64,000 bases of DNA from Galbibacter mesophilus (GTDB lineage Bacteria; Bacteroidota; Bacteroidia; Flavobacteriales; Flavobacteriaceae), in contig NZ_JAMQVC010000001.1 of assembly GCF_023721415.1 (NCBI RefSeq), forward strand, positions 62,001-126,000, written 5' to 3'. Shown piece after piece: positions 1 to 64,000 of the stretch (position 1 is the stretch's first letter; every line of letters starts with the position of its first letter). The translations under genes and the position numbers were made by a program. The notes under the pieces are model-generated. The model made no database searches. It saw only the letters and a list, made by a program, of their open reading frames with translations, and was not told where the DNA came from.

Positions 1-130
1 GGATCCCAGAAAATTTCTATTGATTTAAGGTTTTTTGATTTCTTCCTCCTGTTCAGTTATGACCCGATGTAAACGGCTTACATCTTATTGCAACACTAGT
101 CAACAATTAACTCATTTAACGAATTAACCC

Positions 131-174
131 AAATAAAAAATCCCCTTTCCAAAGCTAGATTGGGGATTTTTTGA
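131..174. terminator. Bidirectional intrinsic terminator downstream of queA
   Basis: A hairpin with arms AAAAAATCCCC (135-145) and GGGGATTTTTT (162-172) carries A/T runs on both sides, so it can stop transcription in either direction. It lies about 45 nt beyond the queA stop codon and would end the leftward queA transcript, and possibly a rightward transcript from outside the window. Positions 1-130 hold no recognisable gene, only a small inverted repeat (GATGTAA at 66-72, TTACATC at 78-84). Confidence 0.8.
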
Positions 175-218
175 GGGTTGTTATATCTTAAAAGCTTATA
201 ACATTTATTATTCTATTA

Positions 219-1268
219 TTATAAAATCAACATAGCGTCTCCGTAAGAATAAAACTTATATTCTTCTTTGATTGCTTCTTTATAGGCCTTCATCATAAAA
301 TCATGACCAACAAAAGCAGAAATCATCATTAAAAGTGTCGATTTCGGAGTGTGGAAATTAGTTACCATACAGTTTGCGATGCTAAAATCGTATGGAGGAA
401 AAATAAACTTGTTTGTCCATCCTTCGTATGGATTCAACATATGATCTGAAGAAACAGAGCTTTCAAGTCCGCGCATAGCAGTCGTACCGATAGCACAAAC
501 TTTTCTCTTGTTGTCTTTTGCTTTGTTTACAATAGCAGCTGCCTTTTCGTCAATAAAAAGCTCTTCACTATCCATTTTATGCTTGGAAAGATCTTCCACC
601 TCTACCGGATTAAAAGTTCCTAGTCCGACATGCAACGTAAGTTCAGCAAAATCAATCCCTTTAATTTCCAAACGTTTCAATAAGTGCTTAGAAAAGTGAA
701 GTCCCGCAGTAGGAGCTGCTACAGCACCTTCCGTTTTAGCATAAATAGTTTGGTAACGCTCTTCATCCTCTGGCTCAACATCTCTTTTAATATACTTTGG
801 AAGTGGTGTTTCCCCAAGTTCATTCAGTTTTCTTCTGAATTCTTCATAAGAGCCATCATATAGAAAACGAAGTGTTCTTCCTCTAGAAGTTGTATTATCA
901 ATTACTTCAGCCACCAGACTTTCATCCTCGCCAAAGTACAATTTATTACCAATTCTAATTTTTCGAGCTGGATCTACCAACACATCCCAAAGACGCTGCT
1001 CTACGTTAAGCTCCCTCAAAAGAAAAACCTCGATACGTGCTCCAGTTTTTTCTTTATTCCCAAATAGGCGTGCAGGGAAAACTTTGGTATTGTTAAGAAC
1101 CATAACGTCTCCTTCATCAAAGTAATCGATCAAATCCTTGAACATTTTGTGCTCAATTTTCTGCTCTTTTCTGTGAAGTACCATTAAACGTGCTTCATCC
1201 CTGTTTTCAGAAGGATATTCAGCCAATAATTCTTTAGGAAGTTCAAAATTAAAATGTGATAATTTCAT
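219..1268 (-). CDS. queA: S-adenosylmethionine:tRNA ribosyltransferase-isomerase QueA
   Basis: QueA moves the ribosyl part of S-adenosylmethionine onto preQ1 at the wobble position of tRNAs with GUN anticodons, giving epoxyqueuosine. It is a cytoplasmic tRNA-modification enzyme. The 349-residue length is normal for the family. Family motifs are visible: [11 protein letters not shown] at residues 60-70, [10 protein letters not shown] at 184-193 and a [10 protein letters not shown] block in the C-terminal third. It is the last gene of a leftward series that starts with rsgA, but it has its own promoter-like sequence about 190 nt upstream (1457-1488) and a long 5' leader containing a hairpin. 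A terminator follows at 131-174. The start gives the full N-terminal beta-barrel sequence, so I accept it. Confidence 0.97.
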
Positions 1269-1456
1269 TTGCTAACTTTTGTTTTTAAAGAATCTACCGA
1301 AAACCAATAAAAAACCGATATTCTCAAAGCCCTTCAAGGTCTTAGAAAAATCGGCATTTATTTATGGTTATTTCGTTAGATTCAAATCCGTTTATAAAAA
1401 GAAAATCTTAGGGTTACGACCAATTAATTTTCTATAATTATATTTTTTGCGAGCCG
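1269..1456 (-). promoter_or_regulatory. Long untranslated leader of queA with a hairpin and T-run
   Basis: About 180 nt separate the predicted queA transcription start from its start codon. On the minus strand an imperfect hairpin lies at about 1314-1355 (outer arms CCGAT and ATCGG, with an inner CCTT/AAGG pairing) and is followed by six T residues. This resembles a weak intrinsic terminator. I could not match the sequence to a known preQ1 riboswitch. Regulation by this leader is inference only. Confidence 0.35.
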
Positions 1457-1488
1457 CAAATATACAATATGCAGATAGGGGTTGTCAA
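1457..1488 (-). promoter_or_regulatory. Bacteroidetes-type promoter for queA
   Basis: On the minus strand there is a -33 element TTG (1486-1488) and a perfect -7 element TATATTTG (1457-1464), 21 nt apart. This fits the TTG/TAnnTTTG consensus of primary sigma factors in Bacteroidetes. It lies between aroA and queA, so queA can be transcribed apart from the upstream genes. Confidence 0.6.
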
Positions 1489-1612
1489 GTAAAACACCAA
1501 TTATTTCTAATTTTCAAGTAATTACTAACCCATTCGTCTTAGTTAAGCAACAAAATCCAGATTTCAAATGTGATGCATTGAAGCTCTAATTCTTCAAATT
1601 AAGCTTTACAAA

Positions 1613-2842
1613 TTAGATTTCTTCCACCTTCATCTCCAGTGTGGCCATATCTTTCCAAAAATCGGGATAGGATTTAGAAACTACTTCAGCATCATTAATT
1701 AGTATTGGTACCTGAAGAGCCAATGGTGCAAACGCCATCGCCATACGGTGATCGTTGTACGTATCAATGGCAATATTCTCTTTAATCTCTTCGGAAGGTT
1801 TTAAAAACAACTCTTTGTCCGTTACCGAAATATTAGCACCCAACTTGCCGAGTTCCGTTTTTAAAGCTTCCAAACGATCGGTCTCTTTAATTTTTAACGT
1901 ATGTAGCCCGGTAAGCTCGCACCCCAAACCTAAACCGAAACAAGTTACCGCAATAGTTTGGGCGATATCGGGAGCGTTTGCCAAATCAACTTTAATAAAA
2001 GTGTCTTTTGCCACCTCTTTTGTTTTCTTGAGTGTAACCACATTTTTATTGAAAACAGTAGTAACTCCAAATTGTTTATAAATCTCCTGAAGCACACTAT
2101 CCCCCTGTAAGCTGGTGGCCTTATAGCTCGATAAAGAAACTTCAGAACCTACCGAAGCCAAAGCCATGATGCTATAAAAATAAGAAGCCGAACTCCAATC
2201 GGATTCTACTACCAACGTCTTTTCTTTGACCTCATCAGAGGAATGAACCGTTATTATATTTTCTTCAAAAGAAGTTTTTACACCAATTTCATTCAGCAAA
2301 GCCAATGTCATTTTTATGTAAGGAACCGAAGTTATTTTACCTTCTAGGTTAAGCTCCAGTCCGTTTACTAAAGTCGGTGCCACCAATAGCAATGCAGAAA
2401 TATATTGACTGCTTACATTGGCCGCCAATGAAACCTGATTTTTTATTATTTTTTTTCCTTTAATTTTAACAGGTGGGTAACCGTCATTTTTTACATATGA
2501 AATATCAGCCCCCAATTGCTGTAATGCTTCTACCAAAATTTTTATAGGGCGCTCTGTCATTCGCTGCGAGCCAGTTAATGTAACTTCTCTACCTTCCTGC
2601 GAAGCAAAAAATGCCGTTAAAAAGCGCATGGCGGTTCCCGCGTGATGAATATCAACTTCCCCTTGGTGAACTTGAAGTCCTTTTTTCATTACTTGGGAAT
2701 CGTCAGAATTTGATATGTTTTCGGTTACCAGTGAAGAAAAAAGAGCTTGTAAAAGCAGCACGCGGTTACTTTCACTTTTAGAACCTGTAATTTGTATATG
2801 CTGGTGTATGTTCTTTTGATTGGAAGATAAATGTAATTTCAA
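1613..2842 (-). CDS. aroA: 3-phosphoshikimate 1-carboxyvinyltransferase (EPSP synthase)
   Basis: This enzyme joins shikimate-3-phosphate and phosphoenolpyruvate to give EPSP, the penultimate step to chorismate. The family signatures are present: GSKSESNRVLLLQAL near residue 20, HAGTAMRFLTAFF at 67-79, ETDRLEAL in the second half and NDHRMAMAFAPLAL near the C terminus. At 409 residues it is a little shorter than the roughly 427 of E. coli AroA. One active-site difference is visible: the Asn of the E. coli motif (N94 in NAGTAMR) is His67 here. It lies 28 nt after the MazG gene on the same strand, probably in one operon, and feeds the same pathway as the aromatic operon upstream. Confidence 0.96.
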   Translation of the reverse strand: MKLHLSSNQKNIHQHIQITGSKSESNRVLLLQALFSSLVTENISNSDDSQVMKKGLQVHQGEVDIHHAGTAMRFLTAFFASQEGREVTLTGSQRMTERPIKILVEALQQLGADISYVKNDGYPPVKIKGKKIIKNQVSLAANVSSQYISALLLVAPTLVNGLELNLEGKITSVPYIKMTLALLNEIGVKTSFEENIITVHSSDEVKEKTLVVESDWSSASYFYSIMALASVGSEVSLSSYKATSLQGDSVLQEIYKQFGVTTVFNKNVVTLKKTKEVAKDTFIKVDLANAPDIAQTIAVTCFGLGLGCELTGLHTLKIKETDRLEALKTELGKLGANISVTDKELFLKPSEEIKENIAIDTYNDHRMAMAFAPLALQVPILINDAEVVSKSYPDFWKDMATLEMKVEEI

Positions 2843-2870
2843 AATGATAAATATTTATGCTGAAAAAATC

Positions 2871-3197
2871 TTATTTTAATTTTTCGTTATTATGATGCCT
2901 ATCGTGATCTCGCTTCGTTTTAATGTCCAATTTTTTATCAAAAGCAGCTTGTAGATCTACCCCAGTTTGGTTTGCCAAACAAAGCACTACAAAAACAACA
3001 TCGGCAAGTTCCTCTCCTAAATCCTTATTTTTATCGCTCTCCTTTTCGCTTTGTTCGCCATAGCGTCGAGCTATAATTCTAGCCACCTCCCCTACTTCTT
3101 CCGTAAGCTGCGCCATATTGGTAAGTTCGTTAAAATAGCGAACCCCATGTTCTTTTATCCATTTATCTACGTCTAGCTGAGCGTTTTTTATGTTCAT
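2871..3197 (-). CDS. MazG-type nucleotide pyrophosphohydrolase
   Basis: This is a 108-residue, single-domain, all-alpha NTP pyrophosphohydrolase of the MazG/dCTPase type, which probably hydrolyses non-canonical or surplus nucleoside triphosphates to the monophosphate and pyrophosphate. The metal-binding pattern is clear: EEVGE in the first helix (about residues 33-37) and EELADVV (about 63-69), the EExxE...ExxD arrangement. It is the short single-domain form, not the two-domain MazG of enterobacteria. Its start codon overlaps the last base of the dtd stop codon, so the two genes are translationally coupled. The exact substrate cannot be told from the sequence. Confidence 0.9.
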   Translation of the reverse strand: MNIKNAQLDVDKWIKEHGVRYFNELTNMAQLTEEVGEVARIIARRYGEQSEKESDKNKDLGEELADVVFVVLCLANQTGVDLQAAFDKKLDIKTKRDHDRHHNNEKLK

Positions 3198-3649
3198 TAC
3201 TCCCTATTTTTAGAATCAATTAGTATTGTTACCGGTCCGTCGTTTACCAAAGAAACCTTCATATCTGCGCCAAAAGTACCTGTGCCTATTTTCTTTCCGA
3301 GTTCTTTTTCTAACTGCGAAACAAAAGCTTCGTATAAAGGAACGGCAATTTCTGGTTTTGCAGCTTTTATATAGGAAGGTCTATTCCCCTTTTTGGTAGA
3401 TGCATGCAACGTAAATTGACTCACCACTAAAGCCTCACCGTCAATATCTTTTAAAGAAACATTCATCACTCCATCATCATCATTAAAAATTCGTAAGCTC
3501 CCAATTTTTCGGCATAACCATTCAATATCCCGTTGATCATCTATTTCTTCTATCCCCAACAAAACAAGAACACCATTTTTAATGGAAGAAGTCACTTCTC
3601 CCTCGATGGTCACACTTGCTTCACTAACTCTTTGAATTACTACTCGCAT
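3197..3649 (-). CDS. dtd: D-aminoacyl-tRNA deacylase
   Basis: Dtd removes D-amino acids (and glycine) mischarged onto tRNA. Both catalytic signature motifs of the family are present: SQFTLHA in the middle of the protein and NDGPVTILID near the C terminus (the conserved GP dipeptide). The 150-residue length matches the family. It overlaps the downstream pyrophosphohydrolase gene by one base and lies 47 nt after mogA on the same strand. It thus belongs to a housekeeping operon running rsgA, mogA, dtd, mazG-like, aroA. Confidence 0.97.
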   Translation of the reverse strand: MRVVIQRVSEASVTIEGEVTSSIKNGVLVLLGIEEIDDQRDIEWLCRKIGSLRIFNDDDGVMNVSLKDIDGEALVVSQFTLHASTKKGNRPSYIKAAKPEIAVPLYEAFVSQLEKELGKKIGTGTFGADMKVSLVNDGPVTILIDSKNRE

Positions 3650-3696
3650 TTAGTTTTTCAGGTTTGATGATTTTTGTTTTTTTACTTTATCTCTTC

Positions 3697-4233
3697 TTAC
3701 CCCTTTTTCTTTGGGCGAAAGGGCTTTATCACCGCTTCGTTGCACTCTAAAAAAGGACCTTCCATTAAATCTATACAATAGGGAATCGCTGGAAAAACTG
3801 CGTCAAGGCATTCTCGAATTGATTTTGGTTTTCCAGGAAGATTAACAATTAAACTTCCGTTTCTTAGTCCGGCGGTTTGTCTAGATAGAATAGCCGTTGG
3901 CACATATTTTAATGATTCCATCCGCATTAACTCACCAAAACCGGGCATCATTCTATCGCATACAGCTTCCGTAGCTTCTGGGGTAACGTCCCTTTTTGCG
4001 GGACCAGTGCCACCAGTGGTAACTACCAAACAACAGTTTTCGTCATCAACCATTTTTATGATTGATTTTTCAATCTCCTGTTGTTCATCTGGAATAACTT
4101 CATATACTTCTTCCCATTCAGAAATCAAATAGTCATTCAGTGTATCTATGATGGCTTTTCCGCTTATGTCTTCATAAACTCCTGCACTTGCCCTATCGCT
4201 TACCGTTAGAATTCCAATTTTAATTTTTGACAT
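3697..4233 (-). CDS. mogA: Molybdopterin adenylyltransferase (MogA/MoaB family)
   Basis: This protein adenylylates molybdopterin before molybdenum insertion. The 178-residue sequence is a single MoCF-binding domain. It starts with the conserved ILTVSDRAS strand-loop, carries the pterin-binding VTTGGTGPAKRDVTPEAT block near residue 90 and ends with NLPGKPKSIRECLDAVFPAIPYC. The TGGTG-x5-D pattern is typical of MogA and MoaB. No other molybdenum cofactor gene is visible in the window, so the neighbours do not decide between the MogA and MoaB roles. It is placed 77 nt after rsgA and 47 nt before dtd, on the same strand. Confidence 0.9.
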   Translation of the reverse strand: MSKIKIGILTVSDRASAGVYEDISGKAIIDTLNDYLISEWEEVYEVIPDEQQEIEKSIIKMVDDENCCLVVTTGGTGPAKRDVTPEATEAVCDRMMPGFGELMRMESLKYVPTAILSRQTAGLRNGSLIVNLPGKPKSIRECLDAVFPAIPYCIDLMEGPFLECNEAVIKPFRPKKKG

Positions 4234-4310
4234 ATTTCTGCTCTTCTTTCCTTTTCACAGATGATTTTTTTGATATAATAACCTCGAAGTAACATATACT
4301 TTTCGAGATA

Positions 4311-5258
4311 CTAGCTCCCGTAAATATCCGTGCGGTAGTTTTCTTCTTCGCCTTCTAAAATCTGAACATAACTTTTATATCGGCTCCAAGCTATTTCATC
4401 GTTTTCCAAAGCTTCCTTGACGGCGCACTTTGGTTCGTCGATATGTAGACAATTATTAAACTTACAATCGCCCTTTCGCTGAAAGAATTCCGGAAAATAA
4501 TTCCCCACCTCATGTTTCTCCATATTAACAATCCCAAAACCTTTAATTCCGGGGGTGTCTATAATACGGGCATCGAAACTCAAATCGTACATCTCCGCAA
4601 AAGTTGTGGTATGCTGTCCTTGTTTGTGCTGCTCTGAAATTTCAGCCGTTTTTAGGTCCAAGCTTGGTTCAATAACATTTATCAAAGTTGATTTCCCCAC
4701 ACCGGAATGTCCAGAAAAAATACTCGTTTTACCAAACATTAGCTGCTTTACCTCATCAATATTTATTTTTTCTTTTGCTGAAACTTCCAAACAACGGTAA
4801 CCTATATTGGTATATAAATCTTCCAAATACTTTACTTCTCCGATTTCCTCTTCGTTATAGCTATCTATTTTATTGAAAAGCAGAACAGGCATAACCTGAT
4901 ACGCTTCCAAAGTAACCAAAAAACGGTCGATAAAATCTGTAAATGTTGTTGGGTTGTTTAGGGTAACCAACAAAAAAGCAACATCAATGTTGGCACCAAT
5001 AATATGGGTTCGCTTGGATAGGTTCACCGATTTACGGACAATATAATTTTTGCGTTCCTCGATATCGTTAATAACGCCTATGGTTTCGTCTCCAACCGTT
5101 TCAAGATCAAAAGCTACTTTATCGCCCACGGCAACAGGATTGGTACTTTTAATACCCTTTATCCTAAATTTCCCTTTTATTCTACAATTGTAGAATTGCC
5201 CATCTTCAGCTTTTACACTGTACCAACTGCCTGTAGATTTGTAAACGGTACCTATCAT
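4311..5258 (-). CDS. rsgA: Small ribosomal subunit biogenesis GTPase RsgA
   Basis: RsgA is a circularly permuted GTPase that checks late maturation of the 30S subunit. An N-terminal OB-fold (about residues 1-70) is followed by the G motifs in permuted order: NKID at 129-132 (G4), GHSGVGKS at 183-190 (G1) and DTPG at 234-237 (G3). A C-terminal zinc finger follows, with Cys265, Cys270, His272 and Cys278. All hallmark residues are intact and 315 residues is a normal length. It is the first gene of the leftward group mogA-dtd-mazG-aroA. The stretch upstream of it contains a dispersed repeat. Confidence 0.97.
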   Translation of the reverse strand: MIGTVYKSTGSWYSVKAEDGQFYNCRIKGKFRIKGIKSTNPVAVGDKVAFDLETVGDETIGVINDIEERKNYIVRKSVNLSKRTHIIGANIDVAFLLVTLNNPTTFTDFIDRFLVTLEAYQVMPVLLFNKIDSYNEEEIGEVKYLEDLYTNIGYRCLEVSAKEKINIDEVKQLMFGKTSIFSGHSGVGKSTLINVIEPSLDLKTAEISEQHKQGQHTTTFAEMYDLSFDARIIDTPGIKGFGIVNMEKHEVGNYFPEFFQRKGDCKFNNCLHIDEPKCAVKEALENDEIAWSRYKSYVQILEGEEENYRTDIYGS

Positions 5259-5327
5259 TAATTTAAATGCCCATTTATATTTATTAAATAAGAGATTGAA
5301 ATAAGACTTTTAGAACTGAGTCTATCT

Positions 5328-5492
5328 CTTTCATTTCTTTTGCTCGCCCAAAAGAAACGAAACAAAGAAAAAGGCGCCTTATCCAAGGAATTTTTTCGAC
5401 CATGAAGTCAAAAAACCGTAATCAAAACTCCGCGTCGCTTCATTCTTGCGCTCCTGCTCTCGGAGCTTTTGATGACTATTCTGAGGACAAGG
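5328..5492. repeat. Dispersed 165-bp intergenic repeat, copy 1
   Basis: This stretch aligns without gaps to 48536-48700 with about 14 differences over 165 bp by eye. It begins with a hairpin (TTTCTTTTG paired with CAAAAGAAA around a CTCGCC loop) and contains a GC-rich part around GGCGCCTTATCCAAGG and CTCCTGCTCTCGGAGC. It encodes no protein. It occupies the 381-nt gap between rsgA and the DAHP synthase gene. The same type of sequence at two unrelated loci suggests a genome-wide repetitive element. The rest of 5259-5639 is AT-rich, with nothing recognisable. Confidence 0.8.
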
Positions 5493-5639
5493 GGTTTTCA
5501 AATTAAAATCTATCCCCTTATTTAAATAAAAAATTAGAAGTCAAAAGTACAAATTTAGAAGTTATTGAATGTTGTAATATATAACTTCAATAAACAACTT
5601 CCATCTTACTTGCACTTTTGACCTCCTTTTTAAAAACTG

Positions 5640-6722
5640 TTATGGCTTAACAATTTTCTCTTGATGGTTAATGGATTCTTGGTGAATAGCCTTGAAGATT
5701 TTTAAAATAAATTCTTCGCTCAAGCCTTTTTCCTCACCGTCCATAATCATTTTACCTAAAATTTCATTCCAACGTTTGGATTGAAGTACGGCAACGTTAC
5801 GTTCCTTTTTAAGTGCCCCTATTTCATCAGAAATCTTCATACGCTTTCCTAGCGTTTCTACCAACGTATTGTCAATAGCATCAATCTGAGCACGGAAATT
5901 AGTTAACTTGCTATTGTAATCAACTTCTTGATCGGTTTCCTTTCTGATTTTTAAATCTTTCATAATTTGCTTCAAAGATTCCGGTGTAACCTGTTGAGCA
6001 GCATCACTCCAGGCCTTGTCTGGCGTACAATGTGTTTCTATCATCAAACCGTCATAGTTAAGATCTAAAGCCATTTGAGAAACATCAAAAATTAAATCAC
6101 GGTTACCCGTAATGTGGGATGGATCTAAAATAAGTGGAAGATCTGGGAACTTGTTTTGTAACTCAATAGCCAATTGCCACTCTGGATTGTTTCTGTACTT
6201 AGATTTTTCGTAAGTTGAGAATCCGCGGTGGATAACCCCTAAATTCTTAATATCCTTGCTGTACAAGCGCTCAATTCCTCCAAGCCATAAAGCTAAATCT
6301 GGATTCACTGGGTTTTTTACCAAAACTATTTTATCAGTTCCTTCTAAAGCATCAGCAATATCTTGAACAATAAACGGACTCACAGTCGACCGTGCACCAA
6401 TCCACAACAAATCGATATCATGTTCCAAAGCCAATTCTACGTGTGCTCTGTTCGCCACTTCAGTAGCCGTTTTTAATCCGGTTTCTTCTTTAACACGTTG
6501 CAACCATTTTAAACCAATAGCGCCTACGCCTTCAAAATTTCCAGGTCTTGTTCTTGGTTTCCAAATACCGGCACGGTAGTAATTTACATCGGTATCCTTT
6601 AGGTCATGTGCAATTTGCATTACCTGTTCTTCTGTCTCTGCGCTACATGGGCCGGCTATCACTAATGGATGATCTAAGTTCATCTCGTCCAACCATGTTC
6701 TTAATCCTGCTGAATTTTCCAT
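5640..6722 (-). CDS. Bifunctional 3-deoxy-7-phosphoheptulonate synthase / chorismate mutase type II
   Basis: This fusion catalyses the first step of the shikimate pathway (PEP plus erythrose-4-phosphate to DAHP) and the conversion of chorismate to prephenate. Residues 1 to about 265 form a class I, KDO8P synthase-like DAHP synthase domain, with AGPCSAET at about 19-26, GIWKPRTRPG at about 53-62 and a DPSHITG block. Residues from about 270 to 360 form an all-alpha AroQ chorismate mutase with the typical FRAQIDAIDNTLVETLGKRM helix. This fusion is usual in Bacteroidetes, and the mutase domain can give feedback control. It is the last gene of the pheA-aminotransferase-tyrA operon, 13 nt after tyrA. 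Confidence 0.95.
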   Translation of the reverse strand: MENSAGLRTWLDEMNLDHPLVIAGPCSAETEEQVMQIAHDLKDTDVNYYRAGIWKPRTRPGNFEGVGAIGLKWLQRVKEETGLKTATEVANRAHVELALEHDIDLLWIGARSTVSPFIVQDIADALEGTDKIVLVKNPVNPDLALWLGGIERLYSKDIKNLGVIHRGFSTYEKSKYRNNPEWQLAIELQNKFPDLPLILDPSHITGNRDLIFDVSQMALDLNYDGLMIETHCTPDKAWSDAAQQVTPESLKQIMKDLKIRKETDQEVDYNSKLTNFRAQIDAIDNTLVETLGKRMKISDEIGALKKERNVAVLQSKRWNEILGKMIMDGEEKGLSEEFILKIFKAIHQESINHQEKIVKP

Positions 6723-6735
6723 TTTTTAAATTTAC

Positions 6736-7596
6736 TTATGAAGTTTTGATTGAAATTCCTTTTAATATTTCCTTTATTCTATTTGTATCTGCCATTTCTT
6801 GATAAATAGCTTCAAAATTATCGTCTTGCATTAACTCTTTAAACTTTTGAAGGTTCGCAATATATTCTTCTAAAGTTTCAATGACGTTTTCTTTATTGTG
6901 CTGAAAAATGGGGCTCCACATCGCCGGCGAACTTTTTGCCAACCGAACGGTGCTTTCAAATCCACTCCCGGCCATATCAAAAATATCGCGCTCGTTTTTC
7001 TCTTTATCAATCACCGTTTTCCCTAGCATAAACGAACTGATGTGCGATAAATGCGATACATACGCAATGTGTCTATCATGCGCTTTGGGCTCCATATACC
7101 GAATTCGCATACCTAAATCATTAAAAATCCCGAACGCACGTTCTTGCAACTTAAATGCTGTTTTTTCTACCTCGCAAATAATGTTCGTTTTATTTCTGTA
7201 CAATTCCCGTATCGCCGCTTTGGGGCCAGAAAACTCAGTTCCCGCAATGGGATGGGTTGCCAAAAAATTCCTTCTTTTAGGATGGTTCTCCAGCACACTG
7301 CAAATATTAGCTTTTGTAGAGCCTACATCAAAAACCAAAGTGTCGTCTTTTACGATGTCCAACACCTTAGGAATAACACTAATAGCAGCATCTACAGGGA
7401 TAGAAACTATAACCACATCTGCTTTAGCTACATCTTCAAAAACAGCCTTCTCATCAATAAAACCTAGTGCCAACGCTTCATCCATGTGGGTTTCATTCTT
7501 ATCAAAGCCAAAAATGGTAACCTTATCGTTACTGGCTTTAATGTCCAACGCCATCGATCCGCCTATGAGCCCTAACCCTATTACAAATACATTCAT
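6736..7596 (-). CDS. tyrA: Prephenate dehydrogenase
   Basis: TyrA oxidatively decarboxylates prephenate to 4-hydroxyphenylpyruvate, the tyrosine branch. The N-terminal Rossmann fold begins with VIGLGLIGGSMALD (glycine-rich loop at residues 7-12). The family motif THPIAGTEFSGP lies near residue 114, and an AYVSHLSH block with the catalytic-region His near 178. The 286-residue protein has only the dehydrogenase domain; it lacks the chorismate mutase of E. coli TyrA, which here is fused to the DAHP synthase, and an ACT domain. It sits between the aminotransferase gene (129 nt upstream, a low-complexity spacer) and the DAHP synthase/mutase gene, on the same strand. Confidence 0.95.
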   Translation of the reverse strand: MNVFVIGLGLIGGSMALDIKASNDKVTIFGFDKNETHMDEALALGFIDEKAVFEDVAKADVVIVSIPVDAAISVIPKVLDIVKDDTLVFDVGSTKANICSVLENHPKRRNFLATHPIAGTEFSGPKAAIRELYRNKTNIICEVEKTAFKLQERAFGIFNDLGMRIRYMEPKAHDRHIAYVSHLSHISSFMLGKTVIDKEKNERDIFDMAGSGFESTVRLAKSSPAMWSPIFQHNKENVIETLEEYIANLQKFKELMQDDNFEAIYQEMADTNRIKEILKGISIKTS

Positions 7597-7725
7597 TTTG
7601 AATTATGATTTATGAATTCCGATTTACGAATTATGGTTTTTAACCGTAAATCTCCTTCTTTATTCTCTTTTCCCTGTTCTCTTTTCTATTTTCTCTTCTC
7701 AATACTCACCTCTCAATACTCTCTT

Positions 7726-8877
7726 CTATTCTGAAAACCTATCAATTGCTTCCTGAATTTTCTCCTCTTTTACACATAATGAAAACCGAATATACCCTTC
7801 ACCATTACTGCCGAAAATAGTTCCCGGCGTGATAAATATGCTTTTGTCGTACAATACTTTATCAATAAATTCTTCTGCGGAAGTTATTTCCTTCGGAAGC
7901 TTCGCCCAAACAAACATTCCAGATGCATTTTCATCATAGGAGCAATTCAATTTTTCAGCCAATTGAAAAATAAGTGCTCTCCTTTTTTGATACACCTCAT
8001 TCAATCCTGAATACCAATCGCTGGAAGATTCCAATGCTTTAACCGCACCTTTTTGCAGACCGTAAAACATTCCACTATCCATATTGCTCTTCACCTTTAA
8101 AACGGCATCAAGAAAAGTAGCGTTTCCAAAAATAAATCCTACGCGCCAACCCGCCATGTTAAACGTTTTGCTCAACGAATTTAACTCCAAAGCCACATCT
8201 TCCGCCCCAGGCGTTGATAAAATACTTAAACGCTCGTCGTTCAACACAAAACTGTAGGGATTATCGTTTACTAGAAGAATGTCGTTGCGTTTAGCGAAAG
8301 TCACCAACTCAGCGAAAATTTCTTTGTTCGCGTTTGCACCCGTCGGCATATGCGGATAGCTTAACCACATTAATTTCACTTTAGACAAATCTTGAGCTTC
8401 CAATGCTTCAATACTTGGCAACCATCCACTTTCTTGGGTTAAATCGTAATACCTTGGTTTCGCGCCTACCAATTTTGTTACCGAAGTGTAGGTTGGGTAC
8501 CCCGGATTGGGAATAAGCACCTCATCACCTTCATTTAAAAAAGCCATGCTAATATGCATAATTCCTTCTTTAGAACCCATTAATGGCATTATCTCGGTCT
8601 CACTATCAATTGCAACATCGAAGTGATTTTCATAAAAACGAGCTGCGGCCTCCCTTAACTCCGGCAATCCTTGATAGCTTTGGTATTGATGTGCTTTTTC
8701 TTCTTTAAGCGAACTTACCAAGGCTTGCAGAACTTCTTCAGAAGGAGCCATATCCGGACTCCCAATCCCCATATTAATAATGGGCTTCCCTTGAGCTAAC
8801 AAGCTTCTAACTTCCCTTAATTTCTTTGAGAAGTAGTATTCTTCAACCGTATGTAATCTATCGGCGACCTGTATCAT
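7726..8877 (-). CDS. Class I/II PLP-dependent aminotransferase (aromatic operon)
   Basis: This 383-residue fold-type I aminotransferase has the PLP lysine at Lys237 in SLSKTFN, the GAKPRYYDL region and DNPYSF near residue 205. Its place between pheA and tyrA suggests that it transaminates phenylpyruvate and/or 4-hydroxyphenylpyruvate, the last step to Phe and Tyr, but it could serve aspartate or other substrates. One oddity is visible: the normally near-invariant Asn of the NPTG motif, which contacts the PLP ring in aspartate aminotransferases, is Met (YPHMPTG, about residues 174-180). Its start codon overlaps the pheA stop by 4 nt, so the two are translationally coupled. Confidence 0.88.
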   Translation of the reverse strand: MIQVADRLHTVEEYYFSKKLREVRSLLAQGKPIINMGIGSPDMAPSEEVLQALVSSLKEEKAHQYQSYQGLPELREAAARFYENHFDVAIDSETEIMPLMGSKEGIMHISMAFLNEGDEVLIPNPGYPTYTSVTKLVGAKPRYYDLTQESGWLPSIEALEAQDLSKVKLMWLSYPHMPTGANANKEIFAELVTFAKRNDILLVNDNPYSFVLNDERLSILSTPGAEDVALELNSLSKTFNMAGWRVGFIFGNATFLDAVLKVKSNMDSGMFYGLQKGAVKALESSSDWYSGLNEVYQKRRALIFQLAEKLNCSYDENASGMFVWAKLPKEITSAEEFIDKVLYDKSIFITPGTIFGSNGEGYIRFSLCVKEEKIQEAIDRFSE

Positions 8878-9701
8878 CTTTTTACATTTTTATATTCTCC
8901 GTGCACTTTAAAATGGGATGCCATAATACTTAGCAGTGACTTTGCTTTTTCAAAATCTTCGTACTGCTCAAAAGTAACATCCACAAAAAACGAATAACGC
9001 CACGGGGTTTCTATTTTTGGTAGAGATTGAATTTTAGTAAGGTTCAATTTGCAATCGCTCATTACGTTTAGCACCGTCGCCAAACTTCCGCGCTTGGTAC
9101 CCAATTCAAACATTACCGAAGCTTTATTTATTTCTTCCTTCGGAAGTATGGAATTCTGTGTTTTTACAATTACAAAACGTGTTGAATTCGACTTTATCGT
9201 TTGTATTTTTTCCGCTAGTATTTCCAATTCAAAAATCGTTGCAGCCGCTTTGCTTGCAATAGCACCTATACCTTTAAGCTGACCCAAATGAATCCTTCTA
9301 GCAACTTCCGCAGTATCAGAATCTTCAATTAATTTTATATGCGGGTATTGCTTTAAAAACGGTTTACATTGTAATAATGCCATCGGGTGGGAATACACTT
9401 CCTTAATGTCTTCGATAGATTGCCCTTTAAGCGCCATTAAGTTATGGTTTACGTTTATGTAGTGCTCCCCAATAATGTGCAAATTGTTGTTATCTATTAA
9501 TGCGTAATTCGGAATAATTGAACCTGCAATGGAATTTTCTATAGCCATCACTGCTATGTCGCTGGTTTTATCTAAAAGGCTATCCACCAAAGCATCAAAA
9601 GAAAGGCATTCATGCACTGCTACTTCCTTCCCAAAGTATTCTTGCGCTACTTGATGATGAAAAGACCCTAAAATTCCTTGTATAGCTACTTTCTTGTTCA
9701 T
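8874..9701 (-). CDS. pheA: Prephenate dehydratase with ACT domain
   Basis: PheA converts prephenate to phenylpyruvate, committing carbon to phenylalanine. Residues 1 to about 180 form the two-lobed dehydratase domain, opening with VAIQGILGSFHHQVAQEYF and ending in the hallmark STRFVIV. The C-terminal ACT domain (about 190-275) carries the GSLATVLNVM and SLPKIETPWRYSFFVD segments that bind phenylalanine for feedback inhibition. It has no chorismate mutase domain. It is the first structural gene of the aromatic operon. Directly upstream lies a transcription attenuator with a Phe/Tyr-rich leader peptide, so the gene appears to be controlled both by charged tRNA supply and allosterically. Confidence 0.96.
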   Translation of the reverse strand: MNKKVAIQGILGSFHHQVAQEYFGKEVAVHECLSFDALVDSLLDKTSDIAVMAIENSIAGSIIPNYALIDNNNLHIIGEHYINVNHNLMALKGQSIEDIKEVYSHPMALLQCKPFLKQYPHIKLIEDSDTAEVARRIHLGQLKGIGAIASKAAATIFELEILAEKIQTIKSNSTRFVIVKTQNSILPKEEINKASVMFELGTKRGSLATVLNVMSDCKLNLTKIQSLPKIETPWRYSFFVDVTFEQYEDFEKAKSLLSIMASHFKVHGEYKNVKR

Positions 9702-9714
9702 TTAAATTTTGCAT

Positions 9715-9744
9715 AAAAAAAAGTCCCGAAATAATTTCGGGACT
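9715..9744 (-). terminator. Attenuator terminator in front of pheA
   Basis: On the minus strand an 11-bp inverted repeat (9744-9734 with 9732-9722, arm AGTCCCGAAAT) is followed by eight T residues ending 13 nt before the pheA start codon. An intrinsic terminator inside the leader of its own operon is an attenuator. Its first-transcribed arm contains GTCCCG (9743-9738), which can pair instead with CGGGAC (9783-9778) at the 3' end of the leader peptide gene to form an antiterminator. Confidence 0.85.
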
Positions 9745-9769
9745 CTATATATTGTTCGTTAGCAAAAAC

Positions 9770-9847
9770 CTATAACCGTCCCGTTCTTTTATTAAAAAAA
9801 TAGAAGAAGAAAAAGTAAAAGTTCCAGATGTATCCGTTTGCTAACAT
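9770..9847 (-). CDS. Phe/Tyr-rich leader peptide of the aromatic operon (25 aa)
   Basis: This short minus-strand frame starts at ATG 9847-9845 and stops at TAG 9772-9770. The peptide begins MLANGYIWN, then has nine consecutive aromatic residues FYFFFFYFF, then NKRTGRL. It contains seven Phe, three Tyr and one Trp in 25 residues. This is the design of classical attenuation leaders such as E. coli pheL: ribosomes stall in the aromatic run when charged tRNA-Phe or tRNA-Tyr is scarce. A stall would leave CGGGAC just after the run free to pair with the terminator arm. A 9-bp inverted repeat (GTTAGCAAA, 9845-9837; TTTGCTAAC, 9766-9758) brackets the frame and overlaps its start codon. Too short for usual gene callers. 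Confidence 0.82.
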   Translation of the reverse strand: MLANGYIWNFYFFFFYFFNKRTGRL

Positions 9848-9924
9848 GAAATTGTTTCTTGTTTGTGGTGCTAATGTAATTATTAATTTAGAATAAAAAA
9901 CCCTTCTGGTTTATTTTTTTGAAA

Positions 9925-9954
9925 AAAACATAATTTCTTAACTTTTTTTTCAAA
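9925..9954 (-). promoter_or_regulatory. Promoter of the attenuated pheA operon
   Basis: On the minus strand TTTG (9954-9951) is followed after 18 nt by TATGTTTT (9932-9925), a near match to the Bacteroidetes -33/-7 consensus. Transcription would start near 9918, giving a leader of about 215 nt that contains the leader peptide and the attenuator. Confidence 0.5.
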
Positions 9955-10080
9955 TTTAATTTCAAAATTCACGTTTTTCTATCAATCTTTAATTGCGCAC
10001 TTCCATGACCTGCACATAAACACCATAGAGATTTCATTCTATTTGAAATAAAATGTAACTTTCCGAATAAATTATTTGCA

Positions 10081-11268
10081 ATGATAATAGAAGAAAGCTA
10101 CAATGTCTTTAATTCCATATTAGATAACGATTTCTATAAATTTACCATGCAATGCGCCGTGGTTAAATTGTTTCCCAATACCAAAGCGAAATACAAGTTT
10201 ATAAATAGAGGGAAGCATGTTTTCCCTCCGAATTTTGACAAAGCACTTCGCACTGCCGTAGATAATATGGCGCTGTTGAAGCTTACCAAAGATGAAAAAC
10301 AGTTTTTAATAACCCAATGTCCCTATTTAAATCCGGCGTACATTGATTTTTTGGAAGGCTATCGCTACGACCCTTCCGAAGTAACCATTACGCAAACGGG
10401 AAGCGACATTGAAGTTTCCATTGCTGGGCATTGGTATCGAACCATTCTCTGGGAAGTACCTTTATTGGCTTTAATTAGCGAATTGTTCTATAAAATGACA
10501 GACCAAGAAGGTTGGACGGCCGAAAAAATTGAAGCCAATACCCTTGAAAAAATCAAACTCTACAACGAACTCGGCGTTCCTTTTGCAGAATTTGGTACGC
10601 GCCGAAGACATTCTTATCGCACTCACCGAAAAGTAACAAAAACTCTTGCCAGTTATAAAGGACAAAGTTTTTCCGGTTCCAGCAATGTCCACATGGCAAT
10701 GCTTTATAACGTTAAACCAATTGGCACCCACGCCCATGAATGGTTTATGTTTCATGCCGCGGAGTATGGTTTCAAAATGGCCAACGCCATGTCATTAGAA
10801 CATTGGGTAGATGTTTATCGCGGTGATTTGGGTGTCGCTCTTTCCGACACCTACACAACCGATGTTTTCTTCAAACAGTTCGATACCAAATTTGCAAAAC
10901 TCTTCGACGGAGTAAGGCATGACAGCGGCGACCCTATTGAGTTTGCCGAAAAAACAATTGCTCACTATAAGAACCACGGAATTAATCCGCTTTACAAATA
11001 CATTATATTTTCTGATGGATTGAACCCAAAAAAGGTAGAGGCCATAACCAAGGCCTGCAAAGGAAAAATTGGCTTGTCCTTTGGTATTGGCACCAATCTC
11101 ACAAACGACGTAGGCTTGCAACCCATGAACATCGTTATAAAACTTACTGATGTTTTAACTAGTGACCAAGAATGGCTGCCCACCGTTAAACTTTCTGACG
11201 AACCCAATAAACACACAGGCGAGCCAAAAATGATAGCCTTGGCAAAAGAATTATTAAGAATTACTTGA
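10081..11268 (+). CDS. pncB: Nicotinate phosphoribosyltransferase
   Basis: PncB makes nicotinate mononucleotide from nicotinate, PRPP and ATP in the NAD salvage pathway. The 395-residue length matches the E. coli type. Signatures include LDNDFYKFTMQ at the N terminus, FGTRRRHSYRTH near residue 180, the GTHAHEWFMFHA segment with the phosphorylated His, and VRHDSGDP near 280 in the PRPP/phosphate site. It is a lone gene on the plus strand, divergent from the pheA operon. It is followed by about 300 nt of low-complexity spacer before gldA. Confidence 0.96.
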   Translation: MIIEESYNVFNSILDNDFYKFTMQCAVVKLFPNTKAKYKFINRGKHVFPPNFDKALRTAVDNMALLKLTKDEKQFLITQCPYLNPAYIDFLEGYRYDPSEVTITQTGSDIEVSIAGHWYRTILWEVPLLALISELFYKMTDQEGWTAEKIEANTLEKIKLYNELGVPFAEFGTRRRHSYRTHRKVTKTLASYKGQSFSGSSNVHMAMLYNVKPIGTHAHEWFMFHAAEYGFKMANAMSLEHWVDVYRGDLGVALSDTYTTDVFFKQFDTKFAKLFDGVRHDSGDPIEFAEKTIAHYKNHGINPLYKYIIFSDGLNPKKVEAITKACKGKIGLSFGIGTNLTNDVGLQPMNIVIKLTDVLTSDQEWLPTVKLSDEPNKHTGEPKMIALAKELLRIT

Positions 11269-11564
11269 TGTTTCTTTATCAGGAGCATTTTTGTCCTTGA
11301 ATTTTTTGGAAAAGCTATTACCCGCTTTCGCCACTACACGGTAGTCGGCTCAATCAGGGCTAAGGGCTTTCGGTAGTGTTTTCAAACCATTATACAAACC
11401 ACACATGGAAAGAGAACAATTAATCCTTACGGCGTTAAGTTCCGTTTTTTCAACTATTAACTTTTCACTCTTAACTTTTAACTTTTAAATCTTTCACTCA
11501 TTTACTTTTTCACTTTTTAACTCCTATACTTTCAACTTTAAAACTTTAAAACTATTTTTGGCTC
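11269..11564. other. Gene-free spacer with low-complexity sequence between pncB and gldA
   Basis: There is no ORF worth calling. The first part (about 11320-11380) is a GC-richer stretch with CACTAC/GTAGTG complementarity that looks like a degenerate dispersed element. From about 11440 to 11555 the sequence is a chain of imperfect AACTTTT, CACTTTT and TTTAAAACT words. A TATTTTTG box at 11553-11560, only 4 nt before the gldA start, could be a -7 element for a leaderless or nearly leaderless gldA message. Confidence 0.4.
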
Positions 11565-12461
11565 ATGTCCATCACGGTTAGTAATATCAAAAAAATATAC
11601 GGGTCGCAAGAAGCGCTCAAAGGAGTTTCATTTTCCATTAATAAAGGAGAAATCGTTGGTTTTTTAGGCCCCAACGGAGCTGGTAAATCTACTATGATGA
11701 AAATCCTTACCACCTACCTCCCTCCTTCTGAAGGAAAAGCAATGGTGAACAGTTTTGATACCGAAACCCAAAAAATGGACGTCAAAAAAAGTGTTGGCTA
11801 TTTACCCGAACACAATCCGCTTCATTTGGATATGTATGTTCGTGAATACCTCAACTATACGGCAAGTCTTTATAAAGTGTCTACAAAAAATACTGAAGAA
11901 GTTATTTCACAGTGCGGCTTACTTCCCGAAGCCAACAAAAAAATAGGTGCGCTTTCTAAAGGATATCGACAGCGGGTTGGATTAGCTGCAGCACTTATTG
12001 GCAATCCCGAAGTTTTAATTTTAGATGAACCTACTACAGGACTTGACCCCAACCAACTCTTGGAAATTAGAAAGCTAATAAAATCCATCGGTAAAGAAAA
12101 AACGGTACTGCTTTCTACACACATCATGCAAGAAGTGGAAGCCATTTGCGATCGGGTAATCATCATCAATAAAGGAGAAATTGTAGCCGATAAAAAATTA
12201 TCCGACCTTCGGAATTCCGAAGAACAAATTGTTCAAGTGGAATTTGATTATCGTGTAGAAGACGTTTTATTAAAACAACTTCCGCTGGTAAAAGACGTAA
12301 AAAACACCATTGGTTTTGTGTACGAAATCACTTTTAAAACCGATAAAGACATGCGCGCCACGGTGTTTGATTTCGCCCACGACAACGGACTAAAAACACT
12401 TCAGTTAAACCAAAAGAATAAAAATCTAGAGAGTCTATTTATAGAGCTAACCAATAAGTAA
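11565..12461 (+). CDS. gldA: Gliding motility-associated ABC transporter ATP-binding protein GldA
   Basis: GldA is the ATPase of the GldAFG transporter needed for gliding in flavobacteria. The 298-residue protein has a complete ABC cassette: Walker A GPNGAGKST at about 34-42, the signature LSKGYRQR at about 130, Walker B LILDEPTTGLDP and the switch histidine in STHIMQE. Residues from about 215 to 298 form a C-terminal extension typical of GldA and related drug-export ATPases. The permease genes gldF and gldG are not adjacent. A generic ABC-2 export role is possible, but the LPEHNPLHLDMYVREYL region and length fit GldA well. Confidence 0.88.
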   Translation: MSITVSNIKKIYGSQEALKGVSFSINKGEIVGFLGPNGAGKSTMMKILTTYLPPSEGKAMVNSFDTETQKMDVKKSVGYLPEHNPLHLDMYVREYLNYTASLYKVSTKNTEEVISQCGLLPEANKKIGALSKGYRQRVGLAAALIGNPEVLILDEPTTGLDPNQLLEIRKLIKSIGKEKTVLLSTHIMQEVEAICDRVIIINKGEIVADKKLSDLRNSEEQIVQVEFDYRVEDVLLKQLPLVKDVKNTIGFVYEITFKTDKDMRATVFDFAHDNGLKTLQLNQKNKNLESLFIELTNK

Positions 12462-12527
12462 CTTTCACCTCTCAAAATTACATTCATTCCTTCAGTAAAA
12501 ACAACACCTAAACTTTTTTTAAATTTT

Positions 12528-12550
12528 TTATTTTTAATTAATCTAAATAA
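12528..12550. promoter_or_regulatory. Candidate iron-regulator (Fur-type) box before the first siderophore receptor
   Basis: Read on the minus strand, this 23-nt site is TTATTTAGA, 8 nt, AAATAA. It matches the site at 33781-33803 in 19 of 23 positions. Its outer arms TTATTT and AAATAA form an inverted repeat. It lies 12 nt upstream of a TATATTTG -7 element. Assignment to Fur is inference from its presence before both siderophore receptor genes. Confidence 0.5.
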
Positions 12551-12561
12551 ACTATAGTTTT

Positions 12562-12569
12562 TATATTTG
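12562..12569 (+). promoter_or_regulatory. -7 promoter element (TATATTTG) of the first siderophore receptor operon
   Basis: A perfect TAnnTTTG element lies 25 nt before the receptor start codon. No clear TTG is seen at the expected -33 position, where the candidate Fur-type box lies. Confidence 0.5.
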
Positions 12570-12594
12570 CGCCAACTTAAAAACCCAACTGACA

Positions 12595-15018
12595 ATGCAA
12601 AAGTTAATTATAACTCTAGTATTTATATTTTTGATTAATCTTACATTACAAGCACAAGCTACCTTAAAAGGAACCATCACTACAGAAAGCGGCGAACCTC
12701 TGCCTGGAGCCACTGTAATGGTAGATAGCAAAGGAATTACTACCAACGAGAACGGGAATTATGCTATTGCAGATATAAACCCGGGCACTCATACAGTTAA
12801 AACTACGTACATTGGTTTTGAAACACAAACTAAGGAACTAACTGTTGAGAATGGAGAAACCGCAACGCTCGACTTTCAGCTCATTTCATCGAGTGAGGAG
12901 CTCCAAGCTGTGGAAATTACCGGTAGACGAGAAAAATCTTATAAAAACGAAGTGAGTTTTGCCGCTACAAAAACAGCCACGCCAATAAAAGATATTCCGC
13001 AAGCAGTAAGTTATGTCACGAAGGAGGTAATGGCCGACCAGCAGGCATACCGTGTTAACGACATTGTAAAAAATATTAGTGGTGTAAATCAATTTTCCTA
13101 TTATGATGATTTTTCGTTCAGAGGATTTCGTTCAGGAGAAACCTATATCAACGGCTTAAGGGTACTCGGACTTTTTGGTCCGCAACCATTGTTAGCAAAC
13201 ATAGAACGTGTAGAAGTTTTAAAAGGCCCTGCATCTGCTATGTTTGGTAACTCCGCACCTGGCGGAATAATGAACAGGGTGACCAAAAAGCCACTTTACG
13301 AAAGTAGAAATGCTATTAATTTCACAGTAGGAAGTTTTAATACGCTACGAACTACTGCCGATTTTACCGGCCCGATGAACGATAAAGGCACTTTACTGTA
13401 TAGACTCAATCTCGCCTACGAAAATTCGGATTCTTTTAGAGACCTTCAAGATTTTAAATCATATGTTGTTGCACCTTCTATTTCATTTCTACCAACGGAA
13501 AAAACACGCATTAACTTCGATTTGGTAATCACTAATTTTGATAGTAAGTTGGATCGTGGTCAGCCAATTTTTGGAGCCACAGCAGGAACCGACCTAAACT
13601 CGACACCAATTTCTTTTGCAATTGCACAAACAAGTGATTTTCAAGTGACGGATGTAGCCTACGCTACCCTATCACTAAACCATAAATTTACTGATGACTT
13701 TTCGTTTAACGCTTCCTACATGCGTTATATGTATGAAGAAGATTTGCAAGAACACCGTACTTCCAATCAATTTGCTATTGACGGAAATGGCCAGCCTATC
13801 CCAACTTTAATGGGAATGCAGGTAATTACTAGGCAACAACAATGGGTAGCGGATAACTTATCGACATACTTTTTATATGAAGCGCAAACAGGACCCGCCT
13901 CCCATAAAATTGTAGCTGGTTTTGATTATAACGAACAAAGACAACCGGTTGGTAATGCACAATCGTTTGCCCGCGGTTACCGATTACAAGGCGGAGGAGT
14001 TTCCAATAGTCCAGCAGATTTCCCGAATTTTTTAAGGGATGACAATGGAAATCCCGTACCCAATGTCCCTCACTTTAATCTGGAAGATCCTTCATACAAC
14101 GTGGCAAGAATCAGCGATTACGTTTTTGATGAAAGTCCGCGAGACCCTACAAAATATTACAATTATGGTTTTTATGTCCAGGACCAAATAAAATGGAATG
14201 ATTTCCAATTTTTAGTTGGAGGAAGACAAGAGTTCTACGTAGATGTAACAAACTTCAACCAAGCTGATGAAGAAACCACTACTCAAAACAAGTTTTTGCC
14301 GCGATTGGGTGTGGTATATTCAGCTACGGATAATGTAAATGTTTATGGTACTTACACCCAAAGTTTTCAGCCACAAGGATTGGCATCCCAGACAGATCCA
14401 AATGCAGGAGGACCTTTTGATCCCGTAACTGCCTATATGGTTGAAGGTGGTGCAAAAGGAGAGTTTTTCAATAAAAATTTAGCGGCCAACTTAGCTATTT
14501 ATTACATTGAAAATAATAACATTTTGGTAAATGCCAATGATCCTGGTAATCCCGACCTGTTGACACAAAGAGGCCAAGAAGTAGCAAAAGGTTTCGAACT
14601 CGACATTAATGGTAGAATATCGCCAAACCTGACCTTAACGGCCAATTATGCCTATAATGTTGCTGAGATTACTGAAAGTGACAACCCAGAAGAAATAGGT
14701 CGAACCAAAGAGAATGCCCCTCTAAACCAAGGTGGTTTCTTTGGAAAATATCACTTTAATTCTGGAGCTTTAAATGGAATGGGATTAACCTTTGGAAGCA
14801 CATTTTCTTCCGCTAGGAACACTTTTGAGCCTACCTTGCGCCTACCGGAGTACACCATCTTTGATGCTGGCGCAAGTTATAAAGTCGATCGTTTCAACAT
14901 ATCATTCTTAGTAAATAATGTATTTGATAAAACGCATTGGGTAGGTGGCTACAGCTATGTTCGCCTTTATCCCGGAGCTCCGAGAAATTATTTATTAAGC
15001 GTTGGATACTCCTTTTAA
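12595..15018 (+). CDS. TonB-dependent siderophore receptor
   Basis: This outer-membrane receptor is expected to import ferric siderophores using TonB energy. The order is a signal peptide (about 1-20, ending LTLQAQA), a carboxypeptidase-regulatory-like beta-sandwich (about 21-105), a plug domain with TPIKDIPQAVSYVTKEVM and VLKGPASAMFGNSAPGG (about 130-240), and a 22-stranded barrel ending in aromatic Phe (GYSF). The plug sequence is of the FhuA/FhuE-like siderophore class, not the SusC class. Length is 807 residues. It is followed after 3 nt by a PepSY membrane protein, a common partner of siderophore receptors, and preceded by a candidate Fur-type box. The actual siderophore cannot be predicted. 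Confidence 0.92.
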   Translation: MQKLIITLVFIFLINLTLQAQATLKGTITTESGEPLPGATVMVDSKGITTNENGNYAIADINPGTHTVKTTYIGFETQTKELTVENGETATLDFQLISSSEELQAVEITGRREKSYKNEVSFAATKTATPIKDIPQAVSYVTKEVMADQQAYRVNDIVKNISGVNQFSYYDDFSFRGFRSGETYINGLRVLGLFGPQPLLANIERVEVLKGPASAMFGNSAPGGIMNRVTKKPLYESRNAINFTVGSFNTLRTTADFTGPMNDKGTLLYRLNLAYENSDSFRDLQDFKSYVVAPSISFLPTEKTRINFDLVITNFDSKLDRGQPIFGATAGTDLNSTPISFAIAQTSDFQVTDVAYATLSLNHKFTDDFSFNASYMRYMYEEDLQEHRTSNQFAIDGNGQPIPTLMGMQVITRQQQWVADNLSTYFLYEAQTGPASHKIVAGFDYNEQRQPVGNAQSFARGYRLQGGGVSNSPADFPNFLRDDNGNPVPNVPHFNLEDPSYNVARISDYVFDESPRDPTKYYNYGFYVQDQIKWNDFQFLVGGRQEFYVDVTNFNQADEETTTQNKFLPRLGVVYSATDNVNVYGTYTQSFQPQGLASQTDPNAGGPFDPVTAYMVEGGAKGEFFNKNLAANLAIYYIENNNILVNANDPGNPDLLTQRGQEVAKGFELDINGRISPNLTLTANYAYNVAEITESDNPEEIGRTKENAPLNQGGFFGKYHFNSGALNGMGLTFGSTFSSARNTFEPTLRLPEYTIFDAGASYKVDRFNISFLVNNVFDKTHWVGGYSYVRLYPGAPRNYLLSVGYSF

Positions 15019-15021
15019 AAA

Positions 15022-16305
15022 ATGAGAATAAAAAAGAAACACTTTTTTAAAATCCACAGCTGGATAGGTATTCGATTAAGCATATTATTTTTTATAGTAT
15101 GCTTTTCAGGAACTTTGGCCACACTTAGCCATGAAATGGATTGGCTATTTAATCCAAGTATCCGAGCTACCCCACAAAAAGAATTAGCCTCCCGAAACCT
15201 AATTGCGGCTAATTTTAAAGAGAAATATCCTGAAGGCAAAATGACTTATTGGACGCGTCCAAACGAGGCTTACTTATGCGATATTATATACAAGGAAGAA
15301 AACGGAAACAACAGCTATGTTTTTGCCAATCCATATACGGGCGAAATTCAAGGAGAAAGTAAATTAACCGTACAACGTTTCTTTAGGGATTTGCATTACT
15401 ATTTATTTATCCCTTTTCAAATTGGGCATTTTACCGTCCTTATTTTTGCATTTCTTCTTTTTATTTCGTTTGCGACAGCATTGGTCTTCTATAAAAAATG
15501 GTGGCGAAAACTTTTTGAACTTCAAACGGGAAAAGGATCTTTGGTCTTTTTTAGAAGTCTTCATAGACTTGTTGGACTTTGGTCGGTGCCGTTTTCCATT
15601 CTTTTTTCCGTTACCGGAATTTGGTATTTCTTAGAACGCACGGACACTGGCAATATTGGAACAATTTCCAATCCGAAAAATCCAGAAATTAAAAACGAAA
15701 GACAAGTCGAAGACATAAAAAGTATCGATTTCGATCGAGCAATAATCACCGCCAAAAAAGCCATTCCTAATTTAAAAACCAGTAATATTAACATTCCTGA
15801 AAAAACGAACAATGTAATTTACATTACTGGAAAAAGCGATGTTCCATTAGTTAGGGAACGTGCTAATAGGATATACGTGGATCCAGTAACCTATCAACCT
15901 ATAAAAGTTCAAAAGGCCAAAAACATTCCTACTGTAATGTACCTAAACGACATTGCAGACCCACTCCATTTTGGATATTGGGGAGGTTTGACAACAAAAA
16001 TCATTTGGTTTGTATTCGGATTGGGAATCTCTTCTTTAATCCTTACTGGAATTTGGATTACCTTAAAAAGAACTGTCATAAAGCGTAAAAAAAAGAAACA
16101 AAAGATTATGGGCGTGTGGCGTTATATCAATTGGGGAATAATTGGCGTACTATTGGCTTTTATGTACATCATTATACTTACAAGATATCAGCCACCAATT
16201 TCTACCGTAGTAATTATTTCATTCGGGTGGTTACTTTTTATTTTTTTAACCTGGTATATTTTTGTCTACTTATTGCAAAAAGAAGTCAACAAAGCGATAC
16301 AGTAA
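15022..16305 (+). CDS. PepSY-associated transmembrane protein (iron-uptake type)
   Basis: This is an inner-membrane protein of the PepSY_TM family, often next to siderophore receptors and proposed to reduce or release iron in the periplasm. It has an N-terminal membrane helix after HSWIGIRLS, a periplasmic part, paired helices around HFTVLIFAFLLFISF, a third helix at LHRLVGLWSVPFSILFSVTG, and a fourth near IIWFVFGLGISSLILTGIWI. Conserved histidines in the helices are candidate haem or metal ligands. The C terminus adds two more helices. Length is 427 residues. It lies 3 nt after the siderophore receptor, so the two form one operon. Confidence 0.85.
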   Translation: MRIKKKHFFKIHSWIGIRLSILFFIVCFSGTLATLSHEMDWLFNPSIRATPQKELASRNLIAANFKEKYPEGKMTYWTRPNEAYLCDIIYKEENGNNSYVFANPYTGEIQGESKLTVQRFFRDLHYYLFIPFQIGHFTVLIFAFLLFISFATALVFYKKWWRKLFELQTGKGSLVFFRSLHRLVGLWSVPFSILFSVTGIWYFLERTDTGNIGTISNPKNPEIKNERQVEDIKSIDFDRAIITAKKAIPNLKTSNINIPEKTNNVIYITGKSDVPLVRERANRIYVDPVTYQPIKVQKAKNIPTVMYLNDIADPLHFGYWGGLTTKIIWFVFGLGISSLILTGIWITLKRTVIKRKKKKQKIMGVWRYINWGIIGVLLAFMYIIILTRYQPPISTVVIISFGWLLFIFLTWYIFVYLLQKEVNKAIQ

Positions 16306-16382
16306 AAATAAAAACAGTTATCAATGCCTTCGGATGCGCCAATAGTGAATTAACTGCTGGTACATCCGAGGAAAAATACTCT

Positions 16383-17651
16383 TTATTTTCTAGACGTATC
16401 CCGAGGCTTAATAATCATTCGGAACGATTGGTCTTTACTGAAGTAATATCCTATCCAATCGTAAAGCGCACGAAGTCGGTTTTTGTAATTCACCAAAGAC
16501 ATAATATGAACGAAAATCCAAATAAACCACGCTGGAAATCCTTTTAAAAAGAAGCGCTCATTCGGTCCGTCGGTAACAGCTTTATTCCGCCCGATAATAG
16601 CCATAGAACCTTTATCACTATAATTAAATGGTTGCCATTGACCTTCTTTCTTTTTTAAATTTTCACCAAGATTATCTGCCATTTGAATCGCTACTTGCGC
16701 CACTTGTGGGTGTCCGTCCGGATATTTGGCATCACCTTCTAAAAGGGCTGTATCGCCCACGGCATAAATATTATCATAACCCTTCACCTTATTAAAAGCA
16801 TCCGTTACTAAGCGGCGACCGCGACCGTAATCTTCTTTTTTAAATCCGTCGAAAACTTTAGCGGAAACCCCTGCAGCCCAAATCAAATTTTTAGAAGCGA
16901 TGGTAGTTCCGTCAGACAAGAATACTACCCCGTCTTCAAAATCTTTTACTAACGTATTCAATTTTACTTTTACGCCCAATCCTTCCAATTTTCTTTTGGT
17001 GTATTGTTGCGTTTTTTCCGACATGGATGCCAATACTGCATCCAATCCGTCCAGCAAGTAAATTTCACCTAAATCGTCTTTAATAAGTTCGGGGTAATCC
17101 TTCATTATAATATGCTTGCGCATTTCTGCCAAAATACCAGAAAGCTCCACTCCTGTCGGTCCGGCGCCGGCAATTACAAAAGACAGCAGTTTTTTTCTGT
17201 GCAATGGGTCTTCTACCCGTGTAGCTCTTTCCAAACGGGTAAATACCAAATTTCGTAACGCCAATGCATCACCAATGGTTTTCATGGGCAATGCATCTCT
17301 TTCTATATTTTCGTTTCCAAAGAAATTGGTTTCCGTTCCTGTTGCCATGATTAAAATATCATACTGAACCTCACCATTGCTTAGAATAATTTTATTTTCT
17401 GAAGGAACCACCTTTTGCAGCGCACCTAAACGAAATCTTACATTGTTTTTTCCCCTCAATATTTTTCTAAAAGGATAACTAATAGCGGAAGGTTCCATAA
17501 AACCGGAAGCCACTTGATACAGTAAAGGCGGGAAAAAATTATAATTATTTAAATCTACAAGAACCACATCGTAGGCGCTGGAATCTTTAAGCTGACTTAC
17601 CAATTCGATACCGGCAAAACCACCTCCTACAATCACAATTTTCTTTTTCAT
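16383..17651 (-). CDS. ndh: Type II NADH dehydrogenase / FAD-dependent oxidoreductase
   Basis: This is probably a non-proton-pumping NADH:quinone oxidoreductase. An FAD-binding Rossmann motif GGGFAG lies at residues 8-13 and a second dinucleotide motif GAGPTGVELSG near 165 for NADH. AVGD (in NIYAVGDTALLEG) near 300 contacts FAD. The last 60 residues (KGFPAWFIWIFVHIMSLVNY onward) are an amphipathic, tryptophan-rich membrane anchor typical of bacterial NDH-2. Length is 422 residues. It stands alone, convergent with the PepSY gene. A -7-like element TAACTTTG lies at 17717-17710 on the minus strand. Confidence 0.9.
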   Translation of the reverse strand: MKKKIVIVGGGFAGIELVSQLKDSSAYDVVLVDLNNYNFFPPLLYQVASGFMEPSAISYPFRKILRGKNNVRFRLGALQKVVPSENKIILSNGEVQYDILIMATGTETNFFGNENIERDALPMKTIGDALALRNLVFTRLERATRVEDPLHRKKLLSFVIAGAGPTGVELSGILAEMRKHIIMKDYPELIKDDLGEIYLLDGLDAVLASMSEKTQQYTKRKLEGLGVKVKLNTLVKDFEDGVVFLSDGTTIASKNLIWAAGVSAKVFDGFKKEDYGRGRRLVTDAFNKVKGYDNIYAVGDTALLEGDAKYPDGHPQVAQVAIQMADNLGENLKKKEGQWQPFNYSDKGSMAIIGRNKAVTDGPNERFFLKGFPAWFIWIFVHIMSLVNYKNRLRALYDWIGYYFSKDQSFRMIIKPRDTSRK

Positions 17652-17890
17652 TACAGGGCTTTAATTTTTTGAGGTTGCCAGGTTTTATTTCAGAAAAAAC
17701 CTTATTCTTCAAAGTTATTATAATCTACTGAGGAAAAAGATAATCTGGGACAAGAAATTTGTTATTTACCATCCATTTTCATCAATCCATTTAAAGAAAT
17801 ACTCTATTTTTTCAAAGATGAATTTTGCAAATACTTTTTACTTTCAGTTTTATATTGAAGAACCAGCACAAACATCTTTATATTTACCGA

Positions 17891-18280
17891 ATGGAAATCG
17901 TTAACTTACATCATATCGCCATTATTTGCTCAAATTATGAGGTATCAAAACAGTTTTACACCGAGATTTTAGGTTTTACCATAGAAAATGAAGTATATCG
18001 TGAAGAGAGGCAATCTTACAAGCTGGACCTTTCCCTCAACGGAACTTATTTAATCGAGCTTTTCTCTTTTCCTAATCCGCCCAAAAGACCTACGCGACCA
18101 GAAGCCACAGGGTTAAGGCACCTTGCCTTTGGTGTAAAGAATATTGAAAAGGAAATTTCTTACCTAAACACCAAAAACATCACTACCGAACCCATTCGTA
18201 GAGATGAACACACTGGTAAAAAGTTCACTTTCTTTGAAGACCCAGACCGTTTACCCATTGAACTATACGAAGCGGAATAG
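17891..18280 (+). CDS. VOC-family (glyoxalase I-like) protein
   Basis: This is a small metal-dependent protein of the glyoxalase/bleomycin-resistance/dioxygenase superfamily. I place the start at ATG 17891, giving 129 residues, because the frame upstream (from 17825) encodes a sequence unlike the family and MEIVNLHHIAIICSNYEVS is the normal N terminus. Two beta-alpha-beta-beta-beta modules are seen, with candidate metal ligands His (LHHIAI), Glu (YLIELFSF), His (LRHLAFG) and Glu (PIELYE), the pattern of the YaeR/SMU1112c-like group. The substrate is unknown. It is a single-gene unit. Confidence 0.85.
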   Translation: MEIVNLHHIAIICSNYEVSKQFYTEILGFTIENEVYREERQSYKLDLSLNGTYLIELFSFPNPPKRPTRPEATGLRHLAFGVKNIEKEISYLNTKNITTEPIRRDEHTGKKFTFFEDPDRLPIELYEAE

Positions 18281-18408
18281 CGTCTTTTATCAATCACATC
18301 GGTTGTATTTCAGGTCCTTTTTCAATTTTGCTTTTTTGAATCTGTCTATTTTATCGTCTCACATTAAATAGCTATTTTAGATAGCAAAATGTAAGACTGT
18401 TAATATCC

Positions 18409-19212
18409 ATGAAGCTATACACTACAGTTCCGCTATTCATAAAAGTAGCTTTATGCATATTTATTGCAACAGTAAATGCATTCTCTTGTTTTTCCCAAAA
18501 CGACAGCATAGTAGACCATGATATAACCAGTCAGATTTGGGTGGATTTTAGACCTTCGTGGAAACTTAGCGAAAGAACAACGCTTAATACCATTGTAAGC
18601 TATAGAAGATATGAGCCGAAATCAAATCAGAATTTCGTTACTCGGGCTGAAGCCGTTTATGAGCTTAAAGAACTAAATTTAAAAAACCTTCGGTTTAACC
18701 ATGCTTTGGCTGGTGGAGTTTCCTATTTTATAATTGATAACTTCAACGCAACCAATGCCTTTGAGTACCGCCTTCATCAGGGATACAAATTAAGCTTCAA
18801 ACCCACCAATCGTACGCACTTTAAACAATATCTCCGGCTGGAAGAACGTTTCACCAATTTATTCCGAAGTAACAGTTCATTCGGACTTCGGCTACGCTAT
18901 CGCATAAGAGGAATTATCAATTTGGAAGGATTAATTTTTAACGGACAAAGGGGCTTTTATATCCCAACCGACCTAGAATTCTTTTTCAACATTAAAAAAT
19001 CCAAACAAATTAATGACGTAATCCGCCTTTCCCCAGGCATAGGCTATGTGGTAGACCCAAGCTTTAAAGTTCAATTTAATGTTGGCTATCATTACACGAG
19101 ACAAGAGTTTGATGAGCTTATTCGAACCAACGACATTATTTTTCAATTACGTGCCTACAAAACTTTCCCTTTAAAAAGAGCTTCGGAACTTCACCCTGTT
19201 GAAGTTGAATAG
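18409..19212 (+). CDS. DUF2490 domain outer-membrane beta-barrel protein
   Basis: This 267-residue protein starts with an N-terminal signal sequence (cleavage probably after NAFSCFSQ, about residue 29) followed by alternating hydrophobic/polar strands typical of a small barrel. The WVDFRPSWKLSERTTLNTIVSYRRYEP start of the mature part and the LRLRYRI and GIGYVVDPSFKVQFNVGYHY strands fit the DUF2490 family. Its function is unknown. The next gene's promoter begins about 35 nt beyond its stop codon. Confidence 0.72.
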   Translation: MKLYTTVPLFIKVALCIFIATVNAFSCFSQNDSIVDHDITSQIWVDFRPSWKLSERTTLNTIVSYRRYEPKSNQNFVTRAEAVYELKELNLKNLRFNHALAGGVSYFIIDNFNATNAFEYRLHQGYKLSFKPTNRTHFKQYLRLEERFTNLFRSNSSFGLRLRYRIRGIINLEGLIFNGQRGFYIPTDLEFFFNIKKSKQINDVIRLSPGIGYVVDPSFKVQFNVGYHYTRQEFDELIRTNDIIFQLRAYKTFPLKRASELHPVEVE

Positions 19213-19246
19213 TTATTTTTTACAATTTCTAAACAATAAGTCAAGA

Positions 19247-19279
19247 TTGCACTCGTTAGCAGTAAAAAACCTAACTTTG
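19247..19279 (+). promoter_or_regulatory. Promoter of the coiled-coil membrane protein gene
   Basis: TTG at 19247-19249 and a perfect TAACTTTG at 19272-19279 are 22 nt apart. Because transcription would start near 19286, the upstream in-frame start at 19199 is excluded and ATG 19313 is preferred. Confidence 0.5.
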
Positions 19280-19312
19280 CAAATCCCAAATTTAATTTTT
19301 AACGAATTGAAG

Positions 19313-19927
19313 ATGACCAGAAAGACTATTTTAACAGCAACCGTATTATTTCTTTTAACTGTTTTTTCCGTAAAGGCCCAAGAGGAGGATGAAAACAAAT
19401 TATCCTTAACGGAAGGAACTATTGACAATCAGTTTGAATACATTTTTGAAAAAGCCAACAACTATCAAGATTATAAGGTGGTAAAAAGAAATTGGCTCTT
19501 GCTTTTGAAGAAAAACACGTTGGATTCTGTAGCTAGATTAGAAAACGAACTTGCTTCTTCTGAAGAACTCACAACTACTCAAAGAGCAAAAATAGACAGC
19601 CTTAACAAGCAGTTGGCGTCCACCAACCAGCAGCTATCCCGAGTTACCGAGGAAAAAGATAGTATTTCCTTTTTCGGAGCACTTATCAACAAGCCTGCTT
19701 ACAAAGGAATTATGTGGGGCATCGTTGCCCTACTTGCGCTTATTCTCGCTTTATTTGTCTATAAGTTTAGAAATGCTAATGCGATAACACAAGACGCAAG
19801 AAAATCTTTGGCAGAACTGGAAGAAGAATATGAAGAACACCGAAGAAAAGCCTTAGAAAGGGAACAAAAAGCTAGAAGACAATTACAGGACGAAATAAAC
19901 AAACAGAAATTGGCAAAGTCCAAATAA
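19313..19927 (+). CDS. Signal-peptide protein with coiled coil and one membrane helix
   Basis: I do not recognise a named family with confidence. From ATG 19313 the protein is 204 residues. It has a signal peptide MTRKTILTATVLFLLTVFSV ending at KAQ, a periplasmic part with an ASTNQQLSRVTEE coiled coil (about 80-115), one membrane helix GIMWGIVALLALILALFVY (about 130-150), and a highly charged C-terminal coiled coil rich in Glu, Arg and Lys. It resembles proteins annotated in flavobacteria as hypothetical next to DUF748 and trmD. An earlier start at 19199 is rejected because of the promoter at 19247-19279. A strong terminator follows. Confidence 0.75.
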   Translation: MTRKTILTATVLFLLTVFSVKAQEEDENKLSLTEGTIDNQFEYIFEKANNYQDYKVVKRNWLLLLKKNTLDSVARLENELASSEELTTTQRAKIDSLNKQLASTNQQLSRVTEEKDSISFFGALINKPAYKGIMWGIVALLALILALFVYKFRNANAITQDARKSLAELEEEYEEHRRKALEREQKARRQLQDEINKQKLAKSK

Positions 19928-19953
19928 GGATAATTGACTTTTTTATGATTTTA

Positions 19954-19983
19954 TTAAACTCCCCATTTGGGGAGTTTTTTTAT
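19954..19983 (+). terminator. Intrinsic terminator
   Basis: Arms AAACTCCCC (19956-19964) and GGGGAGTTT (19969-19977) enclose the 4-nt loop ATTT, with T residues continuing to 19981. It ends the transcript of the preceding coiled-coil protein. It overlaps the frame upstream of the DUF748 gene, which argues against the longer start there. Confidence 0.9.
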
Positions 19984-20005
19984 ATTACTCCTTAAAACCC
20001 TATCA

Positions 20006-21106
20006 ATGAGAAAAAGAAAGAAGGCCTCCTATACCATTCTAATAATTATAGCGGTGCTACTAATTATTCGGCTCATCCTCCCTTATGCTGTAAAAAGGTA
20101 TGTTAACAACACTTTACAAAATATCCCAGGCTACTGGGGAAGCGTTGACGATATCGACCTTAACTTTTATCGCGGAGCTTACGTAATCCATAAATTGAAA
20201 TTAGACAAGGTGAACGGTGAAAGCAACATTCCGTTCTTGGATTTTGAAAAGTCGGATATTTCACTTCAATGGAGTTCTCTTTTTGACGGAAAAATAGTGA
20301 GCGAAATTAAGCTTCATAGACCCAAAATCACCTATGTTTTTGAAGAGCAAGCAAAGGACTCCGCAGGACCTACCAATGAAGATTGGAGCAAAGCACTTAC
20401 TGACCTTGTTCCTATAGACATTAACGAACTAACAGTTACCAATGGAAAAGTAGGTTTTATTCAGTTCAATAAAAGTCCGGACGTAGATTTGTTTATCGAT
20501 CAGATCGATTTGCGCGCCACAAACCTTCGAAATGTAGTAAATCAAGAAGAAAAACTACCGTCTTCAGTGCATTTAACGGCCGTAAGTATCGGACAAGGAA
20601 ATGTAAGCCTCGACGGAGAAATGGACTTGGTAAAACAGGTACCGGATATTGATTTCAATTTTTCTTTAGAGAATGCAGATGTTAAAGCGCTGAATTCATT
20701 TACACTTGCTTACGCCGGCTTTGATTTTGAAAAAGGAAATTTCGATTTGTTTAGTGAAGTTGCCATAAAAGACGGATACCTAAAAGGTTATTTCAAGCCT
20801 ATTTTAACAGATACCAAAATAGTAGATGACTTCGGAAAGGAAGACAGCGATATTTTTAAAAAAGCTTGGGAAGGCTTTGTTGGTTTCTTCAAATTTATCT
20901 TTAAGAACCAAAAAGAAGACAGCCTAGCCACTAAAATACCAGTTGAAGGTGACTTAAACAATGTTGGCTCAAATATTTTCACTACTATTGTGGGCATTTT
21001 TAAAAATGCCTTTATTGAAGCTTACAAAGGCGAAGTAGATGGAACTATTAAGTTTCATGATGCCAGCAAGGAGTCCAAGGAAAAGGAAGAAAATACAGAA
21101 AAATAA
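20006..21106 (+). CDS. AsmA-like DUF748 protein with N-terminal membrane anchor
   Basis: The start at ATG 20006 gives 366 residues; the longer frame from 19967 begins inside a terminator and is rejected. After MRKRKKAS comes one membrane helix (about residues 8-26). The rest is a periplasmic, beta-rich domain containing GSVDDIDLNFYRGAYVIHKLKL, typical of DUF748/AsmA-like proteins thought to shape lipid traffic or the outer membrane. A region near 270-310 (DIFKKAWEGFVGFFKFIFKN) is strongly amphipathic. The C-terminal tail is lysine- and glutamate-rich. It is upstream of trmD by 21 nt and probably cotranscribed. Confidence 0.78.
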   Translation: MRKRKKASYTILIIIAVLLIIRLILPYAVKRYVNNTLQNIPGYWGSVDDIDLNFYRGAYVIHKLKLDKVNGESNIPFLDFEKSDISLQWSSLFDGKIVSEIKLHRPKITYVFEEQAKDSAGPTNEDWSKALTDLVPIDINELTVTNGKVGFIQFNKSPDVDLFIDQIDLRATNLRNVVNQEEKLPSSVHLTAVSIGQGNVSLDGEMDLVKQVPDIDFNFSLENADVKALNSFTLAYAGFDFEKGNFDLFSEVAIKDGYLKGYFKPILTDTKIVDDFGKEDSDIFKKAWEGFVGFFKFIFKNQKEDSLATKIPVEGDLNNVGSNIFTTIVGIFKNAFIEAYKGEVDGTIKFHDASKESKEKEENTEK

Positions 21107-21127
21107 ACAGAATTAAGACCGTTTGCC

Positions 21128-21805
21128 ATGCGAATTGATATCATAACCGTACTCCCCGATTTAATGAAAAGTCCGTTTGAAGGCTCAATTATGAAACGCG
21201 CTATTGAAAAAGGACATGTAGAAGTTCATTTTCATAATTTAAGGGACTACACCACCAACAACTACAAAACGGTAGACGACTATCAATTTGGTGGTGGCGC
21301 TGGTATGGTTATGTTGATAGAACCTATTGATAAATGTATCAGCGAACTAAAAGCACAACGGGAATATGATGAAGTAATTTACATGACTCCCGATGGCGAA
21401 ACTCTAAACCAGAACATCGCTAACCAATTATCTTTAAAAGGAAATTTAATAATTCTTTGTGGGCATTACAAAGGTGTAGACCAAAGGGTCAGGGATTTGT
21501 TTGTTACAAGGGAAATTTCAATTGGCGACTATGTGCTTTCTGGCGGGGAATTAGGCGCCGCAGTCCTTTGCGATGCTATAATAAGATTAGTACCTGGCGT
21601 TTTAAATGACGAAACCTCCGCCTTAACAGATTCTTTTCAGGATAATTTACTTGCACCTCCTGTTTACACAAGGCCAGCCGACTATAAAGGTCATAAAGTA
21701 CCCGAAATTTTATTAAGCGGTAACTTCCCTAAAATTGAACAATGGCGGGAAGACCAAGCCTATGAACGCACCAAAAAACGCAGACCGGATTTATTGGGAG
21801 AGTAA
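21128..21805 (+). CDS. trmD: tRNA (guanine37-N1)-methyltransferase
   Basis: TrmD methylates G37 next to the anticodon of tRNAs reading CNN codons and prevents frameshifting. The 225-residue SPOUT protein starts with the conserved [12 protein letters not shown]. It has the [10 protein letters not shown] loop near 52-61, [12 protein letters not shown] near 113 and [14 protein letters not shown] near 133, the deep trefoil knot that binds S-adenosylmethionine. As in many bacteria it lies before rplS, but here 381 nt of spacer and an independent promoter separate the two. Confidence 0.97.
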
Positions 21806-22082
21806 GTTATCTGGGTGTTGGATTTTAGGTGTTGGAAGCTGTAGGCTTTAGGCGGTAAGGAGTAGGCGGTAACTTATCGAACAAAAAAACTTTGAAACTG
21901 GCCACTGAATACTTTGAACCCTTGACCTTAAACTTACGATTTTGGGTATTGGGAATTTAATCCTAAATCTTGCATCATGGCTCTTGGCTCGTGATTCTTA
22001 AATCTTGATTCTAAAAATTGTATCTAAAAGCAACTTTACTGAATAAAATTCCATGTGGTATCAATAAAAAACATGCAAAAGA
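21806..22082. other. Low-complexity, gene-free spacer between trmD and rplS
   Basis: The stretch is a run of short degenerate words (variants of TTTAGGCGGTAAGGAGTAGG, CTTTGAACC, CTTGACC, CTTAAAC, TCTTGATTCT). I see no ORF, hairpin or RNA gene in it. Similar word-like spacers occur at 7600-7725 and 11440-11560. Confidence 0.5.
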
Positions 22083-22112
22083 TTGGAAATTAAGGAATAA
22101 TAATTAATTTTG
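22083..22112 (+). promoter_or_regulatory. Promoter of rplS
   Basis: TTG at 22083-22085 and a perfect TAATTTTG at 22105-22112 with a 19-nt spacer give one of the best matches to the Bacteroidetes consensus in the window. The resulting leader is about 70 nt. Confidence 0.7.
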
Positions 22113-22186
22113 CACCCTATTTCAGGTTAACCTCTGACGAAACTCGTGTATGTTAGCGTGAATCAACACTTTATAAATATAGCACA

Positions 22187-22537
22187 ATGGAAGCTTTAGT
22201 AAAATTTGTACAAGACGAATTTGTAGAAAAGAAAGAATTCCCTCAGTTTTCTGCAGGAGATACTATCACTGTTTACTACGAAATTAAAGAAGGTGAGAAA
22301 ACACGTACTCAGTTCTTTAGAGGAGTTGTAATTCAAAGAAGAGGTACTGGTACTTCAGAAACCTTTACTATTAGAAAAATGTCTGGAACTGTGGGCGTAG
22401 AAAGAATTTTCCCAATCAACATGCCAGCATTGCAAAAAGTTGAGATTAACAAAAGAGGTAAAGTACGTAGAGCACGTATATTCTACTTCAGAGGTCTTAC
22501 TGGTAAAAAAGCTAGAATCAAAGAGGTTAGATCATAA
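22187..22537 (+). CDS. rplS: 50S ribosomal protein L19
   Basis: L19 lies at the interface of the ribosomal subunits. The 116-residue sequence has the normal domain order, with FSAGDTITVYYEIKEGEKTRTQFFRGVVIQRRG (SH3-like barrel), the GVERIFPINMP block and the basic tail RRARIFYFRGLTGKKARIKE. It is a single gene with its own promoter and a strong terminator directly downstream. Confidence 0.98.
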   Translation: MEALVKFVQDEFVEKKEFPQFSAGDTITVYYEIKEGEKTRTQFFRGVVIQRRGTGTSETFTIRKMSGTVGVERIFPINMPALQKVEINKRGKVRRARIFYFRGLTGKKARIKEVRS

Positions 22538-22556
22538 CCCTTTTACCATAAACACA

Positions 22557-22587
22557 CAAAAAGCCCGCTATTCGCGGGCTTTTTTAG
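22557..22587 (+). terminator. Intrinsic terminator of rplS
   Basis: Arms AAAAAGCCCGC (22558-22568) and GCGGGCTTTTT (22574-22584) form a tight 11-bp hairpin followed by T residues, 20 nt after the rplS stop. Confidence 0.93.
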
Positions 22588-22709
22588 TTATCAACAATTG
22601 TTAATAACGTCAGTTCGTAACTTGTTGATTACTAATCCGTTGAAAAATTGCTTTCAAGACACTTATTCCCTATATTTACAATAAGAAACTTTAAAAAAGT
22701 TCTTATACA

Positions 22710-22717
22710 TAGTTTTG
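22710..22717 (+). promoter_or_regulatory. -7 element (TAGTTTTG) of the candidate non-coding RNA
   Basis: A perfect TAnnTTTG box lies 125 nt beyond the rplS terminator. No clear TTG lies about 19-21 nt upstream, so promoter strength is uncertain. Confidence 0.45.
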
Positions 22718-23036
22718 TTTTTATAAGGTCTCGATAGTTTTTACAGCTAAGCGCTTTAAAAATTGACAGAAAGTTTGAATTTAACTTTAAACAGTTAGAT
22801 CAGTGCCGAAAAAATTGAAACCGAGTGTTTTAAATTTGAGTAGGAAGTAAAAACAAAATTGAAACATCCCGTTAGGTCTTGATTACATTATTGAGAAAAC
22901 GATTAAGATGTTTCATTGAAATAGCCATTTACAAGTAGTGGGATTTCTTTACAGAAAACACGAAAGTTTATAAAGCTATTTCAGAAAAAGCCATATCAAA
23001 ACATTCGTTGTATTGATATGGCTTTTGTCGTTTTAT
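22718..23036 (+). ncRNA. Candidate structured non-coding RNA between rplS and icd
   Basis: This interval has transcription signals but no reading frame. A perfect -7 element TAGTTTTG lies at 22710-22717. A strong 14-bp terminator hairpin closes the unit at 22986-23026. Inside are two perfect long-range stems: TGAAACATC (22860-22868) with GATGTTTCA (22907-22915), and GAAATAGC (22918-22925) with GCTATTTC (22975-22982). These three helices follow each other directly, as in a folded RNA of about 300 nt. I see no match to tmRNA, RNase P RNA or SRP RNA. It could instead be a decayed gene or an mRNA leader ending before icd. Confidence 0.5.
22986..23036 (+). terminator. Strong hairpin terminator ahead of icd
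   Basis: Perfect 14-bp arms AAAAGCCATATCAA (22986-22999) and TTGATATGGCTTTT (23013-23026) are followed by GTCGTTTTAT. No protein-coding gene lies upstream of it on this strand back to rplS, which already has its own terminator. Confidence 0.85.
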
Positions 23037-23091
23037 CACTATTTTAAGACAATTGGTTAACTTTCTATTACTCTAAAACTGTTTTAAATTG

Positions 23092-23099
23092 TATATTTG
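23092..23099 (+). promoter_or_regulatory. -7 promoter element (TATATTTG) of icd
   Basis: A perfect -7 box lies 33 nt before the icd start codon and after the terminator at 22986-23036, so icd is transcribed on its own. Confidence 0.55.
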
Positions 23100-23132
23100 C
23101 GCAGTTTAATTTAAAATTAGTTCTTCAAATAA

Positions 23133-25358
<2,226 letters not shown>

Positions 25359-25379
25359 GTAGAATACCATCATATATTG

Positions 25380-25408
25380 AAAGGCCCCCACTATTGGGGG
25401 CTTTTGTT
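25380..25408 (+). terminator. Intrinsic terminator of icd
   Basis: AAGGCCCCC (25381-25389) pairs with GGGGGCTTTT (25396-25405), with one bulge, 22 nt after the icd stop codon. Confidence 0.85.
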
Positions 25409-25474
25409 ATTTTAATACTAAAGTTACCCGTATTTATATAAATCCCCTTATTTTTAATCAAAAAAAGAAAAAGA

Positions 25475-27847
25475 ATGACCAACTTATGCAAAGCCTTGCT
25501 AATTTTCCTATGCGGAATAGCAATTTCCTATGGTCAAAATAAATCCATTCTCAGCGGTATTGTTAAAGAATCTTCCAGTAACGAAACTCTTATCGGAGTG
25601 AACGTTATTATACCGGAACTTCAAACGGGAACCACTACCAACGAATACGGGTTTTATTCCATATCGGTACCGCCGGGCAACTATACCGTTCAGATTAGTT
25701 ATTTAGGATACCAAAATATTTCCGAAGAAATTGACCTTTCTAACAATGTCGTAAAAAACTTTAGTCTTGATGATGCCGCCGAAGAACTTGATGAAGTAGT
25801 AGTGGAAGAAGATGTGGAAAGAATAAGCATTAAGAGTCCGCAAATGAGTGTTAACAATCTATCTACAGCAACTATTAAAAAAATACCAGCTGTTCTTGGA
25901 GAGGTCGATGTTATAAAATCTATTTTACTGCTCCCGGGAGTTAGTAATGCTGGGGAAGCGGCCTCAGGCTTCAACGTGCGTGGTGGAGCGGCAGACCAAA
26001 ACCTGATTCTTTTGGATGAAGCAATTCTTTTTAATTCCGACCACCTTTTTGGCTTCTTTTCCGTATTCAATCCGGATGCTATCAAGAATATCAAACTTTA
26101 CAAAGGAGGAATCCCTGCGCGATACGGCGGTAGAGTGTCTTCAGTATTGGATATTTACCAAAAGGACGGAAACAGCAAAGATTTTCATATGACGGGAGGT
26201 ATCGGAGCTGTTGCCAGTAGGTTGCTCGCGGAAGGGCCCATTGTAAAAGACAAAGGTTCTTTTCTAGTGGCTGGAAGAAGCTCTTATGCTCATCTTTTTC
26301 TTAAACTTTCCGACAACGAAAATTCTGCTTATTTCTACGACCTCAACACTAAACTCTCCTATAAATTCGATTCTAAAAACAGTTTGTACGTTTCTGGATA
26401 CTTCGGAAGGGATGTTTTTGACATCAATGAAAGTTTCAAGAATATTTATGGAAATGCCGTGTTCAATGCCCGATGGAACCATTTGTTTTCAGAAAAACTC
26501 TTCTCTAATCTATCGGCAATTTATAGTGATTACTATTACGGACTCGCACTGGATTTTGTAGGCTTCAATTGGAATAGTGGTATTAAAAATTTCAATGTGA
26601 AATATGACTTTAAGCATTACATTTCAAACAATTTCAAACTCAACTACGGGGTAAACAATGTATATTACCGATTTAATCCCGGAGAAATAGAGCCTCAAGG
26701 AGAAAATTCCGGAGTAAACTACTTTAAACTTACCGATAAGTATGCAAACGAATTTGCTGTTTACTTAGGTGCAGAGCAAAAAATAAGCGACAATTTAACG
26801 GTTGAATACGGAATTCGACAAAGTCGTTTTGATCGCTTGGGTCAAGATGAACTAAATGTGTACGAAAATAACAATCCCGTTAAGTACAATGCAGACCAAG
26901 GCGTTTACGAAAAGGCCACCCCAATAGACACGGTAAGTGCCAGCAGGGGAACTTCCATTAAATCGTTTACCAATTTGGAGCCCCGCCTAGCGCTTTCCTA
27001 CTCGTTTGACGATACGCAATCGATAAAAGCCAGTTACAACAGAATGTCGCAATATCTTCATCTGCTTTCTAACACCAGCTCCCCTACCCCGCTGGATGTT
27101 TGGACACCTAGTGGCCCATACGTAAAGCCTCAAATTCTCGATCAATATGCGGTGGGTTATTTCAAAAACATCAACAACAACGATTATTCTTTGGAGGTAG
27201 AACTGTTCTACAAAAACATAAAAAATAGAATTGATTACATTGACGGAGCCGACCTTATAGCCAATAACGCTATAGAACAAGTAATTTTAAATGGAAAAGC
27301 AAAAGCATACGGAATGGAAGTGCTCTTCAAAAAGAACGTCGGTAAACTACAGGGCTGGATTTCTTACACTTTATCAGAATCCATGCAGAGAACACCTGGT
27401 AGAAATGCAAATGAACCCGGAATTAACAACGGAGAATGGTATTTCACCCCTTTCGACAAAACCCATGATATCTCCTTGACCACAAATTATGCGCTCACGG
27501 ATAAATGGAGCTTCGGTACCAATTTTATTTTTCAAACAGGCCGACCTACCACCTTCCCAAATGGGCAGTACGAATACGAAGGTATTACCGTTCCTAGCTT
27601 CGGATTAAGAAACAACAATAGGTTACCAACATACAACCGTTTGGACCTTTCTGCTACCTACGTTCCAAAACCCAGAAAAGTTAAAGGATGGCAAAGTGAA
27701 TGGGTTTTTAGTGTCTACAATGTTTACAACAGAATGAACGCTGCATCCATTACCTTTAGGGAAAATGTAGAAGAACAAAGAAACGAAGCTGTACAGCTTT
27801 CCATTTTTGGTATTATCCCTTCAATTACCTATAACTTTAAATTTTAG
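25475..27847 (+). CDS. TonB-dependent outer-membrane receptor with carboxypeptidase-regulatory domain
   Basis: This 790-residue receptor has a signal peptide (about 1-20, ending SYG), a carboxypeptidase-regulatory-like domain (about 22-110, SGIVKESSSNETLIGVNVIIPELQ start), a plug with VDVIKSILLLPGVSNAGEA and GFNVRGGAADQNLILLDEAI (about 145-200), and a barrel ending NFKF. The plug type and the adjacent DUF4249 lipoprotein gene define a receptor pair widespread in Bacteroidetes with unknown substrate. It is not of the SusC class and not a clear siderophore receptor. The downstream gene begins 4 nt after its stop. Confidence 0.9.
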   Translation: MTNLCKALLIFLCGIAISYGQNKSILSGIVKESSSNETLIGVNVIIPELQTGTTTNEYGFYSISVPPGNYTVQISYLGYQNISEEIDLSNNVVKNFSLDDAAEELDEVVVEEDVERISIKSPQMSVNNLSTATIKKIPAVLGEVDVIKSILLLPGVSNAGEAASGFNVRGGAADQNLILLDEAILFNSDHLFGFFSVFNPDAIKNIKLYKGGIPARYGGRVSSVLDIYQKDGNSKDFHMTGGIGAVASRLLAEGPIVKDKGSFLVAGRSSYAHLFLKLSDNENSAYFYDLNTKLSYKFDSKNSLYVSGYFGRDVFDINESFKNIYGNAVFNARWNHLFSEKLFSNLSAIYSDYYYGLALDFVGFNWNSGIKNFNVKYDFKHYISNNFKLNYGVNNVYYRFNPGEIEPQGENSGVNYFKLTDKYANEFAVYLGAEQKISDNLTVEYGIRQSRFDRLGQDELNVYENNNPVKYNADQGVYEKATPIDTVSASRGTSIKSFTNLEPRLALSYSFDDTQSIKASYNRMSQYLHLLSNTSSPTPLDVWTPSGPYVKPQILDQYAVGYFKNINNNDYSLEVELFYKNIKNRIDYIDGADLIANNAIEQVILNGKAKAYGMEVLFKKNVGKLQGWISYTLSESMQRTPGRNANEPGINNGEWYFTPFDKTHDISLTTNYALTDKWSFGTNFIFQTGRPTTFPNGQYEYEGITVPSFGLRNNNRLPTYNRLDLSATYVPKPRKVKGWQSEWVFSVYNVYNRMNAASITFRENVEEQRNEAVQLSIFGIIPSITYNFKF

Positions 27848-27851
27848 CATC

Positions 27852-28661
27852 ATGAAAAAAGTAATTATAGGCATACTCACCGTTTTTTTATTCCTTTCTT
27901 GTGAAGAAGTAATCGACGTGGATCTGGAAACTGCGCCACCCAGATTGGTAGTTGAAGCCTCTATTAATTGGGTAAACCAAACCAACGGCACCAATCAGCA
28001 AATAAGGCTAACCCAAACTGCACCATATTTTGATACGGAAGTTCCACCCGCGAATAATGCAGAGGTTTTTATTCTGAATGAAGCTGGAGATCGATTTGAT
28101 TTTATTGAAGATGGCAATAGCGGTTTTTACATTTGCACTGATTTTGAACCCGTTATTGGTTCAACTTATTTTCTTACAGTTATATATGAAGGAGAAACTT
28201 ATACTGCGGAAGAAACCATGCTTCCCGTACCAAGTTTTGAGTATGTAACTCAGAGTGATGGTGAAGTATTTTCTGAAGAATTCATAGAGTTGAAAGCATT
28301 TTTTCAAGATCCGCCGAACGAAGAAAATTACTATTTCTACACCTTTGATGCAGAAAACGACAACACTATTGATGTTATTGAGGATAGGCTCGTAGATGGA
28401 AACGAAATTTTCGCATTTTTCGCCAGTGAAGAATTGTCCGTTGGCGAGGATGTTGAGATTAGCCTTTATGGCGTTTCCAAAAGGTATTTCAGTTTTATGA
28501 GCACACTTTTAGACCAAACAGGAACAGATGGTGGTGGTCCTTTTGAGACCCAACCCGCCACGGTAAGGGGAAACATAATCAACCAAACTAACTTCGATAA
28601 TTTCGCCTTCGGTTATTTTAGATTATCACAAACTGATCGATATACCTATACAATTGAGTAA
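27852..28661 (+). CDS. DUF4249 lipoprotein
   Basis: The start at ATG 27852 (269 residues) is chosen because MKKVIIGILTVFLFLSC is a classic lipoprotein signal with the lipidated Cys17; the longer frame from 27807 overlaps the receptor gene. The mature part opens EEVIDVDLETAPPRLVVEASI, the usual beginning of DUF4249 proteins, which accompany TonB receptors much as SusD accompanies SusC. The protein is probably surface-exposed or periplasmic, with substrate unknown. It is the second gene of an operon with the receptor. Confidence 0.85.
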   Translation: MKKVIIGILTVFLFLSCEEVIDVDLETAPPRLVVEASINWVNQTNGTNQQIRLTQTAPYFDTEVPPANNAEVFILNEAGDRFDFIEDGNSGFYICTDFEPVIGSTYFLTVIYEGETYTAEETMLPVPSFEYVTQSDGEVFSEEFIELKAFFQDPPNEENYYFYTFDAENDNTIDVIEDRLVDGNEIFAFFASEELSVGEDVEISLYGVSKRYFSFMSTLLDQTGTDGGGPFETQPATVRGNIINQTNFDNFAFGYFRLSQTDRYTYTIE

Positions 28662-28680
28662 TTATTTTTACTTTTGAGGC

Positions 28681-29505
28681 ATGAATTTCACAAAGACCAC
28701 AGAACAGACTTCAAAGTATGATCATTTGGAGAAAATGACTGTTAATGAACTATTGATCAACATTAATAAAGAAGATAAAACAGTTCCATTGGCTGTAGAA
28801 AAAGAGCTTTCGTCTATTGAAATGCTAATAAATGCCATCGTTCCTAAACTAGAAAATGGCGGACGCCTATTCTATATGGGAGCAGGAACTAGTGGTCGTT
28901 TAGGAGTTGTAGATGCTTCAGAATGTCCGCCTACTTTTGGTGTATCCTACGACTTAGTTATAGGTATTATTGCAGGTGGAGAAAAAGCGATAAGAAATGC
29001 AGTGGAATTTGCGGAAGACAGCTTAGATCAAGGCTGGAAGGACTTACAGGAGTACAACATAACCGAAAAAGACGTAGTGGTGGGTATCGCCGCTTCGGGA
29101 ACTACTCCCTACGTTATTGGAGCTTTAAAGGAATGTAATAAAAATGGGATTACAACCGGATGTATAACATGTAATAAAAACAGCCCTATGGGACGAGAAG
29201 CACAATTTCCTGTTGAAGTGGTTGTAGGACCTGAATTTGTTACCGGTAGCTCCAGAATGAAAGCTGGAACAGCACAAAAATTAGTGTTAAACATGATTTC
29301 CACGGCGGTAATGATTCGATTGGGACGTGTGAAAGGCAATAAAATGGTGGATATGCAACTGAGCAACCACAAACTGGTAGACAGGGGAATACGCATGATT
29401 ATGGACGAAATACCGGTAAACCGCGAAACAGCCTCTAAATTACTGGAAGAAAATGGCAACGTTCGGGGTGCAATAAATAGCTATCTCAATGGAAAGAACG
29501 GATAG
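28681..29505 (+). CDS. murQ: N-acetylmuramic acid 6-phosphate etherase
   Basis: MurQ cleaves the lactyl ether of MurNAc-6-phosphate to give GlcNAc-6-phosphate and D-lactate during peptidoglycan recycling. The 274-residue SIS-fold protein has the diagnostic GRLFYMGAGTSGRLGVVDASECPPTFG block (about 61-87), GIAASGTTPYVIGAL (about 138-152) and TGSSRMKAGTAQKLVLNMIST (about 188-208). It is slightly shorter than the roughly 298 residues of E. coli MurQ. Its end overlaps the following small membrane protein gene by 17 nt. No MurNAc transporter or kinase gene is nearby. Confidence 0.96.
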   Translation: MNFTKTTEQTSKYDHLEKMTVNELLININKEDKTVPLAVEKELSSIEMLINAIVPKLENGGRLFYMGAGTSGRLGVVDASECPPTFGVSYDLVIGIIAGGEKAIRNAVEFAEDSLDQGWKDLQEYNITEKDVVVGIAASGTTPYVIGALKECNKNGITTGCITCNKNSPMGREAQFPVEVVVGPEFVTGSSRMKAGTAQKLVLNMISTAVMIRLGRVKGNKMVDMQLSNHKLVDRGIRMIMDEIPVNRETASKLLEENGNVRGAINSYLNGKNG

Positions 29506-29716
29506 AGAACTCTTTTTTAAAAGTTTAAAATACTTTGCTTATACCGTAGTCTTGATGTTTATGGGACCAACGGTGATTTATCAAGCTTTCAAAAATCAAA
29601 CCCACCCATGGTACTGGCCAGTTTTAATCGTTGGATTGCTACTGGCGGTTGCAGCGATTATCATGGGCTTTTATAGTCTTAAAGTGATTATGAAGTCTTT
29701 TTTTGGCGGTAAATAA
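29489..29716 (+). CDS. DUF6095-type small membrane protein
   Basis: This is a 75-residue protein with two predicted membrane helices (FAYTVVLMFMGPTVIYQAF at about 16-34 and YWPVLIVGLLLAVAAIIMGFY at about 42-62), separated by a short NQTHPW loop and ending with positive residues. Its start overlaps the murQ end by 17 nt, indicating coupled translation. The family is conserved in flavobacteria behind murQ, but its function is unknown. Confidence 0.8.
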   Translation: MERTDRELFFKSLKYFAYTVVLMFMGPTVIYQAFKNQTHPWYWPVLIVGLLLAVAAIIMGFYSLKVIMKSFFGGK

Positions 29717-29757
29717 TTATTCTATTTTCCTACTACACAAAACTTATATTTTATTTC

Positions 29758-29806
29758 ATAAAAAAACATCCCAAGGATTTTAAAATCCTTGAGATGTTTT
29801 GCTTTT
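29758..29806. terminator. Bidirectional terminator between murQ operon and typA
   Basis: AAAACATCCCAAGGATTT (29763-29780) pairs with AAATCCTTGAGATGTTTT (29783-29800) with one G-U pair. A and T runs flank it on both sides, so it serves the convergent transcripts. Confidence 0.88.
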
Positions 29807-29856
29807 TACGACCCCACAAACTCAATTAAAATCTGTGAGATTTATATGTAATAAAA

Positions 29857-31662
29857 TTACCCTATTTGCTTCCCTAATCGCTTACGATCGGTTTCTTTAA
29901 GGTGAATTTTACGAATTCGCATTGTTTTCGGTGTTACCTCAACATATTCATCCTTTTGGATGTACTCCAAAGCCTCTTCCAAAGAAAATTTAATCGCAGG
30001 AACAATTTTAGCTTTGTCATCTGCACCGGATGAACGAACATTGGAAAGTTTTTTGGTTTTTGTGATATTCACCGTCATATCATCACCACGGGAATTCTCA
30101 CCAACTACTTGTCCTTCGTAAATTTCTTCATTCGGATCAACAAAGAATTTTCCTCTTTCCTGAAGTTTATCAATAGAATAAGGAATCGCTTTACCGTTTT
30201 CCATAGAAATCAAAGAACCATTGTTTCTTCCAGGAATCTCTCCTTTATAAGGTTGATATTCCAAGAAACGGTGGTTCATAATGGCTTCTCCAGCAGTAGC
30301 TGTAAGCAATTGATTACGCAAACCAATAATACCTCTTGAAGGAATATTGAAAACGATATTCATCCGCTCTCCTTTTGGCTCCATACTTAGCATTTCACCT
30401 TTACGCATGGTTACCATTTCAACCGCTTTTCCAGAAACTTCTTCTGGTAAATCAATAGTTAATTCCTCGATAGGCTCACATTTAACCCCATCAATTTCTT
30501 TTATAATTACCTGTGGCTGACCAATTTGAAGTTCGTAACCTTCTCTACGCATCGTTTCTATCAATACAGAAAGGTGCAATACACCACGACCAAATACCAA
30601 AAATTTATCGGCGCTATCGGTTGGGTTTACTCGAAGCGCTAAGTTACGCTCCAATTCTTTCTCCAAACGCTCTTTAATATGCCTAGAAGTAACAAATTTT
30701 CCATCTTTTCCGAAGAAAGGAGAATCGTTAATGGTGAACAACATACTCATAGTAGGCTCATCGATTGCAATAGAAGGTAGTGCTTCCGGATTTTCAAAAT
30801 CTGCAATAGTATCACCAATCTCGAAACCTTCCAATCCTGCAATGGCACAAATATCACCAGCCTGTACTTCCTCTACTTTCACACGTCCTAATCCGTCAAA
30901 AAGGTGCAATTCTTTTATTCTAGACTTAGAAATACTTCCATCTCTTTTTACTAAAGAAACGTTCATTCCCGCTTTTAAGGTCCCTCTTTGCAAACGACCA
31001 ATAGCAATACGCCCAGTAAATGATGAGAAATCCAGCGACGTAATTAACATTTGGGTAGACCCCTCTTCAACCTTTGGAGAAGGGATATGTTCCACCACCA
31101 TATCTAATAGCGGTTCGATATTTTCAGTTTGATTTTGCCAATCGTCAGACATCCAATTGTTTTTGGCAGAACCATAAACGGTTGGGAAATCCAATTGCCA
31201 CTCCTCTGCACCCAATTCAAACATCAAATCAAAAACAGATTCATGCACTTCGTCAGGAGTACAGTTTTCCTTGTCCACTTTGTTTACAACCACAATTGGC
31301 TTCAATTTCATAGAGATTGCCTTTTGCAATACAAAACGTGTTTGTGGCATTGGCCCTTCAAAAGCATCTACCAACAACAAAACTCCATCTGCCATGTTCA
31401 ATACACGCTCTACCTCTCCACCAAAATCGGCGTGACCAGGGGTATCAATGATATTAATTTTAGTGTCTTTGTACATTACAGACACGTTTTTAGAAAGAAT
31501 GGTAATTCCCCTTTCTCTTTCCAAATCGTTGTTATCAAGAATCAGTTCTCCTGTTTCTTGATTATCCCTAAAAAGTTCACAGTGATGTAAAATTTTATCA
31601 ACCAACGTAGTTTTTCCGTGGTCAACGTGTGCAATAATTGCTATGTTTTTAATGGATGTCAT
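29857..31662 (-). CDS. typA: Ribosome-associated translational GTPase TypA/BipA
   Basis: TypA is an EF-G-like GTPase that binds the 70S ribosome and helps 50S assembly and stress adaptation. The N-terminal G domain has AHVDHGKTTL (about 11-20), DTPGHADFGGEVERV (about 74-88) and NKVD (about 128-131). It is followed by EF-Tu-like domain II, an EF-G-like domain III and the TypA-specific C-terminal domain. Length of 601 residues is normal. It is a single gene; a -7-like element TACCTTTG lies at 31695-31688 on the minus strand. Confidence 0.97.
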   Translation of the reverse strand: MTSIKNIAIIAHVDHGKTTLVDKILHHCELFRDNQETGELILDNNDLERERGITILSKNVSVMYKDTKINIIDTPGHADFGGEVERVLNMADGVLLLVDAFEGPMPQTRFVLQKAISMKLKPIVVVNKVDKENCTPDEVHESVFDLMFELGAEEWQLDFPTVYGSAKNNWMSDDWQNQTENIEPLLDMVVEHIPSPKVEEGSTQMLITSLDFSSFTGRIAIGRLQRGTLKAGMNVSLVKRDGSISKSRIKELHLFDGLGRVKVEEVQAGDICAIAGLEGFEIGDTIADFENPEALPSIAIDEPTMSMLFTINDSPFFGKDGKFVTSRHIKERLEKELERNLALRVNPTDSADKFLVFGRGVLHLSVLIETMRREGYELQIGQPQVIIKEIDGVKCEPIEELTIDLPEEVSGKAVEMVTMRKGEMLSMEPKGERMNIVFNIPSRGIIGLRNQLLTATAGEAIMNHRFLEYQPYKGEIPGRNNGSLISMENGKAIPYSIDKLQERGKFFVDPNEEIYEGQVVGENSRGDDMTVNITKTKKLSNVRSSGADDKAKIVPAIKFSLEEALEYIQKDEYVEVTPKTMRIRKIHLKETDRKRLGKQIG

Positions 31663-31878
31663 AATTATATCCTCGCTTTTAAGGGCGCAAAGGTAATGTT
31701 TAATTATGATAGAAAAGATAAAAAAGTGAATTTATTTAATTAATTGATTATTAAATTATTAACTCAGAAATCATATTCATTTTACATTCCATGACCATTT
31801 GTATTTTAAGAATTTCTTCAGAAGAAAATAAAGGGTTATACTTTATTGGTTCACAGATGCCCATATAAAGTAAAACAG

Positions 31879-31886
31879 TATCTTTG
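31879..31886 (+). promoter_or_regulatory. -7 promoter element (TATCTTTG) of kdsA
   Basis: A perfect TAnnTTTG box lies 20 nt before ATG 31907. Transcription would start near 31893, which excludes an upstream in-frame start at 31886. Confidence 0.55.
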
Positions 31887-31906
31887 TGCTATTAATATTT
31901 ATTGAA

Positions 31907-32725
31907 ATGCAACTAGAAAAAATACCACAAATAAAACATTCTGATAGCAACAATTTCTTTCTACTGGCTGGTCCTTGCGCCATAGAAGGTGAAGAAATGG
32001 CCTTGCGTATAGCTGAAAAAGTAGTTTCTATAACTGATAAACTTGAAATCCCTTATGTTTTTAAGGGAAGTTTTAAAAAAGCAAACCGAAGCAGAATTGA
32101 CTCATTTACAGGAATTGGAGACGAAAAGGCTCTGAAAATTTTACGTAAAGTGTCTGAAACTTTTCACGTACCTACAGTTACCGATATCCATGAAACGTCT
32201 GATGCGGCAATGGCTGCGGAATATGTCGACATTCTTCAGATTCCTGCCTTTTTGGTACGTCAAACAGATTTGCTTATTGCCGCTGCAGAAACGGGCAAAA
32301 CGGTTAATTTGAAAAAAGGACAATTTATGAGTCCGGAAAGTATGAAACATGCTGTGCAAAAAGTGTTGGACTGCGGCAATGAACAAGCCGTAATTACCGA
32401 CCGCGGAACCATGTTTGGCTACCAAGATATGATTGTGGATTTTAGGGGAGTTCCCACCATGAAACAATATGCACCGGTTGTACTAGACGTTACACATTCA
32501 CTGCAACAGCCTAACCAAAGCAGCGGTGTAACAGGTGGCCGACCAGAACTTATTGGTACAATGGCCCGTGCAGGAATTGCTGCAGGCGTAGACGGACTTT
32601 TTATGGAAACCCATTTTGACCCTGCCAACGCTAAAAGTGACGGTGCCAACATGTTGCACTTGGATCATTTGGAGAAATTACTAACCAATTTAGTGGCACT
32701 GAGAAAGACGATTAATAGTTTTTAA
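31907..32725 (+). CDS. kdsA: 3-deoxy-8-phosphooctulonate synthase
   Basis: KdsA condenses PEP with arabinose-5-phosphate to KDO-8-phosphate for lipopolysaccharide. The start at ATG 31907 gives 272 residues, supported by the -7 box. Motifs are FFLLAGPCAIEGEEMA near 18-33, VFKGSFKKANRSRIDSFTG near 50, LQIPAFLVRQTDLL near 110, DRGTMFGYQDMIVDFRG near 165 and GVDGLFMETHFDP. It stands alone, convergent with an AraC regulator whose end overlaps it by 4 nt. Confidence 0.97.
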   Translation: MQLEKIPQIKHSDSNNFFLLAGPCAIEGEEMALRIAEKVVSITDKLEIPYVFKGSFKKANRSRIDSFTGIGDEKALKILRKVSETFHVPTVTDIHETSDAAMAAEYVDILQIPAFLVRQTDLLIAAAETGKTVNLKKGQFMSPESMKHAVQKVLDCGNEQAVITDRGTMFGYQDMIVDFRGVPTMKQYAPVVLDVTHSLQQPNQSSGVTGGRPELIGTMARAGIAAGVDGLFMETHFDPANAKSDGANMLHLDHLEKLLTNLVALRKTINSF

Positions 32726-33732
32726 GAATTTCCAATCGCTTCACTTTCAAACAGTCTATTTCTAAATTGTTTGGGCGATAACTTATATACTCTTTTAAAT
32801 GCCGCACTAAAATGTGTGGCATTTTTGTATCCTACAGCTTCTGCAATTTCATAAATAGGTTTTTGGGAGGCTCTTAATAATTCTGAAGCTTTATTCATTT
32901 TCTGCTGCATATAAAACTCATTAATAGTGCAGCCGAAAATCCTTTTAAATTCCTTTTTAAAAATATACTCATTTAAAGCCATGGTTTTGGACATTTCCTT
33001 TATGGAATAATTTTCATTTAAATTAGCTTCCATAAACTCTTTGGCTTCATAAATTTTTTTCAAAATTTTATTGTTTCCAGCGGCATTTACTTGCCGTTGC
33101 GTTTTAGATTGTTCCAATTGAAGTGATAGCAATTCCAGTATTTTTGACTCCAATAGTAGCCTCCCGGAAATATTTTGAAAATTGGTTTCCAAAATAAAAA
33201 TTATAAGTGAATGTATGTTTTTATAAAAGGGCTGGATAATACCACTATCGTTGTAGTTTTTAACAGAATTCAAATCCTTTAACCCTTTATTTTTTAAGTA
33301 ATCTATCGCGATGGATATTCTAATTTCTTTAAAAATACGTTGCCCCGTAACCCTTACATACCCCTTAAAGTCTTCAGATTTCACCAAATATCCTTCTTGG
33401 CTTTCGTTTAAAACATCTTCGTAACCTCTTAAAGAAATAATCTTCTCCCCTTCTATCAAAAAAGACATCTGTATGGAGGGCTCGTTAGATTCAGCATAAA
33501 AAACCAAATCCCTCGTAAGTTTAAAATTGCAATAATGAATGGAAACCCCTTGAAACTCTATAAGACTGATGCAGCCTTCACCATAATTGTTTTTTAATTG
33601 ATACTCTGTATTCAAAATACCAAATGCTTCATTTTTCTGTTTGGAAATGGCAATTACCTCCTTGAAATCACATTTCAATTTGGCCAGGTTGATTACTTCA
33701 CAATTTATAAAATCACGTCTTTTTTTATCCAT
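32722..33732 (-). CDS. AraC-family regulator, probably of the adjacent siderophore receptor
   Basis: This 336-residue protein has a divergent N-terminal sensor part (about 1-215) and a C-terminal double helix-turn-helix (about 225-328) with KEFMEANLNENYSIKEMSKTM and the AraC signature NATHFSAAFKRVYKLSPKQFR. The layout matches PchR-like regulators that sense siderophores. It is transcribed away from the siderophore receptor gene with only 81 nt between them, so it probably controls that gene and itself. The stop codon overlaps kdsA by 4 nt in convergent orientation. Ligand identity is unknown. Confidence 0.87.
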   Translation of the reverse strand: MDKKRRDFINCEVINLAKLKCDFKEVIAISKQKNEAFGILNTEYQLKNNYGEGCISLIEFQGVSIHYCNFKLTRDLVFYAESNEPSIQMSFLIEGEKIISLRGYEDVLNESQEGYLVKSEDFKGYVRVTGQRIFKEIRISIAIDYLKNKGLKDLNSVKNYNDSGIIQPFYKNIHSLIIFILETNFQNISGRLLLESKILELLSLQLEQSKTQRQVNAAGNNKILKKIYEAKEFMEANLNENYSIKEMSKTMALNEYIFKKEFKRIFGCTINEFYMQQKMNKASELLRASQKPIYEIAEAVGYKNATHFSAAFKRVYKLSPKQFRNRLFESEAIGNS

Positions 33733-33763
33733 ATCGCGTCATAAATCCGAAAGTGAGCTTGCT

Positions 33764-33771
33764 TACATTTG
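33764..33771 (+). promoter_or_regulatory. -7 promoter element (TACATTTG) of the second siderophore receptor operon
   Basis: A perfect TAnnTTTG box lies in the 81-nt gap between the AraC gene and the receptor gene. No clear -33 TTG is present, as expected for an activator-dependent promoter. Confidence 0.5.
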
Positions 33772-33780
33772 TGCTCTAAT

Positions 33781-33803
33781 TTATTTAGACCAAATATAAA
33801 TAA
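33781..33803. promoter_or_regulatory. Candidate iron-regulator (Fur-type) box before the second siderophore receptor
   Basis: The site reads TTATTTAGA, 8 nt, AAATAA and matches the box at 12528-12550 (opposite orientation) in 19 of 23 positions. It would overlap the transcription start implied by the -7 element at 33764-33771, a good position for a repressor. Confidence 0.5.
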
Positions 33804-33813
33804 CTAATCGAGA

Positions 33814-36183
33814 ATGAAAAAAATAGTTACACTTCTTTTTTTAGCAACCACATTATATGGGTTTTCCCAAGGAAACATAAAGGGCAAAGTAACCACAGAA
33901 AGCGGCACTCCTATTTCCATGGTAAATGTCATGCTTAAAAACACCAACAAAGGGACGGAGACCAACCATAATGGAAACTTCAATCTACAAAATGTTGATG
34001 CCGGCAATTATACGCTCGTAGTCACCTATATGGGTTTTGTGCCTCAAGAACTAACTGTAAATGTTCAAGATGACGAAACAACGCAATTAAATGGCATAAT
34101 TCTAAAGGAATCCACCGAATTTCTCGATGAAGTGGTATTAAATGGAAATGGCTCCAACGATTATGTGGTAAAAACACCTTCTTCTTCCCTTCGACTTAAA
34201 ACAGAGGTATTGAAGCTTCCACAGAATATTCAAATTGTTAGTAACGAATTGATAAAAAGCCAAAACATCATCAACATGATGGAGAGTGTAACCCGTAACG
34301 TGAGTGGTGCCCAAATGATAGAACACTGGGGGACCTTTGCACGAATCAACATGCGCGGATTTAAATTACCAGCTTTTAGAAATGGGATGAATGTTGAACT
34401 TCCTTGGGGACCATTATCAGAAGATATGTCAATGGTAAATAATATCGAATTTGTAAAAGGCCCTGCAGGTTTTATGTTGTCCGCTGGTGAACCTGGAGGG
34501 TTTTACAATGTTGTAACCAAGAAACCTGTAAAGGAAAATATTAATGAAATTACATTAACCGCTGGTAGCTTTAATACCTATCGAGCCACATTCGACTCTG
34601 GCGGGGCGCTTACCAAAGATGGGAAACTTCAATACCGTTTTAACGGAATGTACCAAGAAAATGAATCTTTTAGGGAGTTTGAAGAAGGAAGCAGGTTTAG
34701 CATTGTCCCTTCTCTTCGATATGAAATATCTGATAAGACACAAATAACCACAGAATTTACATATCAGGAAGCAGACCAAATGATTGGGTCGGCATATGTG
34801 TTTGCTCCAATAGATGATGGCTTTGGAAGTTTACCACAAGACTTCTCAGGAATAGACAAAGATTTTCCATCCAGCGACATTGAGGAATTAAGTCTGCTTA
34901 CCAATTTAACACATAACTTCAACGATAAATGGCAAGTTCAAGGTCAATATATGTACATGGACTATAGCCTGGAAGGTTCTTCCACTTGGCCTGTTACCCC
35001 AAATGGAGAAGGAGTGCTACCCAATGGCGATATGTATCGAGGTGTGAGTATTTGGGACGCATTAAGCACCAACGAACTCGCACAGATTTATGTAAACGGT
35101 GAATTTAATACTGGTGGTATTACTCATAAAATTCTTGGTGGGTTTGATTACAGAAATCTAGAATATTGGGCCGATTGGGGTCAAGGAGGCAACATTGATG
35201 TAAACGGTCCTTTTAATATTTACAATCCAGTTTATGGGAATGCTGTTTACCCCGTCTTTAATCGTTCTCAATCTGTAAAAGAGAGAGGTGCAGCCAATTA
35301 TCAAGGAAATAACTACCGTGCTTTTTATCTTCAAGATGAAGCTTGGATGTTTAATAATCGCTTACGGATAACACTAGCTGCACGTTACAACGATGCCACT
35401 ATTTTTGCATACGGACAGGAAAGCAATGATGAAAAAGTAACTCCAAGAATAGGGGTTAGTTTTGATATTTTACCTGGCTTTACAGCTTACGGACTTTATG
35501 ATGAAGCCTTTACTCCACAATACGGACAAAGTTACAACAATCAAAGATTCGACCCTTTGGAGTCGGTTGATATTGAAGGAGGATTGAAAAAAGAATGGTT
35601 CAACGGAAAACTAAATACCAGCATAACTGCTTATCAAATAACAAAAAACAATTATTTGGTAACCGATTTTGAACATCCCGCTGAAGATGGTAGCTTCCGA
35701 TTTTCAACACAAACCGGTGAAGTTCAATCGAAAGGTATTGAATTTGACATGCAAGGACAGATTACGGAATGCTTAAACGTAGTTTTCAACTACGCGCATA
35801 CGGACGTTAGAATCACAGAAGATACCAACCCCGACAATATTGGCACTCGTATCGCAGGCCACGCCAAACATATTACCAACGGATGGGTAAATTACACATT
35901 TCATGAAGATAACTTCTTAAAGGGATTTGGAGTTTCCTTAGGCTACCAATACCAAGTAGACCGTTCTTCCTGGGCGTGGGGTGCAGAAAACAACCCGTTA
36001 CTTCCAGATTATTTTAGACTGGACGGAGGTATCTCGTGGGCCAAAAATAATTTTAGAGTCAACCTAAACGTCAATAATATTTTAGATGAATACCTGTATT
36101 CGGGTTCCGCTTATGCAAAATACCTATACTGGCAAAGTGAGCCAGGAATTAATGGTAGAATTACCTTAGCCTACCGATTTTAA
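33814..36183 (+). CDS. TonB-dependent siderophore receptor
   Basis: This is a second siderophore-type receptor of 789 residues. It has a signal peptide (about 1-20, ending GFSQ), a carboxypeptidase-regulatory-like domain (about 22-105), a plug with LKTEVLKLPQNIQIVSNELI and VKGPAGFMLSAGEPGGFYNVVTKKP (about 130-235), and a barrel ending ITLAYRF. Its plug differs clearly from the first receptor, so a different siderophore is likely. It heads an operon with a DUF4198 protein, two small membrane proteins and a PepSY protein, and is divergent from an AraC regulator. Confidence 0.92.
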   Translation: MKKIVTLLFLATTLYGFSQGNIKGKVTTESGTPISMVNVMLKNTNKGTETNHNGNFNLQNVDAGNYTLVVTYMGFVPQELTVNVQDDETTQLNGIILKESTEFLDEVVLNGNGSNDYVVKTPSSSLRLKTEVLKLPQNIQIVSNELIKSQNIINMMESVTRNVSGAQMIEHWGTFARINMRGFKLPAFRNGMNVELPWGPLSEDMSMVNNIEFVKGPAGFMLSAGEPGGFYNVVTKKPVKENINEITLTAGSFNTYRATFDSGGALTKDGKLQYRFNGMYQENESFREFEEGSRFSIVPSLRYEISDKTQITTEFTYQEADQMIGSAYVFAPIDDGFGSLPQDFSGIDKDFPSSDIEELSLLTNLTHNFNDKWQVQGQYMYMDYSLEGSSTWPVTPNGEGVLPNGDMYRGVSIWDALSTNELAQIYVNGEFNTGGITHKILGGFDYRNLEYWADWGQGGNIDVNGPFNIYNPVYGNAVYPVFNRSQSVKERGAANYQGNNYRAFYLQDEAWMFNNRLRITLAARYNDATIFAYGQESNDEKVTPRIGVSFDILPGFTAYGLYDEAFTPQYGQSYNNQRFDPLESVDIEGGLKKEWFNGKLNTSITAYQITKNNYLVTDFEHPAEDGSFRFSTQTGEVQSKGIEFDMQGQITECLNVVFNYAHTDVRITEDTNPDNIGTRIAGHAKHITNGWVNYTFHEDNFLKGFGVSLGYQYQVDRSSWAWGAENNPLLPDYFRLDGGISWAKNNFRVNLNVNNILDEYLYSGSAYAKYLYWQSEPGINGRITLAYRF

Positions 36184-36205
36184 TTAATAAAAAAATAGAA
36201 AAAAC

Positions 36206-36922
36206 ATGAAAAAACTAATTACACTTATCGCATTTCTTTGTATTTCAAGTTCTTCTTTTGCCCATTACCTTTGGTTGGAAACCAATGCCGATGGAAAGCT
36301 TGGAGAAAAACAAGAAGTAAAAGTACACTTTGGTGAATACACCTATGGAGTTATTGAAAAAGTTGAAGGCGATGCTTTTTCAAAAGTGAATAAATTCACT
36401 CTTTGGTTAGTTTCTCCTTCTGGAGCGAAAACACCATTGGAAACCTCTGCTAAAGAAACGTATTACCTAGCTTATTTCACTCCCCAGGAGGAAGGGACTT
36501 ACACGGTTCTTTTAAACAATGATGAAATTGATGTTATTGATTATACCCAATACGATTTCGGTATTTTTAAAACACATTACCATTCGGTAGCAACTGTAAA
36601 TGTAGGAAGCAAAACCAACGAGTCTGTTTCAGAAAATAAAGAAGGAATTACTGTAAAAAGGATTGCGTCGGAAAAAAATGAGGTAAAACTTCAAATTTTG
36701 TATAAAAACGAACCTTTGGCAAAAAATGAGGTTACCGTTTTTGTAGCCGACCAATGGTCTAAAAAACTGGAAAGTGATGATGAAGGATTCATTTCATTCA
36801 AAAAACCTTGGAATACCAAATACATTTTAGAAACAACAAAAAAAGAAGAAGTTCCAGGCACTTACAACGGGGAGGGTTACCAATTTGTTTGGCATTGTGC
36901 CACCTATTGCATCCCTAAATAG
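36206..36922 (+). CDS. DUF4198 periplasmic protein
   Basis: This 238-residue protein has a signal peptide MKKLITLIAFLCISSSSFA, so the mature form begins with His (HYLWLETNADG). DUF4198 proteins are periplasmic beta-sandwich proteins, several found with metal-transport genes; an exposed N-terminal His and other His/Cys residues (HCATYC at the end) could bind metal. It lies 22 nt after the siderophore receptor, so a role in iron release or sensing in the periplasm is inferred. Confidence 0.78.
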   Translation: MKKLITLIAFLCISSSSFAHYLWLETNADGKLGEKQEVKVHFGEYTYGVIEKVEGDAFSKVNKFTLWLVSPSGAKTPLETSAKETYYLAYFTPQEEGTYTVLLNNDEIDVIDYTQYDFGIFKTHYHSVATVNVGSKTNESVSENKEGITVKRIASEKNEVKLQILYKNEPLAKNEVTVFVADQWSKKLESDDEGFISFKKPWNTKYILETTKKEEVPGTYNGEGYQFVWHCATYCIPK

Positions 36923-37027
36923 CATTAAAAATACCCGTAATACACCTTTTACTAAATCACAAAAACAGCTCTGGGAACCCTTCAGGGTTGTTCTTGTGTA
37001 AATATTAAGAAAACAAACTGCTACCAA

Positions 37028-37357
37028 ATGATATCTTTAATTATATTTTTGATTTTTATAGGATTCTATGCTTTATACAACAGCTCTAAACGGGCGGCGC
37101 TCAATACTTCAAAAATAGAAGTATGGCTTCAGAAAAACCTTAAAATTTCAAAGGTCACAGCAATTCTTCTTTTAAGTATTTCGCTTGTTTTATCCATTTT
37201 TGAGAATGGTTTTGCGTCTGGCACACTCTTATGGTTTATCTTATTAATGACGCTGGGCAGTTTGACAATTTTACTTGCACCATTAAAAATTATGAGTTAC
37301 AAAACTGTTTTAGTGGTTTTTACATGCATCTTATGGATTGAAAATTTTATTTTTTAA
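37028..37357 (+). CDS. Small membrane protein of the iron locus (DUF3325-like)
   Basis: This 109-residue protein has four predicted membrane helices (about 2-16, 40-58, 64-83 and 90-107) and a basic loop NSSKRAALNTSKIEVWLQKNLK. Its size and place before a DUF3649-like protein and a PepSY protein recall the DUF3325 proteins of siderophore loci in proteobacteria, but I cannot confirm the family by eye. The 105 nt before it contain no hairpin, so it probably shares the receptor transcript. Confidence 0.65.
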   Translation: MISLIIFLIFIGFYALYNSSKRAALNTSKIEVWLQKNLKISKVTAILLLSISLVLSIFENGFASGTLLWFILLMTLGSLTILLAPLKIMSYKTVLVVFTCILWIENFIF

Positions 37358-37360
37358 GTT

Positions 37361-37660
37361 ATGCCCGCCAATAAAAAATACTTAACGCACTCCCCATGGC
37401 AACGTTTTGCCAAAATCTCTGCTGCATTTCTCGGTTCTTATTTAGTTACCGTAAGCTTACATTTGGCCATCGCAGGGTGGTTTGCCAAAGCCAATATAGT
37501 AATAACCATGACCTATTCTGGATTTATCATTTGGTCTGTTTTAATGGTGGTTACTTTCTTGGTTAAAAATGGTTGGAAAATATGGGGGCTTTACCTACTC
37601 CTCACTTTATTTTTCTTCGGAATATATTACTTCGGAAAAACTTATAATCCCACTTTTTAA
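37361..37660 (+). CDS. Small membrane protein of the iron locus (DUF3649-like)
   Basis: This 99-residue protein has three predicted membrane helices (about 15-37, 42-62 and 70-90) and a charged N terminus ending in SPWQRFAKISAAFLGSYLV. It resembles DUF3649 iron-uptake proteins, which sit between siderophore receptors and PepSY proteins. It begins 3 nt after the preceding gene and is directly followed by the PepSY gene at the next base, so all three are tightly coupled. Confidence 0.72.
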   Translation: MPANKKYLTHSPWQRFAKISAAFLGSYLVTVSLHLAIAGWFAKANIVITMTYSGFIIWSVLMVVTFLVKNGWKIWGLYLLLTLFFFGIYYFGKTYNPTF

Positions 37661-39235
37661 ATGAATCAACGCTCCTACAACATATTTTTTCATTTACATA
37701 CCATTAGCGGCATTATAATAAGTGCTGCTCTCTTTGTTATTTTTTTCGCAGGATCCTTCGCTTTTTTTAGGGATGAAATAGCCAATTGGCAAAAAAATAA
37801 AGAAATGCCCGCCATAGAAACAGGCATTACCATAAATATAGATACAGTTCTGGACTCGCTGAATAATACTTATCAATTATATGGCCGCGATATAGAAATT
37901 GGCAAACATTATAACGAAAGACGAATTGATGTAAATCTTTCCGCGAGCAAAGATTCAACCGCTTCTGAAGAGTCAAAAAAAGGTGCATTTTTCTACTTAG
38001 ATACCAATACCTTCCACACTTATAATTATCAAGAATCATACACCCTTGGTGAGTTTCTATACCGATTGCATTTCTTTGCACAAATCCCTTATCCTTATGG
38101 ATATTATCTTTCAGGTTTTGTTGCCTTCTTTTTCCTATTTGCATTGATTACAGGAATCCTTATCCACTGGGACAAAATTGTGACTAATTTTTATGTTTTT
38201 AGACCCAAAGCAAAACTTAAAACTATTTGGACAGATGCACATACGGCATTGGGTCTTATCGGTTTTCCTTTTCAATTTGTATATGCTGTAACAGGAGCAT
38301 TTTTTATGCTAAGCGCTATCATGGCAGCTCCCAATATATTTTTTCTATACGATGGTGACCAACAAAAAATGTATGAAGAATTAGAATACACAGAGAAACC
38401 AGAAGCACTTTCTTACGAAAAACTAAAAACTATTCCTTCCGTAGAAAAATACGTAACCAACACAAAAGCCACTTGGGAAGATTTTTCCATATCGCATATC
38501 CATATCCACAATTTCGGGGACAAAGACATGAAAGTTTCAGTAGAAGGGGAATTAAACAAAAAAGAGAAGTTTACAGGAAATGGTAAAATAGTGTATCAAG
38601 TCAGCACAAATAAAATACTATCCAAAAGGAATCCTTTTACTGAAACCACTTACCTAGATGGGGTGAAAAATGTCCTTTATCGTTTGCATTTTGGTGATTA
38701 TTCCGGGTATTCTTTAAAAATTATAAGTTTTCTTCTGGGGCTTATTTCTTGTTTTGTAATTATTTCTGGGGTACTTATTTGGTTGGTGGCAAGAGACAAA
38801 AGACACATACCGGAAAAGAAACGTAAATTCAACAAATGGCTGGTTACAATCTATATAGCTATCTGTTTATCCATGTACCCAACAACAGCTCTTTCATTTA
38901 TTGCTGTTAAAATTTTTCCTTTTGCAGATAAAGCCTTTATTTATCAGTTTTATTTTATCTGTTGGCTTATACTTTCAATCATATTTATTTGTAAACAAAG
39001 TCTTTATTCCATCAATAGATATGCGTTATTGATTGGCAGTATTATTGGCTTTTTTATTCCTATTAGTAATGGAATAATAACAGGAAATTGGTTTTGGAAA
39101 TCTTATTCTGAAAACTTATTTCAATCCTTTTTTATCGACATTTTCTGGTTGGTTTTAGCCAGCATCACCCTTTTAGTCTCTTTTAAAATCAGAAAAAATC
39201 AGTATAAAACTTTTAATTCCTCCAAAACCTCATGA
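37661..39235 (+). CDS. PepSY-associated transmembrane protein (iron-uptake type)
   Basis: This 524-residue inner-membrane protein belongs to the PepSY_TM family. The N-terminal helix follows FHLHTISGIIISAALF, a periplasmic region holds a LHFFAQIPYPYGYYLSG segment, then come helices near AFFFLFALITGILIHWDKI, a TDAHTALGLIGFPFQFVYAVTG helix and, after a second periplasmic domain, LKIISFLLGLISCFVIISGVL. Four additional helices follow. Conserved His residues (FHLHT, DAHTALG, LHFGDY) are candidate haem ligands. It closes the siderophore operon. The 3' end overlaps the convergent DUF1801 gene by 37 nt. Confidence 0.85.
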   Translation: MNQRSYNIFFHLHTISGIIISAALFVIFFAGSFAFFRDEIANWQKNKEMPAIETGITINIDTVLDSLNNTYQLYGRDIEIGKHYNERRIDVNLSASKDSTASEESKKGAFFYLDTNTFHTYNYQESYTLGEFLYRLHFFAQIPYPYGYYLSGFVAFFFLFALITGILIHWDKIVTNFYVFRPKAKLKTIWTDAHTALGLIGFPFQFVYAVTGAFFMLSAIMAAPNIFFLYDGDQQKMYEELEYTEKPEALSYEKLKTIPSVEKYVTNTKATWEDFSISHIHIHNFGDKDMKVSVEGELNKKEKFTGNGKIVYQVSTNKILSKRNPFTETTYLDGVKNVLYRLHFGDYSGYSLKIISFLLGLISCFVIISGVLIWLVARDKRHIPEKKRKFNKWLVTIYIAICLSMYPTTALSFIAVKIFPFADKAFIYQFYFICWLILSIIFICKQSLYSINRYALLIGSIIGFFIPISNGIITGNWFWKSYSENLFQSFFIDIFWLVLASITLLVSFKIRKNQYKTFNSSKTS

Positions 39236-39540
39236 ATCACTGTTTTGTTTATTTCGTCTAAAGACCAGTACCGAAGGGACTTAACAAGTTTCCTGTTTTC
39301 TCCTATTAATTTATCTTGATGCTGGGTTAATTGAGTTCCTTTCATAAAACAGAGGTCTACATAACCATGCGTAACGTTTAAATAACAGAAGGGTTTTGTT
39401 TTGTAGTAATAAAAAGGAAGATGCCACTTAAATTTCAGCTCCAAATCATTGATTGATTTTTCAATAATGAGCTGTAAATACATTAAAATCTCCCTATACT
39501 TTTCAGGTTGTTTAAGGATATAGGTTTCAGCTGGGTTCAT
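39199..39540 (-). CDS. DUF1801 domain protein
   Basis: This is a 113-residue cytoplasmic protein of the DUF1801/YdhG-like alpha-beta fold (LKFKWHLPFYYYKTKPFCYLNVTHGYVDLCFMKG is the conserved core). The fold also occurs in the frataxin-like iron-binding protein Fra of Bacillus, but that function cannot be claimed here. It is convergent with, and overlaps by 37 nt, the PepSY gene of the iron operon, with no terminator between them. Confidence 0.8.
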   Translation of the reverse strand: MNPAETYILKQPEKYREILMYLQLIIEKSINDLELKFKWHLPFYYYKTKPFCYLNVTHGYVDLCFMKGTQLTQHQDKLIGENRKLVKSLRYWSLDEINKTVIHEVLEELKVLY

Positions 39541-39619
39541 CAGTTTTTTTTACAAGAGTTTGTTATAAATTTAGTATTTTAAAGAAAATAAAATTAATTT
39601 AGTTCAAAATTTACAAATC

Positions 39620-40267
39620 ATGATAAAGAAAGTAATTCTACCCCTGCTAACATTGGCATTGGTTTATTCCTGTGGTACATCCACAAACATTACAGCCTCT
39701 TGGGCCAATAAAGAAGCTTTTGCTCAGAAAAAATACAAAAATGTTTTTATCGCTGCCATAACGGGAAATGTTCCTGCTAAAACTACCATCGAAAATGAGT
39801 TGGCATTTCAATTGCAACAAAGAGGGATTAGTTCTACAAAAAGCCACAATGTATTTCCTGGAACATTTACAAAAGAGAACAAACCTTCAAAGGAAACGCT
39901 TTTAGAAGGTATTAGAAATGCCAAGAGTGATGCCATTTTAACCATTACGCTTAAGCATGAAGAAAATGAAACACGTTATGTGCCAGGGACTAATAATTAT
40001 GCTATGTACAATCCTGTTGGTTACGGTTACTACGGAAATTTCTATGGATACTATAATTCGGTATATGCCTACGGATATGATCCTGGATATTACACAACCG
40101 ACAAGGTATATTATTTAGAAACTAATATTTACGATGCTGATAGCCAAGAACTTATTTGGTCTGCGCAATCTAAAACCTATAATCCTTCAAATATTGATGA
40201 CTTTACAAAAGGTTACACAGAAGCGATTATCGGCAAATTACAGAAAGACGAAATTTTAGCACAATAA
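39620..40267 (+). CDS. Lipoprotein with Tyr/Gly-rich loop, DUF4136-like
   Basis: This 215-residue protein has a lipoprotein signal with lipidated Cys18 (LALVYSC). The mature part begins GTSTNITASWANKEAF, followed by KKYKNVFIAAITGNVPAKTTIENELAFQLQQRG, the nucleotide-free Rossmann-like start common in DUF4136-like lipoproteins. A Tyr/Gly-rich segment (NPVGYGYYGNFYGYYNSVYAYGYD, stated as about residues 133-156 with roughly half Tyr/Gly) precedes a TDKVYYLETNIYDADSQEL strand block. It is probably an outer-membrane lipoprotein of unknown role. A terminator follows. Confidence 0.75.
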   Translation: MIKKVILPLLTLALVYSCGTSTNITASWANKEAFAQKKYKNVFIAAITGNVPAKTTIENELAFQLQQRGISSTKSHNVFPGTFTKENKPSKETLLEGIRNAKSDAILTITLKHEENETRYVPGTNNYAMYNPVGYGYYGNFYGYYNSVYAYGYDPGYYTTDKVYYLETNIYDADSQELIWSAQSKTYNPSNIDDFTKGYTEAIIGKLQKDEILAQ

Positions 40268-40294
40268 TTTTTATTACGCCTTTATAAGAAAGAG

Positions 40295-40332
40295 AAAAAC
40301 GGTTAATCTAGAACAAGCTTAACCGTTTTTTT
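40295..40332 (+). terminator. Intrinsic terminator
   Basis: Arms AAAAACGGTTAA (40295-40306) and TTAACCGTTTTT (40319-40330) with a T-run end the preceding lipoprotein transcript. Confidence 0.9.
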
Positions 40333-40439
40333 ATTTAACCCATTTTAAAATTTTGCTATATTTATAGTAGCAAGTTAAAACTTAACTCCTTCCCCCTCAC
40401 CCTATAGACGATAGTTGAATATAAATAATCTCTAAGGGA

Positions 40440-41480
40440 ATGCATAAAATTTTTACATTTTTACTTACTTTTTCAGTTCTATTAATATCCCAAACTAGTT
40501 TTTCGCAGGAAGAAGAACCGCACGATAGCATTGTATTAGACAATAAAGATATCCTAGTGGGTGAAATTAAAGAAATGAAAAATGGTGTTCTTACCATTGA
40601 AACCGATTATAGTGATAGCGATTTTAAGGTGAAATGGGTTAATATTAAAAAAATTAATAGTAATCAGTATTACCTAGTTACCCTCTCAGATGGTAGAAGG
40701 CTCAACACCAGTCTAAGAACAAAGCCTAGCGATTCTGCGACGGTAGATTTGCTGAATTCATTTGATGAAACCATTACAGTTCCTATTGAAGATGTGGTAT
40801 ATGTAAAAGCGCTAAAAACATCTTTCTTTTCACGCTTGAGCGCCTCCATTTCATTAGGGTACAACTTCACAAAAAGCAATAACCTCAGTCAACTTACAGT
40901 TCGAAGTACTGTGGGCTACATCGGGGATAAATGGGGATTTAACGGGAGCTATAACTCTGTTAGAAGCAATCAAGACAGTGTCCCTGAAACGCATCGAACC
41001 GATGCATCCCTCGGGGCAAGGTATTTTATGAAACACGATTGGTTCTACACATTAGCTGGAGATTTCTTAGCCAACGACGAACAAAAACTTAAACTACGAA
41101 GTACTATAAAAACAGGTATCGGTAAGTACATTGTTCATTCCAACAGAGTGTACTTTTCTTCAGGTGCAGGTTTGGCATGGAACAACGAACGCTTTACGGA
41201 TGCTGTAACTCCCAACAGAAACAGTTTGGAAGCATTTTTAGGACTAGAACTAAATATGTTCGATTTTGATGATATCAGTCTTTATTCCAATTTCACTGTT
41301 TTTCCCAGTTTAACCGAATCGGGAAGGGTCCGTACCGACTTTAGTGTGGATTTATCGTACGACCTCCCTTTGGACTTTTTCATCAAAGTAGGACTTACCC
41401 ACAACTTCGATAGTAAACCGGTGCAGAATGCTTCGAAAGTAGATTACATATTCCAAACAACGTTTGGCTGGGAACTTTAA
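40440..41480 (+). CDS. DUF481 outer-membrane beta-barrel protein
   Basis: This 346-residue protein has a signal peptide (about 1-22, ending TSFSQ). The region about 30-110 has short beta strands (DSIVLDNKDILVGEIKEMKNGVLTIETDYSDSDFKVKWVNIKKI), an SH3-like module. The C-terminal 220 residues form a DUF481 barrel with SASISLGYNFTKSNNLSQL, a regular strand pattern and a final aromatic residue region (FGWEL). DUF481 proteins are salt- or acid-stress barrels of unclear function in other bacteria. It overlaps a possible longer frame of the next gene. Confidence 0.8.
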   Translation: MHKIFTFLLTFSVLLISQTSFSQEEEPHDSIVLDNKDILVGEIKEMKNGVLTIETDYSDSDFKVKWVNIKKINSNQYYLVTLSDGRRLNTSLRTKPSDSATVDLLNSFDETITVPIEDVVYVKALKTSFFSRLSASISLGYNFTKSNNLSQLTVRSTVGYIGDKWGFNGSYNSVRSNQDSVPETHRTDASLGARYFMKHDWFYTLAGDFLANDEQKLKLRSTIKTGIGKYIVHSNRVYFSSGAGLAWNNERFTDAVTPNRNSLEAFLGLELNMFDFDDISLYSNFTVFPSLTESGRVRTDFSVDLSYDLPLDFFIKVGLTHNFDSKPVQNASKVDYIFQTTFGWEL

Positions 41481-41493
41481 CACTTCAGAAATT

Positions 41494-42102
41494 ATGATAA
41501 AAATTTTTACTTCGATAAAATCCCAATTACTATTTGGAGCCATGCTCTTAGTTACCACCGCTAATTTCGCTCAAGAAATAGAAAGCGAAACAGAAACCGT
41601 TAACGAAAGTGAGACCATAGTAGAGCAGGAAAGTGAAGAAGAGGAAGAAGAATTCAAACGCCATAAACTAGGCGCTTTTATTGGTTATACTTGGATACCC
41701 AAAATAGTAGATCAAGAAGGAGAAAGAGGTAAAATATTAGTACCTGCTCTTGGATTCTCATACGAATATTGGTTTGCCGAAAGATGGGCCATAGGAACTT
41801 ATAATGATGTGGAGATTATTAAATATGAAGTCGAAAGAGAAAATGGGATGGGCGAACTCGCAAGGGAAAATGCTATTGTGCTATCCTTAGGACTGGTTTA
41901 CGAAGTACTACCCGGGTGGACACTTATTGCTGGCGGCGGTATCGAAACCGATAAAAATGAAACCCTAGGAATTGGACACTTCGGTACCGAATATGTATTT
42001 CTTGAGAAAAAAGAAACAGAATTATCCCTTTCATTTACTTATACCCGCAAGGAGTTTTACGATACTTTTTCTATCGGTTTGGTACTAGGTAAAAAATTAT
42101 AG
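41494..42102 (+). CDS. Secreted outer-membrane beta-barrel protein
   Basis: The start at ATG 41494 (202 residues) is preferred over 41464, which overlaps the preceding gene and spoils the signal peptide. From 41494 the signal ends near ATANFAQ (about residue 27). A very acidic linker follows (ESETETVNESETIVEQ and a run of six Glu, about 30-55). The rest is an eight-strand-like barrel (KLGAFIGYTWIPK to FSIGLVLGKKL). It lies 13 nt after the DUF481 gene, likely one operon. Function is unknown. Confidence 0.72.
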   Translation: MIKIFTSIKSQLLFGAMLLVTTANFAQEIESETETVNESETIVEQESEEEEEEFKRHKLGAFIGYTWIPKIVDQEGERGKILVPALGFSYEYWFAERWAIGTYNDVEIIKYEVERENGMGELARENAIVLSLGLVYEVLPGWTLIAGGGIETDKNETLGIGHFGTEYVFLEKKETELSLSFTYTRKEFYDTFSIGLVLGKKL

Positions 42103-42222
42103 CACTGTAACCGCTCCAAAAGATCTTAAATTAAAAACTAGGGATTGTTATAACTTATAAGCTAAATGGTTCTGCAACCATTGAAATTAAGAACGGAAAC
42201 TCAAATTAATTTTAATATTTAA

Positions 42223-42876
42223 ATGATGAAAACAGTGAACTTAATTCGTTTGTGCTGTATGTTATCAATAGGTTTATTGATGTACAGCTGTGCTGAAGAC
42301 GGCCCAGATTACGTAGATGAACTGGATGTAGTTTACACAAACTACAACGACGATTTTGATTTCGGTACAACTACCACCTATTCCCTACCCGATAATGTCA
42401 TTAAAGTTGATGACGAAACATTCCCTCTAGACGATGGCGATGAGCCAGACTTTATCGATGACGAATACGGCGATGTTATTTTAAGTAGTATTGCTTCCAA
42501 CATGGATGAACGTGGCTGGCAGCGAGTTGACAAAGATAGTAATCCAGATGTAATCATTTTACCCGCTGCTATGTCTACCCTTAATCTTTATTATTATTAC
42601 GATTGGGGCTACTGGGGTTGGTGGTACCCGGGCTACTTCCCTGGTTGGGGTTGGTGGTACCCTGGTTATTATCCTCCGTTTATCACTGGATACCGATCGG
42701 GAACTGTGGTTTTACAAATGACTCACCCTGATGGCATTGGCTTAGACGACAACATCCCTGTTATTTGGACGGCTTCCATAAATGGTTTATTTGAAGGAAG
42801 CACCACTTCCATTCAAGAAAGGATACGCAACACGGTAGATCAAGCCTTTACACAATCTCCCTACTTAACTAAATAA
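42223..42876 (+). CDS. DUF4136 lipoprotein with aromatic-rich repeat loop
   Basis: This 217-residue protein has a lipoprotein signal with Cys23 (GLLMYSC). The mature part starts AEDGPDYVDELDVVYTNYNDDFDFGTTTTYSLPDNV, typical of DUF4136. A loop at about residues 122-150 is made mainly of Tyr, Trp, Gly and Pro and contains a twofold repeat (GWWYPGYF then GWWYPGYY), matching an imperfect DNA duplication near 42605-42670. The C-terminal half (VVLQMTHPDGIGLDDNIPVIWTASINGL) is regular. Function is unknown. It starts 120 nt after the preceding barrel gene. Confidence 0.8.
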   Translation: MMKTVNLIRLCCMLSIGLLMYSCAEDGPDYVDELDVVYTNYNDDFDFGTTTTYSLPDNVIKVDDETFPLDDGDEPDFIDDEYGDVILSSIASNMDERGWQRVDKDSNPDVIILPAAMSTLNLYYYYDWGYWGWWYPGYFPGWGWWYPGYYPPFITGYRSGTVVLQMTHPDGIGLDDNIPVIWTASINGLFEGSTTSIQERIRNTVDQAFTQSPYLTK

Positions 42877-42887
42877 CACTTACTGAG

Positions 42888-43490
42888 ATGAAGAAGATAA
42901 TTACAATAATAATATTCTGTTTGGTAAGTTTATCGCTTACCGCGCAGAGCATACAGATGAAATCGATAGCTAGCATTAATTATAGTGTTGGCGTTCCAAC
43001 AGGAAATCTAAATGACTTCATTTCCCGAGTAAGCGGAAGTGGTTTTTCGTTGGACTACAAACGTATGGTTGCTCCTAACATTTATTTAGGCGGAGAGCTT
43101 GGGTACAACTATTTCAGCGAAGAAAAAGGATATAACACCTATACTGAGGGAACAGCATCAGTAAGTGGTTTTCAAACCCGATACAATGCCAGTATTCCAA
43201 TGACCATTACAGCTGATTACGTTTTTACCGATAATAGCAAAATAAAACCTTATGTTGGTCTTGGCATCGGTACAATTTACAATAACCGAGAAGTAGACCT
43301 TGGTTTATTTGCCTCTACCGTAGACACTTGGTTCTTTACCATTAAACCCGAAGCCGGTATTATTTATAACCTAAACTCTTATACAGGAATAAAATTTAGT
43401 TCACGATATTACCAAACGTTTGACAGCAAAGATTTGGACGGATATTCATATCTAGCGTTTGACATAGGATTTGTGTTTATGACTTTTTAA
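42888..43490 (+). CDS. Outer-membrane beta-barrel protein
   Basis: This 200-residue protein has a signal peptide MKKIITIIIFCLVSLSLTAQ and an eight-stranded barrel of the OmpA/OmpX-like type (SINYSVGVPTGNLNDFI, then YLGGELGYNYF, ITADYVFTDNSKIKPYVGLGIG, ending FDIGFVFMTF). It begins 11 nt after the DUF4136 gene, so the two are one operon, and a terminator follows. Its function is not predictable. Confidence 0.82.
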   Translation: MKKIITIIIFCLVSLSLTAQSIQMKSIASINYSVGVPTGNLNDFISRVSGSGFSLDYKRMVAPNIYLGGELGYNYFSEEKGYNTYTEGTASVSGFQTRYNASIPMTITADYVFTDNSKIKPYVGLGIGTIYNNREVDLGLFASTVDTWFFTIKPEAGIIYNLNSYTGIKFSSRYYQTFDSKDLDGYSYLAFDIGFVFMTF

Positions 43491-43505
43491 ATATTCTTAG
43501 TCATT

Positions 43506-43538
43506 TAAAAATCCCGCATAGATGTGGGATTTTTTTTG
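43506..43538 (+). terminator. Intrinsic terminator
   Basis: AAAATCCCGCA and TGTGGGATTTT (one G-U pair) form a hairpin followed by seven T residues, closing the lipoprotein/barrel operon. Confidence 0.88.
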
Positions 43539-43863
43539 TTCGAACGTTAATAAGAAAAGCGCATAACGGGCGTTATGCGCTTCTCCAAACAACCTAACCA
43601 ATAAATAAACAAATTTCATATGGAAATTTAAGTGCTCTTTTTCATAGCGGTTTTTCCCATACTTAATTTAGCACAAGATAACAAATGTTTAATTATATAT
43701 CAAAATAGTTAAACAAAATGTTTTGTTAAATTATTTCTTTTCAGCAAATCAACATATTTTTTACTCCCAGAAGATCTCTGCTGTCATCTTGTCAGAAGTT
43801 AATCATTGGTATTTTTTTTGACTATCACTCTTCAAAAATCATACTAATAAAAATTCTATACAT
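43539..43863. promoter_or_regulatory. Gene-free region upstream of htpG with a 12-bp hairpin and a palindrome
   Basis: A perfect 12-bp hairpin AAGCGCATAACG/CGTTATGCGCTT lies at 43557-43582. On the minus strand it is followed by TTTCTTATT, so it could terminate a leftward transcript, although no leftward gene is visible between it and htpG. A palindrome AACAAAA-TG-TTTTGTT at 43712-43727 is a possible operator for htpG. I see no CIRCE element and no convincing -7 box. Confidence 0.4.
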
Positions 43864-45744
43864 ATGACAACCGGAAATATTAATGTATCTGTTGAAAATA
43901 TCTTTCCGCTGATTAAAAAATTCTTGTACAGCGACCACGAGATTTTTCTTAGGGAGCTTATCTCCAATGCCACAGACGCCACTTTAAAACTGAAGCACCT
44001 TACCAACATCGGGGAAGCTCCTGGTGTGGAATACGGAAATCCAATTATTGAAGTAAAAATAGATAAGGAAGGAAAAAAGCTTCATATTATTGACCAAGGA
44101 GTGGGAATGACTGCCGAAGAGGTTCAAAAATACATCAATGAAGTGGCTTTTTCCGGCGCCGAAGAGTTCCTTGAAAAATATAAAGATTCTGCAAAGGATA
44201 GTGGAATTATTGGTCATTTTGGATTAGGTTTCTATTCTGCCTTTATGGTTGCTGATAAAGTAGAAATCATTACCAAATCTTTCAAAGAAGAGCCTGCAGC
44301 GCACTGGACATGCGACGGCTCGCCTAAATATTCTTTGGAAGAAGCCGATAAAAAAGAGCATGGTACTGAAATCATCCTTCATATCAATAAAGATTCTGAA
44401 GAGTTTTTAGAAGAAGGAAGGATTAATGAATTGTTGACCAAGTACAATAAATTCATGCCGATTCCGATTAAATTCGGTACCCGTGAAGAAACTAAAAAGG
44501 TTGGTGAAGGAGATGATGCCAAAGAAGAAAAATTCACGGTAGATAATATTGTAAACAATCCAGACCCAGCATGGACTAAGCAACCAGCAGACCTAAAAGA
44601 GGAAGACTACAAAAATTTCTACAGGGAGTTATACCCTATGCAGTTCGAAGAACCACTTTTCCATATTCACCTAAATGTGGATTATCCGTTCAACCTTACA
44701 GGTATTTTATACTTCCCTAAGCTGTCGAACGACCTTACCATGCAAAAGGACAAGATTCAGCTTTACCAAAATCAAGTGTTTGTAACAGACAATGTTGAAG
44801 GTATTGTTCCTGAATTTTTAACAATGCTGAAAGGGGTTATAGATTCTCCCGATATTCCATTGAACGTATCACGATCTTATCTACAAGCTGACGGGAACGT
44901 TAAGAAAATCTCCAGCTACATTACTCGTAAAGTAGCCGATAAACTGAAATCGCTTTTCAATGAAAACAGGGAAGATTTCGAGAAAAAGTGGAATGACATA
45001 AAAATTGTGATTGAATACGGTATGCTTTCAGAAGAAAAATTCTTCGATAAAGCAGACAAGTTTGCCCTGTACCCTACCGTAGACAATAACTATTTCACTT
45101 TTGAAGAACTTCAAGAGAAAATAAAAGATAACCAAACCGATAAGGATAACAAACTGGTTATTCTTTATGCCAGCGACAAAGATGCACAGCACACCTATAT
45201 AAATGAAGCAAAAGAACGTGGCTACGAGGTGTTGTTGCTAGACTCTCCGATTGTTTCGCATTTGCTTCAGAAATTGGAAACTTCCAAAGAGAATATCTCT
45301 TTTGTTAGAGTGGATTCTGATTCTATAGACAACCTCATCAAAAAAGACGAAGAAAAAATTTCTAAACTTTCCGATGAGGAAAAAGACACCCTTAAAGGTG
45401 TTTTAGAGGAAGTAGTGCCAAAAGAAAAGTTTACGGTTCAACTGGAATCATTAGACAGCAAAGCATCTCCTTTCACTATTACGCAACCAGAATTTATGCG
45501 AAGAATGAAAGAAATGAGCGCTACCGGTGGCGGTATGTTTGGTATGGGCAATATGCCAGAAATGTACAATCTGGTGGTAAACACAAACCACGACTTGGTT
45601 AATAACATCCTTACCACCAAAACAAAAGCCAAGCAAGAACGCTTAATAAAACAATCGTTGGATTTAGCACGTTTATCACAAGGTTTGCTTAAAGGTGAAG
45701 AGCTTACCAATTTTGTAAAGCGTAGCTACGATATGATTAAATAA
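43864..45744 (+). CDS. htpG: Molecular chaperone HtpG (Hsp90)
   Basis: HtpG is the bacterial Hsp90, an ATP-driven dimeric chaperone in the cytoplasm. The 626-residue protein has the GHKL ATPase domain (about 1-230) with LFLRELISNATDA-like ELISNATDATLK near 34-45, DQGVGMTAEEV near 79-89 and GHFGLGFYSAFMVAD near 119-133. A middle domain (about 235-500, with LNVSRSYLQADGNVKKI) and the C-terminal dimerisation domain follow. A Met/Gly-rich segment GGGMFGMGNMPEM near 555-567 is a flavobacterial insertion type. It is a single gene with a terminator. Confidence 0.96.
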   Translation: MTTGNINVSVENIFPLIKKFLYSDHEIFLRELISNATDATLKLKHLTNIGEAPGVEYGNPIIEVKIDKEGKKLHIIDQGVGMTAEEVQKYINEVAFSGAEEFLEKYKDSAKDSGIIGHFGLGFYSAFMVADKVEIITKSFKEEPAAHWTCDGSPKYSLEEADKKEHGTEIILHINKDSEEFLEEGRINELLTKYNKFMPIPIKFGTREETKKVGEGDDAKEEKFTVDNIVNNPDPAWTKQPADLKEEDYKNFYRELYPMQFEEPLFHIHLNVDYPFNLTGILYFPKLSNDLTMQKDKIQLYQNQVFVTDNVEGIVPEFLTMLKGVIDSPDIPLNVSRSYLQADGNVKKISSYITRKVADKLKSLFNENREDFEKKWNDIKIVIEYGMLSEEKFFDKADKFALYPTVDNNYFTFEELQEKIKDNQTDKDNKLVILYASDKDAQHTYINEAKERGYEVLLLDSPIVSHLLQKLETSKENISFVRVDSDSIDNLIKKDEEKISKLSDEEKDTLKGVLEEVVPKEKFTVQLESLDSKASPFTITQPEFMRRMKEMSATGGGMFGMGNMPEMYNLVVNTNHDLVNNILTTKTKAKQERLIKQSLDLARLSQGLLKGEELTNFVKRSYDMIK

Positions 45745-45764
45745 TTTAGTATTACGTTATATCA

Positions 45765-45808
45765 CAAGGCTGTCTAAAACATTTTAAAATTTAGGCAGCC
45801 TTTTTTGT
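45765..45808 (+). terminator. Intrinsic terminator of htpG
   Basis: AAGGCTGTCTAAA pairs with TTTAGGCAGCCTT with one G-U pair; T residues follow. Confidence 0.88.
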
Positions 45809-45850
45809 AATCATTAATTAAACAATTCGTCCTAATTAAAAAATTTAACT

Positions 45851-46645
45851 ATGCGCATTTTACTGAAATTTCTAGTTTTAAGTACATTTTTTTTATTGAG
45901 CTGTAAAAACGAAACCAAAGAGAAAGTTGTTGAAGAAACTCCAAAATCCAAATCTCCTTTTGTTGAAAGTGTTGAAAAAGCACACCGTAAAAATGATTTA
46001 GTAAATAAAAACTATGTCCAATTTGATATTGATGTATTTTTTGGAGGCAAACCCCGTTTGGCAGGTACGGTAACCATGAATACCAATTCAAGTGAAATTA
46101 GAATCGACAAAAAAGACGGCACTTCCTTATTTTACGATGGAAAAAATGTAATGCTTTCGCCTAAAGACGCCAATGAGAAAGGCGCCCGATTCGATATGTT
46201 TACATGGGCGTATTTTTTTGCGCTACCCTTTAAATTGAGTGACCAAGGAACGAATATTGAAACACTGAAAGACCATTCACTTGATAGCCTTTCCTACCAC
46301 ACCGCAAAACTGACTTTTGACAAAAATACAGGCGACGCTCCGGATGACTGGTATATACTTTATGCCGATAAGGAAACTGGTTTGTTGGAGGCTGCTGGAT
46401 ACATAGTGACATTTGGAAAGACATTGGAAAAAGCAGAAGCCAATCCGCATGCTATTGCTTATCACAACTATAAAAAAGTTCAAAACATTCCTATTGCTAC
46501 TGCATGGACGTTTCATAATTGGTCACAGGAAACCGGACTGGAAGACACCATTGGAACTGCTACTTTGAAAAACATCAAATTTGTAGATAAAAACAGTGAA
46601 TTTTTTAAAGCCCCTGAAAATAGCACACCAATTACTGTAGATTAA
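45851..46645 (+). CDS. DUF6503-type lipoprotein
   Basis: This 264-residue protein has a lipoprotein signal with Cys18 (TFFLLSC). After a charged linker the mature domain (about 40-255) is beta-rich: VQFDIDVFFGGKPRLAGTVTMNTNSSEIRI, then ARFDMFTWAYFFALPFKLSDQGT, and DWYILYADKETGLLEAAGYIVTFG. It resembles outer-membrane lipoprotein carriers of the LolA/LolB-like fold, and family DUF6503 of flavobacteria. It is probably periplasmic or outer-membrane anchored, with function unknown. It is a single gene. Confidence 0.75.
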   Translation: MRILLKFLVLSTFFLLSCKNETKEKVVEETPKSKSPFVESVEKAHRKNDLVNKNYVQFDIDVFFGGKPRLAGTVTMNTNSSEIRIDKKDGTSLFYDGKNVMLSPKDANEKGARFDMFTWAYFFALPFKLSDQGTNIETLKDHSLDSLSYHTAKLTFDKNTGDAPDDWYILYADKETGLLEAAGYIVTFGKTLEKAEANPHAIAYHNYKKVQNIPIATAWTFHNWSQETGLEDTIGTATLKNIKFVDKNSEFFKAPENSTPITVD

Positions 46646-46689
46646 TAGCAGTTAGATTTTAAAATTATAATTGTTGATAAAAATCGACC

Positions 46690-46920
46690 TATTTAAAAAA
46701 TATTGAAAATCAAGGAAGCAGCTTGGGCTTAGAGATAAAAAGCTGTTTGAGCGTAGCGAGTTCTTTTTATCTGTGGGGGAGGTTTCCGTAGATTTTTTTA
46801 TATTTTTTAAATCAGTCTTGACTTTCCTGCCTGCCGGCAGGCAGGTTTGTTTCGTTTTTGTGTCAAGACAAAAATGAAAAAATTGTTCGAGCTTTCAAGA
46901 TCAATTTCATGTTTGTATTC
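46690..46920. repeat. Intergenic repeat-like element with a perfect 20-bp palindrome
   Basis: The 376-nt gap 46646-47021 has no gene. It contains AGCTGTTTGAGCGTAGCGAG, the perfect palindrome CCTGCCTGCCGGCAGGCAGG at 46826-46845, and flanking complementary words AGTCTTGAC (near 46814) and GTCAAGAC (near 46862). Such GC-rich palindromic modules in AT-rich spacers are typical of dispersed repeats in Bacteroidetes. I see only this copy in the window. Confidence 0.55.
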
Positions 46921-46954
46921 AATCTAGACAGTTGTAATACCTAATTCATATTTG

Positions 46955-47003
46955 AAAAAAAACTGGATTTATAATAGTCATTAAGTTCTAAATCCAGTTT
47001 TTA
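46955..47003. terminator. Bidirectional terminator between DUF6503 and DUF4494 genes
   Basis: AAAAACTGGATTTA (46958-46971) pairs with TAAATCCAGTTTTT (46989-47002); A/T runs flank both sides. Confidence 0.88.
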
Positions 47004-47021
47004 TTTCCAAAGAAATATCTC

Positions 47022-47558
47022 TTATACTGTTTCTTCAGTAACCTCTTCTACCTCGTCCTCCGAAGTTTCTAAGGTGGATTCTTTAATTTTATTGAATTTC
47101 TCTACGCTTTCCAATTCCTCTTCATCGCCAGAAAAATATGGGAACACATCCATAATCGGAGATTCTGTAATCATCGGGATGGTGTAGTCACCCATCGTGT
47201 TTTTCATTACCTCAACGGTATTGTCGTACGCCTCCTTTACATCATTGGCTTGTACCAGCAAATAGATATTTGTTTTACGCTCTTTTCCGCTTTCTTCATC
47301 ATAAGCAACTAAGGCAACTTTGGATTTAAACCAACGGTCGGTATTTTCAAACGGATGAATTTCCGCATAATTGGCCACTTTTATATTGGTAATCTTAAAT
47401 TCTTCACTAATGTAAGCAGACATTTCCTCGTTAATCCTAGACTCGGCTTCCGTATAAGAAACAGCGTCTATTAAATAAGGCTCAGTAACCACCTTCTGGG
47501 CTCCGGTTTCAACTGTTTTTCTATATTTAACCTTGCATTCGTACCAAGTTGCGCTCAT
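47022..47558 (-). CDS. DUF4494 domain protein
   Basis: This is a 178-residue cytoplasmic protein of a family restricted to Bacteroidetes. It begins WYECKVKYRKTVETGAQKVVTEPYLIDAVSYTEAESR, has a DRWFKSKVALVAYDEESGKERK core and ends in an acidic tail (TSEDEVEEVTEETV). Its function is unknown. A perfect -7 box TATATTTG lies on the minus strand at 47589-47582, 24 nt upstream of the start, so it is transcribed alone. Confidence 0.88.
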   Translation of the reverse strand: MSATWYECKVKYRKTVETGAQKVVTEPYLIDAVSYTEAESRINEEMSAYISEEFKITNIKVANYAEIHPFENTDRWFKSKVALVAYDEESGKERKTNIYLLVQANDVKEAYDNTVEVMKNTMGDYTIPMITESPIMDVFPYFSGDEEELESVEKFNKIKESTLETSEDEVEEVTEETV

Positions 47559-47765
47559 AATATTTAATTTTTATAGGACGCCAAATATAACCGTTGATAA
47601 AGAAATATATTGCTGCTACTTAAAATAGATATTCACAATTCGTATCTCATGTTTATAGTTTGCTGATTGTAAATATGTAAGCTTTCTATTATTTTTTTTG
47701 AATAAAAATGTATCCTTTTTAAAGTTTCTCAGTCTACTTACTGAAGAACAATAAAATTTACTATT

Positions 47766-47879
47766 ATGAAAAGTTGTAACTGTACTAATTGCGATTGTAA
47801 AAATTGTAACTGCGTTAACTGCTCAGCAAATAATTGCCCATGCACAAATTGCACCTGCAGCAAATGTGATTGTTGTTAA
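47766..47879 (+). CDS. Cysteine-rich metallothionein-like peptide (37 aa)
   Basis: The frame encodes 37 residues of which 14 are Cys, at positions 4, 6, 9, 11, 14, 16, 19, 24, 26, 29, 31, 34, 36 and 37. The spacing is a near-perfect repeat of Cys-x-Cys-x2, interrupted once by SANN, so there are two seven-Cys halves. The other residues are mainly Asn, Thr, Lys and Asp, with no hydrophobic core, so the peptide should fold only around metal. It is metallothionein-like in composition, but I do not recognise a named family. It ends 18 nt before the sigZ start codon, on the same strand, and the two are probably one operon. Confidence 0.75.
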   Translation: MKSCNCTNCDCKNCNCVNCSANNCPCTNCTCSKCDCC

Positions 47880-47897
47880 GGTTTTTTATTTTTGAAT

Positions 47898-48443
47898 ATG
47901 GAAACACAGCAAATATGGAATGAGTTGAATGATGAATTGTACTTTTTCATCCTAAAAAAGATGAAAGACAAACATGCTTCCAACGATGTTTTCCAAAATA
48001 CATTTGTAAAAATCCACAGAAATTTATCCACCCTTGAAAATACAGAAAAAGCAAGGGCTTGGGCGTTTCAAATAGCACGTAACGAAATAGCCAATCATTT
48101 TAAAAAAGAGGCTATGTACGTAGAAAAATCTAACGAGGGAAAAGAAACGCCACCAGAGAATCAAGCACATTTATGCTGTTTTGATTCTTTTATAAACGAT
48201 TTACCCAAAGTTTACAGAGAAGTTATTGAATTGGTTTACATAAAAGGTGAAAAGCAAAAAGACGCTGCTATTTTCCTCAACATAAGTTTAGAAAATGTAA
48301 AGGCAAGAGTTAGAAGAGCCAAGGAAATTTTAAAGCAAAAACTTAGTGAATGTTGCCAATATGAATTTGATAAGAACGGTAAATTAATTGGCGAACCTAA
48401 TTGCGTAAAATGTAATACAGGCACAAAAATGGAATGGGGTTAA
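47898..48443 (+). CDS. sigZ: ECF-like RNA polymerase sigma factor, SigZ type
   Basis: The start at ATG 47898 gives 181 residues; a TTG 6 nt upstream is in frame but less likely. Region 2 (about 1-75) holds ASNDVFQNTFVKIHRNL and ARAWAFQIARNEIANHF. Region 4 (about 105-150) holds the helix-turn-helix VYREVIELVYIKGEKQKDAAIFLNISLENVKARVRRAKEIL. A C-terminal tail carries Cys residues (ECCQYEF and CVKCNTG), which resembles SigZ proteins and could bind metal. No anti-sigma factor gene is adjacent; the Cys-rich peptide gene takes that place. A strong terminator overlaps the stop codon. Confidence 0.88.
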   Translation: METQQIWNELNDELYFFILKKMKDKHASNDVFQNTFVKIHRNLSTLENTEKARAWAFQIARNEIANHFKKEAMYVEKSNEGKETPPENQAHLCCFDSFINDLPKVYREVIELVYIKGEKQKDAAIFLNISLENVKARVRRAKEILKQKLSECCQYEFDKNGKLIGEPNCVKCNTGTKMEWG

Positions 48444-48472
48444 TCTTAAAAAGATTAACCCCATTTTATTGT
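48433..48472 (+). terminator. Intrinsic terminator of the Cys-rich peptide/sigZ operon
   Basis: Perfect 15-bp arms AATGGGGTTAATCTT (48433-48447) and AAGATTAACCCCATT (48451-48465) include the sigZ stop codon, followed by TTATTG. Confidence 0.9.
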
Positions 48473-48535
48473 AATCATCGGCTATAGCTTAACTTTACGT
48501 TATTAATCATAGTATTCTTCGTTTCAAAGATAACC

Positions 48536-48700
48536 CTTTCATTTCTTTTGCTCGCCCAAAAGAAACGAAACAAAGAAAACGGCGCCTTATCCAAGGAATT
48601 TCTTCGACCATAAAGTCGAAAAATCGAAATCAAAACTCCGCGTCGCTCCGTACCTACGCTCCTGCTCTCGGAGCTTTTGATTACTATTCTGGGGATAAGG
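48536..48700. repeat. Dispersed 165-bp intergenic repeat, copy 2
   Basis: It aligns without gaps to 5328-5492 with about 14 mismatches. The identical length and endpoints define the element: a TTTCTTTTG/CAAAAGAAA hairpin at one end and CTCTCGGAGC near the other. It fills most of the 324-nt gap between sigZ and xylA and encodes nothing. Confidence 0.8.
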
Positions 48701-48767
48701 ATTCTTTAATTACTGATTAAAACTATATTTTAAACCGCCCCTTAAATATTGAAAACTAATGCACAGA

Positions 48768-50081
48768 TTAAATTGCATTGGCAATGATCTGCTCAAAAAG
48801 CTCTTGTTTTCCACTTAACTGCTTAGGCTCACCGTTAGATTTTCCTATTTCGCTGAGCTGCTCCAGAGTTAACTCTTTGTTCTCAAACTTGGCTCCGTTA
48901 CCACTATCAAAGCTTTCGTATCGTTGCTTTCTAAGCTTTTGGTAGTCGGTGTTTTGTAAAATGTAATCTGCAGCAATAAGTCCGCGCGCGAATGTATCCA
49001 TTCCCGAAATATGAGCGATAAATTTATCCTCCAAATCAGTAGAGTTTCTTCTTACTTTTGCATCAAAATTTATTCCTCCTCCCTGTAAGCCTCCCGCTTG
49101 AAGAATTACCAACATAGCTTCGGTAACCTCTTGAATATTTACTGGAAATTGGTCGGTATCCCAACCATTTTGGTAATCACCTCTGTTCGCATCAATGCTT
49201 CCTAACATACCATTATCCGCGGCTACTTGTAATTCATGTTCAAAAGTATGTCCGGCGAGGGTAGCATGGTTTACTTCAATATTCAGTTTAAAATCATCCT
49301 GCAAACCGTACTTATTTATAAATCCTAAAGAAGTTGCCGCATCAAAATCGTATTGATGCTTTGTAGGTTCCATAGGTTTCGGCTCTATTAAAAAGTTCCC
49401 TTTGAACCCTTGTTTTCTAGCATAATCCCTACAAATGGACAAGAAATTCCCCAAATGATCTAATTCTCTACCCATATCGGTATTTAAAAGGCTCATATAA
49501 CCTTCTCTTCCACCCCAAAAAACGTAATTCTCTCCGCCAAGGGCAATAGTAGCATCAATTGCTATTTTAACTTGAGCACCAGCATGCGCTAAGACATCAA
49601 AATTTGGGTTGGTAGCTGCACCATTCATATAGCGTGGGTTACTGAACAAATTGGAAGTTCCCCACAACAGCTTAATTCCACTTTCTTTTTGTTTCTCCCT
49701 TGCATATGAAACCATTTGCTGGATACGGTCTTCGAACTCGCTTAACGAAGGAGCCTCATCTACCACGTCCACGTCGTGAAAGCAGTAATATGGAGTTCCC
49801 AACTTACTCATAAATTCAAAAGCGGCATCCATTTTATCTTTGGCTCTTTGAACAGGATCATCACTTTTATCCCACTCAAAAGTTTCGGTTGGTGCACCAA
49901 AAGGATCACCTCCTTTGTTGTTGAATGTGTGCCAATATGCAGTTGCAAAACGTAAATGCTCTTTCAAAGTTTTTCCCGCTACTACCTTATTCTCATCATA
50001 CCATTTAAAGGCTAATGGATTATCACTTTCCCTGCCTTCATATTTTATTTTGTCTATATTCTTAAAGTAAGTTGATTTCAT
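48768..50081 (-). CDS. xylA: Xylose isomerase
   Basis: XylA converts D-xylose to D-xylulose. The 437-residue class II enzyme has the catalytic His102 and Asp105 in [17 protein letters not shown] near 190, the [13 protein letters not shown] metal-site block near 240 and [14 protein letters not shown] near 278 with metal-binding residues. [19 protein letters not shown] near 303 completes the site. The gene follows xylB by 42 nt on the same strand, so the two form an operon, facing away from a Nudix-type regulator. Confidence 0.97.
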
Positions 50082-50123
50082 CTCTTCAGTTTTTATTTGT
50101 TTTTAATGTATTATTAAAACGGG

Positions 50124-51608
50124 CTAACTAATGCCGTTTTTCCAAGTTTCATATACTTTTCTGTATTCCTTAACCAAATCTGGGTCTGGTGTTGTACGTT
50201 CTACGCACTCTAATCCGCTAAAAGCGTCTTCTAGGCTGGAGAAGTATCCAAATCCGTAAGCGGCTCCTCTCGCGGCTCCCTCGCTTCCTGAGGTATTATA
50301 CAATTCTAAAATAGTATTGGTGGTATTTACAAATATCTCCCTGAATATCGGGTTTAAAAACAGGTTTGCTTTTCCTGCTCTTACCACTTTTCCTTCTACA
50401 CCAACGTTTCGCATGATTTCAAAACCGTAATTCAATGCAAAAACAATTCCTTCGCAAGCAGCACGCACCAAATCTTCTTTTTGATGAATGTTGAAATTCA
50501 ATCCTTTTAGTCCTGAAAAGGCAGGTTTGTTATTAAAAATCCGTTCCACTCCATTTCCGAAAGGATAAAAAAGCAAGCCTTTCGCTCCTATTTCACTTTC
50601 TGAAGCCAAAGAATTCAGCTTTTCATAATCTATCAATTCTTTTTTGTCTTCGGAAAGGATTTTTCGCAACCATTGATACAAAATCCCCGAACCATTGATG
50701 CATACCATAACTCCATTCCGCTTAAAATTCTCTGCGTTATTTACATGAAGAAAGGTATTGATTCGGTTGTTTACGTCGTAATCATCGGTTTGACTCACTC
50801 CGTAAACCACTGCAGAAGTTCCCGCCGTGGCTGCAATTTCACCTGGATTGAGGGCATTAAGTGATAAAGCATTGTTGGGCTGATCTCCTGCGCGATACGT
50901 AATGTATACATCTTCGCAAAGTCCCAGTTCTTTTGCGACTTCTGGATTAATTTTTGCTTGTTTTCCAAAATTGGGAACGATTTCAGGAATAAGGGAACTT
51001 GGCAAATCCATTGCTTCAAGGACTTCAGTCGCCAAGCGGTTTTCCTTAAAATTCCATAAGGCTCCTTCTGATAATCCAGAAGTACTTATTTGGGCTACCC
51101 CAGACAATTTTGCGGCAATAAAATCACCAGGCAACATCATATATTTAGCTTTCGCCAGAATTTCAGGTTGGTTTTCTTTTACCCATTTTAGTTTGGAGGC
51201 AGTAAAATTTCCCGGACTGCCCAATATTTTTTCCTGACAGTCTTTAGCACCCATTTTTTCATAGGTTTCATCACCAATTTGAGCGGCCCGACTATCACAC
51301 CAAATTATGGAAGAACGCACAGGAGCTAAGTTTTCATCCACCAGCACCAGTCCGTGCATTTGATAGGCAATCCCAACAGCTTGTATCTTTTTTACATCGA
51401 CACCTTCTTCATTTCTTAACTTTACGATTCCATCCTTAACATATTGCCACCACATTTGAGGGTCTTGTTCGGCCCAACCGTCTTGGGGAGCATTTATTTC
51501 CAATTCAAAATCGGGCACGGTTACCGATGCCACAGATTTTCCCGCTTCAGCATCTAAAACCGATAGTTTAATTGATGAACTCCCTAAATCTATTCCTAAA
51601 AAATACAT
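50124..51608 (-). CDS. xylB: Xylulokinase
   Basis: XylB phosphorylates D-xylulose to xylulose-5-phosphate for the pentose phosphate pathway. The 494-residue FGGY-family kinase starts with GIDLGSSSIKLSVLD, has YQMHGLVLVD near 80, an AGDQPNNALSLNAL segment near 240 with the catalytic Asp, and a C-terminal GSEGAARGAAYGFGY ATP-site block. It is the first gene of the xylBA operon. The 184-nt upstream region shared with the divergent regulator carries a palindrome that may be the operator. No xylose transporter gene is present in the window. Confidence 0.95.
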   Translation of the reverse strand: MYFLGIDLGSSSIKLSVLDAEAGKSVASVTVPDFELEINAPQDGWAEQDPQMWWQYVKDGIVKLRNEEGVDVKKIQAVGIAYQMHGLVLVDENLAPVRSSIIWCDSRAAQIGDETYEKMGAKDCQEKILGSPGNFTASKLKWVKENQPEILAKAKYMMLPGDFIAAKLSGVAQISTSGLSEGALWNFKENRLATEVLEAMDLPSSLIPEIVPNFGKQAKINPEVAKELGLCEDVYITYRAGDQPNNALSLNALNPGEIAATAGTSAVVYGVSQTDDYDVNNRINTFLHVNNAENFKRNGVMVCINGSGILYQWLRKILSEDKKELIDYEKLNSLASESEIGAKGLLFYPFGNGVERIFNNKPAFSGLKGLNFNIHQKEDLVRAACEGIVFALNYGFEIMRNVGVEGKVVRAGKANLFLNPIFREIFVNTTNTILELYNTSGSEGAARGAAYGFGYFSSLEDAFSGLECVERTTPDPDLVKEYRKVYETWKNGIS

Positions 51609-51693
51609 AGTTCCGATATAAAAAAAGCTATTCAGAAAACAACTTATGGTAAATATGACTACAATACTAATTAATTATTTTATCTTTATCAAA

Positions 51694-51709
51694 GTTTTAC
51701 GTGTAAAAC
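51694..51709. promoter_or_regulatory. Candidate operator palindrome between xylB and the Nudix regulator
   Basis: GTTTTAC-GT-GTAAAAC is a perfect 7-bp inverted repeat with a 2-nt centre. A second, shorter palindrome ACTAA-GT-TTAGT lies at 51723-51734 with the same GT centre. They sit in the divergent promoter region, the expected place for binding by the adjacent regulator. Confidence 0.5.
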
Positions 51710-51792
51710 CACCAAAAGTTGTACTAAGTTTAGTGAAAACAGCTATATATAAATAATTTCGTATCTATGCATAAATATCACCTACCGTACAA

Positions 51793-52512
51793 ATGATCAA
51801 GAAATTCATCGATAGAGAGTCGGGAAAAATCACCGAACAAAAAGTAATGAATGCCATTACAATTGACTGCGTTATTTTTGGTTTTAACGAAGGTAAATTG
51901 GAAGTCTTATTGGTTGAGCATGCCGAAGGAATAAGCAAAGGACAATGGGGTCTTCCCGGAGGATGGATAAAAGAAGATGAAAGTATCGATGCAGCTGCCA
52001 ATAGATTATTGTTTGAGCTTACAGGTATAGCGGATGTGTATTTGGAGCAACTTAAAGCTTTTGGCGATCCAGAGCGATTCCCTCTCGGCCGGGTAATTAC
52101 CGTTGGTTATTACGCTTTGATAAAAAAAGATGACTACGATGTAAAAGCTGGATTTACTGCTTCCGACGCTAAATGGTACCAACTTGATGAAATCCCCGAA
52201 CTTATTTATGATCACCGGGAAATTCTTGATTACAGCTTGAATCAATTGAAAAACAGAGTGCGACAAGCACCAATCGGTTTCAATTTGCTTCCTGAAAAAT
52301 TTACATTGCTGCAATTGATGCAACTCTATCAGGAAATCTTAAATGTTGAATTGGACAAACCGAACTTCCGAAGAAAAATTTTAAAAATGAAATTGTTGGT
52401 AGATCTAAAGGAAAAACAAAAAGACGTTTCCCATCGAGCTGCCAAACTCTACAAGTTTGATCCCGCCATATATGAAAAGCTTACCCAAAAGGGCTTTAAT
52501 TTTGAGCTATAA
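51793..52512 (+). CDS. Nudix-domain transcriptional regulator (NrtR/AraR type), probable xyl regulator
   Basis: This 239-residue protein combines an N-terminal Nudix fold (about 15-150) with a C-terminal winged helix (about 165-239, KFTLLQLMQLYQEIL then DKPNFRRKILKM). The Nudix box is degenerate: in the region GGWIKEDESIDAAANRLLF the catalytic REuxEE becomes RLLFEL, so two glutamates needed for hydrolysis are gone. This fits a ligand-sensing, non-catalytic domain. Regulators of this build control arabinose or xylose use in Bacteroidetes (AraR of Bacteroides). It is divergent from xylBA with two palindromes between them. Confidence 0.85.
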   Translation: MIKKFIDRESGKITEQKVMNAITIDCVIFGFNEGKLEVLLVEHAEGISKGQWGLPGGWIKEDESIDAAANRLLFELTGIADVYLEQLKAFGDPERFPLGRVITVGYYALIKKDDYDVKAGFTASDAKWYQLDEIPELIYDHREILDYSLNQLKNRVRQAPIGFNLLPEKFTLLQLMQLYQEILNVELDKPNFRRKILKMKLLVDLKEKQKDVSHRAAKLYKFDPAIYEKLTQKGFNFEL

Positions 52513-52533
52513 AATCTAGAGTTACTCAAAAGC

Positions 52534-53604
52534 TTATTCCTTTAACTCACCATTTTCCACATACCAATATTGCCACTCACCACCATTAGCTGTTTTCCAA
52601 TCGTTAAGATTGAAGGTGTGGTTACCGTCATTAGTACCTTTTACAGAATATACTTTTAGTGCTTTGTTATTTTTATTCCATTCCAAAGGTTCCCCATCTT
52701 CACAAACTTCTGGTACATTGTTTTCAATTTCTGGATTTGGTTGAATAAAATACGCGTTATCATCATAATCAGGTGCTCCCCCATAAATGGTAGCCAAACC
52801 CTTTTCATCAATACAAACAGAGGTATATTCATCACAGGCAATTCCTTTTGCCCTAATTCCATAATCCTTAACCATTCGCGCTAAAAATGTCACATGGCGC
52901 CCTTTTCGATCTGGATTATCATAGTGCGTGTCGGTAATAACATCGGTCAAATAATCATTTTGGATGAATGTTGAATTACTTATAGTAACATAATTATCGT
53001 AAGGATTTCTTAGCGCTTCGTTTGAAGTCACAGACCCATTCTGGGCAGTATAATAGAATTTACCCTGGATTGCCATTCCGGCACTTGTACCCCCAATAAC
53101 AATATTGCGATTGTTAATACCATTGTTTATGGCCGTCGCCACCGGTGTATTTCTCCAAAAGGAAATATAATCCCATTGGTCACCACCAGCAAACCAAATG
53201 GCTTCTGCTTTGTTTATTTTATTCAGCACATTTTGGTCTGAACTGGAATTGCCATTATGAAAAACAATGGTTTCCACAGAATTGAGATTTACACCCAAAT
53301 CAGAATAAAAGTAATCATTGTAGCCATCGTCTCCAGAGGTTCTTAAAACCAAAACGTCACCACCTTTTGCGCGGTTTAAGAACCATTTCATGGCATTATC
53401 ATCTTCTGTAGCACCACCCATTAAGCAGACTCCTCCTTGGGGACTTGTAGTCTTATCGTTGGTGCTTCCAACTTTATAGGATGTGTAATTGTTGGAAGTC
53501 GTAGCAAAGGCCGGGTTTAAAGTTGCTTCTTCGGTTTGCTCTTCGGAACAAGAGCAGATTACAATACATAAAAAGGCAAGCGTAACATTTAAGAATGATT
53601 TCAT
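52534..53604 (-). CDS. Cyanophycinase-family lipoprotein (DTHY paralogue 2)
   Basis: This 356-residue protein of the class I glutamine amidotransferase-like, peptidase S51/cyanophycinase family has a lipoprotein signal (lipidated Cys, about residue 19). The nucleophile elbow is GGTSAG with Ser174. GGDQ lies at about 140-143, and the His block is DTHY (His227) instead of DQHF of CphB. The last triad member would be the Glu of ACDE. A C-terminal extension of about 80 residues carries NDGNHTFNLNDW and GGEWQYWYVENGELKE. It is nearly identical in its last 100 residues to the gene upstream (53781-54860). It is the last gene of the putative cyanophycin locus. Confidence 0.82.
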   Translation of the reverse strand: MKSFLNVTLAFLCIVICSCSEEQTEEATLNPAFATTSNNYTSYKVGSTNDKTTSPQGGVCLMGGATEDDNAMKWFLNRAKGGDVLVLRTSGDDGYNDYFYSDLGVNLNSVETIVFHNGNSSSDQNVLNKINKAEAIWFAGGDQWDYISFWRNTPVATAINNGINNRNIVIGGTSAGMAIQGKFYYTAQNGSVTSNEALRNPYDNYVTISNSTFIQNDYLTDVITDTHYDNPDRKGRHVTFLARMVKDYGIRAKGIACDEYTSVCIDEKGLATIYGGAPDYDDNAYFIQPNPEIENNVPEVCEDGEPLEWNKNNKALKVYSVKGTNDGNHTFNLNDWKTANGGEWQYWYVENGELKE

Positions 53605-53780
53605 AATGTAAGATTTAAAAGGTTAATAAAAATGTGTACAGATTTTCTAACAACTCATAAGAGCGTTGGTTAAAATCTGAAACTGAAAAATCCAGTCTTA
53701 TTTGAAAAATTTAGTAGGAATGTTTAGTTCCCATAAAACCTATCTTATTTTATTTATCGCTTACCCGTTCCAAGAGAAGC

Positions 53781-54860
53781 TTATTCCTTTAACTCACCAT
53801 TTTCCACATACCAATATTGCCACTCACCTCCATTAGCTGTTTGCCAATCGTTAAGATTGAAGGTGTGGTTACCGTCATTGGTGCCTTTTACTGCATATAC
53901 TTTTAATGCTTTGCTATTTTTATTCCATTCCAAAGGTTCCCCATCTTCACAAACCTCTGGTGCATTGTTTTCAATTTCTGGATTTGGTTGAATAAAATAA
54001 GCGTTGTCATCATAATCAGGTGCTCCTCCATAGATGGTAGCCAAACCCTTTTCATCAATACATACAGACGTATATTCATCGCATGCGATTCCTTTTCCTG
54101 CAACACCGTTATCTTTACGAATTCTTGCAAGAAAAGCTACGTGACGACCCTTCCGATCAGGATTGTCATAATGGGTATCGGTAATTACTTCAGCAAGAAT
54201 TTTATTATCTATAAATTCTTCGTTTCCAATTGTCATATCCTGATTATAAGGATTCATCAACGCTTCATCTGATTTTACCGACCCTCGTTGTGCCGAATAA
54301 TAAAACCCTCCTTGAATGGCCATTCCGGCGCTGGTACCGCCAATAACTATATTTCTTTCCGTAATGGCTTTATTAATGAGTTCCGCTACTTTTGTGTCTC
54401 TCCAAAACGAAACATAATCCCATTGATCACCGCCTGCAAACCAAATGGCTTCTGCATTGTTAATTTGCGTATGTAGATAATCATCATCGCTAGCTTTTGC
54501 ATTCTTGCAAACAATGGTTTCTACAGAGTTTAGATCGACTCCTAACTCTGAAAACATGTAGTTGTTATAGCCGTCACTTCCAGAAGTACGCAACACCAAA
54601 ACATCACCACCATCGGCACGGTTTAAAAACCATTTCATGGCACGGTCGTTTTCTGTCGCGCCTCCCATTAGGCAAATTCCTCCTTTCGGCGTCGTTTTTT
54701 TATCAGTTTCACTTCCCGTAACATACGACACATAATCTTTTGATGCTACCGGCGGATCCGGTTCTGGAGTCGTTTGTGTTTCGTCTTCTCCTCCTGAAGA
54801 GCAGGAAATAACTAAAATTCCTATCATTAAAAACATCATTCTTAAATAATCCATCTTCAT
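53781..54860 (-). CDS. Cyanophycinase-family lipoprotein (DTHY paralogue 1)
   Basis: This 359-residue lipoprotein (Cys20 after LVIS, then an SSGGEDETQ linker) has the cyanophycinase fold. Visible are GGDQW at 143-147, Ser177 in GGTSAG, His230 in DTHYDNPDRKGRH, and Glu262 in GIACDEYTSVCIDE, a Ser-His-Glu triad as in CphB. CphB has DQHF at the His block; the Gln-to-Thr change could alter substrate contacts. The C-terminal extension is shared with the neighbouring paralogue. The two genes are tandem copies 176 nt apart. Surface exposure and an extracellular role in polymer or beta-aspartyl peptide cleavage are inferred. Confidence 0.83.
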   Translation of the reverse strand: MKMDYLRMMFLMIGILVISCSSGGEDETQTTPEPDPPVASKDYVSYVTGSETDKKTTPKGGICLMGGATENDRAMKWFLNRADGGDVLVLRTSGSDGYNNYMFSELGVDLNSVETIVCKNAKASDDDYLHTQINNAEAIWFAGGDQWDYVSFWRDTKVAELINKAITERNIVIGGTSAGMAIQGGFYYSAQRGSVKSDEALMNPYNQDMTIGNEEFIDNKILAEVITDTHYDNPDRKGRHVAFLARIRKDNGVAGKGIACDEYTSVCIDEKGLATIYGGAPDYDDNAYFIQPNPEIENNAPEVCEDGEPLEWNKNSKALKVYAVKGTNDGNHTFNLNDWQTANGGEWQYWYVENGELKE

Positions 54861-54923
54861 ATTGTTTTAAATTAATTTTTTATTCGAATATCCGTAATCT
54901 GTCTTACTTAATTTACTTTCTCC

Positions 54924-54987
54924 TCGAGCGCAGTCGAGAGGTAATCTAGGCTTCAAGCATGTAAAATGTGGTCTCGACTGCGCTCGA
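54924..54987. repeat. Inverted repeat with 16-bp arms
   Basis: TCGAGCGCAGTCGAGA (54924-54939) and TCTCGACTGCGCTCGA (54972-54987) are perfect complements around a 32-nt loop. They lie in the gap between the transporter gene and the first DTHY cyanophycinase gene. There is no T-run, so it is more a dispersed palindromic repeat than a terminator. It may reduce or stabilise expression of the downstream genes. Confidence 0.7.
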
Positions 54988-55042
54988 CCTGACATTTATA
55001 TTCCTATTTATGAGTCATTAAAGTAGTTCAGTTTTTTAAAAA

Positions 55043-56428
55043 TCACCAACTAAATAATAGTAGCGGTGGCAACATCAACAGCATTGCAACTATAACCAAC
55101 AATATGAAAATTGGTAAAATCCACTGTAACCATTTGTTGTATGGGATTTTTGCAATAGACAAAGCGCCCATGGTAACCCCGCTGGTTGGCACAATTACAT
55201 TTGTTAATCCGTCCCCCATTTGAAAAGCCAGCACAGCTACTTGCCTACTCACACCAATTAAATCGCTTAAAGGAGCAATAATGGGCATTGTTAAAGCTGC
55301 CTGTCCCGAACCAGAAGGAATAAAAAAGTTTAAGCAACATTGAAAAACAAACATCAATTCTGCAGAAACAAATTTGGGCATATTTCCTGCGACCAAAGCG
55401 ACTTCATTTAAAATAGTGTCTATAATCTTTCCATCTTGAGCTATGACCAATAATCCTTTTGCCAAGCCGATGACCAAGGCGGCCGTCATCATTTCTTTGG
55501 CACCATCAATAAAAACGGCAATTGCTTTGTTAATTGGAATTTTAAAAATAAAGGCTGAAACCATTGCAAGTCCAATAAACAAGCCCGCTATTTCATTGAT
55601 ATACCATTCAAAATAAACCACTCCAATGATGAGCAAAACCAACGCAAGAAAAAAAGTAATCAATATCAATTTTCTTGACGAATTCAATTCAGGGAAATCA
55701 GCAGTTTCGTAATTTTCTTCTTCTTGGTTTTCCTGATTTATTAGCAAACTATTCTTCGGATCTTTATCCAACTTAGCAGCATAACGAACAATGGCAATGC
55801 ATGCAATGGAAGTTAAAATAACCCACACTATTAATCGGTATTCAATTCCGCTAAAAATTGCAATTTGAGCTATACTCTGTGCAATACCAATGGTAAACGG
55901 ATTTGTAATTGCGCCCGCAAAACCAACACCCGTTCCCAAAACTGGAATGGCTGTTCCCAATAAAGCATCATAGCCCATCGCTTTTGCTAGAGGAATGGTA
56001 ATTAAAATAAACACCAATACTTCTTCACTCATCCCAAAAGTAGCTCCCGCTAAGGAAAACAATGCGGTAATTCCTGCTAAGATTGCTTTTTTATATTGTG
56101 GATATTTCTTTCCGAAGGTGATTATTCGGTACAAGCCTGCATTTATAGCGCCCGTGTAAGTAATTACTGAAAATGCACCCCCTACCAAGAATACAAATGC
56201 AATTACAAAGGATGCAGCATTAAAACCTTTAATGGGAGCCGTTAAAAAAGCGGCAATTCCCTGCGGTTTAGGGGCAACTTCTTTGTAAGAACCCGCTACA
56301 ATCACTTCTCTTCCATCAACTACAGCCGTATCAAATTCTCCGGCTGGAACAATCCATGTAAGTGCAATAAAAAAAAGACTTATCACAAGAATAATGGTAA
56401 TCGTGTCTGGAAATTTCTTTAGTTGCAT
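55043..56428 (-). CDS. YfcC-family inner-membrane transporter
   Basis: This 461-residue protein has about 11-12 predicted membrane helices (first at about 8-27, ending with ILPIFILLVIVAMLLMLPPLLLF). Motifs typical of the YfcC/ArcD-like (DUF/C4-dicarboxylate carrier) family are GGAFSVITYTGAINAGL near 82, GMSEEVLVFILITIPLAKAMGYD near 132, and FIPSGSGQAALTMPIIAPLSDLIGVSRQ near 365. YfcC proteins are considered transporters of basic amino acids or peptides. Between a cyanophycinase and DTHY paralogues, the likely cargo is beta-Asp-Arg dipeptide, arginine or aspartate. It starts 11 nt after the cyanophycinase gene, so it is in the same operon. Confidence 0.82.
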   Translation of the reverse strand: MQLKKFPDTITIILVISLFFIALTWIVPAGEFDTAVVDGREVIVAGSYKEVAPKPQGIAAFLTAPIKGFNAASFVIAFVFLVGGAFSVITYTGAINAGLYRIITFGKKYPQYKKAILAGITALFSLAGATFGMSEEVLVFILITIPLAKAMGYDALLGTAIPVLGTGVGFAGAITNPFTIGIAQSIAQIAIFSGIEYRLIVWVILTSIACIAIVRYAAKLDKDPKNSLLINQENQEEENYETADFPELNSSRKLILITFFLALVLLIIGVVYFEWYINEIAGLFIGLAMVSAFIFKIPINKAIAVFIDGAKEMMTAALVIGLAKGLLVIAQDGKIIDTILNEVALVAGNMPKFVSAELMFVFQCCLNFFIPSGSGQAALTMPIIAPLSDLIGVSRQVAVLAFQMGDGLTNVIVPTSGVTMGALSIAKIPYNKWLQWILPIFILLVIVAMLLMLPPLLLFSW

Positions 56429-56439
56429 TTGTGCACTAT

Positions 56440-57339
56440 TTAGTGGTTTCTTAAACTGAATTTTTTTCCTGGCAAAACTACTTGGGTTTGAAGGGAATCA
56501 CCACCCAGTAGTCCGTTCTGTTTCTGAATTTTAGTAGCCTTGTTTTTTACTACAATCACTTGGGATTTCCCAGCTACCGTGGCAGAGTCGCCTTCCACAA
56601 TAATTGCGGTAGACTCATCTATCCCTATGGCTGTTTCCCGTGGATGCTCCAACGCTACACTTAGCAAACGGTTCATACGCATACGCTGAATAAAATGCTG
56701 ATCGATAATTGCATTTTCCAAAAGTCCCAATCCTTCTACAATCTCAATATTATCTGCCTCAATGGTTTTGAAGTCACCCGTGTATTCTGGATGTTTAAAC
56801 TCATCTCCAGTAATCATTTTTTTACTCATTACTGCTGCGCCTGCACTCGTTCCTGCAATGATACCCCCTTTCTCATAAGCCGATTTTATTGCTTTTTGAA
56901 TAGGCGTATTTAGTGTCACATCCATAAACTTAGTTTGGTCGCCGCCAGAAATATAAATGAGCTTTGCCTGTTCTAGAGAGTCAATCCAATTTGGATTATT
57001 ATTTTCTTTCTGAAAATTGTATCCCTTTATTTTTTCTTCGGAAATGCCTAACTCTAAAAATTGTTTAGAAGCATAATACACCGCAGAATCCGGTTCGCTG
57101 CTAGACATAGGAAGAATCACCAAATAATCTTCCGAAGTAAAATCACTAACAGTAAGAAGCTTTCGAATCAACTCAGGAGGTCTTTTACCACCACCGATAA
57201 TGAATAGCTTTCCTTTTGCAGTATTTTCAACTTTCAATTTTTCATCAGCTAGCGTTTCATTTAAATCTGCTTTTTTACTTTCACAGCTAAAAAAAACAAA
57301 ACACAATAAAAGTACTCTAAACCATTTTGAGAGTTTCAT
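56440..57339 (-). CDS. cphB: Cyanophycinase (CphB-like lipoprotein)
   Basis: CphB-type enzymes cut cyanophycin (poly-Asp backbone with Arg side chains) into beta-Asp-Arg dipeptides. This 299-residue protein has a lipoprotein signal with Cys19 (CFVFFSC). SGGDQ lies at 131-135, the nucleophile Ser165 in AGTSAGAAVMS (162-172), the canonical DQHF at 213-216 with His215 and the following RMRMNRL basic segment, and Glu242 in GIDES. This is the full Ser-His-Glu set. Unlike cytoplasmic cyanobacterial CphB, it is exported. It lies 17 nt after the isoaspartyl peptidase gene, which performs the next step. Confidence 0.88.
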   Translation of the reverse strand: MKLSKWFRVLLLCFVFFSCESKKADLNETLADEKLKVENTAKGKLFIIGGGKRPPELIRKLLTVSDFTSEDYLVILPMSSSEPDSAVYYASKQFLELGISEEKIKGYNFQKENNNPNWIDSLEQAKLIYISGGDQTKFMDVTLNTPIQKAIKSAYEKGGIIAGTSAGAAVMSKKMITGDEFKHPEYTGDFKTIEADNIEIVEGLGLLENAIIDQHFIQRMRMNRLLSVALEHPRETAIGIDESTAIIVEGDSATVAGKSQVIVVKNKATKIQKQNGLLGGDSLQTQVVLPGKKFSLRNH

Positions 57340-57356
57340 AATTTGCTTTTTAAGTT

Positions 57357-58298
57357 TTATTCTTCATCATCCCAGATGAAAACTTTCTTATCGGAATCTG
57401 TTACAAAACCACGATACATCCCGCCGGAATTGTACGGCATTGTAAAGCCACCATTTTTATCCACGGCTATGAGTCCGCCTTCACCACCCATTTTTCCCTG
57501 GTGTTCATGAATGGCGATTTTAGACGCTTCTTCCAAAGAAAGTTGTCCGTATTCCATTAAGTTGGAAACTGTGGAGGCAACTGTAGCCCGAATAAAAAAC
57601 TCGCCAATTCCCGTACAAGAAACGGCACAAGTTTTATTATTGGCATAAGTACCGCATCCTATAATTGCTGTGTCTCCAACACGTCCATCTAATTTATTGG
57701 TCATTCCTCCCGTAGAAGTTGCCGAGGCTACATTTCCATCAGAATCAATTGCTACTGCACCTACGGTTCCCATTTTTAGGTTTGAATGATCCAGAAAAAT
57801 GGCATCTTCTGATAATTCCTTCGCCTGCTCCCATTGTTTCTTTCTGAAATCGTTGTCAAAATACTGGTTTTCTACCATTTCACAACCTAATTTTTCAGCA
57901 AAAACATCGGCATTTGTTCCAGACATCATAACCACATCTTTATTTTTCAAAAGTTCCTTGGCAAACAACACCGGATTTTTAACCCGTTCGCTATTAGCTA
58001 CCGCACCTGCTTGTAAAGTGGCTCCTTCCATTACGGAAGCTTCCAAGAAATGTTTTCCGCTTCTAGCATATACAGACCCTTTTCCTGCATTAAAATAGGC
58101 GCTGTTTTCCAAAGCCTCAACCGCAGCGCAAACCGCATCTACGGCGCTTCCTCCTTTTTCAAGGATTTTTTCTCCTGCCGTAAGGCTCTTTTTCAGATCT
58201 TTCACGATTGCTTTTTTCTCTTTATCGGAAAGTTCCTCTTTACTTATCACTCCTGCACCACCATGTATGCACAACGAAAATTTTTGCTTTTTACTCAT
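57357..58298 (-). CDS. iaaA: Isoaspartyl peptidase / L-asparaginase (Ntn-hydrolase)
   Basis: This enzyme cleaves beta-aspartyl dipeptides, including beta-Asp-Arg from cyanophycin. It matures by self-cleavage before a Thr nucleophile, here Thr178 in MGTVGAVA. The 313-residue precursor has the HGGAG motif near 12-16, YFNAGKGSVY near 68-77, the substrate-binding NKLDGRVGDT near 201-210 and GCGTYANN near 214. No signal peptide is seen, so it is cytoplasmic. It lies 17 nt upstream of cyanophycinase and downstream of susD, separated from the latter by a hairpin. The order supports complete degradation to Asp and Arg. Confidence 0.9.
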   Translation of the reverse strand: MSKKQKFSLCIHGGAGVISKEELSDKEKKAIVKDLKKSLTAGEKILEKGGSAVDAVCAAVEALENSAYFNAGKGSVYARSGKHFLEASVMEGATLQAGAVANSERVKNPVLFAKELLKNKDVVMMSGTNADVFAEKLGCEMVENQYFDNDFRKKQWEQAKELSEDAIFLDHSNLKMGTVGAVAIDSDGNVASATSTGGMTNKLDGRVGDTAIIGCGTYANNKTCAVSCTGIGEFFIRATVASTVSNLMEYGQLSLEEASKIAIHEHQGKMGGEGGLIAVDKNGGFTMPYNSGGMYRGFVTDSDKKVFIWDDEE

Positions 58299-58444
58299 TC
58301 TAAATATTATAATTCAACTCAATAAGACGTTCAACGTCCACGATCCATCCTACCACTAAACAAGCAACGTAGGCTGTGTCTTTTATGAGGGATTAATAAG
58401 AAAAGAATCAAAAACGAATTTTAATTCTCTAAACGATGTTTTAA

Positions 58445-58490
58445 GTCGGGAAAGCCTTTTACGAAACATGAAACTAAAAGGCTTCCCGAC
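58445..58490 (-). other. Hairpin between susD and iaaA
   Basis: On the minus strand GTCGGGAAGCCTTTTA (58490-58475) pairs with TAAAAGGC-T-TTCCCGAC (58461-58445), a stem of about 16 bp with one bulged base and no T-run. It lies in the 212-nt gap between susD and iaaA. Such hairpins after susCD often protect the upstream mRNA or mark partial termination, giving more SusCD than enzyme. That role is inference. Confidence 0.6.
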
Positions 58491-58510
58491 TATAGGTTTG
58501 GGGTGGGTAT

Positions 58511-59863
58511 CTAGTACCCAGGATTTTGAACAATGACTCCTCCGGAAATAGCAACTTCCGATTGGGGGATTGGATACACCGTTCTAAAAGATTCGATCCC
58601 TAAAATTTCTTCTGCCTTTTCCAAACGCACAACATCAAACCAGCGGTGCCCTTCAAAAGCTAATTCTCTTGCTCTTTCTTCCAAAAGAACATCTACAAAG
58701 GCATCGTAATTTGGTGCATCGGCAGCTGTAATAGGCATGCCTGGCAGCGATCTTGTGCGCACCATGTTTAGGGTTTCGATAGCATCGGTTAAGTTATTGG
58801 GTGTTTGTCTTGCTTGCGCTTCTGCTTTTATTAAATAAATTTCAGATAGTTTTATTAGAATTGCGTTGGCACTTACTTCACCATCATTGGTCCCGTATTT
58901 ATCTACAAAAACTACTCTTCCATCGTCGTAATATTTATCACCCCTCGGATCGTCGTCATCTGCCATATTCACATAGAAATCATCATAGCTAGCAGAAATT
59001 TCTGGTGTTCCAATAGACAAAAATGATGTAAGGCTATTCCCGTCGGTATCTAAAAATTGAAGTTCCAAAATAGCTTCCAAAGAACCTTCAACGTCATAAA
59101 TATCATTGTAATCTCTATTTAAATCATAATCCCCATTACTAATTACCGCATCGGCGTATTGCTCGGCCATGGCATATTCCCCTTGGTATAAATACACTCT
59201 CGCCAATAACGCTTCGGCTGCTGCTTTTGAAGCAAAAAATCTGTTATCGCTATAGTCCAACATATCGATTGCCATCAAAAGGTCTGAAATAATTTGTTGA
59301 TACGCTTCTGATACGGAGGCTCTTGGAATTGTTAAAGCTTCGTCTGCACCAATGTAATTAGTGAAGACAGGTATACCAAATTCAGAATTCATATCCGTAA
59401 ATTGTCCAAATTGACGTAATGCATCAAAAAGACCTAATGCTCTCAAAAAATGACCGGAACCAATAGCATTGGCATCGTCTATTTGTAATTCTTCAGCTTT
59501 ATTTAGAATTAAATTACTAGCATTTACAACCGCATACGCATCAATCCAAGCACTTTCAATGTAAAGGTTTGTAGTAGGAATTTTTGCATTTTCTAATTCG
59601 ATAAAACGCTCGCGAAAACCAGAAGCATCTCCTATACCTCCCGTAACGGCGTGGACCAATGTAAATTCTCCGCCGTAATAGGTTCCGCTCTGTAGAATGT
59701 CATACAATCCTACAACGGCAGAATTCAATGAAATCTGATCTGTTATTGCCTCTTCAGAAGGCACTTCGTCATCTAGATTTACCTCTAAAACCTCACTACA
59801 ACTCTGCAGTGAAACAAAAAGGCATATTGCTGTAGCTAAAAGCCAAATATTTATCTTTTGCAT
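58511..59863 (-). CDS. RagB/SusD-family surface lipoprotein
   Basis: SusD-like lipoproteins sit on the cell surface as a lid over SusC and bind the nutrient. This 450-residue protein has a lipoprotein signal with Cys22 (SLQSC) and the start SEVLEVNLDDEVPSEEAI. Tetratricopeptide-like helices include AAEALLARVYLYQGEYAMAEQYADAVI. The C-terminal SusD signature is ELAFEGHRWFDVVRLEKAEEI, then YPIPQSEV. It lies 21 nt after susC. By context the ligand is a cyanophycin fragment, not a sugar; no carbohydrate enzyme is in the locus. Confidence 0.93.
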   Translation of the reverse strand: MQKINIWLLATAICLFVSLQSCSEVLEVNLDDEVPSEEAITDQISLNSAVVGLYDILQSGTYYGGEFTLVHAVTGGIGDASGFRERFIELENAKIPTTNLYIESAWIDAYAVVNASNLILNKAEELQIDDANAIGSGHFLRALGLFDALRQFGQFTDMNSEFGIPVFTNYIGADEALTIPRASVSEAYQQIISDLLMAIDMLDYSDNRFFASKAAAEALLARVYLYQGEYAMAEQYADAVISNGDYDLNRDYNDIYDVEGSLEAILELQFLDTDGNSLTSFLSIGTPEISASYDDFYVNMADDDDPRGDKYYDDGRVVFVDKYGTNDGEVSANAILIKLSEIYLIKAEAQARQTPNNLTDAIETLNMVRTRSLPGMPITAADAPNYDAFVDVLLEERARELAFEGHRWFDVVRLEKAEEILGIESFRTVYPIPQSEVAISGGVIVQNPGY

Positions 59864-59884
59864 CTTTATAAAATTCAGTAGTTA

Positions 59885-62884
59885 TTAAAATGATGTATTT
59901 AAACCAATGGTAATAGTTCTTGCCTGCCCTAAGGTTCCAAAATCTTCACCTTGTAATACATTCAAATCCCCTTGACTGGCCGTATTGGTAGAAACTTCCG
60001 GATCAAAACCTAAGTAATCGGTAATGGTAAATACATTTTGACCTTGTACATAAAGCAATAAGTTGCTTAAGCCGAGTTTATCTGAAATGTTCTTCGGAAT
60101 GTTATACCCTAAACGTAAGGTCTTTAAGCGGATGTAGTCCCCATCTTCCAAAAACTGCGAACTGAAACGTTGTAATTGTCCAGCTTCCGTTGAAGGTCTA
60201 GGAACATCTGTAATTTGACCTGGCTCTCTCCAGTAATTATTATACACACGCTCGCTTATGTTGGCATAAGGAATACCACTTCTGGTGAAACCAAAGTTGT
60301 CGTAAACGTGTCTACTTTGATTAAATATTTTATTTCCTCCTGAAAACTGAAAGTTAGCAGTTAGGCTAAATCCTTTATAGGAGAAATTGTTTGTCCATCC
60401 ACCAAAATAACTTGGTAGCGCGCTTCCCGCAATTTGTCTGTCGTCAAAATCAATTTCTCCATCACCATTAACATCGGTAAACAAGGCATCCCCTGTTTGA
60501 GGATCAACCCCATTGTATTCTATTAAAAACAAAGTACTTACTGCTTCACCTTCCTTTAAAATATGGTTTCTTCCTATTATTTCACCGTCATTTAACAGGC
60601 TTTTAATCTCATTATCCAAGAACGAAATATTAAACCCTGTATTCCAGTTGAAGCCATCACCCTCAATCACACCTGCATTTACACTGAATTCAAAACCTGT
60701 ATTCTGAATTTCACCAATGTTTTTAAATACGGAACCAAAACCTGTTAACCCAGATACATTAGCACTCAGCAACAAATCTTCTGTTTGCTTATTAAAATAA
60801 TCCGCTGTAAAGCTTACGCGTTGATTGAACATTCCAAAGTCTAAACCAACGTTAAACTGCTTGGTTTGCTCCCACCCTAAATCACTATTTTGTAATCGAT
60901 TTGGCGCGGTACCTGGCGTACCATCGTAGTTTGCGTTTAAGGAGTAAGTTCCTACCCAGTTTGAAGAAATTTCTTGGTTTCCGGTAATACCGTAACTAGC
61001 TCTAAACTTCAAATTTGAAATGCTTTCTACATCAAAAAAGTCTTCTTGATTCAATCGCCAAGCTACAGATCCCGATGGGAAATAACCGTACTGATTGTCT
61101 TCTCCAAAACGGGAAGAACCATCCGCTCTTAATGTAAATGAGAAAATATAACGGTTATCAAACGTGTAATTTGTTCTTCCGAAGAAAGACTGCAATCCGA
61201 ATTGATTTTTCCCCGAGGTACTTGTTAAAATAGTTCCCGCTGCAGAAATACTGGCTGTGTTATTCGTTGCAAAACCAACTCCTGATTGATCTGAAAATTG
61301 TGCTTTTGTTTCTTGCAATGTCCAACCTGCTGTAAGATCAAATGCATGAACACCACCAAATATTTTATTGTAATTCAACGTATTTTCCCACTGCCAAGTA
61401 GTTTCTTCATACGTTGCAAATATAGCCTCTCCATTAGGCGCTTTGTTGGATCCTACCGGCACAAAAGATTCTTCTACAAAATTAGAATACTCCAATGAAA
61501 AAGCGGATCTAAATGTTAAGTCTGGAACCAAATCCCATTCTATAAAATTAGATGACTGTATACGAGTACTTCTAGAAGTATTTACATACTCTTCTGCAAT
61601 GTAAACTGGGTTTTCCAACGGCCACCATGTATTGTAATCAAAAGGATTGGTGTAATTTCCGTCCTCATCAAAAATAGGAGCCGTTGGATCCCACCCTTGA
61701 GCGTTGGTAATCACCCCAAATTCATCATTTTCATTGATTGTTCTTTCATGGTCACCTCTACTGATAAAAGTCGTGGTTCCAACTTTTAAGTTGTCGCTAA
61801 TTTTATGATCAAGATTTATTCTTGAACTCAATCTCTTAAATCCTTGTCCGATTTGAATCCCTTCCTGATCGAAATAGTTTCCACTTAAATAGAATTTTGT
61901 TTTTTCAGAACCTCCACTTACACTTACGTCCAGGTTTTGGGTAATTCCGGTTCTTAAAATTTCATCATAAATATCAGTGTTCACTCCATTTGAAGTATCA
62001 ATCCAATCGAAGTAATCTGGTCCCAAGCCGTCAAATTCCGCAGCTGTATTAAAAAACTCCTTGAACTTAGTACTGTTCACCATTTCTGGAGTATTTGTTA
62101 TTGTTGAGAAACCAGTATAATACCCAACATCTACCGAAGTTTTTCCTTGCGAACCTCTTTTAGTTTTTATCAAAATAACTCCATTCGCTCCTCTAGAACC
62201 ATAAATGGAAGCAGCAGCAGCATCTTTAAGAATGGTTATCGATTCAATATCACTAGGGCTAATATCTGCGATTGGGTTGGCTGGCTGAATATTGCTATTT
62301 AAAGCAGAATTATTTCGGGAAACCAGCGGCACCCCATCTACAATAAATAAAGGCTGACTACTCGCTGAAATAGAGGACACCCCACGGATATTTACATTTA
62401 CGGCAGCACCGGGCGTTGCCGAGGAAGCTGCAATATTAACCCCCGGCGTCTGTCCTTGAATAGTATTTTCAAAACTGGATGTCGGTATTTTAGCAACATC
62501 ATCATTTTTTATAGTTTGAATACTACTACTAACGTCTTTTTCCGATTGGGTACCATACCCAACCACAACAACTTCATCAAGCACTTCTCCCTGACTCAGA
62601 GAAATTTGATATTCATTTTTTTCAGTAAGGGTTACAGTTTTAGATTCATAACCAATATAAGATACCTCCAACGAAGTGGTGGTTTCAGGAACATCGATAG
62701 AAAAATTACCATCGAAATCGGTTACAACACCTTGAGTTGAATTAGGAACTACAACATTGGCTCCCAATAAAGGTTCTTGTGTGTCTTGATCCACAACAGA
62801 GCCCGTAATGACGCGTTGCGAATACGATGCCGTTACTACAAAACACATCAACAAACAAATAATTAAATAATTTGGTAGTTTCAT
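59885..62884 (-). CDS. SusC/RagA-family TonB-linked outer-membrane protein
   Basis: This 999-residue TonB-dependent importer is the partner of the SusD protein. It has a signal peptide (about 1-22, ending TASYS), a carboxypeptidase-regulatory-like domain (about 25-105, GSVVDQDTQEPLLGANVVV), then the SusC-type plug with VVVGYGTQSEKDVSSSI (about 106-122), RGVSSISASSQPLFIVDGVPL and SIYGSRGANGVILIKTK (about 226-242). The barrel has the final GLNTSF. No anti-sigma or hybrid two-component gene is adjacent. The first gene of the locus by transcription order; inferred to import Asp-Arg peptides. Confidence 0.94.
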   Translation of the reverse strand: MKLPNYLIICLLMCFVVTASYSQRVITGSVVDQDTQEPLLGANVVVPNSTQGVVTDFDGNFSIDVPETTTSLEVSYIGYESKTVTLTEKNEYQISLSQGEVLDEVVVVGYGTQSEKDVSSSIQTIKNDDVAKIPTSSFENTIQGQTPGVNIAASSATPGAAVNVNIRGVSSISASSQPLFIVDGVPLVSRNNSALNSNIQPANPIADISPSDIESITILKDAAAASIYGSRGANGVILIKTKRGSQGKTSVDVGYYTGFSTITNTPEMVNSTKFKEFFNTAAEFDGLGPDYFDWIDTSNGVNTDIYDEILRTGITQNLDVSVSGGSEKTKFYLSGNYFDQEGIQIGQGFKRLSSRINLDHKISDNLKVGTTTFISRGDHERTINENDEFGVITNAQGWDPTAPIFDEDGNYTNPFDYNTWWPLENPVYIAEEYVNTSRSTRIQSSNFIEWDLVPDLTFRSAFSLEYSNFVEESFVPVGSNKAPNGEAIFATYEETTWQWENTLNYNKIFGGVHAFDLTAGWTLQETKAQFSDQSGVGFATNNTASISAAGTILTSTSGKNQFGLQSFFGRTNYTFDNRYIFSFTLRADGSSRFGEDNQYGYFPSGSVAWRLNQEDFFDVESISNLKFRASYGITGNQEISSNWVGTYSLNANYDGTPGTAPNRLQNSDLGWEQTKQFNVGLDFGMFNQRVSFTADYFNKQTEDLLLSANVSGLTGFGSVFKNIGEIQNTGFEFSVNAGVIEGDGFNWNTGFNISFLDNEIKSLLNDGEIIGRNHILKEGEAVSTLFLIEYNGVDPQTGDALFTDVNGDGEIDFDDRQIAGSALPSYFGGWTNNFSYKGFSLTANFQFSGGNKIFNQSRHVYDNFGFTRSGIPYANISERVYNNYWREPGQITDVPRPSTEAGQLQRFSSQFLEDGDYIRLKTLRLGYNIPKNISDKLGLSNLLLYVQGQNVFTITDYLGFDPEVSTNTASQGDLNVLQGEDFGTLGQARTITIGLNTSF

Positions 62885-63628
62885 TTTAAGATAGTTTGAT
62901 TAAAATTTAGATATAATACTAGAACATGCGTCGTTCAGAATAGAACATGCATATAGAACAATAAGTCGATTGGCGCTTTTGTAAAAAAGCACTTTACGAG
63001 ACTTAAGAAAGAATGTTTTTAACAGTCAAAAATTGGCTGAAGACCTTTTAATGTAAGCGACTTACATAAAAGGTTTGGTGTGGTTGCGTAATTTAAATTG
63101 GTGCGATACATATAAAAATGGTATTACAACAAAGAGTGAATTTAAGTTAAGGGAAAACGCCGAACTAAAACAATCGGCAAAATTTGCTAGGGGTAAAAGA
63201 AAATCCCTAACAATCAAAAATAGGCTGCAACCCCTGAAGAGAAAGTGGCTTGCAATGCGTAACAGTATGTACTAGACCTATTTCCAAAATCTTTTAGATG
63301 TTAAAATTTTTACTAAAAATAGGCAAAATTTATTAAATCACAACAAAAATTTAACTTTTCAACTCGTTTTTATTAATATTTAATTAACGGACCGCTTAAT
63401 TTGTACACTTCGGAATTATAGCTTTTTAATTTGATAAGTTGATAATTTGGTTATTTGATTGCTTACTGAAAACGAGCGTTCTAGCAGTTATAAATACATG
63501 ACACCTCTTAAGCTTCGATTTATAAGTTTCAAAGCACAACTTTTAGAACGCTTAAACTTCCACTTATTAAACCGTTCAAACTTGACATATTCTTAAAAAA
63601 CAATTATGCAAACCAACCAAAAATACAG
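62885..63628. other. Gene-free region between the SusC gene and thrS
   Basis: About 740 nt without a believable gene. A hairpin (ACCTTTTAATGTAAG with CTTACATAAAAGGT, one bulge) lies at 63043-63074. Two degenerate direct repeats begin at 63021 (AACAGTCAAAAATTGGCTG) and 63210 (ACAATCAAAAATAGGCTG). A 66-residue plus-strand frame at 63075-63275 is not protein-like. The SusC promoter should be here, but I find no pair of boxes in a good spacing. Positions 63290-63600 are AT-rich, with nothing recognised. Confidence 0.45.
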
Positions 63629-63659
63629 TTGTACGCGTAAAGACTTCGACTTATCTTTG
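63629..63659 (+). promoter_or_regulatory. Promoter of thrS
   Basis: TTG at 63629-63631 and a perfect TATCTTTG at 63652-63659 are 20 nt apart. The leader would be only about 17 nt, so a T-box style leader is excluded. Confidence 0.6.
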
Positions 63660-63682
63660 CAGACTGAAAAACAACGTATATA

Positions 63683-64000
63683 ATGATTAAGATTACTTTA
63701 CCCGACGGATCGGTTAAGGAGTTTGAAAAAAATGCAACTCCAATGGATGTGGCAAAAAGCATTAGCGAAGGTTTAGCCCGCAATGTAATTTCTGCAAACT
63801 TTAATGGCACCAAAGTAGAAACGGTAACCCCATTAACCACCGACGGAAGTCTTACGCTTTATACGTGGAACGATGACGAAGGGAAACAGGCCTTTTGGCA
63901 CTCTACTTCCCACATTATGGCACAAGCCCTTGAGGAATTGTACCCTGGAGTAAAACTTACTATTGGACCGTCTATTGACAATGGTTTTTATTATGATGTA
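63683..64000 (+). CDS. thrS: Threonine--tRNA ligase, N-terminal part (runs off the window)
   Basis: ThrS charges tRNA-Thr. Only the first 106 codons are in the window. They show the N-terminal TGS domain ([27 protein letters not shown], the first about 62 residues, given here in part) and the start of the editing domain with [35 protein letters not shown], including the HSTSH motif. The start at ATG 63683 fits the promoter at 63629-63659. Gene is truncated by the window end, not broken. Confidence 0.95.

Follow-up and report, generated by a model that had tools for sequence, protein, structure and literature searches.

What does a SusC-SusD importer bring into the cell when its neighbors are cyanophycinase-family proteins and not carbohydrate-active enzymes? 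The question is raised by seven genes on the minus strand of the window, a 64,000-nucleotide stretch of DNA from Galbibacter mesophilus. Polysaccharide utilization loci of Bacteroidota join SusC and SusD with lipoprotein hydrolases, a carrier in the inner membrane, and a hydrolase for the last step inside the cell, and the abstract of Ben Hania et al. from 2017 reportedly likens a cyanophycin transport complex to such loci. The window locus follows the same plan but lacks a carbohydrate-active enzyme, with a polypeptide as the presumed substrate; it works like a polysaccharide utilization locus and is not one. Cyanophycin, multi-L-arginyl-poly-aspartate, is a nitrogen-rich storage polymer of cyanobacteria. 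With a probability of about 85%, the genes serve to scavenge cyanophycin that other organisms release, with a SusCD transporter as the basis of the locus. They are arranged as follows.

59885..62884, minus strand: SusC-type TonB-linked outer-membrane transporter, 999 aa, first gene in the run (TIGR04056, TIGR04057)
58511..59863, minus strand: SusD-type lipoprotein, 450 aa, lid of the transporter (PF07980, PF14322)
57357..58298, minus strand: IaaA-type isoaspartyl aminopeptidase/asparaginase, 313 aa, nucleophile Thr178 (PF01112)
56440..57339, minus strand: CphB cyanophycinase, 299 aa, lipoprotein with Ser165, His215, and Glu242 (TIGR02069)
56440..57339, minus strand: ligand positions of CphB, Gln135, Gln214, Arg219, Arg221, and Arg224 (by the positions of the Synechocystis enzyme)
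55043..56428, minus strand: DcuC/YfcC-type inner-membrane carrier, 461 aa, proposed β-Asp-Arg importer (PF03606)
53781..54860, minus strand: Cph2, S51-family lipoprotein, 359 aa, proposed surface cyanophycinase (PF03575)
52534..53604, minus strand: Cph3, S51-family lipoprotein, 356 aa, paralogue of Cph2 (PF03575)

The open reading frames bear out the seven genes, their strand, and their order as given by the sequence-only reading, with intergenic gaps from SusC to Cph3 of 21, 212, 17, 11, 182, and 176 bp and no further open reading frame of at least 100 aa between positions 52534 and 62884. Its statement that glycosidases, lyases, and sulfatases are absent also stands, as the profile search finds none among the seven genes; the locus contains no peptidase other than those of the set itself. 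The residues that it named (Thr178, Ser165, His215, and Glu242) are correct on alignment, and a simple rule finds a lipobox-like cysteine in each of the three S51 proteins, in agreement with the lipoprotein signals described. No regulator was identified for the locus. A promoter pattern of the Bacteroidetes type has 0 matches in the window, where ∼5 are expected by chance, and no Rfam element reaches the gathering score between positions 52000 and 64000.

CphB scores 155.8 bits against TIGR02069, above the curated equivalog cut-off of 126.6, and matches the cyanophycinases 7uqv, 3en0, and 7uqw in the PDB. Eight catalytic or ligand positions of Synechocystis CphB (one each of Ser, His, and Glu, two of Gln, and three of Arg) are invariant in all 82 aligned sequences, including that of the window (4 of 86 loci yielded no usable CphB). 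The earlier naming of the protein as a CphB-like cyanophycinase thus holds. The isoaspartyl peptidase with Thr178 is likewise recovered, with 332.1 bits against PF01112. Its nearest solved chain is 2zak (261.8 bits), compared to 99.8 bits for the best glycosylasparaginase, and β-subunit chains align to it from residue 178. It is a member of the Asparaginase_2 family, with Thr178 as the nucleophile, nearer to IaaA than to glycosylasparaginase. Against the equivalog NF007589 it reaches 305.2 bits, below the cut-off of 567, and it is filed as IaaA-type only. Inspection of its N terminus by eye reveals no signal peptide.

The two further proteins had been called members of the cyanophycinase family. 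This is correct for the S51 family, as both exceed the cut-off of PF03575, and does not extend to TIGR02069, against which Cph2 and Cph3 score 55.6 and 61.2 bits, below 126.6. As judged from these profiles, they are S51 relatives on a distant branch and are not filed as cyanophycinase members. The model of Cph2 (pLDDT of 88.7) retrieves cyanophycinase entries at Foldseek ranks 1 to 9, with PepE lower; the top entries show TM-scores by target of 0.76 to 0.81 and identities of 17 to 20%. Cph2 retains Ser, His, and Glu as well as two of the three ligand Arg residues, with Pro in place of one Arg and Thr in place of one Gln; apart from these Thr and Pro changes, its fold and active site are cyanophycinase-like. 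Cph3 is 73% identical to Cph2; that the pair acts on cyanophycin is no more than a good guess. An acidic tail follows the lipobox Cys in Cph2, Cph3, and SusD, and the lipoprotein tails suggest that Cph2 and Cph3 may lie outside the cell and that CphB may face the periplasm. Three of the nine first-ranked Foldseek entries are chains of "pseudo-CphB."

SusC scores 898.7 bits against TIGR04056 and carries the SusC/RagA signature TIGR04057, while SusD exceeds the cut-offs of PF07980 and PF14322. Adjacent matches to TIGR04056 and PF07980 mark the pair as a SusCD importer. The AlphaFold model of SusD (pLDDT of 78.2) has SusD-like proteins as its best PDB matches; these are generic and mostly without a stated ligand, with a laminarin binder at rank 4. 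Across 397 genomes of the family, SusD has four matches of at least 60% identity, and all four, the window's included, lie in this locus. The SusC proteins at the same place in genomes G604, G448, and G017 are 92.6%, 73%, and 70% identical to that of the window; the same-genus genome G414 lacks the locus.

The association of CphB with SusCD extends well beyond these genomes. A scan covered the 80 best relatives of the window CphB, one genome per species, and a contrast set of 20 high-scoring cyanophycinases from the same order, mostly CphA linked. SusC or SusD lies within 7 kb in 56 of the 80 relatives and in 42 of the 54 with full flanks, compared to none of the 20 contrast genes (Fisher p of 4e-10, kinship ignored); all six sequences of the query alignment were SusCD linked, two of them found via SusD, which may tilt the 80 toward SusCD loci. 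With 26 SusD-domain matches in the 3.77 Mb of the genome that contains the window, about 1 random gene in 10 would lie that near. Twelve of the 54 full-flank loci lack SusCD within 7 kb, with L100, L117, and L103 carrying it just beyond. The core order SusC-SusD-IaaA-CphB-YfcC recurs in 14 distinct genomes, which answers the proposed check for a conserved neighborhood. CphA is found near 18 of the 20 contrast genes and near none of the 80 scan loci. The relatives with this layout bear names that point to seas and lakes alike, and the "marine" label given to the flavobacterium is not supported here. Cultured carriers of layout A include Flavobacterium anhuiense and Christiangramia gaetbulicola.

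The remark that no synthetase gene is visible can be extended from the window to the whole genome (completeness of 99.99%), where nothing exceeds the TIGR02068 cut-off of 850 and the best of 11 weak matches reaches 125 bits. The locus thus has the composition of a cyanophycin utilization locus: a cyanophycinase, an isoaspartyl dipeptidase, and a transporter, without a synthetase. The conserved neighborhood, the lack of a synthetase, and the intact CphB residues support the uptake and degradation system proposed earlier, and it is very probable that the seven genes allow the cell to bind, take up, and break down cyanophycin with outer-membrane machinery that serves its relatives for polysaccharides. 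Cph2 and Cph3 would shorten the polymer on the cell surface, with SusD capturing the fragments and TonB-driven SusC importing them. CphB, as a periplasm-facing lipoprotein, would convert the fragments to β-Asp-Arg dipeptides, which the YfcC-type carrier would move across the inner membrane, and cytoplasmic IaaA would split them into Asp and Arg. The substrate, the fragments assigned to each membrane, the compartments, and the direction of YfcC transport are putative in this scheme. In further support, the genome encodes an arginase-family protein (209.6 bits).

The carrier scores 350.8 bits against PF03606 (DcuC) and 377.8 bits against the NCBIfam YfcC model, whose cut-off is 500. Of the earlier term "YfcC-type transporter," the DcuC family is retained and the YfcC equivalog is not, and the protein is filed as a member of the DcuC family only. 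Among the 80 loci, the presence of the carrier follows the type of the last enzyme. IaaA lies within 7 kb in 14 loci, IadA in 18, and a signal-bearing M20 peptidase in 12; none of the three is found at this distance in 36 of the 80 (20 among the 54 full-flank loci). The YfcC-type carrier accompanies IaaA in 13 of 14 loci, IadA in 11 of 18, and M20 in none of 12, an exclusion with few independent events behind it, as a single clade holds most of the M20 loci. IaaA itself adjoins all 20 contrast cyanophycinases and is thus not special to scavenging. Within the scavenging reading, the carrier could alternatively export or exchange arginine or ornithine, as its annotated relatives supposedly do, with a general carrier taking the dipeptides into the cytoplasm. 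This variant is possible but rather unlikely: the nearest NCBIfam model is a putative basic amino acid antiporter and YfcC also occurs in 17 of the 36 loci without a recognized dipeptidase, whereas the distribution of 24 of 32 with IaaA or IadA against 0 of 12 with signal-bearing M20, few as the independent events are, is that expected for a dipeptide mover.

It is improbable that the locus serves the uptake of isoaspartyl-rich peptides in general (aged proteins or other β-aspartyl polymers), with cyanophycin as one substrate or none. The accessible sections of PMC10206079 describe IaaA from cyanophycin clusters as promiscuous, and those of PMC9239234 place PepE and MccG, for other aspartyl/isoaspartyl substrates, in S51 as well. 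However, CphB exceeds the cyanophycinase cut-off, retains all five Arg and Gln positions of the Synechocystis enzyme, and reaches only 36.6 bits against the PepE model (cut-off of 156), and no other peptidase accompanies it. Mobilization of the cell's own cyanophycin has a negligible probability, even though, within the order, cyanophycinases above the cut-off occur in 152 of 393 genomes and CphA stands beside 18 of the 20 examined. This role is largely contradicted and is rejected: the genome has no synthetase above the cut-off, the S51 proteins carry lipoprotein signals and are linked to an outer-membrane importer, and genome G130 has, apart from its locus for scavenging, another one with CphA-CphB-IaaA. 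A chance assembly of functionally unrelated neighbors, conceivable where SusCD pairs are as common as the 26 SusD-domain matches indicate, is rejected with equal firmness on the 42 of 54 full-flank loci against 0 of 20 and the gene order kept in 14 genomes.

Cyanophycin scavenging by way of an outer-membrane receptor has a proposed counterpart in Citromicrobium sp. JLT1363, which presumably lies outside the Bacteroidota. There, a TonB receptor beside a cyanophycinase led to the proposal of cyanophycin as a TonB-dependent substrate, according to the portions consulted of PMC3400609; in contrast to the window, "SusD" has 0 occurrences in the main text of that paper. For Bacteroidetes, a 2023 paper cites a "cyanophycin utilization locus" from Ben Hania 2017. 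That locus, of strain L21-Spi-D4 (Salinivirga cyanobacteriivorans), reportedly has IadA, whereas the window locus has IaaA and two lipoprotein S51 paralogues, and the window SusD is of a different lineage from that in Salinivirgaceae contig L101. Sharon et al. 2023 report, in the sections available, that 30 of 32 genomes carrying cyanophycinase and iaaA but lacking cphA1 have the two clustered; such clusters, in which amino acid transporters are frequent, are named there as probably serving cyanophycin scavenging (PMC10206079). Unlike the window locus, they are described in a main text with 0 occurrences of "TonB." RagAB is a SusCD-type peptide importer, as proposed here, and RagB weakly matches the window SusD (26.8 bits; fold rank of 39 and lower). 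The general idea thus has precedent in print; the present analysis contributes the particular form of the gene set found here and its broad distribution, with repeated reassembly.

The SusD proteins linked to cyanophycinases, meaning those in the same fetched locus at no set distance, form two separate pure clades of 15 and 40 rows (5 of 64 linked SusDs, shorter than 350 aa, were left out, as were one short row and four duplicates in the first tree). L105 and G017 (L077) are the same contig, which leaves 14 genomes for the 15 rows of clade A. A single origin of the linked clades is rejected (AU p of 0.0074; 44 rows). SusCD has therefore been joined to cyanophycinase at least twice, with two SusCD lineages and one enzyme clade. 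The linked rows L131, L155 (twice), and L167 fall among other SusDs outside the pure clades. Unsampled near neighbors as the source of the purity of clade B/C/D were considered and rejected, as the clade stayed pure after the addition of the 16 nearest other SusDs (12 long-branch background rows were left out of this enlarged tree). These come from a search of 395 genomes of the phylum with one layout-B SusD, which besides itself has 16 matches in 15 genomes; no S51 gene was found in the ∼19.5 kb around 15 of the 16, and the remaining one (G956) has an S51 protein at 30% identity. L158 and L160 are identical, and SusC of L097 is split across two open reading frames.

A broader proposal, held at slightly less than even odds, treats scavenging via SusCD as a modular trait that is widespread in Bacteroidota. 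Unrelated SusCD pairs would have been built into it on two or more occasions, and its final step would have shifted from one compartment to another. Loci with cytoplasmic IaaA or IadA would usually keep a dedicated DcuC/YfcC dipeptide carrier, while with signal-bearing M20 hydrolysis would end in the periplasm and the carrier would be lost. If the scavenging reading is right, the two SusD clades and the one CphB clade would become sequence markers by which cyanophycin consumers can be recognized in genomic and metagenomic data, and SusCD would gain a well-defined polypeptide substrate. Which organisms recover cyanophycin from lysed cells matters for nitrogen recycling in blooms and mats. A concrete candidate for an additional enzyme that splits the dipeptide is the M20 peptidase, a type of cyanophycin dipeptidase of which no mention was encountered in the portions of the literature searched. 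The 2023 survey, in its accessible sections, calls isoaspartyl dipeptidases of Firmicutes and Bacteroidota still undiscovered (PMC10206079); that remark concerns CphA1 genomes, whereas the M20 peptidases found here sit in scavenging loci.

On sequence evidence, the window very probably (about 0.85) encodes a SusCD-based cyanophycin scavenging system. The sequence-only reading of these genes, as uptake and degradation of cyanophycin made by other organisms, is supported by the CphB score, the kept residues, the conserved neighborhood, and the absence of a synthetase over the cutoff. The genes form one run:

62884 to 52534, minus strand: SusC, SusD, the isoaspartyl peptidase IaaA, the cyanophycinase CphB, a DcuC/YfcC-type carrier, and the paralogous S51-family lipoproteins Cph2 and Cph3, in this order

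Window ORFs and family scans, by which each of the seven proteins was placed, confirm the run, strand, and order as first described. The three cyanophycinases originally proposed stand in part: CphB exceeds the NCBI equivalog cutoff for cyanophycinase (155.8 versus 126.6 bits), whereas Cph2 (55.6 bits) and Cph3 (61.2 bits) fall under it. The carrier is under the cutoff of the YfcC model (377.8 versus 500 bits), and IaaA is closer to 2zak, the isoaspartyl peptidase of E. coli, than to glycosylasparaginase. Intergenic gaps of 182 bp before Cph2, 176 bp before Cph3, and 212 bp before IaaA make more than one transcript possible.

CphB keeps Ser165, His215, Glu242, Gln135, Gln214, Arg219, Arg221, and Arg224 of the Synechocystis enzyme (3en0, 7uqw), the Gln and Arg positions reportedly binding the polymer in cyanophycinase structures. 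All eight are invariant in 82/82 sequences, drawn from the window, the scan loci, and 5 retrieved relatives (4 of 86 loci yielded no usable sequence); the sole departure in 20 contrast cyanophycinases of the same order is at Gln214 (19 Thr and 1 Ser). Cph2 and Cph3, which are among the 28 short and 14 long accessory S51 proteins tabulated, retain Ser, His, Glu, Gln135, Arg221, and Arg224, with Gln214 changed to Thr and Arg219 to Pro. The top PDB matches of the Cph2 AlphaFold model (pLDDT 88.7, built on 21 sequences) are nine cyanophycinase chains, three of them "pseudo-CphB," with PepE dipeptidases ranking lower.

The genome (3.77 Mb, 99.99% complete) contains no cyanophycin synthetase (CphA) over the cutoff, which bears out the earlier remark that none was visible. 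Three of its four S51 matches lie in the locus. It also holds a second IaaA paralogue and an arginase-family protein, and no IadA scores over the cutoff. The regulator and sugar genes neighboring the locus are also present in G414, a genome of the same genus, which has no CphB over the cutoff and no such locus beside the shared genes.

Among 397 family genomes, the window SusD has four matches of at least 60% identity including itself, all in this locus, and the next-best match shows 39%. A CphB scan with one genome per species gave 276 relatives, of which the best 80 were retained; all six query rows were SusCD linked, which may tilt the scan. SusC or SusD lies within 7 kb of CphB at 56 of these 80 loci and at 42 of the 54 with full flanks; among the 12 misses, L100, L117, and L103 have SusC or SusD slightly past 7 kb. 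The contrast set comprises 20 of the 152 order genomes with a cyanophycinase over the cutoff, 19 of them from the 30 best scoring, so that CphA-linked enzymes are favored. Within the 18 to 20 kb fetched (about 5 kb on one side at one locus and about 8 kb at another), SusC, SusD, and YfcC are near none of the 20 (Fisher P = 4e-10 for SusCD, kinship ignored). IaaA is near all 20, and CphA is near 18, versus 0/80 scan loci; CphA was confirmed at 1240 to 1271 bits in 3 of these 18 and in genome G130. G130 carries a CphA-CphB-IaaA storage locus (L227) plus a separate SusCD scavenging locus (L083).

Layouts of the locus across genomes
Layout A (window type), 14 distinct Flavobacteriaceae genomes: SusC, SusD, IaaA, CphB, YfcC, then 0 to 2 Cph2-like genes
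Layout B, other Flavobacteriaceae: ECF sigma factor and FecR (names assigned by eye), SusC, SusD, two PKD proteins, CphB, M20 peptidase
Layout C, Bacteroidales and others: SusC, SusD, PKD protein, CphB, mostly YfcC, with or without IadA
Layout D, Cytophagales: mostly a long S51 protein, SusC, SusD, two PKD proteins, CphB
Layout B loci with M20 in the isoaspartyl dipeptidase's place and no YfcC-type carrier: L081, L083, L118, L125, L135, L137, L140, L153, L162, L164, L166, L168

"PKD" denotes a loose cluster, and domains were checked in single representatives. Hosts of layout A include Flavobacterium, Christiangramia, Salinimicrobium, Aquimarina, and Tamlana; Robertkochia has it without SusCD. 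An S51 protein of ∼430 residues then follows in 10/12 layout B loci. The S51 proteins of L083, L096, L106, and L100 carry a T9SS tail, the M20 domain was verified in L083, and the IadA of L100 reaches 488.9 bits (TIGR01975, cutoff 331). In L077, from Flavobacterium, Cph2 is immediately followed at 15477-17447 by an arginine-deiminase-like protein (47.8 bits, under the cutoff) and the citrulline hydrolase CtlX (447.1 bits, over it), which may reflect an arginine-use extension or chance.

In the 80 scan loci, YfcC is found with IaaA in 13/14, with IadA in 11/18, and with M20 in 0/12 (Fisher P = 6e-6 for 24/32 with IaaA or IadA versus 0/12, kinship ignored); it also occurs in 17 of the 36 loci, some of them incomplete, where none of these enzymes lies within 7 kb. 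By eye, all 14 M20 N termini show a signal-like hydrophobic stretch, which is missing from all 14 IaaA (of 19) and all 14 IadA (of 19) N termini inspected, several with doubtful starts. The nearest solved chain to M20 is carboxypeptidase G2 (91.2 bits), with poly(aspartic acid) hydrolase among weak others (28.4 bits). The layout B M20 is a candidate periplasmic beta-Asp-Arg dipeptidase; in G130, the single IaaA located next to CphA is a further candidate dipeptidase. The M20/carrier pattern is the most novel lead, drawn mostly from one clade. At L127 and L165, M20 is nearby on the opposite strand.

A SusD tree with 59 cyanophycinase-linked and 51 nonlinked rows places layout A in one pure clade (15 rows, support 100) and layouts B, C, and D in a second (40 rows, support 96), with four linked rows scattered among nonlinked ones. 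Both stay pure when 16 more SusDs are added, chosen from 395 genomes of the phylum as those closest to a single layout B SusD, the only one around which sampling was extended. A topology uniting the two clades is rejected by the AU test (P = 0.0074; 44 rows selected after the tree was seen). All 82 CphBs form one clade apart from the contrast enzymes, layout A falling within a supported 41-row clade shared with IadA-bearing loci. One CphB clade with two SusD clades points to two origins of the SusCD link, the enzyme lineage having been kept with differing transporters. At L240 (genome G956), the gene immediately after SusC-SusD encodes an S51 protein sharing just 30% identity with the CphB set, perhaps another pairing that arose independently. 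The SusD and CphB of L158, a contig labeled Halorubrum, match those of the Bacteroidales contig L160 exactly, probably through a binning error.

Surface export of Bacteroidetes lipoproteins is described as requiring overall negative charge after the lipobox Cys (PMC5080379). In layout A and Robertkochia, the mean acidic and basic counts among the seven residues after this Cys are 2.9 and 0.4 for SusD (n = 14), 2.4 and 0.25 for Cph2/3 (n = 12), and 1.1 and 1.3 for CphB (n = 15), from which we infer that Cph2/3 would be outside and CphB inside.

This kind of system is already known, a 2023 paper citing a cyanophycin utilization locus from a Bacteroidetes member (Ben Hania 2017). The 2017 abstract reportedly draws a parallel between polysaccharide utilization loci and the complex that transports cyanophycin. 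Salinivirga cyanobacteriivorans has two cyanophycinases, one with a Por secretion domain (PMC6243061), and cyanophycin was proposed in 2012 as a TonB-receptor substrate (PMC3400609). In the literature searched, a single paper, on Dyadobacter, mentions all of cyanophycin, cyanophycinase, and SusD, and its accessible text does not link them. The IaaA layout with SusCD, a double SusCD recruitment, and a swap of the last enzyme were not met in the literature searched, as far as its accessible text goes.

Elsewhere in the window, two genes at 48768-52512 resemble xylose isomerase and xylulokinase (by eye) and adjoin a regulator of NUDIX/winged-helix type bearing AraR_C and NrtR domains; the regulator and kinase-like gene also occur in G414 and in G604, another compared genome. 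A TonB receptor with a PepSY_TM protein after it (12595-16305), a second PepSY_TM protein (37661-39235), and a monomeric isocitrate dehydrogenase (23133-25358; PF03971, 1317 bits) are also encoded.
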